Assembly (NCBI GenBank): GCA_963920705.1
Contig: OY987232.1
Coordinates: forward strand, 5,335,200-5,399,199
Reading direction: 5' to 3'
Source of the DNA: Odiellus spinosus
Taxonomy: Eukaryota > Arthropoda > Arachnida > Opiliones > Phalangiidae
DNA length: 64,000 bases
In this document: positions 1 through 64,000 of the stretch, piece after piece
Position numbering within the stretch: the first letter of the stretch is position 1
Layout: each line of letters starts with the position of its first letter
Notes under the pieces: model-generated
The model's input: the letters and a program-made list of their open reading frames with translations, nothing else
Told to the model about the DNA's origin: nothing
Database searches by the model: none
Made by a program: the position numbers and the translations under genes

Positions 1-847
1 AGTTTAAGAGGTTATAAGAGCAGGAAAGAGGTCTTCCAACCAGACCACCTAGAAATGTCCTTGAATGAAGCTTTGATTAGATGAAACATTAATCTTAATT
101 TGGTCTGAAAGTAAGAATCATCTAAAAATAAAAGCATATAAAGAGGTCTGTCAAACGACTGATTTTGGTCTTGCGGATTAAAACTTAAACTCCCAATCGG
201 CTAAGAGCAATATCAGACTTGTTTAGGAGTTAAAAGAGCAAGAAAAGAGCTATTTTAGAGCAAATTATTTTCGTAAGGGTCACGCTGACGCGATGAATGA
301 GACCAAGGTCACAGTGAATTCTATAAACCGTGGGGTGATTCCATGACAAATGGTCACAGCTTGTCAACCCGACCCCCACCGATTTGGCTGAAATTTGGTG
401 TGGGGGGTTTTTACCATAGTAAAAACCGAATTTCTGATTATTTTTGCAATCGGCCCAGTAGTTTCGGAGATACAGAATATGGCCATTTCCCGAAATGGCC
501 TTCACCCCGAAAACTGACTATGGCGTAACTTTCGTAATTCTTGACCGATTTTCATCATTCAAATTTCATTTTAAAGTACATGAAGAGTACTATTCGACTG
601 TATCAACAGTATTTTAAGTAGCTTTTTCTATATAGCGCATATTAGGGATCAAACACGTTGACCTTTGACCTTTGCTTTAGACCAATAATTTAAATGGAAT
701 TTAACCATTTTTTTCGAATTCCCCGCCTGTGATTTACCCGAAAATGATGAAATCCCAAAGTATTATTTCTAGTTCTCGAGATATTCATATTTTAGTTTAA
801 CCCCCAAAAGAGTTTATTTCATTTTCTATCATGTTTTTAATAAGAAA

Positions 848-1081
848 TCAATCAGTTTTGGTTTTTTTTTTAAATTCCAACTCAACTATCACCTTAAAAC
901 AAATATTTTGACTTAGTGCAACATCAAGCTTTTCTATTTCACAGAGGATGTTTTCCCGTATAACCCAACATTCGTCTTTAATTTGTTTCCAATAATAATT
1001 AGCGGAATTGAATGGAGGATACATAAATGAAATCCAATACAAACTCTTTCTATGAAAATAGTTGAACTTACTCGTCATCAT
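848..1081 (-). CDS. Short ORF in left foldback arm, unknown
   Basis: A 77-codon frame starts with two ATGs just outside the loop of the foldback element and reads leftward. Its peptide is aromatic-rich (FNYFHRKSLYWISFMYPPF) with a lysine-rich end. It is mirrored almost exactly by the frame in the other arm, with one Lys/Asn difference in the shared part. I do not recognise it. Because the arms are copies of one another, conservation between them is not independent evidence of coding. Confidence 0.25.
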   Translation of the reverse strand: MMTSKFNYFHRKSLYWISFMYPPFNSANYYWKQIKDECWVIRENILCEIEKLDVALSQNICFKVIVELEFKKKTKTD

Positions 1082-1157
1082 TTTACTTCTAAAGCCCAGT
1101 CAGATTAAAATTTTTATTTAATGATTTCAAATAATCTGACTGGGCTTTAGAAGTAAA

Positions 1158-1409
1158 ATGATGACGAGTAAGTTCAACTATTTTCATAGAAAGAGTTTAT
1201 ATTGGATTTCATTTATGTATCCTCCATTCAATTCCGCTAATTATTATTGGAAACAAATTAAAGACGAATGTTGGGTTATACGGGAAAACATCCTCTGTGA
1301 AATAGAAAATCTTGATGTTGCACTAAGTCAAAATATTTGTTTTAAGGTGATAGTTGAGTTGGAATTTAAAAAAAAAACCAAAACTGATGATTTCTTATTA
1401 AAAACATGA
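1158..1409 (+). CDS. Short ORF in right foldback arm, unknown
   Basis: This 83-codon frame mirrors the one in the left arm and reads rightward from the loop. It extends six codons further because of a small difference near its end. No known family is recognised. It may be coding, a relic, or chance. Confidence 0.25.
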   Translation: MMTSKFNYFHRKSLYWISFMYPPFNSANYYWKQIKDECWVIRENILCEIENLDVALSQNICFKVIVELEFKKKTKTDDFLLKT

Positions 1410-3108
1410 TAGAAAATGAAATAAACTCTTTTGGGGGTTAAACTAAAATATGAATATCTCGAGAACTAGAAATAATACTTTGGGATTTCATCATTTTCGG
1501 GTAAATCACAGGCGGGGAATTCGAAAAAAATGGTTAAATTCCATTTAAATTATTGGTCTAAAGCAAAGGTCAAAGGTCAACGTGTTTGATCCCTAATATG
1601 CGCTATATAGAAAAAGCTACTTAAAATACTGTTGATACAGTCGAATAGTACTCTTCATGTACTTTAAAATGAAATTTAAATGATGAAAATCGGTCAAGAA
1701 TTACGAAAGTTACGCCATGGTCAGTTTTCGGGGTGAAGGCCATTTCGGGAAATGGCCATATTCTGTATCTCCGAAACTACTTGGCCGATTGCAAAAATAA
1801 TCGGACATTCGGTTTTTACGATGGTAAAAAACCTATACACCAAATTTCAGCCAAATCGGTGGGGGTCGGGTTGACAAGCTATGACCATTTGTCGTGGAAT
1901 CACCCCGTGGGAAAACCAACAGTAGACCAAATATTCCTCACAACCCCACAGGGCGTTCGAAAAATGGCAATGAGATAAAGCGTGATAGGCCTAATAAACA
2001 ACTCTCCTGCAAATTTTGCGGGCAAAAAGATGAATTTGGAAGGAACAAATGCCCTGCTTATGGCCAGAAATGTGATAAATGTGGATTTAAAAACCACTGG
2101 GCCAAATTCTGCGAAACTAAAGTTGAACGTAAACACCATAAGCAACCTGGTAGAAGTTTAAATGAACTTACTAAAGGCAATAACGAAAATACTCAAGGAG
2201 AAGAATCAAATGTTTATTACATTAGTAATGCAACTAGTCGATGAGCTAAGCACTGAGAAACCGCCAACTGAATGGTTTCAAGAATTAACTTTGAATGGAA
2301 AAAAAGTAACTATCAAACTAGATACAGGGGCGCAAGTTAATATCATCCCTGAAGGAGTGTTCAATAAATGGAGACTTAAACCCACTATCAAGACGACTGC
2401 GCAAAAAGTGCAAACCTACAGTGGTATGTGTGTATGAATTACTGGACGTTGTACACTGGCAACTAAAATATCAAACACAATGATAGCTGAAAAGCCCTTG
2501 AACTTTCTAGTAACCTCCCTAGATTCGGTTCCCATTCTGGGATTACAATCATGCGTTTGTTTCGGACTCCTACAAAGCCAATATGATACTAATGGACTTA
2601 AACTTTCTACCTTGAACACACTTCCGATTGAAATATCACCTGCACAGGACACACCTCAAGATATAATTCGTGAATTTAAAGATGTTTTCACTGGAACTGG
2701 ACGATTGGATAGAGTCGTGAAAATTCATCTGAAAGAAGACGCTATTCCACACGTTTCAGCCGCTAGAGAAATTCCATTAGCTCTCCATGATAGAGTTAAA
2801 GTTTTCTAATAGCAAAGGTAGAAAAGCCCACTGAATGGGTCAGCGCAATAACAATAGTAGAAAAGCCTTTAAAAACTACGGACGCGACCGGATTAATTCA
2901 TAAACATAATAATACTGACAAGAACGATGGATCGAAAATAAGAATCTGCCTTGATCCAAGACCACTAAATGGAGCGATAAAGAGACCCCATTACCCAATT
3001 CCTAGCCCAAACAAGCTATTCGCCAACTTTCAAGGTTGCAAAGTATTTACTCTTCTCGATGCGAAGAATGGATTTTGGCACCTCCCTTTAGATGAAAACT
3101 CGTCTTAT

Positions 3109-5568
3109 TTGACAACATTTGCAACGCCATGGGGCCGTTATCGTTTCCTCGTTTTACCATTTGGTTTGGTAAACGCAACGGAAGAATTTCAACGAGCGAT
3201 GGAAGAGATTTTTGAATCCGAACCACAGGTTAATCCATACTATGATGATACCCCACTGGGATCAAAAGATATCGCAGAACATTGTCAACTTTTACGACGT
3301 ACTTTAACTATTGCTCGTAAAAATAATTTGAAATTCAATCCTGACAAGCTACAATTAGCTAAACCATCGATCACGTTTCTTGGACACGTAATTACAGAGA
3401 ATGGTATTACACCTCATCCCTCCAAGGTAAGAGCTATCCTTGAATACGCCACAACGACATGTCCCACTGATCATCTACGTTTTCTTGGAATGGTTACGTA
3501 CCAATCAAAATTTACTCCGAATCTTTCTGAAAAGACTCATGCGCTACGTCAGCTATTAAAGAAAGATACAGCATGGCTTTGGGATGAAAATGTTCAAAGA
3601 GACTTTCAATTACTAAAGAAAGCATTATCTGAATCTCCTTGTCTGAAGCTTTTCAACGTGTTAAAACCCGTAACAATAGCGGTTGACGCCAGTAAAAATG
3701 GCCTTGGAGCCCATTTGATCCAAGAAGAAGGAACCGTAGCCTATGCATCCGCCGCCTTAACGACAGCGCAGCAAAACTACGCTCAAATTGAGAAAGAGAG
3801 GCTTGCTGTTATATTTGGACTAGAGCATTTTAATTATTATACATATGGGCGACATGTAGAAATTCGTACGGACCATAAATCTCTTCTTGGATTGAGCAAA
3901 AAGCCCTATGATACAATATCACCGAGATTACAGAAGCTATTTCTCAGAATGAACAGATACAATGTAACTTTGACCTACGTACCATGGAAAGATCTGGTAA
4001 TTGCTGATGCACTATCTCGAGCCCAGCTAAAGGACGTTCTATTTGAAGTTCCTCTTGACCAACTTACTCCAGCAAAACTCTGCCTTTTAGTACAAGCATC
4101 GCCAGCTAAATGGACTGCCCTCTCTGAAGCTACCGCAGCTGATCCAACTCTGCAAGATATACTAGCATACGTACGACAGGGATGGCCGGAGAATAAAAAC
4201 AACGCTAACATTACAACGCGTGCCTATTGGCATTGTAAAAATGAACTACATATGACAGATGAAGGTCTTCTTTGCCGAGGCCAACGTTTAGTCGTACCTA
4301 AGAGTGCTCAAGCTGAACTCTTGAACAAGTTACACATGGCACATCGAGGAATAGTAGCTACTAAAGCTAAGGCAAGAGAGTATTTGTATTGGCCAACTCT
4401 AAACAGTGACATAGAAAACTTTGTGTCCAAGTGTCGACTTTGCCAGGAGTATCAACACTCAAATCACCATGAACCACTTTTGAACCGAGAACTCCCCACT
4501 CGCCCTTGGGAAAAAGTGGCTTGTGACTTTTTCGAACTCCATGGTCAGCATTACCTTTTAATAATTGACTATTTTTCGAAATATATTGAGATCCAACACA
4601 TGCACGGCACGACCGCTCCTGCTATTATTAACGTTCTTAAACCTATATTCGCTCGACATGGAATTCCGGAGGAATTCATATCTGATCAAGGTCCACCATT
4701 TAACTCTGAACTTATTGGCAACTTCTTTCAAGAATGGAACGTACTGAATAATAAAACTTCTCCTTACTATACGCGTTCCAATGGTCAAGTCGAAAGGGCC
4801 GTACAGACAATGAAACAATCCCTAAGAAAAGCTCTTGAAGATGGCAAGGATCTCCATTTAGTCCTTTTAGATTATAGAATCACACCGACAAATGGACTAC
4901 AGTCCCCAGCAGAGCTTCTCATGGGTCGGCGTTTACGCACATTCATACCGAGTCATCCCGATAAACTCCAACCAATGTTTGATACGCGACAGGCTCGACA
5001 GGAATTGGTTCAACGTCATAAAAGACAAAAGAAATATGCCGACGTTGGTACACACCCCCTTCAAGAACTGCAAGAAAATTCACCTGTTTGGTTCAAACAA
5101 AACCCCCAGGACAAATGGACGCAAGGGACTATTGTCAAAATAGGACCTGGAAAGCGCTCTTACGCTATAAAATCGGTTGACGGACGGATATTTACTCGAA
5201 ATCGATTTCATATTCGTTTAGACAATACTGATCGAGCTAAATCGCCTACCTTACTTACTAAAGATCGCAGAGTTTATGAGAAACCAGAAATTAGACATAC
5301 TGTAGGGAGAACCGCTGAAGACTATTATCCTACTGTAGGGAGAACCGCTGAAGACTATTATCCTACTGTTCAAGACTCAACTCCAACTGTTCCAGTTGTA
5401 CCACCACAATCAAGTACTAATATAGTTCCTTTAGCGGTCCCTAGCACTTCAACAACAAAACAGAAAACCTCATCATCCTATGACAGAACCCAAGAGACTA
5501 CTAACACGACTACACGCTCTGGAAGAACAGTCAAGAAATCTGTTCGATATGAAGCAAAAAACTTTTAA
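3109..5568 (+). mobile_element. Gypsy pol region: reverse transcriptase, RNase H, integrase
   Basis: This is the main polyprotein part of the Gypsy fossil, 819 codons long. The reverse-transcriptase palm leads the region, followed by an RNase H domain (near TIAVDASKNGLGAHL), a zinc-binding integrase N-terminus of HHCC type (HMAHRGIVATKAKA through CRLCQEY), and the integrase catalytic core (ACDFFELHGQHYLLIIDYF, DQGPPFNSE, and NGQVERAVQ). A low-complexity Thr/Ser/Pro-rich tail follows, containing a short tandem duplication of about 13 residues. Domain order RT-RH-IN is that of Ty3/Gypsy rather than Copia. It is treated as a fossil; the host has no evident use for it. Confidence 0.9.
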
Positions 5569-5618
5569 ATATTTTCTTTAATATTGTTTAGACTCTAAAA
5601 AAAACAATAAAAATGGCG

Positions 5619-5829
5619 TGTTATATATCTCTATATATGTTGTATTTAAAAGGTTTAAATATAGAAGGCGCCACCTCAGTCATAAAATAAGGACTGAAGG
5701 ACGCCCTCTCGCTCTTAATAAAAACAGTTCTAATCTAACACTCAAGCCAGCCTCACGCCTCTTTATTTGTCGCTGAAAACTTAAGTAAAATATGCTAGCC
5801 TAGAGTTAATCCTAAGACAAAATATAACA
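5619..5829 (+). repeat. 3' LTR of the Gypsy fossil
   Basis: The segment begins TGTTATAT and ends ATATAACA, a perfect inverted terminus of the TG...CA kind, 211 bp long, starting 50 bp after the end of the pol frame. It contains an AATAAA-type polyadenylation signal near 5717. The matching 5' LTR lies outside the window, so LTR-LTR divergence, the usual clock, cannot be read here. Confidence 0.72.
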
Positions 5830-6253
5830 GTTATAATTATCCAAAGTTAATTAAGATTTGGCCTTACATGACTCCCTTTCAGCGTAACTTTTTGTAGAAC
5901 TAGCAAACCGATTGGGCTGCGAAATGTAGCATTTTGTTCAAAACATTTGTGCGTATGATTTGAGTACTTTTTGATTCTTTTATCTTTATTACTTTAAAAG
6001 ATATTTAGGTTTAAAGTCAAAATTTCACTTTTGTGAAAAATTTAAGTTATCGGCATGTAATTTCATTTCTAAATACTGTTTCATCATAAAAATAGTCTCA
6101 AATCATAGATCGAAATCTCACTTTTTTTAAGCTATTAATTGATAATTATGCTTGATTAATTTTCAATAAATTTACGATGAAATAAACCCTTCTATTTTAT
6201 CCATCGCGTTAACCGAGAGTCCTAGTTCCGAATAAAACCCGCCAGAGGTAGAC
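5830..6253. other. Unassigned AT-rich spacer
   Basis: Between the Gypsy 3' LTR and the giant inverted repeat I see no coding frame, tandem repeat or recognisable element end. Confidence 0.5.
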
Positions 6254-7228
6254 GGTGTTTCTAGAACAAAGAAAAGGTTTTTCTCCCGCTTAGAAAGGGG
6301 AGCTCAGACCCTTTACAATAGACAAGACCCATTGTAATCGTGGCGTGCGTTCCGACCGTCAGGTGTTTTCTTCTTCTCGATATCCCGACAAAAAAGGGGA
6401 TCCCCTGTTCGATATAGAGCGCCATCTACAGTTTCAAATCGGTAACTTTTGGCGGAAAAAGCAGCCTTAAAATGCAATTCTGAGCCACGAGGTCGGTCGG
6501 CGGAGAAAGTAGAGACATCTATCTAGTAAAACCAGGCCTATAAAGGTCAACGTTGAAGAGATTGTCCCACTAAGCCTTTGATTATAATTTATAACAACTC
6601 ATTTAGTTAATATGTAAGTCCAAATGGGAAATAAAACTTATAAAAATTCAATTAAGATATTTCAAAAATCAAATAAACAAAAATATTTACTATATTCAAG
6701 TCTTTTTGTTAAAGATATAGTAGTTTTACGAAGCTAACAGATAAAACATTTTATGGCGTCAATTACTCTCTTTTCGCTATACTCTCTCGCTTGTTTCACT
6801 TCCGAAATTCAGCGGGTGTAATCGTAAAGGGATGTGTTTTCTCTATCCCTGAATAAATGTAGAGAACGGTCGTTTTTCAGCAGCGCGTAGGGAATATAGA
6901 AGCGGGATGGTTAACCGCATGACGCCATGTTTATTGCCTAGTGGGGATCCATACGGAATTTCAACGAGTACGAACTTGGCATCATAGCAATGATAGAGCT
7001 TGGAACTACAGTTTTTTTCTGCCTAAACGGGCTGTCTAAGCGCGCTGTGCAAATACTCTACGGCCGTTTATGCACTAGCTAGAGGCAACCATAATTTCAA
7101 CGCGTGTAGAGCGAGCGACCATTCTGTATATCACAGATTTAAAATTAATTTTACTTTATATTAAAGTCTGATTTCGAAAAAAAAGGTCAAAAGCACATAT
7201 CGACATAAGGCTAAACTAAATCACTCAG

Positions 7229-8084
7229 AAAAGGAAAACAAAGAGCTTCCAAATTATAGATAGGCCTTCGGGTATGACAACTCTAGGTACATACACACTG
7301 AACTTTAACGTGTACCAAAAAAACCGTCATGGGTAATAACATGACGCTTTTTTGGGCTTCCATAATGTATAAGAACCTCGGATCATGGCATCACATGTTA
7401 TTTCTCCTTTGAAGTTAATACAGCCCAAACAAAGGAGCTGCTAACCGTCTACGGAAAACTAGAGACACGGATAACAGTTTTTCTATTGAAATACTCTAAT
7501 TCTAAATAAATTCATCATCAGAAGTTTCGTCGCTGTTTTTGACGTATGCATTGTCTCTTGGTCAGGTCACTAAGTTCACTGGACGCGCCGGACTTGGAAA
7601 TGTTTCTGGGAACATGATCGTGTAGTCATAGACGGGATGCGAAACAAAAAGCGGGAATTTTGCTCCAAATATGAACCATATCGGTACTCGGCGGAATATC
7701 CGCCAACAAGCAATAATGAACGGTTATCTATTTTTAATGGCGATGATATGATCGAATTCCGTTATCTTTCAAATTGGGACGTTAGACTGCTCGCGAGTAC
7801 TAGGAGGACTACAGTTTTAACTTATAATATTTTCTAGGAAATCACCAATTTTTACAGTTTTAAGACGAGTTAACGGTTCGTCTTGTGGATTAGTCGCGCG
7901 TTAGGGCTTCAATTGGTTCTATAAATCCCATATTTCTTTAAAGTATCCTATATAATCCTAAAATTTCGCAAATGGTCCTATATAATCCTAAAATTTCGCA
8001 AATGGTCCTATATAGTCCTATTTTTTAGCTTCTCTGTAAATTTACATAATTGCTTTCAAAAAAGTAAATTTGGGCATTTTGATG
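7229..8084. other. Left-arm-specific insertion, about 860 bp
   Basis: The right arm runs uninterrupted from the equivalent of 7228 to that of 8085 (near 18475-18490), so this stretch was gained here or lost there. I see no clear terminal inverted repeat or target duplication. A 66-codon frame at 7637-7837 looks like chance. The 3' part carries two units of the 30 bp CCTATATAATCC-type repeat. Confidence 0.55.
7965..8030. repeat. 30 bp tandem repeat, first cluster
   Basis: About two units contain TCCTATATAATCCTAAAATT followed by a GCAAATGG-like tail. The same motif family recurs at 8555-8665 and, inverted, at about 17975-18055. Confidence 0.7.
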
Positions 8085-8279
8085 GCAGTTTTTTACCTAA
8101 GACCATTAGACTCCACAGGAGTGACAGGACTATTAAAATAAAACTAAACCCTCCTTGTTTCGGTGATTCCGAATTGAACACCACCTATTGGAGAGTATTA
8201 GGTACGAAACTCGATCCAGCTCCAAGAAAATTTCTCCCAACCTACTTTCTGCTGGGGATAAACCTTTTGAGGAGAAACC

Positions 8280-8445
8280 ATTTCATAGTAGACAGGATAA
8301 TTATAAAGTAGACAGGAGAATTATAAATTAGACAGGAGAATTATAAATTAGACGGGAGATTTTTAAATTAGACGGGAGATTTTTAAAATTGACGGGAGAA
8401 TTTTAAAATAGACAGGAGAATTATAAAGTAGACAGGAGAATCTAT
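8280..8445. repeat. 20-21 bp tandem repeat
   Basis: About eight degenerate units of the form TAGACAGGAGAATTATAAAT. The right arm has fewer units at 18165-18260, so the copy number changed after the arms separated. Confidence 0.75.
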
Positions 8446-8554
8446 TCTTGGTAGACCATATTGTCCTCCAATGCCATCCTAACTCCTTTTTAGATTTTAA
8501 ATTATTAAATTATTTCAATAAATTTGTTTAAAACTGATGAACTTTATTAAAATA

Positions 8555-8665
8555 TTGTCCTATATAATCCTAAAATTTCACGGAAATGGTCCTATAAAAT
8601 CCTAAAATTTCACGGAAATGGTCCTATAAAATCCTATAATTTCTACAGAAGAATCCTATTTGCCC
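8555..8665. repeat. 30 bp tandem repeat, second cluster
   Basis: About three to four units of the TCCTATATAATCC / AAATTTCACGGAAATGG type, shared with the right arm near 17975-18055, where one unit fewer is present. Confidence 0.7.
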
Positions 8666-9084
8666 TATAAAAAAATTCGCTTGACGAGTTAAGGCCCATT
8701 GAATGAGCGAAACGAATATATTTCCATTCGGGAGAACAAAATACTGACGGTCGCTTTTCCCGTGGATATCAGTGTCAACGAAACAAAAATTTTAATCGAA
8801 AACGCTGAGGTATAGTAAAAATATAGACCATTTCCTGCCATTCTCTTTCGTTCTTTGTATTTTACCTACTTATCCATATCGATGGGAAACGGGGAGGCGC
8901 GTAAAGCTAGGGTATCGCGCGTATCCATCGAGTAACCCTACCTTTCTGGGAATTTTGAATTTGTTTCGTACCTAAAAGAAATTTTACATCCACTTTCGCA
9001 ACGCGATAAGATAAGTACGAGATAGTTTTACCTCAGAGGGTTTTTAGCTAGACCCAACCCTAGTGGGGTCTAGGTACTGTATTC

Positions 9085-9136
9085 ACTGCGGCGTCGGCGT
9101 TCGCGTTCGCGTTCTCGTTCTCGTTCGCGTTGGCGT
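9085..9136. repeat. GCGTTC-type hexamer microsatellite
   Basis: An imperfect run of GTTCGC/GTTCTC hexamers near the 5' end of the Helentron-like insertion. Confidence 0.8.
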
Positions 9137-9187
9137 TGTACAAGAAGACGAAATACGTCATCGAATAGAAAAATCTTTCGTCCTCTT

Positions 9188-9222
9188 ACCTCTCCGAGTG
9201 AACTTTTAGTTCACGGAGAGAT
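9188..9222 (+). repeat. Hairpin of the Helentron 5'-end type, copy 1
   Basis: ACCTCTCCGAGTGAAC pairs with GTTCACGGAGAG across a short loop, and TT precedes it. It is nearly the same as the first 34 nt of the complete Helentron at 26060. It lies within a 78 bp tandem duplication together with the copy at 9266. Confidence 0.85.
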
Positions 9223-9265
9223 TCTGTCTGTTACGTCATCGAATCGGAAACACTTTCGTCTTCTT

Positions 9266-9300
9266 ACCTCTCCGACTGAACTTTTAGTTCGCGGAGAGGT
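9266..9300 (+). repeat. Hairpin of the Helentron 5'-end type, copy 2
   Basis: The second unit of the 78 bp duplication reads ACCTCTCCGACTGAAC and closes with GTTCGCGGAGAGGT, again preceded by TT. Stem changes are partly compensated, suggesting that the fold matters or mattered. Confidence 0.85.
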
Positions 9301-9679
9301 TCTGTATGTGACGACGGAAGAAGACGTCATCAACCACGGCGCTTAATTCTCCAATAAAATTAGAATATACAGTTATTAGCTTCTACCTTGCTGTAAACGT
9401 ATATCCACTATAGCTCATTGAAGAGCAGCAACCGTTACTCGCTTCTTAGTTTATAATGATAAACGAACGCCTTATATAGTATCTTTTGGATTCGCGTCTA
9501 TTTTAGCCTTCTGAGGTTATAGCTTTTACTGAATTGAAGCGCAATATTCCATTAAATAAAAATTAAAACTAATTAAATGATTTAACTTAATCTAAAAACC
9601 AATGTTGCTGAAACTTAAATTTAATATAAAAGATATTTTCGAAGATATTCAATATTTTCTTATAGGTTGATTAGATAAA

Positions 9680-10200
9680 GGCGTGTTTTCACGGGTGTCC
9701 AAGATAAAATGAATTAATAAATTTTAGATATTAAGATGAGTTTTCACGAGTATCCAAGTTAAAAATTAATAAAGATTAGATATAAAGGCGTGTTCACAGG
9801 GTATCCAAGATAAAATGACTTAATATAGAATAGATGTAAAGGCTCGTTCGCACGAGTAACCAAGTTAAAATGACAAAGATAATATACAAATGCCCGTTCG
9901 CACGGGTATCTAAATTAAAAATGAATAAATATAAGATATAAAGCCGCGTTCACACGGGCATCCAAGATAAATTAATAAAGATTAGATATAAATCCGCGTT
10001 CAGACTGGTATCAAAGAAAAATTAAGATTAGATATAAAGCCGCGTACACACGGGTATAAAAGATAAATTAATAACGATTAGATATAAAGTCGCTTTCACA
10101 CGGGTATCCAAGATAAATAAAAAGGACTAGATATAAACGCGTTCACACGGGTATCCAAGATAAATTAATAAAGATTAGATATGAATACGCGTTCACAGGT
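9680..10200. repeat. Degenerate ~58 bp tandem repeat
   Basis: About nine units carry the core TTCACACGGGTATCCAAGAT followed by an AT-rich spacer and TTAGATATAAA. The same core occurs dispersed at about 22625-22645, 23730-23745 and 63515-63530. Confidence 0.85.
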
Positions 10201-10207
10201 AGCCAAG

Positions 10208-10805
10208 TTGAAAAACATGATTTGAAAAACGTGATTTGAAAAACGTGATTTGAAAAACGTGATTTGAAAAACGTGATTTGAAAAACGTGATTTGAAAAAC
10301 GTGATTTGAAAAACGTGATTTGAAAAACGTGATTTGAAAAACGTGATTTGAAAAACGTGATTTGAAAAACGTGATTTGAAAAACGTGATTTGAAAAACGT
10401 GATTTGAAAAACGTGATTTGAAAAACGTGATTTGAAAAACGTGATTTGAAAAACGTGATTTGAAAAACGTGATTTGAAAAACGTGATTTGAAAAACGTGA
10501 TTTGAAAAACGTGATTTGAAAAACGTGATTTGAAAAACGTGATTTGAAAAACGTGATTTGAAAAACGTGATTTGAAAAACGTGATTTGAAAAACGTGATT
10601 TGAAAAACGTGATTTGAAAAACGTGATTTGAAAAACGTGATTTGAAAAACGTGATTTGAAAAACGTGATTTGAAAAACGTGATTTGAAAAACGTGATTTG
10701 AAAAACGTGATTTGAAAAACGTGATTTGTAAAACGTGATTTGAAAAACGTGATTTGAAAAACGTGATTTGAAAAACATGATTTGAAAAACATAATTTGAA
10801 AAACT
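10208..10805. repeat. 14 bp satellite, about 43 units
   Basis: The unit is TTTGAAAAACGTGA, almost invariant through the array with a few changes at both edges. Long minus-strand open frames across it are an artefact of the repeat. Confidence 0.95.
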
Positions 10806-11866
10806 TTACGCAACTTCGTGTTTAAAGGAATCTCGAAACGCCATTCAAATTGTTCGAAGAGGTTTATGCATGCATAACAAGCCCCTGCTAAAGCACAATT
10901 CTTTTCAGCCTCTTTTACAATGTCATGGGTCTAGCTATTCCTATGGGCTTGACCATCTTGTTCTATTAGCAATGATCTATAAAATAATATAGTAAAAACG
11001 TGTAGGATGAGTAGAAAACATTTCATTATCACCTATAAATTCTTTCTTTCTTACAAAAACTAAAGTATACTATTCGTCAAATACCAAGCGCTTTTAATTT
11101 TGTCCGCCTCTATATTTCGCGTGGCCCGTAATCTCAGCTTTTAGGAAAATAAGACCAATTAATTTCTTTTGTCAATTACGCTACTAAGAACATTGTTTTT
11201 TGCGTAGAAAACCTTCCGAAAAAACAAACAATTGAACAGGATTATATTTTGCCAGTAAATTAAAAGCAGTGTTCGTGCGAGCAAAGAGATTATAGCCTAG
11301 AGGCAAATTCCCTGACTTTTCCAGGTTTTCACTAATCTCTTCCAAAATATTTCCCTCGCCTTTTCCAACTAGTTTCCCTTACCATTTCAGCCAAAACTAC
11401 CTAGTTTTTAATATTTTATATTACCTAAAATTAAATATATTCAATAACAAGGTAATCGCTTAGGTTATATTTTAAACCTTTTTATTCCGCAGATAATGAT
11501 TTATATGTAATTTTTTTATTCATATTAATTATTTCATTATAGCTTTCTGATTTCTTAGACTGTGACATACATATTTCTTTCAACGATAATTTATAATTTC
11601 TGTCCCTTCAAGAGTTTGATATTCTTACCTATCGATGTAGAAAGGTTACCTGGTTTGTCGTCTTCGCTAATTTTCGCGACAAATGTTTTAATCTATAAAA
11701 TATCGACACGCTTTTCCTGTCGTTAATATGATAATAAATATTAAAATTACGTTCCATGGTATTTGATATAATTATTAAAAAGTTTTATAATAAAAAGTCT
11801 GCTACTTCATGGATTTAAAACACTAGTTTTTATTAAACTAAGAAAGATAATCCTCTTAGGGTAATA

Positions 11867-12853
11867 GTGTCCGCCATAAACAGCCCCACGTATATATGTG
11901 CAAAACGTCTAGTCAAAATAATTACCCCGTTAGTAGGAAAAAATGGTCTCACAATCAGGAACTCATATGAATTCGTCTTAGATATAAAAAAACAGGTTCT
12001 GAATGAAAATGATGAAATCTGTAGCTTAGATGTAGTAAATCTCTATGGGAGTATACCCATCCCATTGGCACTAAAAATACTTAAAACAAAACTAAAATCC
12101 GACAATACGTTAAAAGATAGAACCACCCTAAGTTTAGCGACAATATTAGAATTGGCAGACATTTGCCTAAAGGACACATATTTTGTGTTCAAAGGAAAAT
12201 TCTATGCGCAAGAAAAAGGTCTCGCAATGGGAAACCCTCTCTCAGCACCCATTGCAAACTTAGTTATGGAACATGTAGAAAATAGCATACTAAGGAAGAC
12301 AATAATTAAAGCACATATAAAAATGTGGAGGAGATTTATGGATGATATTTTTATTATCAAGAGTAAATTACTAAAAAAAGACACATTATTAGAACTAGTC
12401 AATAAATCGTTAAAAGATATACAGTTTACTTATGAAGGTGAATTAGAACAAAAACTCCCTTTTCTAGATATTTTACTACAGCGTAATAACAAGGAGATAA
12501 AATGCGCAGTTTACCAAAAACAGACCCATGCCAAAATATTTTTAAATTACCACTCGTCCCACAACAATAAAATTAAAATAGGAATAGTTAAAAAGTTTAA
12601 GAATAAAATAGAACTAGTGTCGGACGAACCTATAAAAGATAAGGAAAAAATTAGCAAACAATTTATAAACAGTGGCTATCCAAAACATCTTATAGAACAA
12701 ATTTTTAATAGTAATGAAGTCAAAAACAATATAATAAAGGAAAAACCAGAAAATATATTATCTCTACCATACTTATACGGAATAACTGAAAAAACAAAGA
12801 GACAACTAAGACAACATAAGGTTACATTAGTTAGCAAAACAAAAATACCCTAA
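11867..12853 (+). CDS. Penelope-like reverse transcriptase, 5'-truncated
   Basis: The frame is 328 codons and opens with a non-ATG codon, so the true start is missing. It begins at the conserved INSPTY block, continues with the CSLDVVNLYGSIPI block carrying the first catalytic Asp (about residues 53-66), the GLAMGNPLSAPIANLVMEH block (about 118-136), the FMDDIF catalytic box (about 157-162) and the LPFLDILLQR block. These are the fingers, palm and primer-grip blocks of Penelope-type RTs, which resemble telomerase. The RT primes synthesis on target DNA after cleavage by the linked endonuclease. The frame ends just before the endonuclease, which continues in another frame. Confidence 0.88.
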   Translation: MSAINSPTYICAKRLVKIITPLVGKNGLTIRNSYEFVLDIKKQVLNENDEICSLDVVNLYGSIPIPLALKILKTKLKSDNTLKDRTTLSLATILELADICLKDTYFVFKGKFYAQEKGLAMGNPLSAPIANLVMEHVENSILRKTIIKAHIKMWRRFMDDIFIIKSKLLKKDTLLELVNKSLKDIQFTYEGELEQKLPFLDILLQRNNKEIKCAVYQKQTHAKIFLNYHSSHNNKIKIGIVKKFKNKIELVSDEPIKDKEKISKQFINSGYPKHLIEQIFNSNEVKNNIIKEKPENILSLPYLYGITEKTKRQLRQHKVTLVSKTKIP

Positions 12854-13218
12854 AATCAGAAATAATTAGAAATAAACCTAGAATAGAGGAGGTAAATAAA
12901 GCGGGAGTTGTATATCAAATAAAATGTAATTGCGGTAAAATTTATATAGGACAGACAAAAAGACAATTAAAAAAACGACAAACCGAACATAAATATTGTG
13001 TAAAAAAGGGGGACATAAATAATGGTCTAGCTATGCATATCATATTAGAAAAAAACCATGTAATAGATTGGGAGGGGACAAAGGTTGTTAATGAAGAAAT
13101 AGGTTGGTTTAGAAGGGGTTTTAAGGAGACGGTATACATAGGTGATAGGGGAAATCTGAATTTAGATAGAGGACAAATAAATACAAATGGATGGGGGGGT
13201 TTCAAACTAAAAAACTAA
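12850..13218 (+). pseudogene. GIY-YIG endonuclease domain of the Penelope-like element
   Basis: The frame contains VYQIKCNCGKIYIGQTKR, the GIY-YIG signature with the CxC pair typical of Penelope endonucleases, followed by a Cys/His-containing stretch (QTEHKYC) and a Trp-rich end. It overlaps the RT stop in another frame, so a single frameshift separates RT and endonuclease in this copy. In an intact element the domain nicks target DNA and is fused to the RT. Confidence 0.85.
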
Positions 13219-13294
13219 GGGGTAATGATTGTCTTTAAAAAAAATGCCATGATGTAAAACGGGTACTTGATTAATTTTAGTTAGAACATTTTGG

Positions 13295-13320
13295 CTGAAG
13301 AAGAGTCACGACTCGAAAGC
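13295..13320 (+). ncRNA. Hammerhead-ribozyme-like core in the Penelope 3' region
   Basis: CTGAAGA matches the CUGANGA hammerhead core. It is followed by a hairpin (GAGT/ACTC, loop CACG) that mimics stem II, then GAAA. Penelope-like elements are known to carry hammerhead motifs near their terminal repeats. I cannot complete stems I and III convincingly, so this is a degenerate or partial motif. A related sequence lies in the palindrome at 21145-21365. Confidence 0.45.
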
Positions 13321-13445
13321 TCCCTACTTTAGTTTAATAAAAACTAGTGTTTTAAATCCATGAAGTAGCAGACTTTTTATTATAAAACTTTTTAATAATT
13401 ATATCAAATACCATGGAACGTAATTTTAATATTTATTATTATTTA

Positions 13446-13507
13446 GGTCAAAACTATTAATCTAATAGCCCATGAGGTGCACCATGGCAGATCAGTATTT
13501 ATTATAC
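13446..13507. repeat. 62 bp segment also present at 54717-54775
   Basis: The sequence around CCCATGAGGTGCACCATGG is nearly identical at both places. At 54.7 kb it runs straight into the sequence that lies at 16275 here, so 13508-16274 looks like inserted material at this locus. Confidence 0.75.
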
Positions 13508-14007
13508 AAAAAAGAGGTTGCTTCGCACCCTTAAAAAACTCTTTATCTAACTCGAATCAAACCCGTGAAGGAACAGAAATTATTTGTTAGAGAAAGAGCA
13601 ATTTCATATCTTTAAAATTATAGTTAGTAGGTTTAGTCTACTACTTCAAAGATTTTATTACTATTATATATTTTCCAAAAAACGGATAAAGACGACCTAG
13701 GACTAATGATAAATATATATTTACATTAAAGGAACTCCATCTTTAGCTAATTTTATTAGTGATACTGATAGAATTTAAAATTAACATCAATGGGAGAGGA
13801 AGGTTAACTAGGTCGTCTTTATCCGTTTTTTGGAAAATATATAATAGTAATAAAATCTTTGAAGTAGTAGACTAAACCTACTAACTATAATTTTAAAGAT
13901 ATGAAATTGCTCTTTCTCTAACAAATAATTTCTGTTCCTTCACGGGTTTGATTCGAGTTAGATAAAGAGTTTATTAAGGGTGCGAAGCAACCTCTTTTTT
14001 GTATAAT
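13501..14007. mobile_element. Foldback MITE with 200 bp arms
   Basis: Near-perfect inverted arms at 13501-13700 and 13808-14007 flank a 107 bp AT-rich loop. The ends read ATTATAC...GTATAAT, followed inward by AAAAAAGAGGTTGCTTCGCA. The elements ending at 55326 and 56116 share the terminal ATTATAC and the TTGCTTCGCAC-like and CCCGTGAAGG blocks, so these are related families. There is no coding capacity. Confidence 0.88.
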
Positions 14008-14119
14008 TTCTGTCCTTTTTTCACCAAAAATATGCACCTTTTCCACATTTCACTATTTTGATTTATAGGTTTATTGAACCTTAATTCTTACTAATGCTGA
14101 ATAAAAATTAAATCGTTTA

Positions 14120-14710
14120 ATTGAGGCTTCAATCTATTCTTAATTGAGACCCTGGTACAAATCTCGAAAGGCAGAGATTAACTAACCTAAACTTACCTTA
14201 GTTGCAAAACAGGGATGGGCTAGTTCAATTGATTAACTAACCTAAACTAATCTTACCTAAAATACTACAAGAGGAACGGGTTAGCCCGAGTTATAGGGAT
14301 TACCTAGTTGGAGGGATGGGCTATTTCCAGGGTTTAATTAACCTAATTTAACCTTAAAGATTACTTGATGGAATGGGTAACCCGAGGGATTAACTAGTTG
14401 GAACGATGGGCTAATTCGAGGAATTAACTAGTTGGAACGATGGGCTAATTCGAGGAATTAACTAGTTGGAACGATGGGCTAATTCGAGGAATTAACTAAC
14501 CTAACCTAGCCTTACCTAAAATATTACAAATAGCCCGAGCTAAGGATTAACTAGTTGGAGGGATTGGCTAATTAGAGGGATTAACTAACCTAACCTCACC
14601 TTAAAGATTACCAGATGGATGGGGGAGGTCGAGGGATTAACTAACCTAGCCTTACCTAAAATATTACAAGAGGGACGGGCTAGACCGAGCTAGATATTAA
14701 ATTTATAATA
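14120..14710. repeat. Irregular tandem repeat region rich in TTAACTAACCTAA and GATGGGCTA
   Basis: Mixed units combine ATTAACTAGTTGGA, ACGATGGGCTAATTCGAGG and ACCTTACCTAAAATATTAC. The most regular part, at about 14385-14490, is a unit of roughly 40 bp repeated three times. A small inverted relative is at about 52985-53110. Confidence 0.75.
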
Positions 14711-15139
14711 TTGAATCGCATCGACAAAAAATGAGCATGGAAAGCGAAACAATTCATTAAAGCAAGAGAACATAATTCAGGAGACCAGAAGTATGTGGCC
14801 GTTTATTTAACTCGCCGACATCAATTTCCGTTTCGTACATCCTATTTAACATTTTAAATGTTTATTTTTTATTATACTTAAGTTAGACGTGCTTTAGATA
14901 CAGACTTCAATAATTGGCCAACTACTTAATAGCAACGTTATTACGTAGTATTAATGACGAAGCTATTGGATCTAAAGCACATCCTAGTCGCAAAACTCAA
15001 GTATTTTAAAAAATAGAGTAGAGATTGACAACGTTAAACTATAAATTTCATGTGTAATCGAGCACTTGGCAGGATATGAAGTCCAACTCAAGTAATATTA
15101 AATCCCTAGAACTCTCAATGTGAAATGTTTTTACAGTGA
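14711..15139. other. Unassigned intergenic stretch
   Basis: AT-rich; I see no gene or clear repeat here. Confidence 0.4.
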
Positions 15140-16090
15140 CTTAATATATTAAATTGGCCACATTTCTAGGTAATGCGATTTACATTCAATCGCCTCGCTT
15201 TATTCGAGTACTCTAACCAAAAGATCGTGAGAAATAGGTCTCTTATCACCGAAATATAGGTGAGAAACGATTGCCTAAACAATCAAAGACGTCACCATTG
15301 CACAAACGAGAGGGTTCGCCACAATTTTAAACGCTAACGTAAACCACCCATTGGTACGGTGCATCTGTGAGTACTGAATCTGCAAATCTCGTTTATATAG
15401 GCCGAGAAGAGATGTATTATTAAAGGTAAAAAATCAAATGATAAGAAAATCATGCCAACTTTTTAATTAGGGTGAATATAATGGGATACTCATGATATGA
15501 CATAATAGTCAAAATTAGACGGCGGAAGAGGGCTACCCTAGTAAAAGAACCCAATAAATGCAATTTTCCGTTAACGATAAAAAATGCCATTAAAAAAAGC
15601 TTATCAACTGTTTAATAAAATCAATTTTTGTTTATCAATTTAAAGCCAATTAATAAAGCTCGGCTAGTTATATGTTTTACCATTTCGTCACCCATACAGG
15701 CATCTGTCTCTCTATTAACTTGAATTCGCTGGATATTCATTATCATTCTACTGTTTAAGAAATAAAATTTTGTTTAACATTTTGAAGCAATTAATAAAGC
15801 TCGGCTAAGCTTATGATTTCACCCTTTTGTAACCCATTCAGGCACCTTTCTTTCTATTAACTCGAATTCGATGGATATTCCTTATCATTCTACTGTTTAA
15901 GAAATAAAATTTTTGTTTATCATTTTGAAGCAATTAGTAAAGCTCGGCTAAGCTTAAGATCTCACCCTTTTGTAACCCATTCAAGCACCTTACTTTCTTT
16001 AACTTCGTATACTTAATCAACATTTCATTATTGAAATCTGCGTTTAACTAGAGATACTCTTGTACCCGAACGAAGTCTTATCAAATTTTT
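15140..16090. repeat. Dispersed repeat Y, copy 1
   Basis: Matches 22845-23725 in the same orientation, for example around TTTATTCGAGTACTCTA near 15200 and 22895. A segment with AAAGCTCGGCTA is itself repeated in tandem (about 15655, 15795, 15940). Non-coding. Confidence 0.8.
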
Positions 16091-16147
16091 TCAAAAGTAC
16101 CTTTGTCTATATTAATTCGAATTCAGTGGACGGTGGGAAGGGGGAAA

Positions 16148-16174
16148 CGACGACGACGACGACGACGACGACGA
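16148..16174. repeat. (CGA)n microsatellite
   Basis: Nine perfect CGA triplets. Confidence 0.95.
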
Positions 16175-16248
16175 TTTCAGTTATCAAGCGCCGCGGGTCC
16201 ATTGGAAAAGACATTACGGTTTCTGATGAAATTCGAGTTTAGATAAAG

Positions 16249-16272
16249 GGATAAACACGAACGTGTTTATCC
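16249..16272. repeat. Perfect 11 bp stem hairpin
   Basis: GGATAAACACG pairs with CGTGTTTATCC across AA. It lies at the right edge of the segment that is absent at the related 54.7 kb locus. Confidence 0.7.
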
Positions 16273-16274
16273 TA

Positions 16275-16822
16275 ATTAATTGTTGTTAATAATTTTCATT
16301 AACCGGCAAATAAACTGAATGGTTTCATTTTTAATCTAAGTGAAAAATTAAAATTAAACGGTATAAACCATCAAAATGAAAACAACGGTTTAACCGATGT
16401 TAATATTCATCTAAATCGAAAGCACTTCTGAATTAAACTGTGTGAAATGAAATTTAAGAACTATAGTTTTATCCTGAGAGTATTGACGTGTTCTTTCTGC
16501 GGTGGCTCGAGGGAATATTTTTGAATATGGCAAAAACAAGAACTTAATCAATTTACTTATAAAAAGATCGAATAACGTGCTGCGATCGAGATTAAAAAAG
16601 ATATCGCGTGCACCATTGGATATTAAATCTTAAACCACAGTTATAGGGCCCCATAATTTAGAACAACAATAACCGATTATAAAGTTTGTACAATATAAAA
16701 TAATCATATGTATTAAATCATTTCAATTTAAACTTGTAAATTTGCAATTTTAATTACCTACCACTAAATAAAAAATGGGTTAATTGATTTACTAGTGTTT
16801 AATTTTTCCAAAAGCAAACACT
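16275..16822. repeat. Segment duplicated at 54775-55325
   Basis: About 550 bp are nearly identical at both loci, and the match continues through the ATTATGC/ATTATAC element end into about 17000 and 55500. Non-coding. Confidence 0.82.
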
Positions 16823-19452
16823 AATTATGCAAAAACGTTGTTTTGCTTCGCACTTCAAAAAAGTGCATTTATAGGTAAGAATATCAAACCCGTGAAGGGA
16901 CAGAAATTATAAATTATCGTTGAAAGAAATATGAATGTCACAGTCTAAGAAATCAGAAAGCTATAATGAAATAATTAATATGAATAAAAAATTATTTATA
17001 AATCATTATCTGCGGAAAAGATTTGAAGGTGTCCGTTGTTTAGAACAAAGATGCGCGTAACGAACGGAATAAAAAGGTTTAAAATATAACCTAAGCGATT
17101 ACCTTGTTATTGAATATATTTAATTTTAGGTAATATAAAATATTAAAAATTAGGTAGTTTTGGCTGAAATGGTAAGGGAAACTAATTGCAAAAGGCAAGG
17201 GAAATATTTGGAAAAGGTCAGTGAAAACCTGGAAAAGTCAGGGAATTTGCCTCTAGGCTATAATCTCTTTGCTCGCACGAAGACTGCTTTTAATTTACTG
17301 GCAAAATATAATCCTGTTCAATTGTTTGTTTTTTCGGAAGGTTTTCTACGCAAAAAGCAATGTTCTTAGTAGCGTAATTGACAAAAGAAATTAATTGGTC
17401 TTATTTTCCTAAAAGCTGAGATTACGGGCCACGCGAAATATAGAGGCGGACAAAATTAAAAGCGCTTGGTATTTGACGAATAGTATACTTTAGTTTTTGT
17501 AAGAAAGAAAGAATTTATAGGTGATAATGAAATGTTTTCTACTCATCCTACACGTTTTTACTATATTATTTTATAGAGCATTGCTAATAGAAAAACCCTC
17601 TGAGGTAAAACTATCTCGTACTTATCTTATCGCGTTGCGAAAGTGGACGAAAAATTTCTTTTAGGTACGAAACAAATTCAAAATTCCCAGAAAGGTAGGG
17701 TTACTCGATGGATACGCGCGATACCCTAGCTTTACGCGCCTCCCCGTTTCCCATCGATATGAATAAGTAGGTAAAATACAAAGAACGAAAGAGAATGGCA
17801 GGAAATGGTCTATATTTTTACTATACCTCAGCGTTTTCGATTAAAATTTTTGCTTCGTTGACACTGATATCCACGGGAAAAGCGACCGCCAGTATTTTGT
17901 TCTCCCGAATGGAAATATATTCGTTTCGCTCATTCAATGGGCCTCAACTCGTCAAGCGAATTTTTTATAGGGCAAATAGGATTCTTCTGTAGAAATTATA
18001 GGATTTTATAGGACCATTTCCGTGAAATTATAGGATTATATAGGACAATATTTTAATAAAGTTCATCAGTTTTAAACAAATTTATTGAAATAATTTAATA
18101 ATGTAAAATCTAAAAAGGAGTTAGGATGGCATTGGAGGACAATATGGTCTACCAAGAATAGATTCTTCTGTCTACTTTATAATTATCCTGTCTATTTTAA
18201 AATTCTCCCGTCAATTTTAAAATTCTACCGTCTAATTTATAATTCTCCTGTCTACTACCAAATGGTTTCTCCCCAAATGGTTTCTCCCCAAATGGTTTCT
18301 CCTCAAAAGGTTTATCCCCAGCAGGAAGTAGGTTGGGAGAAATTTTCTTGGAGCTGGAGTTTCGTACCTAATACTCTCCAATAGGTGGTGTTCAATTCGG
18401 AATCACCGAAACAAGGAGGGTTTAGTTTTATTTTAATAGTCCTGTCACTCCTGTGGAGTCTAATGGTCTTAGGTCTTTTTTGAGTGATTTAGTTTAGCCT
18501 AATGTCGATGTGTGCTTTTGACCTTTTTTTTCGAAATCAGACTTTAATATAAAGTAAAATTAATTTTAAATGTGTGATATACAGAATGGTCGCTCACTCT
18601 ACACGCGTTGAAATTATGGTTGCCTCTGGCTAGTGCATAAACGGCCGTAGAGTATTTGCACAGCACCCTTAGACAGCCCGCTTAGGCAGAAAAAAGCTGT
18701 AGCTCCAAGCTCTATCATTGCTATGATGCCAAGTTCGTACTCGTTGAAATTCCGTATGGATCCCCACTAGGCAATAAACATGCTGTCATGCGGTTAACCA
18801 TCCCGCTTCTATATTCCCTACGCGCTGCTGAAAAGCGACCGTTCTCTACATTTATTCAGGGATAGAGAAAACACATCCCTTTACGATTACACCCGCTGAA
18901 TTTAGGAAGTGAAACAAGCGAGAGAGTATAGCGAAAAGAGAGTAATTGACGCCATAAAATGTTTTATCTGTTAGCTTCGTAAAACTACTATATCTTTAAC
19001 AAAAAGACTTGAATATAGTAAATATTTTTGTTTATTTAATTTTTGAAATGTCTTAATTGAATTTTTATAAGTTTTATTACCCATTTGGACTTACATATTA
19101 ACTAAATGAGTTGTTATAAATTATAATCAAAGGCTTAGTGGGACAATCTCTTCAACGTTGACCTTTATAGGCCAGGTTTTACTAGATAGATGTCACTACT
19201 TTCTCCGCCGACCGACCTCGTGGCTCAGAATTGCATTTTAAGGTTGCTTTTCCGCCGAAAGTTACCGATTTGAAACAGTAGATGGCGCTCTACATCGAAG
19301 AGGGGATCCCCTTTTTTGTCGGGATATCGAGAAGAAGAAAAGACCTGACGGTCGGAACGCACGCCTCGATTACAATGGGTCTTGTCTATTGTAAAGGGTC
19401 AGAGCTCCCCTTTCTAAGCGGGAGAGCAACATTTTCTTTGTTTTTGGAAACA
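16823..19452. repeat. Right arm of the giant inverted repeat
   Basis: Reverse-complement match to the left arm. It starts with the foldback-type terminus (ATTATGCAAAAACGTTG) and has fewer minisatellite units. It preserves the empty sites of the two left-arm insertions. Frames at 17160-17369 and 17795-17992 are chance. Confidence 0.85.
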
Positions 19453-19859
19453 CGGTTGTGACCCCGTCACATATTTCACCCTACTCTACCCTCTAAATTT
19501 TTAATTTTGGTAATTAAGATATATTATAAGCCTATTTTTGTTGTATTATGTGTCACCTGCCCTTTAAAAGAAACTATTTTATCTTAAAAACGGGAAAATA
19601 TAAAAACCCCATTTCCTTCTTAACAAAGGACCGGATAGCCAAAATTTAGCGAACTCTAAGAAACCCCAATTCTAATGATCCCCTCTAGACCAAGTAAAAC
19701 TTCATGTGACCCTATCTCTACAAAACGATACCAATAAACCCCCACTGTCATAACCCCCTCAAGGAACTAACGAGATGACATCGACCTCCACGTTCATGGT
19801 CACCTCAAATTCCCCAAACTTTTCCATAAACCCTGGGAAAAAACTCTCGGACAGCGTTT
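19453..19859. other. Unassigned spacer
   Basis: No frame or repeat recognised; base composition rises in GC toward its right end. Confidence 0.4.
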
Positions 19860-20957
19860 CACTCCTCAACCCCAACCCGACGATTCATCACTAACCAAGG
19901 CGTAGGCCCATTGGCGCCGAATACGAAAAGAAAACGATGCCCTAAAAGCCTCCCCCCGTCTAACTTCCACAGAAAATCCAGACCGACCCTGCAGAATACT
20001 AAGAAACGAAAGGGATACGTCACGAGGCACGCGGTAGCGGGCGTCGAGAGAGGTGCCCGGATGGCTCGAACAAGAACCAGAGTGTCCTTTTTTCCATCCC
20101 CCCAAAAACTAACGTACGCAAAGCCACGCCGGGAAAAGGAAAACTGCAACTGGCGAAGATCCACACGCTACGCTTTACCCCATCCGAGGCGACAATTATA
20201 GAAAAGCATGGAAGAAAAGGAGATCTCGACAGAAACCACTGAAGGAACAGGACCTCCCCTCTAGAAGACGAGCGCGCTGCGCTGATGCTGAAGACAAAGC
20301 CCGCTTAAACCAAGGGCTCGGACTCCGCCATATTAAGTCCTCGATCCTTCGGGACATAGTCGCTGTCGTGAACTTTATAAAATCGCGAAATAACTTAGAA
20401 GAAAGTCCCGATAAAGAAGTTAGAAGAAAAAATGAGTCGAAGCTCATCGCACTATTAATGGAAAAGAGCCACCTAGGCCACAAAGAATTCCGATTCACCC
20501 TCCAGAATCCGATGATCCCCGCTGACGATATTCAATCCACGAAGGAAAGGAGCCTCCCTCGCTATATGGCGTCGAAACCGAGAAACCCAGCAATCTAAAA
20601 ACACAACGACGAAGGACGATAATTACTAAAGTCAAACCAAATCCCCCCTCGAGACCCCAAGAAACCGGACGACCACTCGTCGGAGCATGTGTGAAGACCT
20701 ACCCGAGAGACCGTGCCGTAATTAATTTCAACGAAGTTGCCACCCCGCAAGCTGTCCGAGAAATCCCGTCTAACCCCTCAAGGAGAGAGCCAGTGAAACC
20801 GATTGGTACAGGAATGGATACGGTTCTACTGTTACGCAACAAAATCCAGCTAATCCGAGAGAAACGACGACCCCGAACCCAACTTTTTCGTAAAACACAG
20901 GCAGTGTTGAGTACTTTTTTATTATATATTTTTGTTTACCGTTTGACCCCTCAGTGA
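19860..20957 (+). pseudogene. Unrecognised degenerate coding relic, GC-richer than flanks
   Basis: Three consecutive plus-strand open stretches (19911-20201, 20368-20598, 20691-20957) in a GC-richer island give basic, Arg/Lys/Pro-rich peptides with a consistent style. The middle one (NFIKSRNNLEESPDKE, then LIALLMEKSHLGHKEF) is mostly helical in look. They may be pieces of one former frame, perhaps an ORF1/Gag-like basic protein of a retroelement, but no motif supports a family. Minus-strand frames of similar length overlap, so even the strand is uncertain. Confidence 0.3.
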
Positions 20958-21144
20958 ATTATTCGTATCCAAATCTAATGTCAGCTTGTTGTTGAGATCA
21001 AAGTCTAGAAAACCGTTATATAATTCAACGCCCGCACTTTTTAAGAGTAAGTTGGAAAACCAAAATATAACCTCCCCGACCCCGACATCAAGGTAAAATA
21101 ATCTAACCTAACCCTACCTAAAATAAAAAATGAAAATAAATGTA

Positions 21145-21365
21145 GAGTAAAAATGTTTTCATAGAAGAAAATACACACGGAGGCAATTCTAAAATAAACT
21201 TTAATTTAAAAGTTATCAGAGGAGCTTTCGAGCTCGTGGCTCAACTTCGAGACGCGAAGTTGATAAAGAGCCACGAGCTCGAAAGCTCCTCTGATAACTT
21301 TTAAATTAAAGTTTATTTTAGAATTGCCTCCGTGTGTATTTTCTTCTATGAAAACATTTTTACTC
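21145..21365. mobile_element. Near-perfect 221 bp hairpin built of Penelope-type ends
   Basis: Arms of about 100 bp pair almost perfectly around a short CTTCGAGACGCGAAG centre. Each arm contains GAGCCACGAGCTCGAAAGCT, closely resembling the GAGTCACGACTCGAAAGCTC block of the Penelope-like element at 13302-13321. The likely reading is two terminal repeats head to head with no coding body between them. Confidence 0.7.
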
Positions 21366-22079
21366 GTATAAGTAAACCATGGACAAGAATAGGTTTTATA
21401 TTTATAAATGTAGAGTATTGGAAGAGTAGAAGAAACAGCGTGCATTTCAATCACACTTCTCTATTTCCCCAGCTAGGTTACGGAGTATAAGTATTTTCCC
21501 TTAACCTCAAGGATTCAGAGAATGCAAAAGAGTGTCCTACGTTACCCGTAATTATATGCGACAGGGCGTAGATTTGTTAATAGACACACCAAATTAAATG
21601 TTTATTTTCGAAGTAAATATGTAAAATACAAGTGCTTGTAATATAAATTAATACTTGAGCATAGGCTGTACTGTGTGATTATCTTTGATAATCCACCAAT
21701 TTGATAAAGACGAAGGATGTAGTCTGGGATGGCAAGGAAGACAAGGAATTAAAACGACGAAGATATGGTTGAAAGTTCCTCTTGGACAAACCAAGAAACA
21801 TTCTAGACTGAATGGTACATTTACAACCCATTGTCGGTAGATGATTGGCAATTACTTCCGGTACAGATTTCGTCTGAAATTCTTGTTTTGACGTGCTAAT
21901 AGAGGACCATTACTGATATTTTCATCATACGAGAGATCCCAGTCATTGGAAGAATCCAAGGATAGAGCTGGTCGAGAGGTTATTTTCCAAACCGGCTGAC
22001 AAGACGTTAGTTTCCACTCCTATGATAAAAAAAAAATCTAAAAGACTGAAAGTAGACTAATTTCCATGCCATTAGTATT
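21366..22079. other. Unassigned intergenic stretch
   Basis: No supportable gene; the minus-strand frame at 21648-21851 has no recognisable feature. Confidence 0.4.
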
Positions 22080-22810
22080 TATACTTGAATAGCTCCTTTT
22101 ATGTTTAGAATAACGAGGCCTATGAAGAACTTTCGAGCTTCTACTGACTGTAGGTATCTCATATGTCGAGTCCGAAAACACTCACTGCTTGCATTAATCA
22201 ATTCATCGTAGCTAGGCCGTCTCTTTCTGGTGATAAATGAAACCCGTCTCGCTGCTCTGTTGACTTTAAATGGTTATGACATTCTGTGCTGTATGATTTT
22301 CTCACTTAAGTCATTATAGCTCTCTTTCGTATGGTCTCGTCTCGTCTCGTCTTGTCGCCTGGTCTGCCAACGAAGTTCATTGTACACGGCCGCTTTTGAT
22401 TATGAAAATAATCGGAAATGTTTCTTGGTTTTATAGTGGAGAAAAATGAAGCCTATTTTTTTTCAGCATGAGATGTCCATTTTTTATTCAAAATTGTTGT
22501 TTTTTAAACACGGGAAACCTATTGTACTTCTGTCCAAGGAGAATTTTCACGACTATAATTTTTCTTAAGAGGTTTAACATTTTGTATCAATCCGCCTCAG
22601 CTTTAAGTCTTATTTCGTTTCTATCTTGGATGCCCGTGTAAACGTACCTTTATTTAGGTTCTTCAATCCACCCCAAGTTTGCAGCAAGCCTTAGCCTATA
22701 CAGCCCGTTATACCTTTGCTTTTTGGACTAAATGATATATGGAAAACAGCTTAGCGTGTGCTACCAACTCAAACTGATATAGTAAACGGTCACATTTCTA
22801 TAAATTTTTG
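22080..22810. repeat. Dispersed repeat X, copy 1
   Basis: Matches the right edge of the window (about 63400-64000) in reverse complement, including a TCTCG microsatellite at about 22330-22352. Its last 190 bp recur in direct orientation at 23730-23925, on the far side of repeat Y. Confidence 0.8.
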
Positions 22811-22844
22811 TTCATTGTGTAATGTTCATACAGAGACATAATAG

Positions 22845-23725
22845 ATTAAATAAGCCACATTTCTAAGTAATGCGATTTAAATTCAATCACCTCAGTTTAT
22901 TCGAGTACTCTACCCAAAAGATCGTGAGAAAGGGCCTCTTAACACCGAAATATAGGCGAGATACGATTGCCCACACAATCGAAGACGACACCACCGCGCA
23001 AGTGAGAGGGTTCACCACAATTCTAAACACTAACGTAAACCACCCATTGGAGTAGTACATCTATGAGTACCGAATCTGTAAATCTAGTTTATATAGGCTG
23101 AGAAGAGATTTATTAAAGTTAAAAAACCAAATGATAAGAAAATTATGCCTACTTTTTAATTACTGTGAATTTAATGGGATAATCATGATATAATAAAATT
23201 AAACGGCTGAAGAGGGCTACCCGAGTAGAAGAACCCATTGAATGTAATTTTAAGTTATCGATAAAAAATACCATTAAAATAGCTTATCTATTGTTTAATA
23301 AATAATTTTTTGTTCATCAATTTAGAACCACTTAAAAAAGTTCAGCTAGGTTTATGTTTTAACCTTTTCGTAACCCATTCAGCCACCTTTCTCTCTATTG
23401 CTTCATATACCTTATCAACCTTTCATTATTAACATCTTTGTTTAACCAAGAGAAGCACTCGTACTCAATAAACTATACTTTCTCTCTATTAACTCGAATT
23501 CAATGGATATTCCTTATCATTCTACTGTTTAAGAAATAAAATGTTTGTTTACCATTTTGAAGCAATTAATAAAGCTCGGCTAAGCTAATGATTTCACCCT
23601 TTTGTAACCAATTCAGGCACCTTACTTTCTATTACTTCGTGTACTTTATCAATATTTCATTATTTAAATCTGTGTTTAACTAAAGATACTCTCGTACCCG
23701 AAAGAAGTCTTATCAAATTTTGTCA
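22845..23725. repeat. Dispersed repeat Y, copy 2
   Basis: Direct-orientation match to 15140-16090. It is bracketed by direct copies of the end of repeat X. Confidence 0.8.
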
Positions 23726-23729
23726 AAGT

Positions 23730-24110
23730 ACCTTCGATACCCGTGTAAACGCACTTTTATTTAGATTCTTCAATCCACCCCAAGTTTGCAGCAAGACTAA
23801 GGCTATACTGCCCGTTATACCTTTGCTTTTTTGACTAAATGATATATGGAAAACAGCTTAGCGCGTGCTGCAAACTCAAGCTGGTTTTAAACGGTCACAT
23901 TTCTTTAAATTTTTGAACAATTTCTTAAATATCTTCTAAACTATCTCGAATTTTAAATTGATTTTTCAACTGAATTATTAATTAGATTAAGTTTAACCAT
24001 TTTGATATTTTTAATTATAAAATAAAATTATATTGCGTTTAATTTCCCTAAACGATATCACACCATAAGGGTCATTTGCATTCACTCCAAAAAGGTAGTA
24101 TATAAACCAT
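23730..24110. repeat. Dispersed repeat X, distal part
   Basis: The first 195 bp duplicate 22620-22810. The remainder matches about 63160-63400 inverted, so in the 63 kb copy the two halves of X are contiguous. Confidence 0.78.
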
Positions 24111-24244
24111 TCGAGTTATTAATCGAGTGATGTGGCCATGACGTTGGGAGGAACACCCCCTCCCTTCAAAGTCTAGACGTTTATCGTAACCCTAGGCACT
24201 TGGTAGGCAACGCTAATTTACCCATTGGTCGGGCGATGTTTGGA

Positions 24245-24520
24245 GAGTGGAAGATTGATGTGGACCATATTAGTGAGGGACGCCTCGCTAATATGGCCCG
24301 CTGAGATCAGACACTAGAGGTTGGACCTTGATGTGGGGATGGTCGGAGGTAATTATAACAGTGGGAGACGTCCCATTGCGTATAATCGCCTTCAACTGTC
24401 CAGCATCGAGGTTTGACCGTAAAGTGGATGGTGAAAGGCGATAATATGCAATTGGAGACGTCCTGTTGCATATAATTGCACGGCACCTGAAACTCAATGT
24501 GGCAGCCACGCTTAAAGGAG
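24245..24520. repeat. Three-hairpin tandem array with GACG loops
   Basis: Hairpins at 24265-24296, 24352-24386 and 24441-24476 have stems of 14-16 bp that differ in sequence, but every loop is GACG. Loop-to-loop spacing is 88 and 90 bp. Two hairpins recur inverted at 40811-41066. The spacing and shared flanking words (GATGTGG, GGATGGT) show it is a tandem repeat whose stems diverged while remaining able to pair. Confidence 0.8.
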
Positions 24521-24673
24521 GTAATTCCCGTTAAACGGAATTGAACGATAAGCTGGCATGATTACGTCTCTAGACTTTTGGCTCCACGAGCTAGGTCACG
24601 TGATTTCCGCTTACACAGGATATCCGCTTACACAGGAAGTGACACACAGATACACAGACAAGACCAGTCTAAA

Positions 24674-24707
24674 ACCTCCCCCTGAACTAAAGTTCAGTCG
24701 GGGAGGT
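24674..24707 (-). repeat. Variant Helentron-type hairpin, minus strand
   Basis: On the minus strand TTTTT is followed by ACCTCCCCGACTGAAC, then an AGTTCAG...GGGAGGT closing arm, the same architecture as the Helentron 5' end at 26060. A GT-rich stretch follows on that strand at about 24620-24665, paralleling the GT microsatellite beside the full Helentron end. Confidence 0.7.
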
Positions 24708-25489
24708 AAAAAGATAGAAATCAGAAAACGTTATCGAGATAAAAAAAGAGAGAGATAAGGAAAATCTTTGCTTCACCCCCTTTTTTTTAAACCCCTCATT
24801 ACGAGGTGTAATTAGAATAAAACCCTAGTTAAAATACTCATTCGTATCATAGTGTCCAAGTCAAGATCCCCTCTAGAAAGTTTATGATGCTCGTGAGAGT
24901 TTAAAGTGACGATGTCACATAGTTGATCCCCCTAGTTAACGACGAGTTCCGTGCTACTCTATCTCTCGACAACGTCACCTGATATAAATAATGGCTACCG
25001 CGTTCCCAATTGATGATACCCGTAAGTGTTAAATAACTGTAGAGTAGAATAACCTAGAAAGCCCCATTACAAATATCAAGGTATCTCATTAATATTAAAG
25101 TTTATCTATATTTGATTAAGCATAACTTGAGAGCCCCGATAATTTAACGTAGATATCTAAGCACCTTCCGTGCGCCCAACTCTGTGAGATAACGGGTTGT
25201 AACGTCCCTCGAAGTTTTATGTATTATCATTTTTCCCCCTATAATTAAAGTGTTATATTTTTGAAAGTGTTATTACAAATGTGCCTGACCATGAATAAAA
25301 GAGTGTTGTTTTGATTGACCAATTATGACAAACCATACGTGAAACGAATCTTTTTTCCTCTTCTTCCCACGTGATTAAACTCCTCACGCAATTTATCCCA
25401 ACCCCCAAAACACTTTTTTTGTGTAAGCTTTTCTCGTTTTTCCCCGTGTTGGTGGCTCTTCGAACATTTTTCCTAAAACCAGCGTCTTT
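24708..25489. other. Unassigned intergenic stretch
   Basis: AT-rich, no gene recognised. The plus-strand frame at 25371-25703 is mostly a shadow of the PARP1 relic on the other strand. Confidence 0.45.
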
Positions 25490-26059
25490 TAACCAAATTC
25501 GCGGGAAAAAGTTCGAACGCCGCTCGCCAGGCGGAAACCCGGCGAGGAAAACCCTTATAAGACGTTTGAATTGCGCAACAGCTTCGGTCTCATCCTCAAA
25601 CTCTTCAGTTTTGTTTCCTTCGATCGATGTACCAACACGACCCCAGCTCCGAAAAATCCAGGGTTTGCTTCTTTCGTCGGACTTTAATACTTGTAACTTT
25701 TAAGAAGAGTTTGTTCCAAGAGCTATTTCAACTTTTCCAAGAACAGCATTGTATATCCCATTTTTATCTTCTAAAACATGAGCGTGGGCTTCGAGTTTAG
25801 AATCTGGTTCAACAGGCACACTCCCTTTAAGGGCGAGTTTGACTTTCGTGCTTTTACTCGATAAGAAATGGAACTCGCTTTTTCCCGTACTTATAAGCTT
25901 CTTTTCGGTAGCTGATTGAATTCTATCTTCCGGGTTTCCACCCCAGCTAGCGATGCTGTACTGTTTGATCGTTTGAACCGAACCACTCTTTTCAACAGCG
26001 TCAATGAAATCTTCGGAAACAACGGGTATGTCATTTTCTTCCGCTTCTCTGATCTTTTT
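25490..26059 (-). pseudogene. PARP1: PARP1 pseudogene, 3' piece: BRCT end, linker and WGR domain
   Basis: Read on the minus strand, the sequence gives KKIREAEENDIPVVSEDF, the end of the PARP1 BRCT domain, then a linker and the start of the WGR domain (KLALKGSVPVEPDSKLEAHA, then GKVEIALGTNS). The WGR core follows in a shifted frame as PWIFRSWGRVGTS. Homology fades near 25490 before the regulatory and catalytic domains, so the copy is 3'-truncated as well as frameshifted. PARP1 detects DNA breaks and makes poly-ADP-ribose; this relic cannot. Its upstream half lies at 36952-38035 beyond the inserted Helentron. Confidence 0.88.
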
Positions 26060-26093
26060 ACCTCTCCGAGTGAACTTTAGTTCACGGAGAGGT
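26060..26093 (+). repeat. Helentron 5'-terminal hairpin
   Basis: ACCTCTCCGAGTGAAC pairs with GTTCACGGAGAGGT across TTTA, with a 2 nt bulge. It is the exact 5' end by the PARP1 junction. Confidence 0.88.
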
Positions 26094-26104
26094 TCTGTCC
26101 TGAT

Positions 26105-26186
26105 CGTGTGTGTGTGTGTGTGGGTGTGTGTGTGTGTGGGTGTGTGTGTGTGTGGGTGTGTGTGTGAGTAGGTGTGTGTGTGTGTC
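26105..26186. repeat. GT microsatellite next to the Helentron 5' end
   Basis: An 80 bp run of GT with regular GGGT interruptions. A microsatellite beside a terminal hairpin is a known Helentron/HINE layout. Confidence 0.92.
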
Positions 26187-27534
26187 CGTCGTTCGCCGTG
26201 TTCGCAATTACGTCATCGCAAGAAAATTCTATTTTAGTTCACCACTCTTCTCATAGGTGGCGGCACATTTTCCAAATTTTGAAATTTTCTATTTAAATAA
26301 AACATCTCACAGGTGGTCTCCCACCCAGTTACTGTCCGCGCTCGCCGCTGCTCCGCTTTAGAGATAGCCATGCGAACGCTCTAACGACTTTGCTATAAGC
26401 ACTTGTAGGAATCTTAGATAAAAACCTCTTAAATCTGGAAGGGGTGCACTACGGAAGCCAGGCCGTGTTATAGTACTGCCGCTTATAATGCTTTATATGT
26501 ATCCAATTAAATAAAAAATTTTAAAGCTTATTACTCTTAATTTAAGTTTTATAATAAAATATTACTAGTCCTCCGCGATCATAATATAATATTTAAATTT
26601 AATTATATTTTGTAAATGAATTTGTTGTTAACTTTTTGTCACTAGGTCACGCTAGTCTCTTGATCGTTCCCCTCGAAACTTTGACCTTTGTCTTGGCCTA
26701 TTGCAGCGTCATCTGCTTTCACTATTATTTTGATTATAATTTTAATGCAACATTAATTAATTTTTAACACTACATTAAATTATGCATTTTATTTGTAAAT
26801 TTAATTGATCACCAAAAGATTTAGAAATAATTTTTTTACGTGTATCTCAAATTAAAACTCACACGATGGCTTTAACTACTGCTTAGATACCACATGAATC
26901 CTTTATCTTACGGTCCTAACTCCTAACATTCATTCCCCTTTTTTTTGGCGTCCCCACCCCCCAGTTCGCGCCCGGTTTCGTTCCACAATACGCACCCCCC
27001 CCCCCATCATCCTTGGCTACGATAGCAAAAGCAAAAGTAAAACTAAAAAGCTTCTAGAACTTTCAAAATATCTTTGTGTTGTCAGTACTAAGTGGTCGAA
27101 TAGTATAGAAGCGTTATTGAAACTCGTTGGACTGTTTTGGAATACGCAACGCTACTTTTTAATCATAAGTCTGATAAGATTTTTAATATTCTGCTTCGGC
27201 AATCGTTAGTTTGACTTGTTATTTTCAAGAAATATTTCTTTCGGTTGCCTGAGTGTAAAACAAATTCACAAAGAAAAAGGTTTTCTTTGACTATCCTTCA
27301 AGCGCTACTTTGTGTGAAATTATTTTCGGTATGTTTTTTCATTATTCATTCTTCTAATTATACTGAGCTTACATTCCTTTTGTTTTTTCATTAATTTATG
27401 ATTTGAATTTATTACTAACCAATGTTTGCCATTGGTAATTAACCTTTAATTGATTGATGCTTTAATTATTATTGATTAAGTACTTATAAGTATTCCATAA
27501 GGTATTTTTTCTGGTTGAAACATTAAATTTTAAA
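26187..27534 (+). promoter_or_regulatory. Helentron 5' non-coding region
   Basis: About 1.35 kb without a supportable frame separates the terminal hairpin and microsatellite from the Rep start. It must hold the promoter if the element is expressed. A C-rich tract lies at 26992-27004. I see no decisive TATA or initiator assignment. Confidence 0.4.
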
Positions 27535-30500
27535 ATGAATGTGGATGAGTCTTTTAGCAAAGAGGAGCTTCGAAAGCGTAAAGCTAGGGATAGAATGAGG
27601 GAGAAAAGGTCAGATCCTGAATTTCGAAGGAGAGAAAATGAAAGGAAGAGATTTTTAGCATCGCAAAAGAAAGATAATGCATCGGGAATCTCACATCAGG
27701 AAAGTAAAAAATTACAATGCAGTCAATCTAATGAGACCTCGGAAAATTCTAAACACGCGGGTAAAAGGGATAATGTAGAAAGTATTGGAGTTGGGAAGTT
27801 AGCCATTATAAATGACAAAAGTGAAATTCTATCGGCCTTTTCTTCCACGTTGCGAGCTGATGCAAATTCTCAGGCCAGAGAGCGAATGAGAATTCTACGT
27901 CAAAATGAAGACTACAGAGCGAAGGAAGCAGAGGCTAAAGCAAAAAAGAGAAAGGAAACCACATTTAGTGAAACAGAAATTCTGGCGAATAGTCTAGCCA
28001 AAAAAATGAAGCGGTTAAACGATGGATATAAAGCAGATGAACGTGTGCGAAACCAGTTGGCCATGGCTGTTAGACGACAAAATGTTGAGTACGCAGAAGC
28101 AGAACGTGACCGTAACCAGTCGGCGATGACTGTTAGACGACAAAATGTTGAGTACAGAGAAGCCGAACGTGATCGAAATCAGAAAGCGATGGCTGTTAGG
28201 AGAGAAAATATTGAGTACGCAGAAGCAGAACGTACTCGTAAGCAGAAAGCGATGGCTGTTAGGAGAGAAAATATTGAGTACGCAGAAGCAGAACGTGACC
28301 GTAACCAGTCGGCGATGACTGTTAGAAGACAAAATGTTGAGTACAGAGAAGACGAACGTGATCGAAACCAGAAGGCGATGGCTGCTAGGCGAGAAAATCT
28401 TGGGTACACTGAAGCCGAACGTGATCGAAATCAGAAAGCGATGGCTGTTAGGAGAGAAAATATTGAGTACGCAGAAGCAGAACGTACTCGTAAGCAGAAA
28501 GCGATGGCTGTTAGGAGAGAAAATATTGAGTACGCAGAAGCAGAACGTGACCGTAACCAGTCGGCGATGACTGTTAGACGACAAAATGTTGAGTACAGAG
28601 AAGCCGAACGTGATCGAAACCAGAAGGCGATGGCTGCTAGGCGAGAAAATCTTGGGTACACTGAAGCCGAACGTGATCGAAATCAGAAAGCGATGGCTGT
28701 TAGGAGAGAAAATATTGAGTACGCAGAAGCAGAACGTACTCGTAAGCAGAAAGCGATGGCTGTTAGGAGAGAAAATATTGAGTACGCAGAAGCAGAACGT
28801 GACCGTAACCAGTCGGCGATGACTGTTAGACGACAAAATGTTGAGTACAGAGAAGCCGAACGTGATCGAAACCAGAAGGCGATGGCTGCTAGGCGAGAAA
28901 ATCTTGGGTACACTGAAGCCGAACGTGATCGAAATCAGAAAGCGATGGCTGTTAGGAGAGAAAATATTGAGTACGCAGAAGCAGAACGTACTCGTAAGCA
29001 GAAAGCGATGGCTGTTAGGAGAGAAAATATTGAGTACGCAGAAGCAGAACGTACTCGTAAGCAGTCGGCGATGGTTCTTAGGCGAGAAAATGTTGAGTAC
29101 ACAGAAGCCGAACGTGATCGTAACCAGAAGGCGATGGCTGTTAGGCGACAAAATGTAGAATACAGAGAAGCAGACCGTGGTAGAAATAGAGTTTCTATGG
29201 CCGAAAGTAGGGATGACCCCGTGTACATAGAAGACACATATTTCAATACCATAAAGGAAGGACCAACTTGGCTATGCGTTGGATGTACAAATCTTTTTTT
29301 TAAAGCATCTGGCAGTTTGGTTAAATCTGAAATATATTTGTCCATATCTGGGATTAACCCTCGTGAATTAGACGAAAAGATTTTCTTATGCAGCGCTTGT
29401 AGTAAAGCTATAAAAAGAAAAGAAGTTCCAAAATTCTCTCAAGAAAATGGATTTGTATTTCCTGATATTCCCGTTGAATTGGTAAACATTTCAAATTTAG
29501 AAGAGAGAATGATAGCCCCCCGAATACCTTTTATGCAACTAATGAGATTGGGGTGTGATCGACAAAGAGGAATTAAGGGGAACGTAGTTAACGTCCCTAT
29601 TAATGTTGAGTGTACAGTATCTGTTTTACCAAGGTTACCTCGCGACACCGACACCATACAAATTGAATTCATGAGAAGAATGCAATATAGGTCACCGTTT
29701 ATGTATGAAACTGTTAGACCCAAAAAAATTATGGAAGCCCTTAGTTTTTTAGTAAGAACTCCATTGTATCAGAAGCATGAAATAACGATTAACCGCAATA
29801 TATTAGACCCTATTCAGGAAGAACTTGAATTTATTGTTGACGAAAATGATCGTCAGTTAGAGCATGTTGACATCTCGCAGGAAAACACAGATTTGCAAAA
29901 TAACGAAAGAGATAGTGATGATTTGTGGAATGAGCCGGATGTTGTTAATTTAACCCCGGTTGGAAATCAGGATACGTTATTAGTGTCTTCGGCGGATTTT
30001 TTGCCTTCAAATACCATGCACGTTACATTTGCACCTGGGGAAGGGCAAAAACCTATATCATTATTATTTGACGAGGACGCGGAGGAATTATCTTTCCCAA
30101 GTATATATGTTGGCCAAAAAAGAGAACTCAAGGTTAAAGCAAGCTACGGGGATATAGTTAAATGGGAACTTCGTAATTCTGATCGGCGTTGCGCGAAGAA
30201 TCCCTCAAAACTATTTTACTCTTTCGTTAAGTTAGAAACTTTAAAAGTGAGTCAAGCTATACAAGTGTGTATGAGGAAAACTAAAAAAAATGATGGGTCA
30301 AATTATACTGCTGGATATTTATCTTCCGAGGGAGCCCTTGAAAGCCTTATTAAGCAGGATGATGGGTTTCGTGTCCTTGAAAAATTACAATCTTCTCCTT
30401 CTTACTGGCAACATAGGCAGAAAGAAATGCTAGGTATGCTTAGGCAACTTGGGACGGCTACTCTCTTCGTGACGCTTTCTGCCGCCGAAAGTAAATGGCC

Positions 30501-32088
30501 AGAGCTACTTAACGTGTTGCGCGTAACCTCTGGGCAAGAAAGTCTAGAAGCGCAGGAAGTGTTGAGTTTAAGTTACGCGGAAAAGTCAAAACTTATTCAG
30601 GATGACCCAGTTACTTGCGCTCGTTATTTTGACCACCGTTTTCGAGCTCTTCTTAAAGCTCTACAGAAATTAGGCCCCCTTGGAGTTATAGAAGATTATA
30701 ACTTCAGGGTTGAAATACAACAGAGAGGCTCTCCACACCAACATGGCCTAGTATGGATTAAAGGCGCGCCTAAACTCAAAGATGATTTTTCAAATGTCAA
30801 AGAAGTAGAAGATTTTGTGGATAAAATTATAACTTGCGCTGGCGAACACAATGATGAAGACTTAAATTTGTTGACACGGTTACAAATTCATAGACATACG
30901 ATGACTTGTAAAAAAAAGGTTAATAATACTTCCACATGCCGTTTTGGAATTCCATTTCCACCAATGCCTCGTACGATAATTTACGATCCTACGCAAAGGA
31001 AGGTTGGAACGCTAGAGGAAGAATTAAAATGCAAGAACAATAACAAACTATTGTACGATACTTTACAATCGAAAGAGAAGGAACTTTGGGTTGATACATT
31101 TGAGCAATTATTAGCAAAATTACGCATGACCGAAGCTGAATATATTGCTGCCGCTACTTACAATCTCAAGAGAAAAACAGTTCTTTTGAAAAGAAAGCCT
31201 AAAGATACCAGGGTGAATCCGTACAATGAGAAAGTTTTGCATCTTTGGCGAGCTAATATGGATATTCAATATGTTCTCGACGCTTACGCTTGCGTCATGT
31301 ACATTGTTTCCTATATAGGAAAATCTCAACGAGGAATGTCAATGCTCTTACGTGAAGCTGCAAAACAAGCGAAAAAAGACAATTGCACCGTGAAAGAGAA
31401 ACTGAAAGTAATAGCGAATCAGTTTTTAAACGCGCACGAGGTAAGCGCGCAAGAAGCCGCTTACGCTGGGTTGCAAATTCCCGTATCAAGAAGTAGTCGG
31501 GCGTGTATTTACATAAACACGAATTTGCCCGAAAATCGTGTACACATCCTTAAAAGTAAAGATGAACTGGAAGAGTTGCCAGAAGATAGTGAAAATGTTT
31601 TTTCCTCTGGTCTGATAGAACATTATGTCCAGAGGCCAGAGGAAATGGAAATGACAACGTTAGCGCAATTTGCCGCTTGGTACGAGTTTGCTAAAACTCG
31701 AAAAGTTGTTAAAAATGAATATAACGTTGATGACATCAACCAAAATGATAATAGCGAATCTTATGGTAAGTGGCTTAAATTGAAAGACTCGTCCGGTTTC
31801 GTTCGAAAACGCGGCCACTCCAAAATTATAAGATACCGCAAATTCCACGTGGATAAAGATCCAGATAACTTTTATCGCGAGCAAATAATGTTGTTCACCC
31901 CTTGGCGCGATGAAACGAAAGACATTTTGGAACAAGATCTTAGAACCGAATATGAGGTTTGCTTAGACACAATTAAAGAAGTTAGAAAAGAATTTAATCA
32001 TGAAAATGACGAGATGGCGTTTGAAAAGGCTCTAGCAGATTTTGAAAACGAAGAGATTGAAGCTGACCTTACTAACATTCAACCATAA
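27535..32088 (+). CDS. Helentron Rep protein (HUH/Y2 replication initiator) with N-terminal repeats
   Basis: The 1517-codon frame starts at an ATG followed by a basic region. Residues about 160-542 are 21-residue charged repeats, likely helical or coiled coil. Paired cysteines (CVGC near 581, CSAC near 620) suggest a zinc site. The Helitron Rep domain follows: the HUH metal-binding motif is H1068-Q-H1070 in GSPHQHGLVW, and the paired catalytic tyrosines are Y1256 and Y1260 in MYIVSYIGKSQRG. Rep nicks one strand, stays bound through tyrosine, and starts rolling-circle transfer. The stop at 32086-32088 replaces a codon that is sense in the second Helentron copy (GAA there), and the helicase continues in the same frame, so it is a nonsense change inside a Rep-helicase fusion or, less likely, a read-through site. 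Confidence 0.92.
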   Translation: MNVDESFSKEELRKRKARDRMREKRSDPEFRRRENERKRFLASQKKDNASGISHQESKKLQCSQSNETSENSKHAGKRDNVESIGVGKLAIINDKSEILSAFSSTLRADANSQARERMRILRQNEDYRAKEAEAKAKKRKETTFSETEILANSLAKKMKRLNDGYKADERVRNQLAMAVRRQNVEYAEAERDRNQSAMTVRRQNVEYREAERDRNQKAMAVRRENIEYAEAERTRKQKAMAVRRENIEYAEAERDRNQSAMTVRRQNVEYREDERDRNQKAMAARRENLGYTEAERDRNQKAMAVRRENIEYAEAERTRKQKAMAVRRENIEYAEAERDRNQSAMTVRRQNVEYREAERDRNQKAMAARRENLGYTEAERDRNQKAMAVRRENIEYAEAERTRKQKAMAVRRENIEYAEAERDRNQSAMTVRRQNVEYREAERDRNQKAMAARRENLGYTEAERDRNQKAMAVRRENIEYAEAERTRKQKAMAVRRENIEYAEAERTRKQSAMVLRRENVEYTEAERDRNQKAMAVRRQNVEYREADRGRNRVSMAESRDDPVYIEDTYFNTIKEGPTWLCVGCTNLFFKASGSLVKSEIYLSISGINPRELDEKIFLCSACSKAIKRKEVPKFSQENGFVFPDIPVELVNISNLEERMIAPRIPFMQLMRLGCDRQRGIKGNVVNVPINVECTVSVLPRLPRDTDTIQIEFMRRMQYRSPFMYETVRPKKIMEALSFLVRTPLYQKHEITINRNILDPIQEELEFIVDENDRQLEHVDISQENTDLQNNERDSDDLWNEPDVVNLTPVGNQDTLLVSSADFLPSNTMHVTFAPGEGQKPISLLFDEDAEELSFPSIYVGQKRELKVKASYGDIVKWELRNSDRRCAKNPSKLFYSFVKLETLKVSQAIQVCMRKTKKNDGSNYTAGYLSSEGALESLIKQDDGFRVLEKLQSSPSYWQHRQKEMLGMLRQLGTATLFVTLSAAESKWPELLNVLRVTSGQESLEAQEVLSLSYAEKSKLIQDDPVTCARYFDHRFRALLKALQKLGPLGVIEDYNFRVEIQQRGSPHQHGLVWIKGAPKLKDDFSNVKEVEDFVDKIITCAGEHNDEDLNLLTRLQIHRHTMTCKKKVNNTSTCRFGIPFPPMPRTIIYDPTQRKVGTLEEELKCKNNNKLLYDTLQSKEKELWVDTFEQLLAKLRMTEAEYIAAATYNLKRKTVLLKRKPKDTRVNPYNEKVLHLWRANMDIQYVLDAYACVMYIVSYIGKSQRGMSMLLREAAKQAKKDNCTVKEKLKVIANQFLNAHEVSAQEAAYAGLQIPVSRSSRACIYINTNLPENRVHILKSKDELEELPEDSENVFSSGLIEHYVQRPEEMEMTTLAQFAAWYEFAKTRKVVKNEYNVDDINQNDNSESYGKWLKLKDSSGFVRKRGHSKIIRYRKFHVDKDPDNFYREQIMLFTPWRDETKDILEQDLRTEYEVCLDTIKEVRKEFNHENDEMAFEKALADFENEEIEADLTNIQP
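28015..29160 (+). repeat. 63 bp coding minisatellite within Rep
   Basis: About 18 units each encode 21 residues such as YAEAERDRNQSAMTVRRQN. A higher-order period of 252 bp (four units) is clear. Because the unit is a multiple of three, the antisense strand is also open, giving a spurious 378-codon frame. Confidence 0.95.
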
Positions 32089-32151
32089 TCTGAACATCGT
32101 AATGAAATCGATAGATCAGTCGCCGCGGAAGATTCCGATTTTCTAGTTAAT

Positions 32152-34440
32152 ATGGTGCAAATTGCTAAAGGTGATATCAATAGAGATGTTGATAACGGAA
32201 ATAATGATAAAACCATTTTGCCGTCATTAACCTTAGTGGATGATTCGGAATATCACGGTATTCTTAGAAAGTTGAATGCGAAACAAAGAGAGATATTTTA
32301 CCACGTTTTACTTCACGTAAAGACCGAGAGAACCCCTTTACGCCTTTTTGTTACTGGAGGGGCTGGTGTTGGAAAAAGTCTATTGATTTGTGCCATTTAC
32401 GAAGCTGTTTCTAGATTTTTCAACAAACAGCCAGGGTCAAATCCTTCAGAAGCAAAAGTTATAAGATGCGCTCCTACGGGAAAAGCCGCTTTTAATATAA
32501 GTGGGGCTACTTTACATAGTACTTTTTGTTTACCCGTTAGCCAATTTGCTGGAAATATTTCTAGGCTCGAAAGTGAAACTCTTCACAAATGTCGAATACT
32601 TTACGGTCAATTAAAATTGGTCATAATCGACGAAATTTCAATGGTAGGTGCAAAGATTTTTAATCGAGTGAATGCTAGATTACAAGAGATTATGGGTTGT
32701 CCCGATTATTTTGGAGGCATCTCGGTTTTACTCGTTGGTGACTTCAATCAACTAAGACCCGTTCGCGATTATTTCGCTTTTCAACCACAAAGTGACATGG
32801 ATAATCCTTACGCTTCGCTGATTGGTAATCCTATATGGGAACAATTTCATTTTTCTGAACTAGAAGAGATAATGAGACAAAAGGATGATAAAATATTTGC
32901 GGAAGCTTTAAATAGAATGGCTATTGGCAAGATGACGCAAAAGGATATAGACCTGTTCTCTAGTTTAGAAATAAAGCCAAATCGTACACCTCCAAAAGAC
33001 GCTATCCATCTTTTTGCGACCAACGCCGATGTAAACAAGTTTAATTTAGAAAAACTTGCTGCGATGGATACTGAAAAAGCGTATTCAGTATCGCTGGATA
33101 TCGTTAATGGAGACCTTTCTAGTAAAGTTAAAAGTGATATTCTAGCGCAAATTGAAAAATTACCGACTTCCGATACGTATGGTCTTCCGAAAGAATTAAC
33201 ACTGGCTTGTGGGGCCAGGTATATGATGACTAACAATGTCGATACAGCGGACGGACTAACCAATGGCGCAACTGGTTGGTTAAGAAAAATAGAATACGGT
33301 ACTAATCGATACGGAGAACAATATCCGTTCAGAGTCTGGATTGAATTTGATGACCAAAACGTTGGTAAAAATTTGAGACAAAGGAGTTACGGCTTGTACA
33401 TCGTAAATAAGTTTAATAGGTCTTGGACACCCGTTGAGAAAGTTATCAAAGCATTTGCCAGAAAATGGAGGCAGAACAATGTTTCAGTGTCCAGGAAACA
33501 GTTTCCTTTGGTTATTTCCGAAGCCATTACGATACATAAAAGTCAAGGAGATACTTATTCTTCGGTGGTTGTTCATTGTAAGCCAACAAAGAAATTAGAA
33601 AAAGCCCACTTGTACGTGGCGTGCAGTAGAGCAAAATCAGCTTCTGGTTTATACATTGATGGTAAATTTCAGGTTCCGAATTCGCCTAACAACAACGTCG
33701 TAGAGTTGGAACTAAAAAGATTGCGAGAAACGCGGATGATAGAATTGCCGTTCTTGAAAAATCAGATTTGTATTTATGTACATAATGCGCAGTCCTTAAA
33801 CGCCCATTTACCAGATATTCTAGCCGACAACGTTATATTAAATAGTCAATTGTTATGCTTCGTTGAAACGTGGAAGAAAGAGACGGATAATTTTAGTGTT
33901 CCATCCTTTAGAGAAGTTGGTGGTATTTTCCTACCAAGGACAGCGCATAGAGTTGCTTTTGGCTCTTCGATTTATTTAAAAGATAAATCGGAAAACACGG
34001 TTAAGGCTATGGATAACAGAGTTTTACGAAGTGACAGACCTTTCAGAAATTCTCACGTGGAACGTTGTTGGCTAGATGTTTTCATAGAAAAAGAACCTAT
34101 ATCTGTGGTTCTATTGTACAAATCTCCAGGCGCGAGTTTGAGAACTGTGTTTGAAGATTTTAACCCTTTGTTTGATGCTAAATATGATTTTTCCATCCCA
34201 ACAGTTGTTGTTGGGGATTTTAACATCAATTTTTTAAAAAGTAAAACGGCACTGACGAAGTTCTTTGAACCATTTGATATATCTCTTTTGCCAGGTCTCG
34301 AACAAAAATATTCCACTGACTATCATTGCCAGTTGGATTTGGCGTTTGGAAACCAACTATTTCGAGACCGATATGAAGCGTGTTACAGAGAAACATATTA
34401 CTCGTACCACAAGGGTATATGTATCTTTAAACAACCTTAG
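32152..34440 (+). CDS. Helentron Pif1-like helicase plus AP-endonuclease-like domain
   Basis: The 762 codons counted from the first ATG continue the Rep frame, which is open from 32089. The superfamily 1 Pif1 helicase has Walker A GGAGVGKS at residues 69-76, Walker B IIDEISMVG at about 158-166, GDFNQLRPV near 197, HKSQGDTYSS near 462 and LYVACSRA near 487. From about residue 540 an endonuclease/exonuclease/phosphatase fold follows with NAQSLNAH (546), CFVETW (about 569-574), VVVGDFNIN (about 686-693) and a terminal SYHKG histidine (about 751). This fusion is the mark of Helentrons. The helicase unwinds DNA during rolling-circle transfer; the endonuclease role is not established. All visible catalytic residues are present. 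Confidence 0.93.
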   Translation: MVQIAKGDINRDVDNGNNDKTILPSLTLVDDSEYHGILRKLNAKQREIFYHVLLHVKTERTPLRLFVTGGAGVGKSLLICAIYEAVSRFFNKQPGSNPSEAKVIRCAPTGKAAFNISGATLHSTFCLPVSQFAGNISRLESETLHKCRILYGQLKLVIIDEISMVGAKIFNRVNARLQEIMGCPDYFGGISVLLVGDFNQLRPVRDYFAFQPQSDMDNPYASLIGNPIWEQFHFSELEEIMRQKDDKIFAEALNRMAIGKMTQKDIDLFSSLEIKPNRTPPKDAIHLFATNADVNKFNLEKLAAMDTEKAYSVSLDIVNGDLSSKVKSDILAQIEKLPTSDTYGLPKELTLACGARYMMTNNVDTADGLTNGATGWLRKIEYGTNRYGEQYPFRVWIEFDDQNVGKNLRQRSYGLYIVNKFNRSWTPVEKVIKAFARKWRQNNVSVSRKQFPLVISEAITIHKSQGDTYSSVVVHCKPTKKLEKAHLYVACSRAKSASGLYIDGKFQVPNSPNNNVVELELKRLRETRMIELPFLKNQICIYVHNAQSLNAHLPDILADNVILNSQLLCFVETWKKETDNFSVPSFREVGGIFLPRTAHRVAFGSSIYLKDKSENTVKAMDNRVLRSDRPFRNSHVERCWLDVFIEKEPISVVLLYKSPGASLRTVFEDFNPLFDAKYDFSIPTVVVGDFNINFLKSKTALTKFFEPFDISLLPGLEQKYSTDYHCQLDLAFGNQLFRDRYEACYRETYYSYHKGICIFKQP

Positions 34441-34836
34441 ATTTTAAAATTGAAAAGTCGACAAAATTGAAAAGTCGACAAAATTGAAAAGTCGACAAAA
34501 TTGAAAAGTCGACAAAATTGAAAAGTCGACAAAATTGAAAAGTCGACAAAATTGAAAAGTCGACAAAATTGAAAAGTCGACAAAATTGAAAAGTCGACAA
34601 AATTGAAAAGTCGACAAAATTGAAAAGTCGACAAAATTGAAAAGTCGACAAAATTGAAAAGTCGACAAAATTGAAAAGTCGACAAAATTGAAAAGTCGAC
34701 AAAATTGAAAAGTCGACAAAATTGAAAAGTCGACAAAATTGAAAAGTCGGCAAAATTGAAAAGTCGGCAAAATTGACAAGTCGACAAAATTGACAAGTCG
34801 ACAAAATTGACAAGTCGACAAAATTGAAAAGTCGTA
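34441..34836. repeat. 17 bp minisatellite, about 23 units
   Basis: The unit AAAATTGAAAAGTCGAC is nearly invariant, with a few GTCGGC and TTGACAAG variants at the right edge. It starts directly after the helicase-endonuclease stop. Three overlapping minus-strand frames across it are artefacts. Confidence 0.96.
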
Positions 34837-34867
34837 ATATCATTCTAGAGAGTTGATAATATTGGTA

Positions 34868-35440
34868 TGACCACTTTTAAAGGCTTGGTAAATTTGATAA
34901 GACCACTTTTAAAGGGTCGGTAAAATTTGTATGACCACCCTTAAAGGTTGGTAAAATTTGTATGCCCACCCTTAAAGGCTGGTAAAATTTGTATGACCAC
35001 CTTTAAAGGCTGGTAAAATTTGTATGACCACCTTTAAAGGCTGGTAAAATTTGTATGACCACCTTTAAAGGCTGGTAAAATTTGTATGACCACCTTTAAA
35101 GGTTGGTAAAATTTGTATGACCACCTTTAAAGGTTGGTAAAATTTGTATGACCACCTTTAAAGGTTGGTAAAATTTGTATGACCACCCTTAAAGGTTGGT
35201 AAAATTTGTAGGACCACCCGTAAAGGTTGGTAAAATTTGTAGGACCACCCGTAAAGGTTGGTAAAATTTGTAGGACCACCCGAAAAGGTTGGTAAAATTT
35301 GTAGGACCACCCGTAAAGGTTGGTAAAATTTGTATGACCACCCGTAAAGGTTGGTAAAATTTGTATGACCACCCTTAAAGGTTGGCAAAATTTGTACGAC
35401 CACCCTAGGAGATTAGAAAATTTCGTGTGACCATCCTAAG
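34868..35440. repeat. 31 bp minisatellite, about 18 units
   Basis: The unit combines GACCACCTTTAAAGG with TTGGTAAAATTTGTAT. Degenerate relatives follow the second Helentron at 57420-57690 and 58035-58340, so the array is part of the family's 3' region. Confidence 0.94.
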
Positions 35441-36951
35441 ATTGAAAAATTTATTAGGATAAAAAACAACTGAAGAGACCGCCCGAGTATCTAAATGAAC
35501 ACTCATCCACCGAAACATACCTGGTAAGTTTTACAATCATTCATAATAATATAGAATTCTAAAAGTTCGAAATATATTTCTATACTTTTACTATATTAAT
35601 ATTTTTAAATTAATTATTTATATCTACAATAAAACATTTCGTTTTTGGGCAGCCCTCTCAACAGAAAAGCTCAATTCAGTGAAAACCGGTCACTTCGGTA
35701 CGAACGCTGAACGCACCCAGTGTAAAATATCAAGACAACACTAGCATCTTCAGAGGTCGGAATTTACACCTTACCGATATAGCATGGAATACCTCGGGTG
35801 GTCAACTCTCTAGAACTGTGCCACATGTGGGCTTTAACTACCGTTACCAGGCCTTAAGCATGATTCAATCTTATGATGATGCGTAGCTATATAAAAATCT
35901 TGATCAAGACTATTCGAATGGAAACAAAAGAACAAAAATTAGTTTGAGGCCTTATTTAATTTCCCAAAAATGGGGTAAAAAAGCGCTGTACTTCTTCATA
36001 TATCTTCGGGAAGAACTCAGTATAATATACTATGGCGATTTCTATGGCGTCGAAAACATACGAATGCAAGTGGATCCTATTAATTCGGTATGTATAAAGT
36101 CTCTCAGCCCTTTTTTAAACGAAAAAGTGTCTTTTCAGTTGCTAATTATTTTTTCTAAACCGAAGTGCGTTCGATGAATTGCGCATTCGCTACCATACTA
36201 GGGATGCTCATTACCACATTTAAGCAACATTAAGGCCGCGAAATAGACGGCCTTTCATTACACCGTCACCATGTCAACTTCTTTTTTAACTATATCATCA
36301 AACTTAACTTATTTTCTTGTTGGTAAGCATTGCAGTTATACTTTAAAACGAATATCAATAAGATCAAAAACTCCTTTACTATCCTGCATGTGATTAAGTT
36401 TTTTATAATATTAGGTTAAGGGTGCTGCAATTGGCGCCTTATTAATACGGACACAAACTCATTTAAAGAAACCGTTATCTATTTAACGTTTAGTAAGATG
36501 AGGAAGTATAGGCCAAATTGAAACAAAGGGCATCCTCCTAAATCTCAACTAGACATTCCTTCGAAAGGAAAGAATCTTCAGTCTCCAAATCTCAATATGT
36601 CAACACTTCCATAGAAAAACTTCTGAAGCAGTAATATATTCTCAAGAGGATATGTTGTCCAAAAGATAATGTACACCATTAATCCTCCGTTAATTTTTGC
36701 TAAATTACATTCAACATGTCTTAAATAACCTGTTTGTGTTGAAAGTAATGGGACGGCTTTTATACTGTATTAGAAATTCATTTTTTTGGATCAAAAGTCT
36801 TCTAGCTTTATGACTTAAAAAATGGTCAATGTTTTTCCTTATTTTAACAAAAAAAAAAAAAAAAGAAATAAAACTTTAACATCGTCTCTTTGGAGTTTAT
36901 TCGTCTTCTTGTTTAGCTTTAGAGTTGGTACGAGGAGAGGTAATATTTTGG
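35441..36951 (+). other. Helentron 3' non-coding tail
   Basis: No supportable gene in 1.5 kb. An A tract is at 36849-36866. The last 18 bp hold GGAGAGGT, the inverse of the 5' terminus, then TAATATTTTGG. Confidence 0.6.
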
Positions 36952-38035
36952 TTTCCCAACTTGTTTGTTTCAACATCCTCCTTAGTACTAATAACGCAAG
37001 TTGTATTTTTATCAATTTGCGAAACTACAATGTATCCTAATCGAGCTACAGTTTTCTGTAACACTTCTTTCGACGCTCGCAGATTACCAACCAAAACAAT
37101 TTTTGCGTTGAGTAGAGGTCGAGGCACTCTTTTGATTCCCGATGTAGATGGTAAAGTCTTTAAATGATGGCGTAGGTTCGTTAGCGGGAAAATATCAATC
37201 ACGCTTCTCGTACTTATAACTCTTTTAAAAGAGTTATAATTTCGTCTTTGGACTCGTTTGGAATGAGGAAAGGTTTTCTCGCGGCGAGTTTCGTAACGTT
37301 TAATCATTTACTCCACTCGCTTATATTTCCCGTACATTGATACCCGTTACTAGCAAAAACAAACTGTTCTTGATTGCATTCGGTGCATGGTACTAAAGCG
37401 CCAAAAGCCATAATACCAGATAGTCTATCGAGAATCTCGCCTTCTCCAGTTGGAATTTCCTGATCATTATACTCTAAAAGTTCATCTTTCGCTTCTTTTT
37501 AAGCAGTTTTTCCAGAGAATCGCGCCAATTGCAAACCATTTGAGATTTGTTTTCGAGTTTTTTCTTTTCTCCGTCAAGGATTTCCGGAGGATTTTCAGTT
37601 TTTTTCTGGTAAAACGTCTATTTTCTTCAGTTTTTCTTTGATCGCTCTCTGATCTACAACATCAAGTGTCATAAACCCTTGAATTTTGGAGCCATCGTCG
37701 AGAAATCAACGTGATACCAAAGTTGAAATGGACCGAATCGCCTCGATTTATAACTTTCTCTATCAATTTTTTGATATCCTAGGTTGGTCTTTCACGAGGT
37801 ATTCTTCGCATCCCCTGCAGGAAGATTGGTTTGACTTCGCGTACTCTGTTGAAATTCGCTTATTTGCGTAGGGTCTGTATTTCCAGGTGTGCCCGTTGAA
37901 CATTCACCAGTCATTTTATTGCGAATTTTTTCCTGGTCATCCCAACGTATTGATTCAAAATGCGAAATGTCCGCGTCTGACTTCACTTTAAATTTTTCAA
38001 GAAAACATCCAAAATGGTACCAATTTGTAGAATTC
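36952..38035 (-). pseudogene. PARP1: PARP1 pseudogene, 5' piece: Zn1 end, Zn2, PADR1/Zn3 and BRCT
   Basis: On the minus strand the order is the end of zinc finger 1 (TNWYHFGCFLEKFK, then SIRWDDQEKIR), zinc finger 2 (STEYAKSNQSSCRGCEEY, later LWYHVDFS), the PADR1/Zn3 domain (DQEIPTGEGEILDRLSG, CTECNQ) and BRCT (LLNAKIVLVGNLR, then CVISTKEDVETNKLG). Several frame changes and stops separate these blocks, so it is dead. The first half of zinc finger 1 is missing near 38035. No intron is evident between domains, which hints at a processed copy, although degenerate introns cannot be excluded. BRCT continues at 26059 after the Helentron. Confidence 0.9.
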
Positions 38036-38079
38036 GCGAAAAAAACAACAAAAAAAACAACAAAATAATACGTTAAACA

Positions 38080-38286
38080 TGTTGGTGGAAACTGTTCACA
38101 GTTCCCGGTTGCTTTAATTTAACAAATTTGTGTAGACGGTATCGCCCTCTACCGAACATTAATACCGACAGACATAGAAAGAAAGAGCGAGAGACAACAC
38201 CTTTTTACTTTTACTTTTGTATTTAATAACATTAAAAAGTCACCTTATTATGTAACGCTTCTTTGTCGTCCTTATAAATAATAACA
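38080..38286 (+). repeat. 5' LTR of the Copia fossil
   Basis: Begins TGTTGG and ends AATAACA, 207 bp, followed at once by GGTTATGGGTCCAG, the primer site type used by Copia elements (internal half of initiator tRNA-Met). Confidence 0.75.
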
Positions 38287-40360
38287 GGTTATGGGTCCAG
38301 GTGACGTACACTGCACGTAAAAGAAGAAAACCAGCGTACGAAATAAGTGAACAAGAAGAAACGCTTTTAAGAAGAAACACGTTATTGATAAGAAGTATAT
38401 CGGAAAGACAAAGGCCTACTGAAAGAAGAGAAACGAAGGTCCTGTAAATGTTAATGACAGTCATTACATAAAAGAAGAAACCAAATCGAATAAGAAATGG
38501 GTGACGAATCCAATATTGAGAAGCTTAATGCTGAAAACTATCGATATTGGTCTATGAGAGCCCAGGGGTGTTGGTCGGCTGTGGACCCGGGATTTGCTTT
38601 GGTAAAAGAAATAAGAGCTGAGATGAGGGCGCGAGATCACAAAGCTAAATCCATTTTATATATAATCGTCAACTACAAAGCTTGGATAACAGATAGAAGT
38701 ATAACAGGTTGTGACTATGCTGCTGATGTTTTGGAAACCCTTAGAGAGATTTACACGACTTATGACACTTGGCATGGTTTATTGCTTGTGAAAGATTTCG
38801 TTCTTACAGAGAAGAAACCAAGTGATTCGATAGGCGATTATTTAACTCGCAGAAATGCATTATACTATAAAGTGAAAAATGCGGGCTACTTATTTGATGA
38901 AGTCGTTTTGGCTGGCTTTGCTGTTTTGGGATTACCAAAAGAATATGAATTCCTATCCAGAAGCTTACGTATAGATAAAGATGATCTTTCGATGACATCA
39001 TTAAAAGAAAAACTGACAGAAGAAGAAGGAAGGTTGGCTTCGCTAAAGAAGATACTTGTGTGTTAGAAGACAAAGCCAAGTCACTAAAAGTCCAGACCCT
39101 TCAGGGTAGCAACGTACGAGGAAGAGGTAGAGAGCGTTATTTTAAAGATATACAAAGAGGATATTCGGGTGGTCGTTTCGTACAATGATCAGATAACGGA
39201 GGAAAGAATGATAGAGGAACCGTTCAAGGAAAAACAAAGCAAAAGGAAGAGAGGAGAACGTTCTATAGAAGATACTATAGTTGTTTAGAATTTGGACATA
39301 TAGCGAGAGGCTGCCCATACGATACCAAAAGTAATCCAACATTGGAAACCACACCCAAACACATGGCTGGAGTTGCTGTACATCGCTTAGGAAAACAAGC
39401 TGGTTTCAAGCCCTATATATCATGCAAGCTGCACTGTCTGACACAAGAAATTCAAACACAATGGAAACTGGAATATGGGTGATGGACAGCGGGGCGACTG
39501 AACCTATGAAGTCTCAACGAAACAAATTCATGACGTTTAAAGAGTGTCGAAGCACAGTCGAAGTCGCAGAAGGTGGATAGTTGAAAGCCACGGGGCGAGG
39601 AAACGTCCGAATTAAATTAAGTGACGTTTGTGGAGGATGGACGCTCACACTGATGGACTCTCTCTTCGTTCCGTGGAAATTTACTATCAGCATCGAAATA
39701 TAATTGAAGAAAAAAGCAGCTGAAGTTCTGAAAGACGAAACTATAATAGCGAAAGGTTTCAAAGAAGGAAAAGTATTCCATTTCTATGAAGAAAACGTAA
39801 TGACAAGAAACTTATCTAATGGAATTGGGAAAGAAGAGCTGACGTTTAAAGCGACGAACAACATGATGACGCAAAATGAAGAGTTATGGCGTAGACGGTT
39901 AGGCCACTTACACAAAGCAGCCATTAAACCAATGCCTAAACACGTAGGTCCTAACATCACATTAGATGAAGAGATAATCAGCACCAATTGTGAAACGTGT
40001 AGGAAAGGGAAACTTAAAAGCAAACCGTTTCCGACTAGGAGTTTCACTAGACAAGAGAAACCTCTGATACTCATTCATTCGGATGTTGTTGGTCCAGTAG
40101 AACCTACATCGAAAGGGGGAAGCTCTAACTTCGTGACTTTTATTGACGATTTCTCGAGGTAAACACAAGTCCTAATGATGCGAAGAAAGAATGAGGTAGA
40201 CGATAAATTTGACTCGTATCGAAGGGTGCAAAATTATCAAGGAGCAACTATCTCCGAAGTGATAATGGGGGTGAATACATGACCAACTCATTCAAAGCCC
40301 TACTCGAGAATCATGGGATAGATAGACAGTTAACGATTCCAAAACGAAGGGAGAGAGAAG
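38080..40360 (+). mobile_element. Copia LTR retrotransposon fossil, 3'-truncated
   Basis: Parts in order are a 5' LTR (38080-38286), a primer site complementary to an initiator-Met tRNA half, a Copia-type gag (38497-39066, with NIEKLNAENYRYWS near its start), a CCHC-like knuckle near 39280-39320, a protease region, a pre-integrase domain (WRRRLGHLHKAAI) and the beginning of the integrase core (about 40030-40330). Reverse transcriptase and the 3' LTR are absent. It is broken, with several breaks besides the truncation, and looks older than the Helentron at 26-37 kb. Confidence 0.88.
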
Positions 40361-40810
40361 AAAAACGGAAACAAGCTGAAGTTCAAACTGATTGGCTCCC
40401 AATTATCACGTGACACTACTTTTGCGGGAGTATTTCTCAAAGAGGAAAAAACGTGTGCCAAAATCTCGTGTAAGCTTGAAGGAGGAAGCTTCAAGGTTCA
40501 AGCCTGCAAAAAAAGAGTAAAATTACTGCGAATATCTATATATACATTAAATATTGAAAATATGAAAGATATCTCTTTGCACAATTAAACGAATCAATAT
40601 ACTGGTCAACAAACCTCAGGTCACGTCAAATTAATCCAATCACCAAGGGCAACATTGATCAGCACATTCCTCGTGTAATGATATTTAATTTTTAAGAAAT
40701 CCGCGAACTGAGTATTAATTCTGCCGGAAGAAACTTATTATATATTTCAGAACGCTGTCTATGTAGACCTCACTCAAACGCTTTTATTTAACACGTTTAT
40801 TTTTCAGATA
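40361..40810. other. Unassigned stretch after the Copia fossil
   Basis: AT-rich; no gene or clear repeat seen. Confidence 0.4.
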
Positions 40811-41066
40811 AACCTCGATGCTCTACAGCTGAAGGCGATTATACGCAATGGGACGTCTCCCACTGTTATAATCACCTCCGACCATCCCCACACCAAGGTC
40901 CAATCTCTAGTGCCCGATCTCAGCGGGCCATATTAGCGAGGCATCCCTCACTAATATAGTCCACATCAACCTTCCACTCCACTCATCTCATCCCTCTACG
41001 GGTCTTTGTGGTGCAGTTAACGAATGCCTAGGGTTACGATAAACGTCTAGACGTTGAGAAGGGTGG
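40811..41066. repeat. Inverted second copy of the GACG-loop hairpin array
   Basis: Reverse complement of about 24160-24420. It retains two hairpins 88 bp apart, one with the loop intact (CGTC on this strand at 40854-40857) and one with CATC at 40942-40945, and the distal segment TAAACGTCTAGACGTT. Confidence 0.8.
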
Positions 41067-42496
41067 GGGTTTTGATATTCTTGGGAGAATCAGCTTTATG
41101 TTTGGGTAAATACTGTAATTTTTGGCAAACTTGCGAAGAATAGTGTAATAATTGGTTTTAGTAACTAGTACGGGCTTTCCAATTTATTTTTTATAATTCC
41201 CGCGCGTTTCGCAAATGTATGTTGCGTTGCGCATGAGCAGATTGAAGCAGATTAATCAAGCCACAATTTGCAGTTGACGGAATTTCTAAACCGGATTCAC
41301 ATTGAAATTCCTCGTGTTTTATTTGGTATATATGATATGGATGATCCTAAAGAGAAATGTAAAGCGAGTGGGGAAAAGCATCACGTGATTGGTTCTCGTG
41401 ATGACTGCTAGTTTTAGTTTCAAACTTTTCCCCACACGAATTTAATGTTAATCACAATTAAATATAATTGAGCCAGGCTTTTAAGGCCTGCTGTCGTGTA
41501 TTTCCGGTTACGTTTTAGCTAGTGTGGAGTTACGTAAAATGACGTTTGTTTCACAACTGGGTATGTTTTTACTCAGGTCCGCCCTGTCTAAAAAAAAAAT
41601 TATAAAAAATTTATTGTGGGGCCAAAAGAGAGATATCCCTTCTTTACTCACAGCATTATACCGCAAAAAAAACGTGTTTTAGAAGTGGGCTTATATATCT
41701 ATTTACTCTACAGCTTTCTAGGGTAACTGTAGACTGAGTAGCACCAGAAAGCGAAATTGTACGTCACAGTCCTTAGTTTAGCGTGGTATGCGGAAACCTA
41801 ATGCGTTAATTGTTTGAATGTAATTGCTTACGAATGTATAGGCCATGTCGAGGTCATAAGTTGATTTAGATCTAAAAAAAATCCACTGGCTTTACTTGGT
41901 CTACAAATACTATAGTTTTCTAAACGCCGATATGTTTTTACCTTGACCTTGCTAATCTAAATTTTATTTTATTGAACTTAAATTTACTTCATTCTTTTTA
42001 AATCTTTGACAAAACTAGTTGTCTAGAAATTTGGCTCGTTGATTTTAAATTAAGTTTGAATGCAATTTATTGGTAAGGTAGTAATTTTGAATTTGAATTA
42101 TTTGTTTTATGCGTTTATTATTTGTTTGAATTATTGTTATTTGGACATTTTTGGTATATTTCATTGACTTGAATTCTAATTTTATTATTATTACTGAGTT
42201 GTGGCTGAAATATTTGTTTGAAAATCAAAAGGTTTTTCTGATTCGTTTTTCTCTGTAGTTATTTTTTGTTGTCGTAAAAGAGTTATTTTACGATTTACCG
42301 ATTGATTTTATGATATATTTTAGTTACCGACTTATCGAGTTTTATTTTTACTTCGAAGATTGAAGTATTTCCTATTTTTTGGATTTTTTTGTGTGTGTGT
42401 GTTAAGAGTTGTTTAACACAATCCTGAGATTGCTGCTTTGAATTTATTTGATTGGTTTAGATTATTTATTATTGATTTGGTGTATTATTTAAAAAA
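41067..42496. other. Upstream region of the second Helentron, ends not found
   Basis: No coding frame. I looked for the ACCTCTCC hairpin that starts the first Helentron and did not find it here, so the 5' end is lost, diverged or belongs to another subfamily. Confidence 0.4.
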
Positions 42497-42688
42497 ATGG
42501 AAAGAGACGAAGGTATAAGTAGAGAGGAACTGAAAAAGCGTAAAGCTAGGGAGAAAATGAGAGAGCACAGAGCTGATCCAAAGTATCGTAGGAGGGAAAA
42601 TGAAAGAAGGAAAGTTTTGGCGGCCCAAAGGAAAGCCAGTATGTCATTGAATGTGGTTAATAATCCTGTTACTAGTATACCTAGGTAG
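42497..42688 (+). pseudogene. N-terminal Rep piece of the second Helentron
   Basis: A 63-codon frame with EELKKRKAREKMREHRADP aligns with the start of the intact Rep (EELRKRKARDRMREKRSDP), then is cut by a stop. The following 250 bp contain frameshifted remains before the repeats begin. Confidence 0.85.
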
Positions 42689-42943
42689 TTCGTCTGAAGT
42701 GATCTTATCTCGCAATATTGCTGGGGAGAATAATTTTGAAGTAGTGTCATCTGCCAATGTGGTTAAAAGCCATTCTGGAGTGGTAGAAATAGGGTTAATA
42801 GAGGGCTTAAGAAATTCTCCAAAAAAATGAAAATAAACCATCTCTTTCTAAGTGAGAGCGAAGGGCTAACGACACGGCAGGTGGCGAAAAAAATTAAGAT
42901 GAATAGTAAAAATTATGGTGAGAATGAGCGTATTCGGAACCAG

Positions 42944-45900
42944 TTAGCGAAGGCAACTTCGCGACAAGACGTAGATTATAGAGAAGAACGTGCTAAAAAT
43001 CAGTTGGTGATGGTTGGTAGACGCCAAGTGGTAGAATATAGAGAAGCTGAACGTGCTAAAAATTAGTTGGCGATGGTTGATAGACGCCAAAAGGTAGAAT
43101 ATAGAGAAGCTGAACGTGCTAGAAATCAGTTGGCGATGGTTGATAGACGCCAAGTGGTAGAATATAGAGAAGCTGAACGTTCTAAAAATCAGTTGGCGAT
43201 GGTTGTTAGACGCCAAGAGGTAGAATAAAGAGAAACTGAACGTGCTAGAAATCAGTTGGCGATAGTTGGTAGACGACACGAAGTAGAATATAGAGAAGCT
43301 GAACGTGCTAGAAATCAGTTGGCGATGGTTGTTAGACGCCAAGAGGTGGAATAAAGAGAAACTGAACGTGCTAGAAATCAGTTGGCGAAGGCTGACAGGC
43401 GCCAAGAGGTAGAATATAGAGAAGCTGAACGAACTAAAAATCAGTTGGCGATGGTTGATAGACGCCAAGAGGTGGAATAAAGAAAAACTGAACGTGCTAA
43501 AAATCAGTTGGCGAAGGCTGACAGGCGCCAAGAGGTAGAATATAGAGAAGTTGACCGTTCTAAAAATCAGTTGGCGATGGTTGGTAGACGACACGAAGTA
43601 GAATATAGAGAAGCTGAACGTGCTAGAAATCAGTTGGCGATGGTTGTTAGACGCCAAGAGGTGGAATAAAGAGAAACTGAACGTGCTAGAAATCAGTTGG
43701 CGATGGTTGGTAGACGACACGAAGTAGAATATAGAGAAGCTGAACGTGCTAGAAATCAGTTGGCGATGGTTGTTAGACGCCAAGAGGTGGAATAAAGAGA
43801 AACTGAACGTGCTAGAAATCAGTTGGCGATGGTTGGTAGACGACACGAAGTAGAATATAGAGAAGCTGAACGTGCTAGAAATCAGTTGGCGATGGTTGTT
43901 AGACGCCAAGAGGTGGAATAAAGAGAAACTGAACGTGCTAGAAATCAGTTGGCGATGGTTGGTAGACGACACGAAGTAGAATATAGAGAAGCTGAACGTG
44001 CTAGAAATCAGTTGGCGATGGTTGTTAGACGCCAAGAGGTGGAATAAAGAGAAACTGAACGTGCTAGAAATCAGTTGGCGAAGGCTGACAGGCGCCAAGA
44101 GGTAGAATATAGAGAAGCTGAACGAACTAAAAATCAGTTGGCGATGGTTGATAAACGCCAAGAGGTGGAATAAAGAGAAACTGAACGTGCTAAAAATCAG
44201 TTGGCGAAGGCTGACAGGCGCCAAGAGGTAGAATATAGAGAAGTTGAACGTTCTAATAATCAGTTGGCGATGGTTGGTAGACGACACGAAGTAGAATATA
44301 GAGAAGCTGAACGTGCTAGAAATCAGTTGGCGATGGTTGTTAGACGCCAAGAGGTGGAATAAAGAGAAACTGAACGTGCTAGAAATCAGTTGGCGATGGT
44401 TGGTAGACGACACGAAGTAGAATATAGAGAAGCTGAACGTGCTAGAAATCAGTTGGCGATGGTTGTTAGACGCCAAGAGGTGGAATAAAGAGAAACTGAA
44501 CGTGCTAGAAATCAGTTGGCGATGGTTGGTAGACGACACGAAGTAGAATATAGAGAAGCTGAACGTGCTAGAAATCAGTTGGCGATGGTTGTTAGACGCC
44601 AAGAGGTGGAATAAAGAGAAACTGAACGTGCTAGAAATCAGTTGGCGATGGTTGGTAGACGACACGAAGTAGAATATAGAGAAGCTGAACGTGCTAGAAA
44701 TCAGTTGGCGATGGTTGTTAGACGCCAAGAGGTGGAATAAAGAGAAACTGAACGTGCTAGAAATCAGTTGGCGAAGGCTGACAGGCGCCAAGAGGTAGAA
44801 TATAGAGAAGTTGACCGTTCTAAAAATCAGTTGGCGATGGTTGGTAGACGACACGAAGTAGAATATAGAGAAGCTGAACGTGCTAGAAATCAGTTGGCGA
44901 TGGTTGTTAGACGCCAAGAGGTGGAATAAAGAGAAACTGAACGTGCTAGAAATCAGTTGGCGATGGTTGGTAGACGACACGAAGTAGAATATAGAGAAGC
45001 TGAACGTGCTAGAAATCAGTTGGCGATGGTTGTTAGACGCCAAGAGGTGGAATAAAGAGAAACTGAACGTGCTAGAAATCAGTTGGCGATGGTTGTTAGA
45101 CGCCAAGAGGTGGAATAAAGAGAAACTGAACGTGCTAGAAATCAGTTGGCGAAGGCTGACAGGCGCCAAGAGGTAGAATATAGAGAAGTTGACCGTTCTA
45201 AAAATCAGTTGGCGATGGTTGGTAGACGACACGAAGTAGAATATAGAGAAGCTGAACGTGCTAGAAATCAGTTGGCGATGGTTGTTAGACGCCAAGAGGT
45301 GGAATAAAGAGAAACTGAACGTGCTAGAAATCAGTTGGCGATGGTTGGTAGACGACACGAAGTAGAATATAGAGAAGCTGAACGTGCTAGAAATCAGTTG
45401 GCGATGGTTGTTAGACGCCAAGAGGTGGAATAAAGAGAAACTGAACGTGCTAGAAATCAGTTGGCGATGGTTGTTAGACGCCAAGAGGTGGAATAAAGAG
45501 AAACTGAACGTGCTAGAAATCAGTTGGCGATGGTTGGTAGACGACACGAAGTAGAATATAGAGAAGCTGAACGTGCTAGAAATCAGTTGGCGATGGTTGT
45601 TAGACGCCAAGAGGTGGAATAAAGAGAAACTGAACGTGCTAGAAATCAGTTGGCGATGGTTGGTAGACGACACGAAGTAGAATATAGAGAAGCTGAACGT
45701 GCTAGAAATCAGTTGGCGATGGTTGTTAGACGCCAAGAGGTGGAATAAAGAGAAACTGAACGTGCTAGAAATCAGTTGGCGAAGGCTGACAGGCGCCAAG
45801 AGGTAGAATATAGAGAAGTTGACCGTTCTAAAAATCAGTTGGCGATGGTTGGTAGACGACACGAAGTAGAATATAGAGAAGCTGAACGTGCTAGAAATCA

Positions 45901-48823
45901 GTTGGCGATGGTTGTTAGACGCCAAGAGGTGGAATAAAGAGAAACTGAACGTGCTAGAAATCAGTTGGCGATGGTTGGTAGACGACACGAAGTAGAATAT
46001 AGAGAAGCTGAACGTGCTAGAAATCAGTTGGCGATGGTTGTTAGACGCCAAGAGGTGGAATAAAGAGAAACTGAACGTGCTAGAAATCAGTTGGCGATGG
46101 TTGTTAGACGCCAAGAGGTGGAATAAAGAGAAACTGAACGTGCTAGAAATCAGTTGGCGAAGGCTGACAGGCGCCAAGAGGTAGAATATAGAGAAGTTGA
46201 CCGTTCTAAAAATCAGTTGGCGATGGTTGGTAGACGACACGAAGTAGAATATAGAGAAGCTGAACGTGCTAGAAATCAGTTGGCGATGGTTGTTAGACGC
46301 CAAGAGGTGGAATAAAGAGAAACTGAACGTGCTAGAAATCAGTTGGCGATGGTTGGTAGACGACACGAAGTAGAATATAGAGAAGCTGAACGTGCTAGAA
46401 ATCAGTTGGCGATGGTTGTTAGACGCCAAGAGGTGGAATAAAGAGAAACTGAACGTGCTAGAAATCAGTTGGCGATGGTTGTTAGACGCCAAGAGGTGGA
46501 ATAAAGAGAAACTGAACGTGCTAGAAATCAGTTGGCGATGGTTGGTAGACGACACGAAGTAGAATATAGAGAAGCTGAACGTGCTAGAAATCAGTTGGCG
46601 ATGGTTGTTAGACGCCAAGAGGTGGAATAAAGAGAAACTGAACGTGCTAGAAATCAGTTGGCGATGGTTGGTAGACGACACGAAGTAGAATATAGAGAAG
46701 CTGAACGTGTTAGAAATCAGTTGGCGATGGTTGTTAGACGCCAAGAGGTGGAATAAAGAGAAACTGAACGTGCTAGAAATCAGTTGGCGATGGTTGGTAG
46801 ACGACACGAAGTAGAATATAGAGAAGCTGAACGTGCTAGAAATCAGTTGGCGATGGTTGTTAGACGCCAAGAGGTGGAATAAAGAGAAACTGAACGTGCT
46901 AGAAATCAGTTGGCGATGGTTGGTAGACGACACGAAGTAGAATATAGAGAAGCTGAACGTGCTAGAAATCAGTTGGCGATGGTTGTTAGACGCCAAGAGG
47001 TGGAATAAAGAGAAACTGAACGTGCTAGAAATCAGTTGGCGAAGGCTGACAGGCGCCAAGAGGTAGAATATAGAGAAGTTGACCGTTCTAAAAATCAGTT
47101 GGCGATGGTTGGTAGACGACACGAAGTAGAATATAGAGAAGCTGAACGTGCTAGAAATCAGTTGGCGATGGTTGTTAGACGCCAAGAGGTGGAATAAAGA
47201 GAAACTGAACGTGCTAGAAATCAGTTGGCGATGGTTGGTAGACGACACGAAGTAGAATATAGAGAAGCTGAACGTGCTAGAAATCAGTTGGCGATGGTTG
47301 TTAGACGCCAAGAGGTGGAATAAAGAGAAACTGAACGTGCTAGAAATCAGTTGGCGATGGTTGGTAGACGACACGAAGTAGAATATAGAGAAGCTGAACG
47401 TGCTAGAAATCAGTTGGCGATGGTTGTTAGACGCCAAGAGGTGGAATAAAGAGAAACTGAACGTGCTAGAAATCAGTTGGCGATGGTTGGTAGACGACAC
47501 GAAGTAGAATATAGAGAAGCTGAACGTGCTAGAAATCAGTTGGCGATGGTTGTTAGACGCCAAGAGGTGGAATAAAGAGAAACTGAACGTGCTAGAAATC
47601 AGTTGGCGAAGGCTGACAGGCGCCAAGAGGTAGAATATAGAGAAGCTGAACGAACTAAAAATCAGTTGGCGATGGTTGATAGACGCCAAGAGGTGGAATA
47701 AAGAGAAACTGAACGTGCTAAAAATCAGTTGGCGAAGGCTGACAGGCGCCAAGAGGTAGAATATAGAGAAGTTGACCGTTATAAAAATCAGTTGGCGATG
47801 GTTGGTAGACGACACGAAGTAGAATATAGAGAAGCTGAACGTGCTTGAAATCAGTTGGCGATGGTTGTTAGACGCCAAGAGGTGGAATAAAGAGAAACTG
47901 AACGTGCTAGAAATCAGTTGGCGATGGTTGGTAGACGACACGAAGTAGAATATAGAGAAGCTGAACGTGCTAGAAATCAGTTGGCGATGGTTGTTAGACG
48001 CCAAGAGGTGGAATAAAGAGAAACTGAACGTGCTAGAAATCAGTTGGCGATGGTTGGTAGACGACACGAAGTAGAATATAGAGAAGCTGAACGTGCTAGA
48101 AATCAGTTGGCGATGGTTGTTAGACGCCAAGAGGTGGAATAAAGAGAAACTGAACGTGCTAGAAATCAGTTGGCGATGGTTGGTAGACGACACGAAGTAG
48201 AATATAGAGAAGCTGAACGTGTTAGAAATCAGTTGGCGATGGTTGTTAGACGCCAAGAGGTGGAATAAAGAGAAACTGAACGTGCTAGAAATCAGTTGGC
48301 GATGGTTGGTAGACGACACGAAGTAGAATATAGAGAAGCTGAACGTGCTAGAAATCAGTTGGCGATGGTTGTTAGACGCCAAGAGGTGGAATAAAGAGAA
48401 ACTGAACGTGCTAGAAATCAGTTGGCGATGGTTGGTAGACGACACGAAGTAGAATATAGAGAAGCTGAACGTGCTAGAAATCAGTTGGCGATGGTTGTTA
48501 GACGCCAAGAGGTGGAATAAAGAGAAACTGAACGTGCTAGAAATCAGTTGGCGAAGGCTGACAGGCGCCAAGAGGTAGAATATAGAGAAACTGAACGAAC
48601 TAAAAATCAGTTGGCGATGGTTGATAGACGCCAAGAGGTAGAATATAGAGAAACTGAACGTGCTAAAAATCAGTTGGCGAAGGCTGACAGGCGCCAAGAG
48701 GTAGAATATAGAGAAGTTGACCGTTCTAAAAATCAGTTGGCGATGGTTGGTAGACGACACGAAGTAGAATATGCGGAAGCAGAACGAACTATAAATCAGT
48801 TTGCGATGGTTGATAGGCGTCAA
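42944..48823. repeat. Expanded 63 bp coding minisatellite, about 93 units
   Basis: The unit corresponds to the Rep repeat of copy 1 (EREAERARNQLAMV style). Much of the array is a 126 bp dimer in which one monomer reads GAATATAGAGAAGC and the other GAATAAAGAGAAAC; the latter has an in-frame TAA. A third monomer type, with GCGAAGGCTGACAGGCGCC, recurs at wider intervals. The stop-bearing dimer has been amplified tens of times, so the array grew after coding was lost. The antisense strand is open for 1959 codons purely because the unit is a multiple of three. Confidence 0.95.
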
Positions 48824-51000
48824 GGTGATGTATATAGAACCAGAGAGCGTTCACAAAAAAGAACCTCTGCGATTGAAAGAAGGGCTAACCCTTTGAATAT
48901 AAAATCAGTTTATTTCAATACCATTAAAGAAGGACGGACTTGGAAATGTGAAGGATGTTCTAATCTTTTTTTTAAGGGATCAGGATCTCTAATAAAATCT
49001 AATGTATTTTTGTCGGTTCCTGGTATCGAGCCCCGCGTGTTAAACGAAAGGGTTTTTTATGCAGCGCTTGCAATAAAGCGGTTAAAAAAAAGAGGTTCCA
49101 AAGTTTTCGAGAGAAAACGGTTTTCAGTTCCCTGTTATACCAGAAGCTTTAGCAAGTATTTCGAATTTGGAGGAGAGAATGATATCCCCCCGAATATCAT
49201 TTGTGCAAATAAGACGACGGGGGTGTAACCAACAAAGGGGTATTAAAGGCAATGTCGTTAATGTAACCATAAATGTTGAGTCCACGGTATCCGTTTTACC
49301 AAGGTTACCCCGTAACACAGACACCATACAAATTGAACTAATGAAAAGGATGCGATATAACAGGCCGTTTATGCATGAAACTGTTCGGCCCAGAAAGATT
49401 ATGGAAGCCCTAAATTATTTATTTCGTACCCCGTTGTATCAGAAACATGAAATAACGATTAATCGCAATATATTAGATCCAATTCTGGAAGAGTTAGAAT
49501 TTATTGTCGATGAAAATGATTCTCAGAGACTTGACATCGAGGTACCACAGGCTAACCCAGTAGGTGGTCCAGGTGTACAAAATAACGGTAGAGACAGCGA
49601 TGATTTATGGAATGAGCCCGATGTTGTTAAAGAAGTAGAAAAGTTTGTCGATGAAATTATTGAATGCGCTGGTGAGCATGATGATGAAAACTTAAATTTA
49701 TTGACTCGAATACAGTTTCATAGACACACGACAACGTGTAAAAAAAAGGTTAATAATAGTTCAGTTTGCCGCTTTGGAATTCCTTTTCCACCCATGCCCC
49801 GTACTCTAATATACGATCCAAAGAAAAGGGTGGTTGGAACGGCGGAGGTAGAAAAGTAATGGAAACAAAATAGTAAACGTTTGTACGATACATTGCAAAC
49901 CAAGGAAAAGGAATTGTTAGCGAAATTAAACATGACTGAAGAAGAGTATATTTCGGCCGTAACTTACGATATTAAAAGAAAAACAGTTCAATTGAAACGA
50001 AATCCTAAAGATACTAGGGTTAATCCTTATAATAAGGAAGTTTTGGGGCTTTGGCAAGCAAATATGGATATTCAGTATGTTCTTGATCCCTACGCTCGCG
50101 TTATGTACATTGTTTCTTATAATGGAAAATCGCAAAGAGGCATGTCGGACCTCTTGCGTACAGCGGCAAAACAAGCGAATAAAGACAAATGTACAGTTAA
50201 AGAGAAATTGAAAGTTATAGCGAATAAGTTTTTAAATTCACACGAGATAAGTGCGCAGGAGGCGGCTTATTCTTGTTTGCAAATTCCTGTGTCAAGGTTT
50301 AGTAGAGCGTGTACGTTCATTAATACAAATTTGCCCGAAAACCGTGTACACATTCTTAAAAGCCAAGTGGAACTTCAAGAGTTGCCAGAAGACATTGACA
50401 AGGTCTTTTCCACTGGGCTTTTAGATCATTATGTCCATAGACCTGATGAGTTGGATATGACAACTTTAGCTCAGTTCGCTGCTTGGTATGAGTATGCCAA
50501 AAGTCGAAGAGCAGTCCCTAATCCCCAATCCAATGATGATGACGTAGAAAACATTGAGGTTGAATCGTATGGTAAGTGGCTAAAACTTAAGGATTCTTCC
50601 GGGTTCGTTAAAAAACGTAGCCACTCTAAAATAGTGAGATATCGAAGGTTTAATTTGCAAAAAGATCCAGAAAACTTTTATAGAGAACAAATAATGTTGT
50701 TTACGCCATGGCGCGATGAAACCAAAGATATCTTAGATCAGGATTTTAAAACAGAGTATGAAGTTTGTCTAGAAAATATTAAGGAAGTCAGAAAAGAATT
50801 TACCGATGAAATTGATGAAATGGCGCTTGAACAGGCCATTAACGATTTTGAGAACGAAGCCATAGAATCAGCTCTTACTAATATGCAACCCGAATTTGAA
50901 CATCAAAATGAATTAGATACATCGGTTGCTACCGAAGATACTGAGTTTCTTGTTAATAGTGCGCAAGACGCTGTAGGAAATATCAATAGAGAGCTAATTA
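48824..51000 (+). pseudogene. Rep relic of the second Helentron, HUH segment deleted
   Basis: Open pieces 48548-49228, 49167-49859 and 49881-51212 follow the intact Rep of copy 1. The first shifts frame near 49060, so the second Cys pair is lost. At 49627 the sequence jumps from the match of 29946 to that of 30799, an 852 bp (284-codon) deletion that removes the HQH metal site. The Y2 tyrosines survive (MYIVSYNGKSQRG), with Ile-to-Asn after the second Tyr. The Rep-to-helicase transition is open here, which shows that the two are normally fused. Confidence 0.88.
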
Positions 51001-51039
51001 ATGGAAATCCTGATAAAACGATCTCGCCGTCAGTTACTT

Positions 51040-51983
51040 TAGTTGATGACTCAGAATACAAAAATATTGTCAGAAAGTTGAATTCGAAACAAAGAGAGAT
51101 ATTCTATCATGTATTGTTTCACTTAAAAACTCGAGAAACGCCTTTACGTCTTTTTGTTACCGGGGGAGCCGGTGTTGGAAAAAGCCAATTGATTAGTGCT
51201 ATTTACGAGTGAGTTTCTAGATTTTACAACAAACAACCTGGGTCTAATCCTTCAGAAGCGAAAGTTATACGATGTGCACCAACGGGTAAAGCGGCTTTCA
51301 ATATAGGTGGAGCTACTTTGCATAGTACATTTAGTTTACCTGTTAGTCAGTTTCCTGGAAATATTTCCAGGCTACACTATTGTACGGTCACATAAAACTG
51401 TTAATTATTGATGAAATTTCTATGGTAGGGGCAAAAATATTTAATAGAGTTAATGCGAGATTGCAAGAAATTATGGGTTGCCCGGAGTATTTTGGCGGAG
51501 TGTCCGTTTTGCTCGTTGGCGATTTTAATCAGCTTAGACCTGTACGTGATTATTTCGTTTTTCAGCCACCAAGTGAAGCTGAAAATCCTTATGTCTCGTT
51601 GATTGGAAACCCTATATGGGAGGAGTTCCAGTTTTCGGAACTAGACGAGATAATGAGACAAAAGGATGATAAAATATTTGCGGAAGCGTTAAATAACATG
51701 GCAGTTGGTAAGATGACACAAAAGAATATAGACCTTTTCAATAGTTTGGAAATAAATTCGTACCGTAAACCTCCAAAAGATGCTATTCATCTTTTTGCCA
51801 CTAATGCTGAGATGAACCGGTTTAATTCAGAGAAACTTGCGAGGATAGAAACTGAAAAGACTTGTTCAGAATCAATAGATTTTGTAAATGGAGACTTAAG
51901 TACCAAAGTTAAGAGTGATATTTTAGCACAAGTTCAAAAGCTAGAAACTTCCAATACTTATGGTCTGCCAAGAGAATTAAAAC
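51040..51983 (+). pseudogene. Helicase relic of the second Helentron, first part
   Basis: Walker A (FVTGGAGVGKSQL), IIDEISMVG and GDFNQLRPV are preserved, but a stop near 51210 and a small deletion near 51370 break the frame. Homology stops at 51983, inside the block that reads GLPKELTLACGARYMM in copy 1, where the nested insertion begins. Confidence 0.86.
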
Positions 51984-52140
51984 CGGGCCGTTGCCGGCCA
52001 CGTTTATTTATAGGTCTCTCACAATTTCATCAGAAACGTCTATGGAGATTACCCTTATGAGGTGGTAATATTTTTCGTCTTGATAACTGGAATCTTCGTC
52101 TCCTTCGTCTCCCGACCGCGAGCCGTTTCATTGAGAGTTT

Positions 52141-52430
52141 GCATTCAAGAGAGAACAATATGTTAGGATCATGGGGGTACTCTTATATTTTTCTATACGT
52201 TTCGGATGAATACTAAGACTGAGATAACAAAAGCTTTATAGATAACGTTGAAACACCGTAAAAGACGGCGTTTCACTGGGAGTTTGCATTCGAAAGAGAT
52301 AAATGTGTTAGATTTACAAGGGTGTTCTATTATACTTTTATTTTGTTGAATACTAAGACTGAGTAACAGTAGCTTTGATAACATTAGAAAGAAAGACGAA
52401 AAAAATGATAACGTTGGTGTATGAAGTTGA
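52141..52430. repeat. Two-copy ~144 bp tandem duplication
   Basis: Units starting GAGTTTGCATTC near 52135 and 52278 share GAATACTAAGACTGAG and an AGCTTT-containing tail, and are clearly diverged. Confidence 0.7.
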
Positions 52431-52818
52431 ATAAAAAACTTGTGTCTAATTAAATATAAATAATAAAGCAAAACGCGAGAGATACAAACGATATAAGTTT
52501 TGGTTTAAAAGATATATTACGATGCCTAGAATTCTTCGTATTAAGTCTAATGCAAAACAGTGTTTTTAACGTTTATAGTGCGAACTGGATTTTTTTATCT
52601 ATGATTATAAGCCGCAGGGTAAATAAACTTGGGTATTATACATTAGCCCAAATGGTATATAACGGTAAGATTTTGAAATGTCTTAGAAAATAGACTCTGA
52701 GACAGACGTACAATAAATTGATTTAGTTATAAAAGTTGGCGGGAAATTAAATTATGCTGCAGAATTTAAAGGAGTCTAGAAAGGATACGGATATAAGAAC
52801 AAAATTGGACACACGCGC

Positions 52819-52930
52819 GATAGGACACAATAACGATGGGATATAATCTCGATGGGACGCAATCTCGACAGAACATAATGTCGATGCGACACAATCTTGA
52901 TAGACCATAATCTTCATGTACATAATCTCA
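52819..52930. repeat. 16 bp minisatellite, seven units
   Basis: Degenerate units of the form GATGGGACACAATCTC repeat in register. Confidence 0.85.
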
Positions 52931-54716
52931 AGTGGAATCTTTATCGATAGTTCACAACCTCGAAATTACATTTTGTTTCCTTGCCCTTCTTGTAATATTT
53001 TAGGTAAGGTTACGTTAGTTAATCACTCGAACTACGTCATCCCTCCAACTAGTTAAACACTCGCTCTAACCCATCCCTCTTATAATATTATAAGTAAGGT
53101 TACGTTAGTAGAGTGCAACAATCTCAGTCTGATTTAGTTGCAGTCGACGCGAAGTCAGCCCCTTTAGAGTCTTCGAACTTTCGGTACTATCACGTGTTCG
53201 ACAAAACGAACTTTCGGACTCGTCGTCCAATTCTTACAATGGGATGTAAATACGTTTTTCAGTTGGCCTATCGCCAGTAGGCCAAATCCGTTTTTTAAGG
53301 GACGTCGACGTAGTTTTTCGAGAGATAAAAGTCATTTGCGCCTATGGATAGAACACATTCTCTCTCTGTCATTCATGCATTCAACATCGTGTAAAAAAAG
53401 TCAACGTCTCTTGCCTGCTGCAGAGGTGGAAGTTCCGTGGTGACGCCTAGAATGTCCTAGCCTTCAAGGATTAGGATAGGCCAAGTAGAGGACAAGTAGT
53501 GGAAAGATGCCTGGGGCCATCATCCAGTACATCTTTTGGACAGCAGAGTAAAGGAAGACTTACGTTTCTTTAGGAACAGTGCGGAGGACTTGGCATAGTT
53601 TTTTGCAAATATGTTCTTTAACGCGATGTTGTTTTTACGACTTCGTTTTCTTTTTTTGCAGGGCTCTCTGAATTTATGAGAATTATACTTGTAATAATAA
53701 AGTTTAATGTTTATTCTGGTCTCGATCGTCTCGTTAATTCTCGAGTAGATATTTTAGTATCTTAGTGGATGTTCATCGTAATCACTTTTAGTTATCTTTA
53801 AGTTAGCAGATTAAAACAACGCTAGTAAGGTCACGTCAGGCTAGTATATTTTATCCCTCGAATTAGCCAATATCCCTTTAGCTAGAAATCCCTTGGTATC
53901 ACCCTTCTCTCTTGTAAATGACGAGTTCGGAGTTGAAGCGAATCTTATAGAGCCATGGCGCGATTGACGTATAACTTCTTTATGCGCGGATTTGTTACGA
54001 GGTGCCGCTTTCGTCGTTCTTATTCTAAACTAAGCGTAGTGGATGAATAAATGGATGGAAACAAAGAAAGAGTCATCATATTATATGTAACGGCAAATTC
54101 GGACTTTATTTATATTTTCATATATAACCATTAATATCTTTGACTCCTACCCTTTAATTCGTAAATACATTTATTTGTAAACGGCAGAGACTCCTCCCAG
54201 GACAATTACAGTCGTAGGGTGTTTTTTCTTTTAGGTCTTCCGATACGCGTATCTAGCTAGCGCGAGGTCCGAGGTTAGAGTTGACATGGTTTTTCTTGCA
54301 CATGGGCTTCCTTTTTTTGTAAATCGGTCCCATGTGTACTCAATTTTAAGAAAACTTTAAATTCCTTTTAGTTGCCATGACCGCGTATGCCGCGGCATGG
54401 TACCAATTATATATTTTTCTACTTACTGGTATCCTGAGGTTGGACTGGAGACTTAAAAGCGAGAGGTCATAATTTTAAATTGAGTTTAAATCTACGGAGT
54501 AAGAAAAAGGCTCGATCGCCATGTGCAAAATAAAATCTAAAGGGCAATCGGAGGATTCGAAATCACGCGATGACGGGACGTCAGCGACCAGTATTCTGTA
54601 TACATTTCAACTTTTAATTGTGCGCGTGCTTCCACGATTATTTGTGCGCGTCGTGTATCGCGTCCTCACAGGAAAACGAGTGAGTTCAAAGCTATTTTAA
54701 AAGGGTACCAGTTAAT
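52931..54716. other. Unassigned part of the nested insertion
   Basis: A short inverted relative of the 14.1-14.7 kb repeat lies at 52985-53110. Near 53680-53720 a TAATAAAGTTTAATG stretch resembles a polyadenylation region, but no bounded element could be drawn. No gene seen. Confidence 0.4.
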
Positions 54717-55325
54717 TAGGTCAAAACTATTAATCTAATATCCCATGAGGTGCACCATGGCAGATCAGTATTTATTAAGTGTTGTTAATAATTTTCATTA
54801 ACCGGCAAATAAACTGAATGGTTTCATTTTAAATCTAAGTGAAAAATGAAAATTAAACGGTATAAACCATCAAAATGAAAACAACCGCTTAAGCGATGTT
54901 AATATTCAACTAAATCGAAAGAACGTCTGAATTAAACTGTGTGAAATGAAATTTAAGAACTATAGTTTTATGCTGAGAGTATTGACGTGTTCGTTCTGCG
55001 GGAGCTCGAGGGAATATTTTTGAATATGGCAAAAACAAGAACTTAATCAATTTACTTTTAAAAAGATCAAATAACGTGCTGCGATCGAGATTAAAAAAGA
55101 TGTCGCGTGCACCATAGGATATTTAATCTTAAACCACAGTTATAGGGCCCGATAATTTACAACAACAATAACCGATTATAAAGTTTGTACAATATAAAAT
55201 AATCATATATATATTAAATCATTTCAATTTAAACTTGTAAATTTGCAATTTTAATTACCTACCACAAAATAAAAAAATGGGTTAATTGATTTACTAGTGT
55301 TTAATTATTCCAAAAGCAAACACTA
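54717..55325. repeat. Duplicate of 13446-13507 joined to 16275-16822
   Basis: The sequence matches the two separated segments of the 13-17 kb locus as one continuous block. Confidence 0.8.
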
Positions 55326-56116
55326 ATTATACAAAAACGTTGTTTTGCTTCGCACTTCAAAAAAGTGCATTTATAGGTAAGAATATCAAACCCGTGAAGG
55401 GACAGAAATTATAAATTATCGTTGAAAGACATATGAATGTCACAGTCTAAGAAATCAGAAAGCTATAATGAAATAATTAATATGAATAAAAAAATTACAT
55501 ATAAATTCGGCCTATTGAAACTTTAAATTATGTAGAAGTCATTCGTAGAAATCACTCTTGGAAAGGGTAACTTAAAGCCTACTATGCGTTTAATGGTAGA
55601 ATTGCGTAATACCAATTAGTTTAAGCTGGCGCTTTTGAAATGTTTAGTTTTTAGGGTGAAGACTTATAGTTCCTTAAGAGAGGTTGCCGTTTGGATGCCA
55701 CTCGAGATTTTGAGCATCTTTCACCACGGGGTATACACTAACAAACCTTTACTTGTGCCTTATCGTCACCTGACACCTCTGCCAAAGTTTAGTTGATTCT
55801 TACTTTTTCCGTTCTCCTAGACTGGTGATATCTTATGGTGATGGTTGCAGTTTCCAGCTTGTAAAAGCATACACTCGCTTTTTTAGAACCTTTACATTCT
55901 TTAACTCTTCATAATTTAAAGTTTCGATAGGCCTAATTTATATGTAATTTTTTTATTGATATTAATTATTTCATTATAGCTTTCTGATTTCTTAGACTGT
56001 GACAATCATATGTCTTTCAACGATAATTTATAATTTCAGTCCCTTCACGGGTTTGATATTCTTACCTATAAATGCACTTTTTTGAAGTGCGAAGCAAAAC
56101 AAGGTTTTTGTATAAT
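55326..56116. mobile_element. Foldback element ending ATTATAC...GTATAAT
   Basis: Inverted arms of about 215 bp (55326-55540 and about 55905-56116) carry TTGTTTTGCTTCGCACTTC near both ends. The centre has no coding frame. The arm sequence also occurs at 16823-17000 and, inverted and shortened, at 11506-11640. Confidence 0.8.
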
Positions 56117-57341
56117 TGAAACTGGCTTGTGGCATTAGATATATGATGACTAATAATGTTGACACAGCAGACGGACTAACGAATGGAGCGACTGGTTGGT
56201 TACGTAAAATAGAATTTGGTACTAATGAAACGGAAATCAATTTCCATCAAGAGTTTGGATCGAATTTGATGACCAAAATGTTGGGAAAAATTTGAGGCAA
56301 CGAAGTTACTGGTTGTATAGGTTAAATAACTTTAGTCCGTCTTGGACGCCCGTTGAAAAGGTAACGAAAACATTTGCATGAAAATGGAGGCAGAACAATG
56401 TTACAGTGTCCAGGAAACAATTTCCTTTGGTAATTTCCGAAGCTATTACTATACATAAAAGCCAGGGAGATACGTACTCTTCGGTGGTGGTTCATTTTAA
56501 AGCATCAAAGAAACTAGAAAGGGCTTCCTTGTATGTTGCATGCAGTAGAGCAAGGTCAGCTTCTGGTTTGTATATTGATGGCAAATTTCAAGTTCCAACA
56601 ATCCCTAAAAGCAACGTTGTGGAATTGGAACTCAAAAGATTGCGAAACTCAAAAAGTATTGAGCTTCCATTCTTGAAAAAACCGGTGTTCATTTATGTTA
56701 GTAATGTGCAATCCTTAAATGCTCACTTAGAAGATATTCTAGCCGACAACGTTATATTAACGGGTCAATTATTATGTTTCGTTGAAACGTGGAAAAAAGA
56801 GACAGATAATTTTGATGTGCCATCGTACAGGGAAGTAGTGGGTATTTACTTACCGAGTACAGCACGAAGAGTTGCTTTTGGCTCATCGATTTATTTGAAA
56901 AATGAAGTGGAAAATATTGTTAAGGCTCTAGATAACAGAGTTTTACTAAAAGACAGGCCATTCAAAAAATCTCATGTAGAACGTTGTTGGCTAGACGTTT
57001 CTATTAAAAATGTACTCGTACGTGTAGTACTGTTGTACAAATCACCCGGTGAGAGTTAGAGAACAGTTTTTGAAGATTTTAACTCATTGTTTGATGCTAA
57101 ATATGTCCCAGCAGTTGTTATTGGAGATTTCAATATCAACTTTTTGAAAACTTTGACGAAGTTCTTTGAACCATACGATATATCTCTTTTGCCAGGACTC
57201 GAAGAGAAATATTCTACTGACTATCATTGTCAGTTAGATTTGGCGTTTGGAAATAAAGAATTTCGAGACCGATATGAAGCATGTTACAGGGAAACGTATT
57301 ATTCATATCACAAGGGTATATGTATTTTTCAAAAAGTGTAG
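56117..57341 (+). pseudogene. Helicase end and endonuclease of the second Helentron
   Basis: Pieces 56406-57059 and 57087-57341 carry HKSQGDTYSS, LYVACSRAR, NVQSLNAH, CFVETW, VVIGDFNIN and the SYHKG end. Between 56117 and 56405 frameshifts break the homology. A TAG at 57057-57059, where copy 1 has TTG, separates the endonuclease halves. The deduced peptide parallels copy 1 throughout, so this is the same family. Confidence 0.9.
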
Positions 57342-57419
57342 TTTGAAGAGGATAATTGAATTTTTATAAAATTCCTAATAGTGAGAAATTTTGAATGACA
57401 TGTGTTTGGATTGACGGTC

Positions 57420-57690
57420 TTTAGGCGTGGTAATTTTACTTTAACCATCCGTAAAGGCTGGTAATTTTGATTTAACCGCTTCTAGGGTTGGTATTTTGGT
57501 AGTACCCTTGAGGGCTCGTAGTTTTCTTATGACCGTCTCTAGGATTGGTATTTTTGATATGACCGCCTCTAGGGCTGGTAAATTTGGCATGACCGCTTCT
57601 TGAGTTGGTATATTTGGTTAAAAACCCGAGTGTTTGTAAATTTGTTGAAAGCTCAAGGGGGTTGCTAATTTGGAACAAGGCTTGCACCGG
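57420..57690. repeat. Degenerate 3' minisatellite of the second Helentron
   Basis: About seven diverged units such as GACCGCCTCTAGGGCTGGTA resemble the 31 bp repeat after copy 1. Confidence 0.75.
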
Positions 57691-58034
57691 AATTGAAAAT
57701 AAATAATTAGGCAATAAAACTATATAAATAAGATTAAAATAGGGATCAAATGTTTAACATACTATTCTAATAGGGACAAAAATTTATAAAAATAGAACAA
57801 ATTGAAATATATTTGTATGATATTAAAATAAAATTCTATTCAGATTTGTTTTCTATCGCATGTTAAAGGTTAATTTTTTAAGTTTCCCATATTTATATTT
57901 AACGAAACATTTTGTCATAGTTTCCCTCGTATAGCGAATATTTATTTTTTATTTTTGAGACCTTAAGTATAATTGGTCATATAATTAATAGAGAAAAAAA
58001 ATTATCCTTTTATTGAACTTGGTTGCAGCCTTGT
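57691..58034. other. AT-rich spacer
   Basis: No frame or repeat recognised. Confidence 0.4.
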
Positions 58035-58340
58035 TGGTATGACCACCCTAGAGAGTTGATAAAGCTGGTGTGACTATACAAGAGTGTTAGTTAAATTGGT
58101 ATGACCAGCCTAGAGATTGGTAAAGTTGGTATGACCACCCTAGAAATTGGTAACGCCAGAAGCGTATCACATATGTGTCCGCTTCTGGTAAAATTGGTAT
58201 GACTACCGGAGAGAATTGATTTGACTATCCTAGAGAAATTGTTAAAGTTGATTTGACTATCTTAGCACAACCGCCCTGTACGGTTGGTAATTTGATACGG
58301 GTTATGTGGAAGGGTTGTTAGGCTGGTTTGACTATCGTAG
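58035..58340. repeat. Second cluster of degenerate GACCACC/TTGGTA repeats
   Basis: Diverged units with TATGACCACCCTAGAGA and GGTAAAGTTGGTATGAC continue the Helentron 3' repeat type, suggesting that the second copy extends at least to here. Confidence 0.7.
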
Positions 58341-59184
58341 AGTTAAATTTTTAACAATCGCCCAAAAGTACAACTACGCAGTCTTCTTAGATAAAATATG
58401 GTACGTTTACAATATTGTAGTGTGGTTTAATTAATTTTTGTAAACATTAATATAATGACATGTCTTATAAAGTTACAAGTTTCAAGATGGGAAATCTTAT
58501 AAACTTAAAGCTGTCCAGTGTCGATTGTCGTTTTTCTTCATGGACGAATTCACCATCAATCAATCCATTACTGTTAATGATTTCATTTGGGTATTTTTAT
58601 TTATTATATTATATATTTAACTCTAATAATTAAATATTGAATTTCAATAATTTTAGTTCATGATAAAAAGGTCTTAAATATTTTATAAAGCTTTATCGTT
58701 TTGACTCACAAAATGACAATGTACTAAAGTCTTTAAAGGGTTATCATCGAACGAATTCGAATAATTGAATTGCAGCTCTACACTTGGAAAAACGCTAAAA
58801 TCAAAGTTTCAAAATTAGACAATCCAAGAAAAAGTAATTCATTGATCAAGTTAGAAATTAGTATTATGCTGCCAAAATGCGAAATATAATGAACATTAAA
58901 AAATAGTCAACGTTTCTTCAATATATACCTTAGAACAATTTTCGTTAAGAATACATTTCAAGAGCGGCACATCTTGTGGACTTCGACGGCTAAGATATTA
59001 GACCAGATCAAAGACTTGAAGTGACATGATTTTATTTGATCACAAAAATTGGCTTTATAAAGCTATAGACTGTGAAGTAATTGACTGGAAATATTTTTGA
59101 TGCTTAATATTTGGTTTGTTTATAGTACTTTCTAAGTAGATTAGTTTTACAAATCGAAGGTTTATGATTACTGAAGAGCAGCTA
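58341..59184. other. AT-rich intergenic stretch
   Basis: No gene or structured repeat seen. Confidence 0.4.
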
Positions 59185-59244
59185 TAGTCGCCCCAACGAA
59201 AGAAGAGCCCTGAAATGGGCCACCATCGACCCCATAGTTATTAA

Positions 59245-59550
59245 TCAACTTGTTTTTCTCTTGCGATGTCTGTCTGCAATATCGTCTGCTATCGAGATTG
59301 AGTGGATAAGTTCGGTGTATAGAGCGTCGGCTTTTTGCAGTGTGTATGCTGTTATATTTTGTTTATTGCGATCAAGTATTCTGTATAATTCATAACATAA
59401 CGAAACAACATTAGAAAGTACACCAGTACTAGTTTTTTGTTTATTACGATTAACCTCTGAATTTAAAAACATCGAATATTTAAGGAAAGACACCATTAGT
59501 GAAAAAACATAAATATAATCAAAAATTAATGCAATTGTCTTAGAATTCAA
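59245..59550 (-). other. Possible short downstream frame in the DD82E element
   Basis: A 101-codon stretch without an ATG at its start (TTG) follows the transposase. Its mirror in the right arm (61292-61525) is frameshifted near its end. It includes a hydrophobic stretch (IYVFSLMVSFLKYSMFL). It may be 3' untranslated sequence or a lost exon; weakly supported as coding. Confidence 0.2.
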
Positions 59551-59793
59551 GCACTCTTTGCCCGTTTAGTTCGAATATTCATCGGAGTCTTCGCTGTCAT
59601 CTTGCATGTTGATAATAAGAGGTTCAATCGCGGTTTCGATGATGGGATCTTTTTCCTAGTACTCTTCAAGTACCTTTTCCACATGCATAATCGCGTTGAT
59701 CCAATTTTCCGGTGTAACACGTTCTATGGCCCTTACTGTGGTATCTTTGACCGTCGATAGTTTGAAACCAGAATTCTCCTTGGCAACTTCGTT

Positions 59794-60562
59794 CTACACT
59801 TGTGCCCATATCAACTCAATTGGGTTAAACTGGCAATGGTACGGTGGAAGCCTCACCACTTTGAGAACTCTACTTTCAGCAATCTCGTCAATTTCGTATC
59901 TCAGGGTTCTTGAATTGTGAAGTTTAATTATTTCATAGAGTTCCGCTTTGAGTGAGGTTTTGTCATAGGGAATGTGGTGGTCGTCGAGCCATTTCTGCAT
60001 GTCGCCTTTACGAGTGGCTGTGGTAGGTGCTTTGTCTACAATGACCGAGTGATATGACGCGTTGTCCATGAAGATTTTCGCATTTCCAACGTTAGGAAGA
60101 AGTTGTTTTATAAACCACTCTTTGAAGCATTTGGCATTCATGTCGGCATGATAGTCTGCAAGGCCCGATTTAGATGGGAATATCAAGAGTCCATTCTTCA
60201 CAAAACCTTTCGAGGAACCCGCGTGAAGTACAATAAGTCTCTTTCCTTTACCAGAAGGGACTTTCGGACCAGATATATCGTCCGACTGCCAACATTGTGA
60301 TACCGTATGGTTTTCATTCACCCACGTCTCGTCAATAAAAATAACGTTGTCCTTCAAATCAATAACTTTTACAGTTTTTAGAAATTGCCGACGGCGAGCC
60401 ACGACGTCAGTTCTTTCCATAAGATGCTTGCGACTATCGACCTTTTTATACTCGAAACCAAGTTGATTTTTAAGTACTTGTCGTAATGATTCACGACCAC
60501 CGCTGAAAATGGCTTCTTGCGTCACATCGTCGACTTGTCGAAGGGATTCCAGTAATTTCTTT
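59794..60562 (-). pseudogene. Tc1/mariner-like DDE transposase, N-terminally truncated (left arm)
   Basis: The frame is open from the palindrome junction at 60562 and has helix-turn-helix-like remains (KKLLESLRQVDDV), then the DDE core: FIDETW, FMDNASYH and NPIELIW. I count 82 residues between the second Asp and the Glu, matching the DD82E (Sailor) group of the IS630-Tc1-mariner superfamily. A Lys codon of the other arm is TAG here, so the protein stops right after IELIWAQV. The N-terminal DNA-binding domain is mostly absent. Confidence 0.88.
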
Positions 60563-61276
60563 ACAATGTTGGCAGTCGGACGATATATCTGGTCCGAAAG
60601 TCCCTTCTGGTAAAGGAAAGAGACTTATTGTACTTCACGCGGGTTCCTCGAAAGGTTTTGTGAAGAATGGACTCTTGATATTCCCATCTAAATCGGGCCT
60701 TGCAGACTATCATGCCGACATGAATGCCAAATGCTTCAAAGAGTGGTTTATAAAACAACTTCTTCCTAACATTGAAAATGCGACCATCTTCATGGACAAC
60801 GCGTCATATCACTCGGTCATTGTAGACAAAGCACCTACCACAGCAACTCGTAAAGGCGACATGCAGAAATGGCTCGACGACCACCACATTCCCTATGACA
60901 AAACCTCACTCAAAGCGGAACTCTATGAAATAATTAAACTTCACAAGTCAAGAACGAGATTGCTGAAAGTAGAGGTCACAAAGTGGTGAGGCTTCCACCG
61001 TACCATTGCCAGTTTAAGCCAATTGAGTTGATATGGGCACAAGTGAAGAACGAAGTTGCCAAGGAGAATTCTGGTTTCAAACTATCGACGATCAAAGATA
61101 CCACAGTAAGGGTCATAGAACGTGTTACACCGGAAAATTGGATCAACGCGATTATGCATGTGGAAAAGGTACTTGAAGAGTACTGGGAAAAAGATCCCGT
61201 CATCGAAACCGGGATTGAACCTCTTATTATCAACATGCAAGATGACAGCGAAGACTCCGATGAATATTCGAACTAA
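60563..61276 (+). pseudogene. Tc1/mariner-like transposase relic (right arm)
   Basis: This copy starts after the first catalytic Asp, at the palindrome axis. It keeps the second Asp (TIFMDNASYH) and, in a shifted frame, the Glu (KPIELIWAQ). A small deletion and frameshift lie between them near 60950. It runs on to an acidic C-terminus (DDSEDSDEYSN) that the left copy cannot make. Confidence 0.86.
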
Positions 61277-61675
61277 TCGGGCAAAGAGTGCTTGAATTCT
61301 AAGACAATTGCATTAATTTTTGATTATATTTATGTTTTTTCACTAATGGTGTCTTTCCTTAAATATTCAATGTTTTTAAATTCAGAGGTTAATCGTAATA
61401 AACAAAAAACTAGTACTGGTGTACTTTCTTATGTTGTTTCGTTATGTTATGAATTATACAGAATACTTGATCGCAATAAACAAAATATAACAGCATATAC
61501 ACTGCAAAAAGCCGACGTTCTATAACACCGAACTTATCCACTCAATCTCGATAGCAGACGATATTGCAGACAGACATCGCAAGAGAAAAACAAGTTGATT
61601 AATAACTATGGGGTCGATGGTGGCGACCCCATTTCGGACGTTTTTCTCGGGGCTCTTCTTTCGTTGGGGCGACTA

Positions 61676-62014
61676 TAACATGTGAAGACCGTGTCAATAT
61701 ATATCAAGCACAGAAGAATGTCATCATTATTTAGAAGTCAACAGAGCAAATACCATTTATTTTAGCATTAGGAAGAGACGAACATATCACGACGAATCGG
61801 AAAACACAATCCTCAAGTGTTTTCACACCCGAAATGTGAGATTCCTACTGTCATTTGGAGCTAACAATTTTTCGAACGACCTAATAGTCGCAATTATGTA
61901 AAAGGAGCTATTCAAGTATAATTTCTTACAGAATGGAATTTCGTTTGCTTTTAAGATAAGTTTTTTATATATGTTAGGAGTGGAGAAGAATGTTTTGTCA
62001 GCTGGTATGTAAAC
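61676..62014. repeat. Partial copy of dispersed repeat X
   Basis: About 61700-61950 resembles 63870-63960 and, inverted, 22060-22300. It abuts the transposon palindrome. Confidence 0.6.
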
Positions 62015-62440
62015 GAGCCCTCTCGATCAGCTGCATGCTTGGATTCTTAAAAAGACTCGGATCATTTGAATGATGAAACGTCAGCGATGATCGTCTATTG
62101 TAGTACTTATCTTATGGGTTTCTCCAAGCGGAATATGCTACAAAATGTCGATCGTTTCAATTCCTTCACTCATGTGATTCTCTTTGAATCAATTGTCTTT
62201 ATCAAATCAGTGGATTGTTAAAGAGAAACACGCAAGAGAGCCGACTGATTGCCGGAAATGGTGGTACGCTTCTGTAATCCGGTGTCTCGGAGGCAGTCCA
62301 GTTCTTCTGTCTTCAGTATTAGAAAATCAGCCACTCAATGAGCCCTCTCGATCAGCTGCATGCTTGGATTCTTAAATGGACTGATCATTTGAATGATGAA
62401 ACATCAGGCATGATTATCTATTATAGCGCTTATCTTTTGT
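62015..62440. repeat. Direct duplication with 325 bp spacing
   Basis: About 95 bp starting GAGCCCTCTCGATCAGCTGC at 62015 recur at 62340, differing at a few sites. The frame at 62184-62375 is not supportable as a gene. Confidence 0.8.
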
Positions 62441-62541
62441 GTTCCTCCAAGCTGTATCATGGTGTCCATAATTTTGCTTCGGTTGTATGTAATGTAAAGT
62501 TAGAAATAACATAACATTGATTTAATATTTCAATTACTTAG

Positions 62542-62683
62542 GGCCGGTGATTCCTCCGGACCTGGTGACAAATGAAGCATATGGGGTGCGTCAATCACGT
62601 TCAAGAGATGGAGGCCGGTGATTCCTCCGGACCTGGTGACAAATGAAGCATATGGGGTGCGTCAATCACGTTCAAGAGATGGA
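62542..62683. repeat. Perfect 71 bp tandem duplication
   Basis: Two identical units start GGCCGGTGATTCCTCCGGAC. Their identity suggests a very recent event or an assembly duplication. Confidence 0.93.
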
Positions 62684-63059
62684 TCTTAATGTGTGGGATG
62701 CTTAGTGAAGTTTTTCTTTTTATATTTAAGCTCATTGACGGATGATAAAAAGCACAGGTCCATCAGAGTTTGACGTGAATACACAAAAAAAACTACTACA
62801 CCATTTAGCCACATCATTATCCATCTTGGCCCATATTGATGTTAAATGTACATTCTTATTAGAACTCTCATTTCTACATCTTTTCAATACTAGGCACATT
62901 TAATCGTTTAAATTTAAACTAAGTATGAATTATACCATTCATGAAGTGGAGATGTGATTATTTGTATATAATATTGCTATTATACGTCAGTTGTTTGAAG
63001 TTGACTTAATACTGTTGCACAGCATTTGGAAGCAGTCATTTCTAGTTTTGGGTTAGCAA
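62684..63059. other. AT-rich spacer
   Basis: No gene or repeat seen. Confidence 0.4.
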
Positions 63060-64000
63060 AACAAAAGTGTTTGAAATGCAGAGAACATATTCCATAATCG
63101 TTATTTAAAGCAAGCCCAAAGGGGTTTCAGTAACCTTGAGTTTAAATTACTCCTATTGGATATATAGTACCTTTTTGGAGTGAATGCAAATGAGCCTTAT
63201 GGTGTGATATCGTTTAGCGAAATGAAGTGCATTATTAATTTATATTATAATTAAAAATATCAAAAAGATTTAACTTAATCTATTTAATAATTCAGTTGTT
63301 AAATCAATTTAAAATTCAAGATAGTTTAAAAGATATTTAAGAAATTGACTAAAAATTTTAAATGTGACCGTTTAATACCAGCTTGAAATTGCAGCACAAG
63401 CTAAGCTGTTTTCCATATATCATTTAGTCCAAAAAGCAAAGGTATAACGGGCAGTAAGGCTTAGTCTTGCTGCAAACCTGGGGTGGACTGATGAATCTAA
63501 ATAAAGGTGGGTTTACACGGGCATCCAAGATAGAAACGACATAAGAGTTAAGGCTGAGGCCGATTGATACAAAATGTTAAAACTCTTAAGAAAAATGATA
63601 GTCGTGAAAACTCTCCTTGAACAGAAATACAGTAGGTTTCCCGTGTTTAAAAAACAACAACTTTGAATAAAAAATTGACATCTAATGTTTAAAAAAAATA
63701 GGCTTCAGTTTCTCCACTATAAAACCAAGAAACATTTCCGATAATTTTCATAAGCAAAAGTAGCCGTATACAGTGAACTTCGTTAGTAGACCACGAGACG
63801 AGACGAGTCCAGACGAAAGAGCGCTATAATAACTTAAGTGAGATAATCAACCAGCGCAGGATGTCAACCAGCGCAGGATGTCATCATCATATGAAGTCAA
63901 CAGAGCAACGACACAGCTTTCATTTATCACCAGAAAGAGACGACCTGGCTACGAAGAATTGAAACATGCAAGCAGTGAGTGTTTTCGGACTCGACATATG
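63060..64000. repeat. Dispersed repeat X, inverted copy at the window edge
   Basis: Matches 24110-23740 and then 22810-22150 in reverse complement without repeat Y between them, so this is the uninterrupted form. It contains a 17 bp direct doublet (CAACCAGCGCAGGATGT) near 63850-63885 and runs off the window. Confidence 0.8.

What the first reader, a model, noticed from the sequence alone, without database searches (positions are those of the whole stretch)
26060..36951. Whole Helentron with base-exact ends, dated by the PARP1 relic it interrupts
The PARP1 frame resumes exactly when 26060-36951 and one TT are removed, so the ends do not depend on a consensus. They show a 34 nt terminal hairpin at the 5' end, an inverse GGAGAGGT 10 nt from the 3' end, and T-T insertion. 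The coding frame carries Rep, Pif1 helicase and endonuclease motifs with a single internal stop. Complete autonomous Helentrons with independently proven borders are uncommon.
Basis: partly seen in the sequence, partly recalled or inferred. Interest (0 to 1): 0.85.

Follow-up and report, generated by a model that had tools for sequence, protein, structure and literature searches.

The report
Helentron transposon in broken PARP1 gene

Summary
The element is real and is best read as a Helentron: Rep (Helitron_like_N), Pif1 helicase and a weakly scored C-terminal endonuclease-like domain, split by one in-frame stop, with a 5' terminal hairpin and a 3' subterminal inverted repeat, inserted at Ts in a PARP1 relic (Zn1, PADR1, BRCT, WGR pieces). 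The claim of base-exact, consensus-independent ends fails at the 3' end. The frame test could not have shown this: 25 of 27 tested right ends keep an open frame for some choice of T-run. Alignment scores lean modestly to the corrected end (3 of 4 PDB sequences that span the junction; 2 of 3 Pfam models). The corrected end rests on two copies and no empty site. No date follows from the relic. dN/dS against a second coding copy is 0.11-0.13. Five IMG/VR scans found no relative; no own genome is held. New member of a known kind.

The parts
26060..36962 (+). Helentron, corrected extent 10,903 bp (26058-36960 and 26059-36961 are equivalent because of the flanking Ts)
   Evidence: PARP1 frame resumes with no further deletion; 3' end shared with the minus-strand element ending at 21049
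26060..26093 (+). 5' terminal hairpin, outer arm = 5' subterminal repeat (TT)ACCTCTCC
   Evidence: DNA fold -12.2 kcal/mol, z -5.89; other matches at 9189 and 9267 (+) and 24706 (-)
27535..32088 (+). First frame, 1517 aa: N-terminal repeats, DUF6570, Rep (Helitron_like_N); ends in the in-frame TAA
28039..29179 (+). About 18 copies of a 63-bp in-frame repeat in the N-terminal part of the Rep protein
   Evidence: open frame
32152..34440 (+). Second frame, 762 aa from its first ATG: Pif1 helicase and C-terminal endonuclease-like domain
   Evidence: PIF1 3.3e-26; Exo_endo_phos_2 0.0029, below cut-off; PDB PIF1 chain 7otj 1.3e-30
34446..35406 (+). 17-bp array (34446-34834) and 31-bp array (34852-35406)
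36934..36943 (+). 3' subterminal inverted repeat GGAGAGGTAA
   Evidence: 10-nt inverted match to the 5' end
36948..36959 (+).
   Evidence: 23 of 200 shuffles of the 22-nt piece and 111 of 200 of the 42-nt piece fold as well; same stem in the 21049 element (19 of 200), loop differing by one base
25553..26059 (-). PARP1 relic, second half of BRCT to part of WGR
36963..38097 (-). PARP1 relic, part of Zn1, PADR1/Zn3 and first half of BRCT, broken by stops and frame changes
21049..24707 (-). Second element with the same kind of termini, about 3.7 kb, no frame of 150 aa or more: probable non-autonomous partner (HINE)
42500..57335 (+). Second, diverged and broken Helentron coding copy (68-81% nucleotide identity by stretch); ends not found

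Best explanation
A Helentron (endonuclease-class rolling-circle transposon) inserted among Ts in an antisense PARP1 relic, extent 26060-36962. Inferred mechanism, from established models of Helitrons and Helentrons: Rep nicks at the 5' end beside the hairpin, Pif1 unwinds, copying runs to the 3' end marked by the subterminal repeat and stem-loop ending ...CCCAACTT, and the single strand is joined into a T-rich site without target duplication. This copy has one stop between its Rep and helicase parts and is probably not autonomous now. Shown: Rep and Pif1 domains, termini, insertion in PARP1, T-rich site, 3' end shared by two copies. Inferred: nicking, strand transfer, the role and identity of the endonuclease-like domain.
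For: Rep and Pif1 profile matches, weak endonuclease match; Rep motif VEIQQRGSPHQH with the S that PMC4067079 gives for Helentrons; 5' hairpin and its copies; 3' end shared with a second element; frame restored exactly by removing 26060-36962; corrected junction scores 75.6 against 73.3 bits to PARP1 chain 9mi8_A, 36.0 against 32.0 to BRCT and 24.9 against 22.5 to BRCT_2; the same T/C difference stands in both tips of the two elements; dN/dS 0.12, 0.11 and 0.13 in three stretches, 4 codons with stops left out.
Against: Only two copies carry a 3' end and no empty site was seen. Score differences are small, and some go the other way: PDB 2le0 42.8 against 43.2, Pfam PTCB-BRCT 16.0 against 18.0. 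The 3' stem is 4 bp and not significant by energy. The endonuclease match is below the Pfam cut-off, no PDB sequence matched it, and the predicted structure was useless (mean pLDDT 31.9). No RPA frame was seen. The second Helentron Rep signature (F/Y-x-R) is only partly matched.
Confidence: 0.88

Rival explanations
1. The reader's boundaries are right (26060-36951), and the 11 bases shared with the other element reflect a target preference or chance.
For: Helentrons prefer T-rich targets (PMC4067079); KLGKK aligns with KMNKK of PARP1; 2le0 and PTCB-BRCT score slightly higher with this end.
Against: 10 of 11 bases match at exactly the adjoining position, then 11 of 29; after TTT, 7 of 8 or better to CCCAACTT occurs at 4 of 5840 window positions, which must include the two ends themselves; an extra TT must be removed; the boundary cuts the possible 3' stem-loop.
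Confidence: 0.1
2. The minus-strand copy descends from the PARP1 insertion and carried the adjoining 11 bases with it by 3' read-through, so the bases are PARP1 in origin.
For: Helitrons can carry off flanking DNA (recalled); only two 3' ends are known here.
Against: The two elements match each other only at their tips in the searches made (79% over 68 bp at the 5' end), so recent descent is unlikely; the corrected PARP1 junction fits without the 11 bases.
Confidence: 0.03
3. It is a Helitron2-type element (no endonuclease) rather than a Helentron.
For: The endonuclease profile match is weak. Helitron2 also has asymmetrical terminal inverted repeats and palindromes at both ends (PMC4067079 passage).
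Against: 229 aa follow the helicase; the part that could be compared is 77% identical in the second copy (123 aa), and the helicase-to-end stretch has dN/dS 0.13; ETW, GDFN and SYH motifs were read by eye.
Confidence: 0.08

Closest known systems
Helentrons of Metaseiulus, Culex and Drosophila (Thomas et al. 2014, PMC4067079)
   Same: Rep-Pif1-endonuclease order, Helentron-type Rep motif 2 with S, palindromic subterminal repeat close to the 5' end, inverted copy near the 3' end followed by a stem-loop, insertion at Ts without duplication, tandem repeats
   Different: 3' repeat 19 nt from the end (38-60 bp given for the mite HINEs); 4-bp stem, 3 nt from the end (palindrome of 5-10 bp, 8-35 bp from the end in the mite); no RPA frame seen; long coding repeat in the Rep N-terminus (not compared with theirs)
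HINE / DINE-1 non-autonomous partners (PMC4067079; passages of PMC7492417)
   Same: the 21049-24707 element has both tips and no long frame
   Different: away from the tips no similarity to this Helentron was found, so it is not a simple deletion derivative of it
Helraiser (canonical Helitron, PDB 7lcc)
   Same: helicase match E 6.4e-15; Rep match only E 0.082
   Different: Helraiser reads RGLPH where this Rep reads RGSPH (alignment); no C-terminal endonuclease (recalled)

Membership tests
Helentron | Rep domain with motif 2 ExQxRGSPHxH (S, not L) | tested here: met
   VEIQQRGSPHQH in P0001; Helitron_like_N 4.3e-26; criterion from PMC4067079. The second signature, F/Y-x-R before it, is only partly matched (NFR)
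Helentron | Pif1 helicase | tested here: met
   PIF1 E 3.3e-26; PDB PIF1 chain 7otj 1.3e-30
Helentron | C-terminal AP-like endonuclease | tested here: inconclusive
   Exo_endo_phos_2 E 0.00088, 19.6 bits against cut-off 27.4; no PDB match at E up to 10; fold prediction too poor
Helentron | Subterminal inverted repeats at both ends | tested here: met
   10-nt and 11-nt inverted words at the tips of the two elements; 9 and 1 of about 5000 random pairs reach them
Helentron | 3' palindrome | tested here: inconclusive
   TTGG/CCAA in 2 of 2 ends; not significant by folding energy
Helentron | Insertion between Ts without target duplication | tested here: met
   frame restored exactly with flanks ...TTTTT and GTTT, two of the Ts assignable to either side; not checked on an empty site
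Helentron | Place in the Helentron clade of a Rep/helicase tree | not tested
   no reference sequences of Helentrons were at hand
PARP1 (host relic) | Zn1, PADR1, BRCT, WGR in order | tested here: met
   zf-PARP alone is under its Pfam cut-off (32.7 against 39.3) but matches PARP1 chains at E down to 3.9e-10; no Zn2 or catalytic domain among the 6 pieces scanned

The most novel reading that the evidence does not exclude
The outer arm of the 5' hairpin and the single 3' arm change together between subfamilies (CTCTCC/GGAGAG here, CTCCCC/GGGGAG in the minus-strand element), which would mean that the two ends of this Helentron lineage pair, or are read by the same Rep surface: a compact natural test of end recognition. 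At present it rests on one changed position in two elements.
Probability: 0.2. Interest if true: 0.4.

Novelty: new member of a known kind. Interest (0 to 1): 0.25.

Why it matters
It gives one long Helentron with an insertion site in a recognisable gene, useful as a reference sequence. More generally it shows that a resumed reading frame does not by itself fix a transposon end: a neighbouring element moved the end by 11 bases and removed the need for an extra TT.

Tried and rejected
Own-genome search for more copies and empty sites: no genome is held. IMG/VR: 5 scans, for the Rep part, the second frame, its C-terminal part and both termini, gave no related locus (in one search two stretches matched a pattern but none was confirmed). 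These scans need exact short words, so distant relatives could be missed. Ends of the second coding copy (42500-57335): none found with this family's 5' and 3' patterns at up to 3 mismatches. Other genes in the element: of 6 stop-to-stop pieces of 55 aa or more in 26060-27534 and 35440-36962, 2 were scanned with Pfam, without a match. Structure of the C-terminal domain: mean pLDDT 31.9, so no fold search was made. LTRs of the copia-like element: none between the stretches compared. PARP1 N-terminus beyond the copia-like element: three-frame translation read by eye only, nothing recognised.

Full report
What is there. By its content the window is eukaryotic DNA rich in mobile elements (inference); no own genome is held, so the species is unknown. 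Between two pieces of an antisense PARP1 relic lies an element of about 10.9 kb. Its first frame (27535-32088, 1517 aa) carries N-terminal repeats, DUF6570 (E 6.1e-22) and Helitron_like_N (4.3e-26); its second (32152-34440, 762 aa) carries PIF1 (3.3e-26) and a weak Exo_endo_phos_2 match (0.0029, below cut-off). One TAA at 32086-32088 separates them; they are in the same frame. The second copy in the window is open at that place (frame 49881-51212).

The host relic. Pieces of the minus strand match PARP1 in order: positions 46-111 (Zn1), 283-340 (PADR1/Zn3), the BRCT region from 408, and 591-638 (WGR) of PDB chain 9mi8_A (Pfam). The calls do not show that chain's species. The zf-PARP match (32.7 against 39.3) and BRCT from the right flank alone (17.0 against 21.3) are under Pfam's cut-offs; BRCT of either joined version, PADR1 and WGR are above. 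The relic is broken by frame changes and stops away from the junction. Without a reference from a related species the insertion cannot be dated.

The 5' end. The hairpin ACCTCTCCGAGTGAACTTTAGTTCACGGAGAGGT, in the stretch 26058-26097, folds at -12.2 kcal/mol, 0 of 200 shuffles as well. Sixteen bases of its first arm (CCTCTCCGAGTGAACT) match 4 places in the window at up to 3 mismatches, 0.28 expected: here, 9189 and 9267 (a tandem pair), and 24706 on the minus strand. All four are preceded by TTA, which supports the 5' end.

The 3' end. A pattern written from the two 3' ends after they had been seen, with two ambiguous bases, finds only these 2 places at up to 3 mismatches, and none in 100 shuffles: 36939-36962 and 21072-21049. 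Across the window, 4 of 5840 places that follow TTT match CCCAACTT at 7 of 8 or better, which must include the two ends themselves. The shared stretch holds TTGG-TTTY-CCAA, where Helentrons carry a 3' stem-loop (PMC4067079), but the stem is not significant by energy (23 of 200 shuffles of a 22-nt piece, 111 of 200 of a 42-nt piece).

Why the frame did not show it. With the left end fixed I tried 27 right ends (36945-36971), each with 0-2 bases of the T-run dropped: 25 of 27 keep an open frame across the junction for one of the choices. End 36962 needs none: GATCTTTTT|GTTTGTTTC reads ISTKEDVETN-KKIREAEENDIPVVSEDF. Of the 4 PDB sequences whose match spans the junction, 3 score higher with the corrected end (9mi8 75.6 against 73.3, 2cok 46.5 against 44.8, 7scy 44.1 against 42.4) and one lower (2le0 42.8 against 43.2). 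Of the 3 Pfam models that span it in both versions, BRCT (36.0 against 32.0) and BRCT_2 (24.9 against 22.5) favour it and PTCB-BRCT (16.0 against 18.0) does not. These differences alone would not decide; the shared end and the exact frame carry the argument, and the shared end rests on two copies.

Paired termini. Here the 5' tip and the inverted 3' tip share 10 nt (TTACCTCTCC), reached by 9 of about 5000 random pairs of 40-mers from the window; in the minus-strand element they share 11 nt (ACCTCCCCGAC), reached by 1 of about 5000 (pairs closer than 60 nt were skipped). One T/C difference between the elements stands at both tips. This links the two ends of each element and is the basis of the novel case.

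Coding history. Against the second copy, the best aligned piece of three different stretches gives dN/dS 0.12, 0.11 and 0.13 with dS 1.18, 0.97 and 0.78 (419, 332 and 401 codons; 4 codons with stops left out). So the proteins were kept by selection during much of the time since the two copies parted.

Comparison with the literature. Of Thomas et al. 2014 (PMC4067079) I saw the outline, passages, part 1 of section 4, and sections 8 and 11; of PMC7492417, passages; other papers as search listings only. The element fits Helentrons in Rep motif, domain order, subterminal repeats and insertion among Ts. It differs in shorter 3' spacing, a smaller stem and no RPA frame seen. Full-length Helentrons and partners with boundaries supported by empty sites are described there, so this is a new member of a known kind.

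Noticed in passing
42965-48824: In the second, broken Helentron copy the 63-bp coding repeat of the Rep N-terminus has grown to about 93 units (5.9 kb), and stops recur through the array in the frame that carries the repeat motif, as if a dead coding repeat had grown into a satellite.
   Followed up: partly
9188-9305: Two 5' hairpins of the same family in tandem, about 78 bp apart, followed by a 14-bp minisatellite around 10210-10800 and no 3' end found with this family's pattern.
   Followed up: partly
15115-16103, 61715-62423, 63145-64000, 9464-10243: Diverged relatives of parts of the minus-strand HINE-like element (21049-24707), about 67-88% identical by stretch, without recognised ends.
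   Followed up: partly
24152-24423 and 40801-41073: A stretch of about 270 bp, 84% identical, shared in opposite orientation by the HINE-like element and the DNA after the copia-like frame.
   Followed up: no
3109-5568, 11867-12853, 38497-40162, 59794-60525: Frames that look by eye like gypsy, Penelope-like, copia and Tc1-like elements (translations only; labels recalled, no search made).
   Followed up: no
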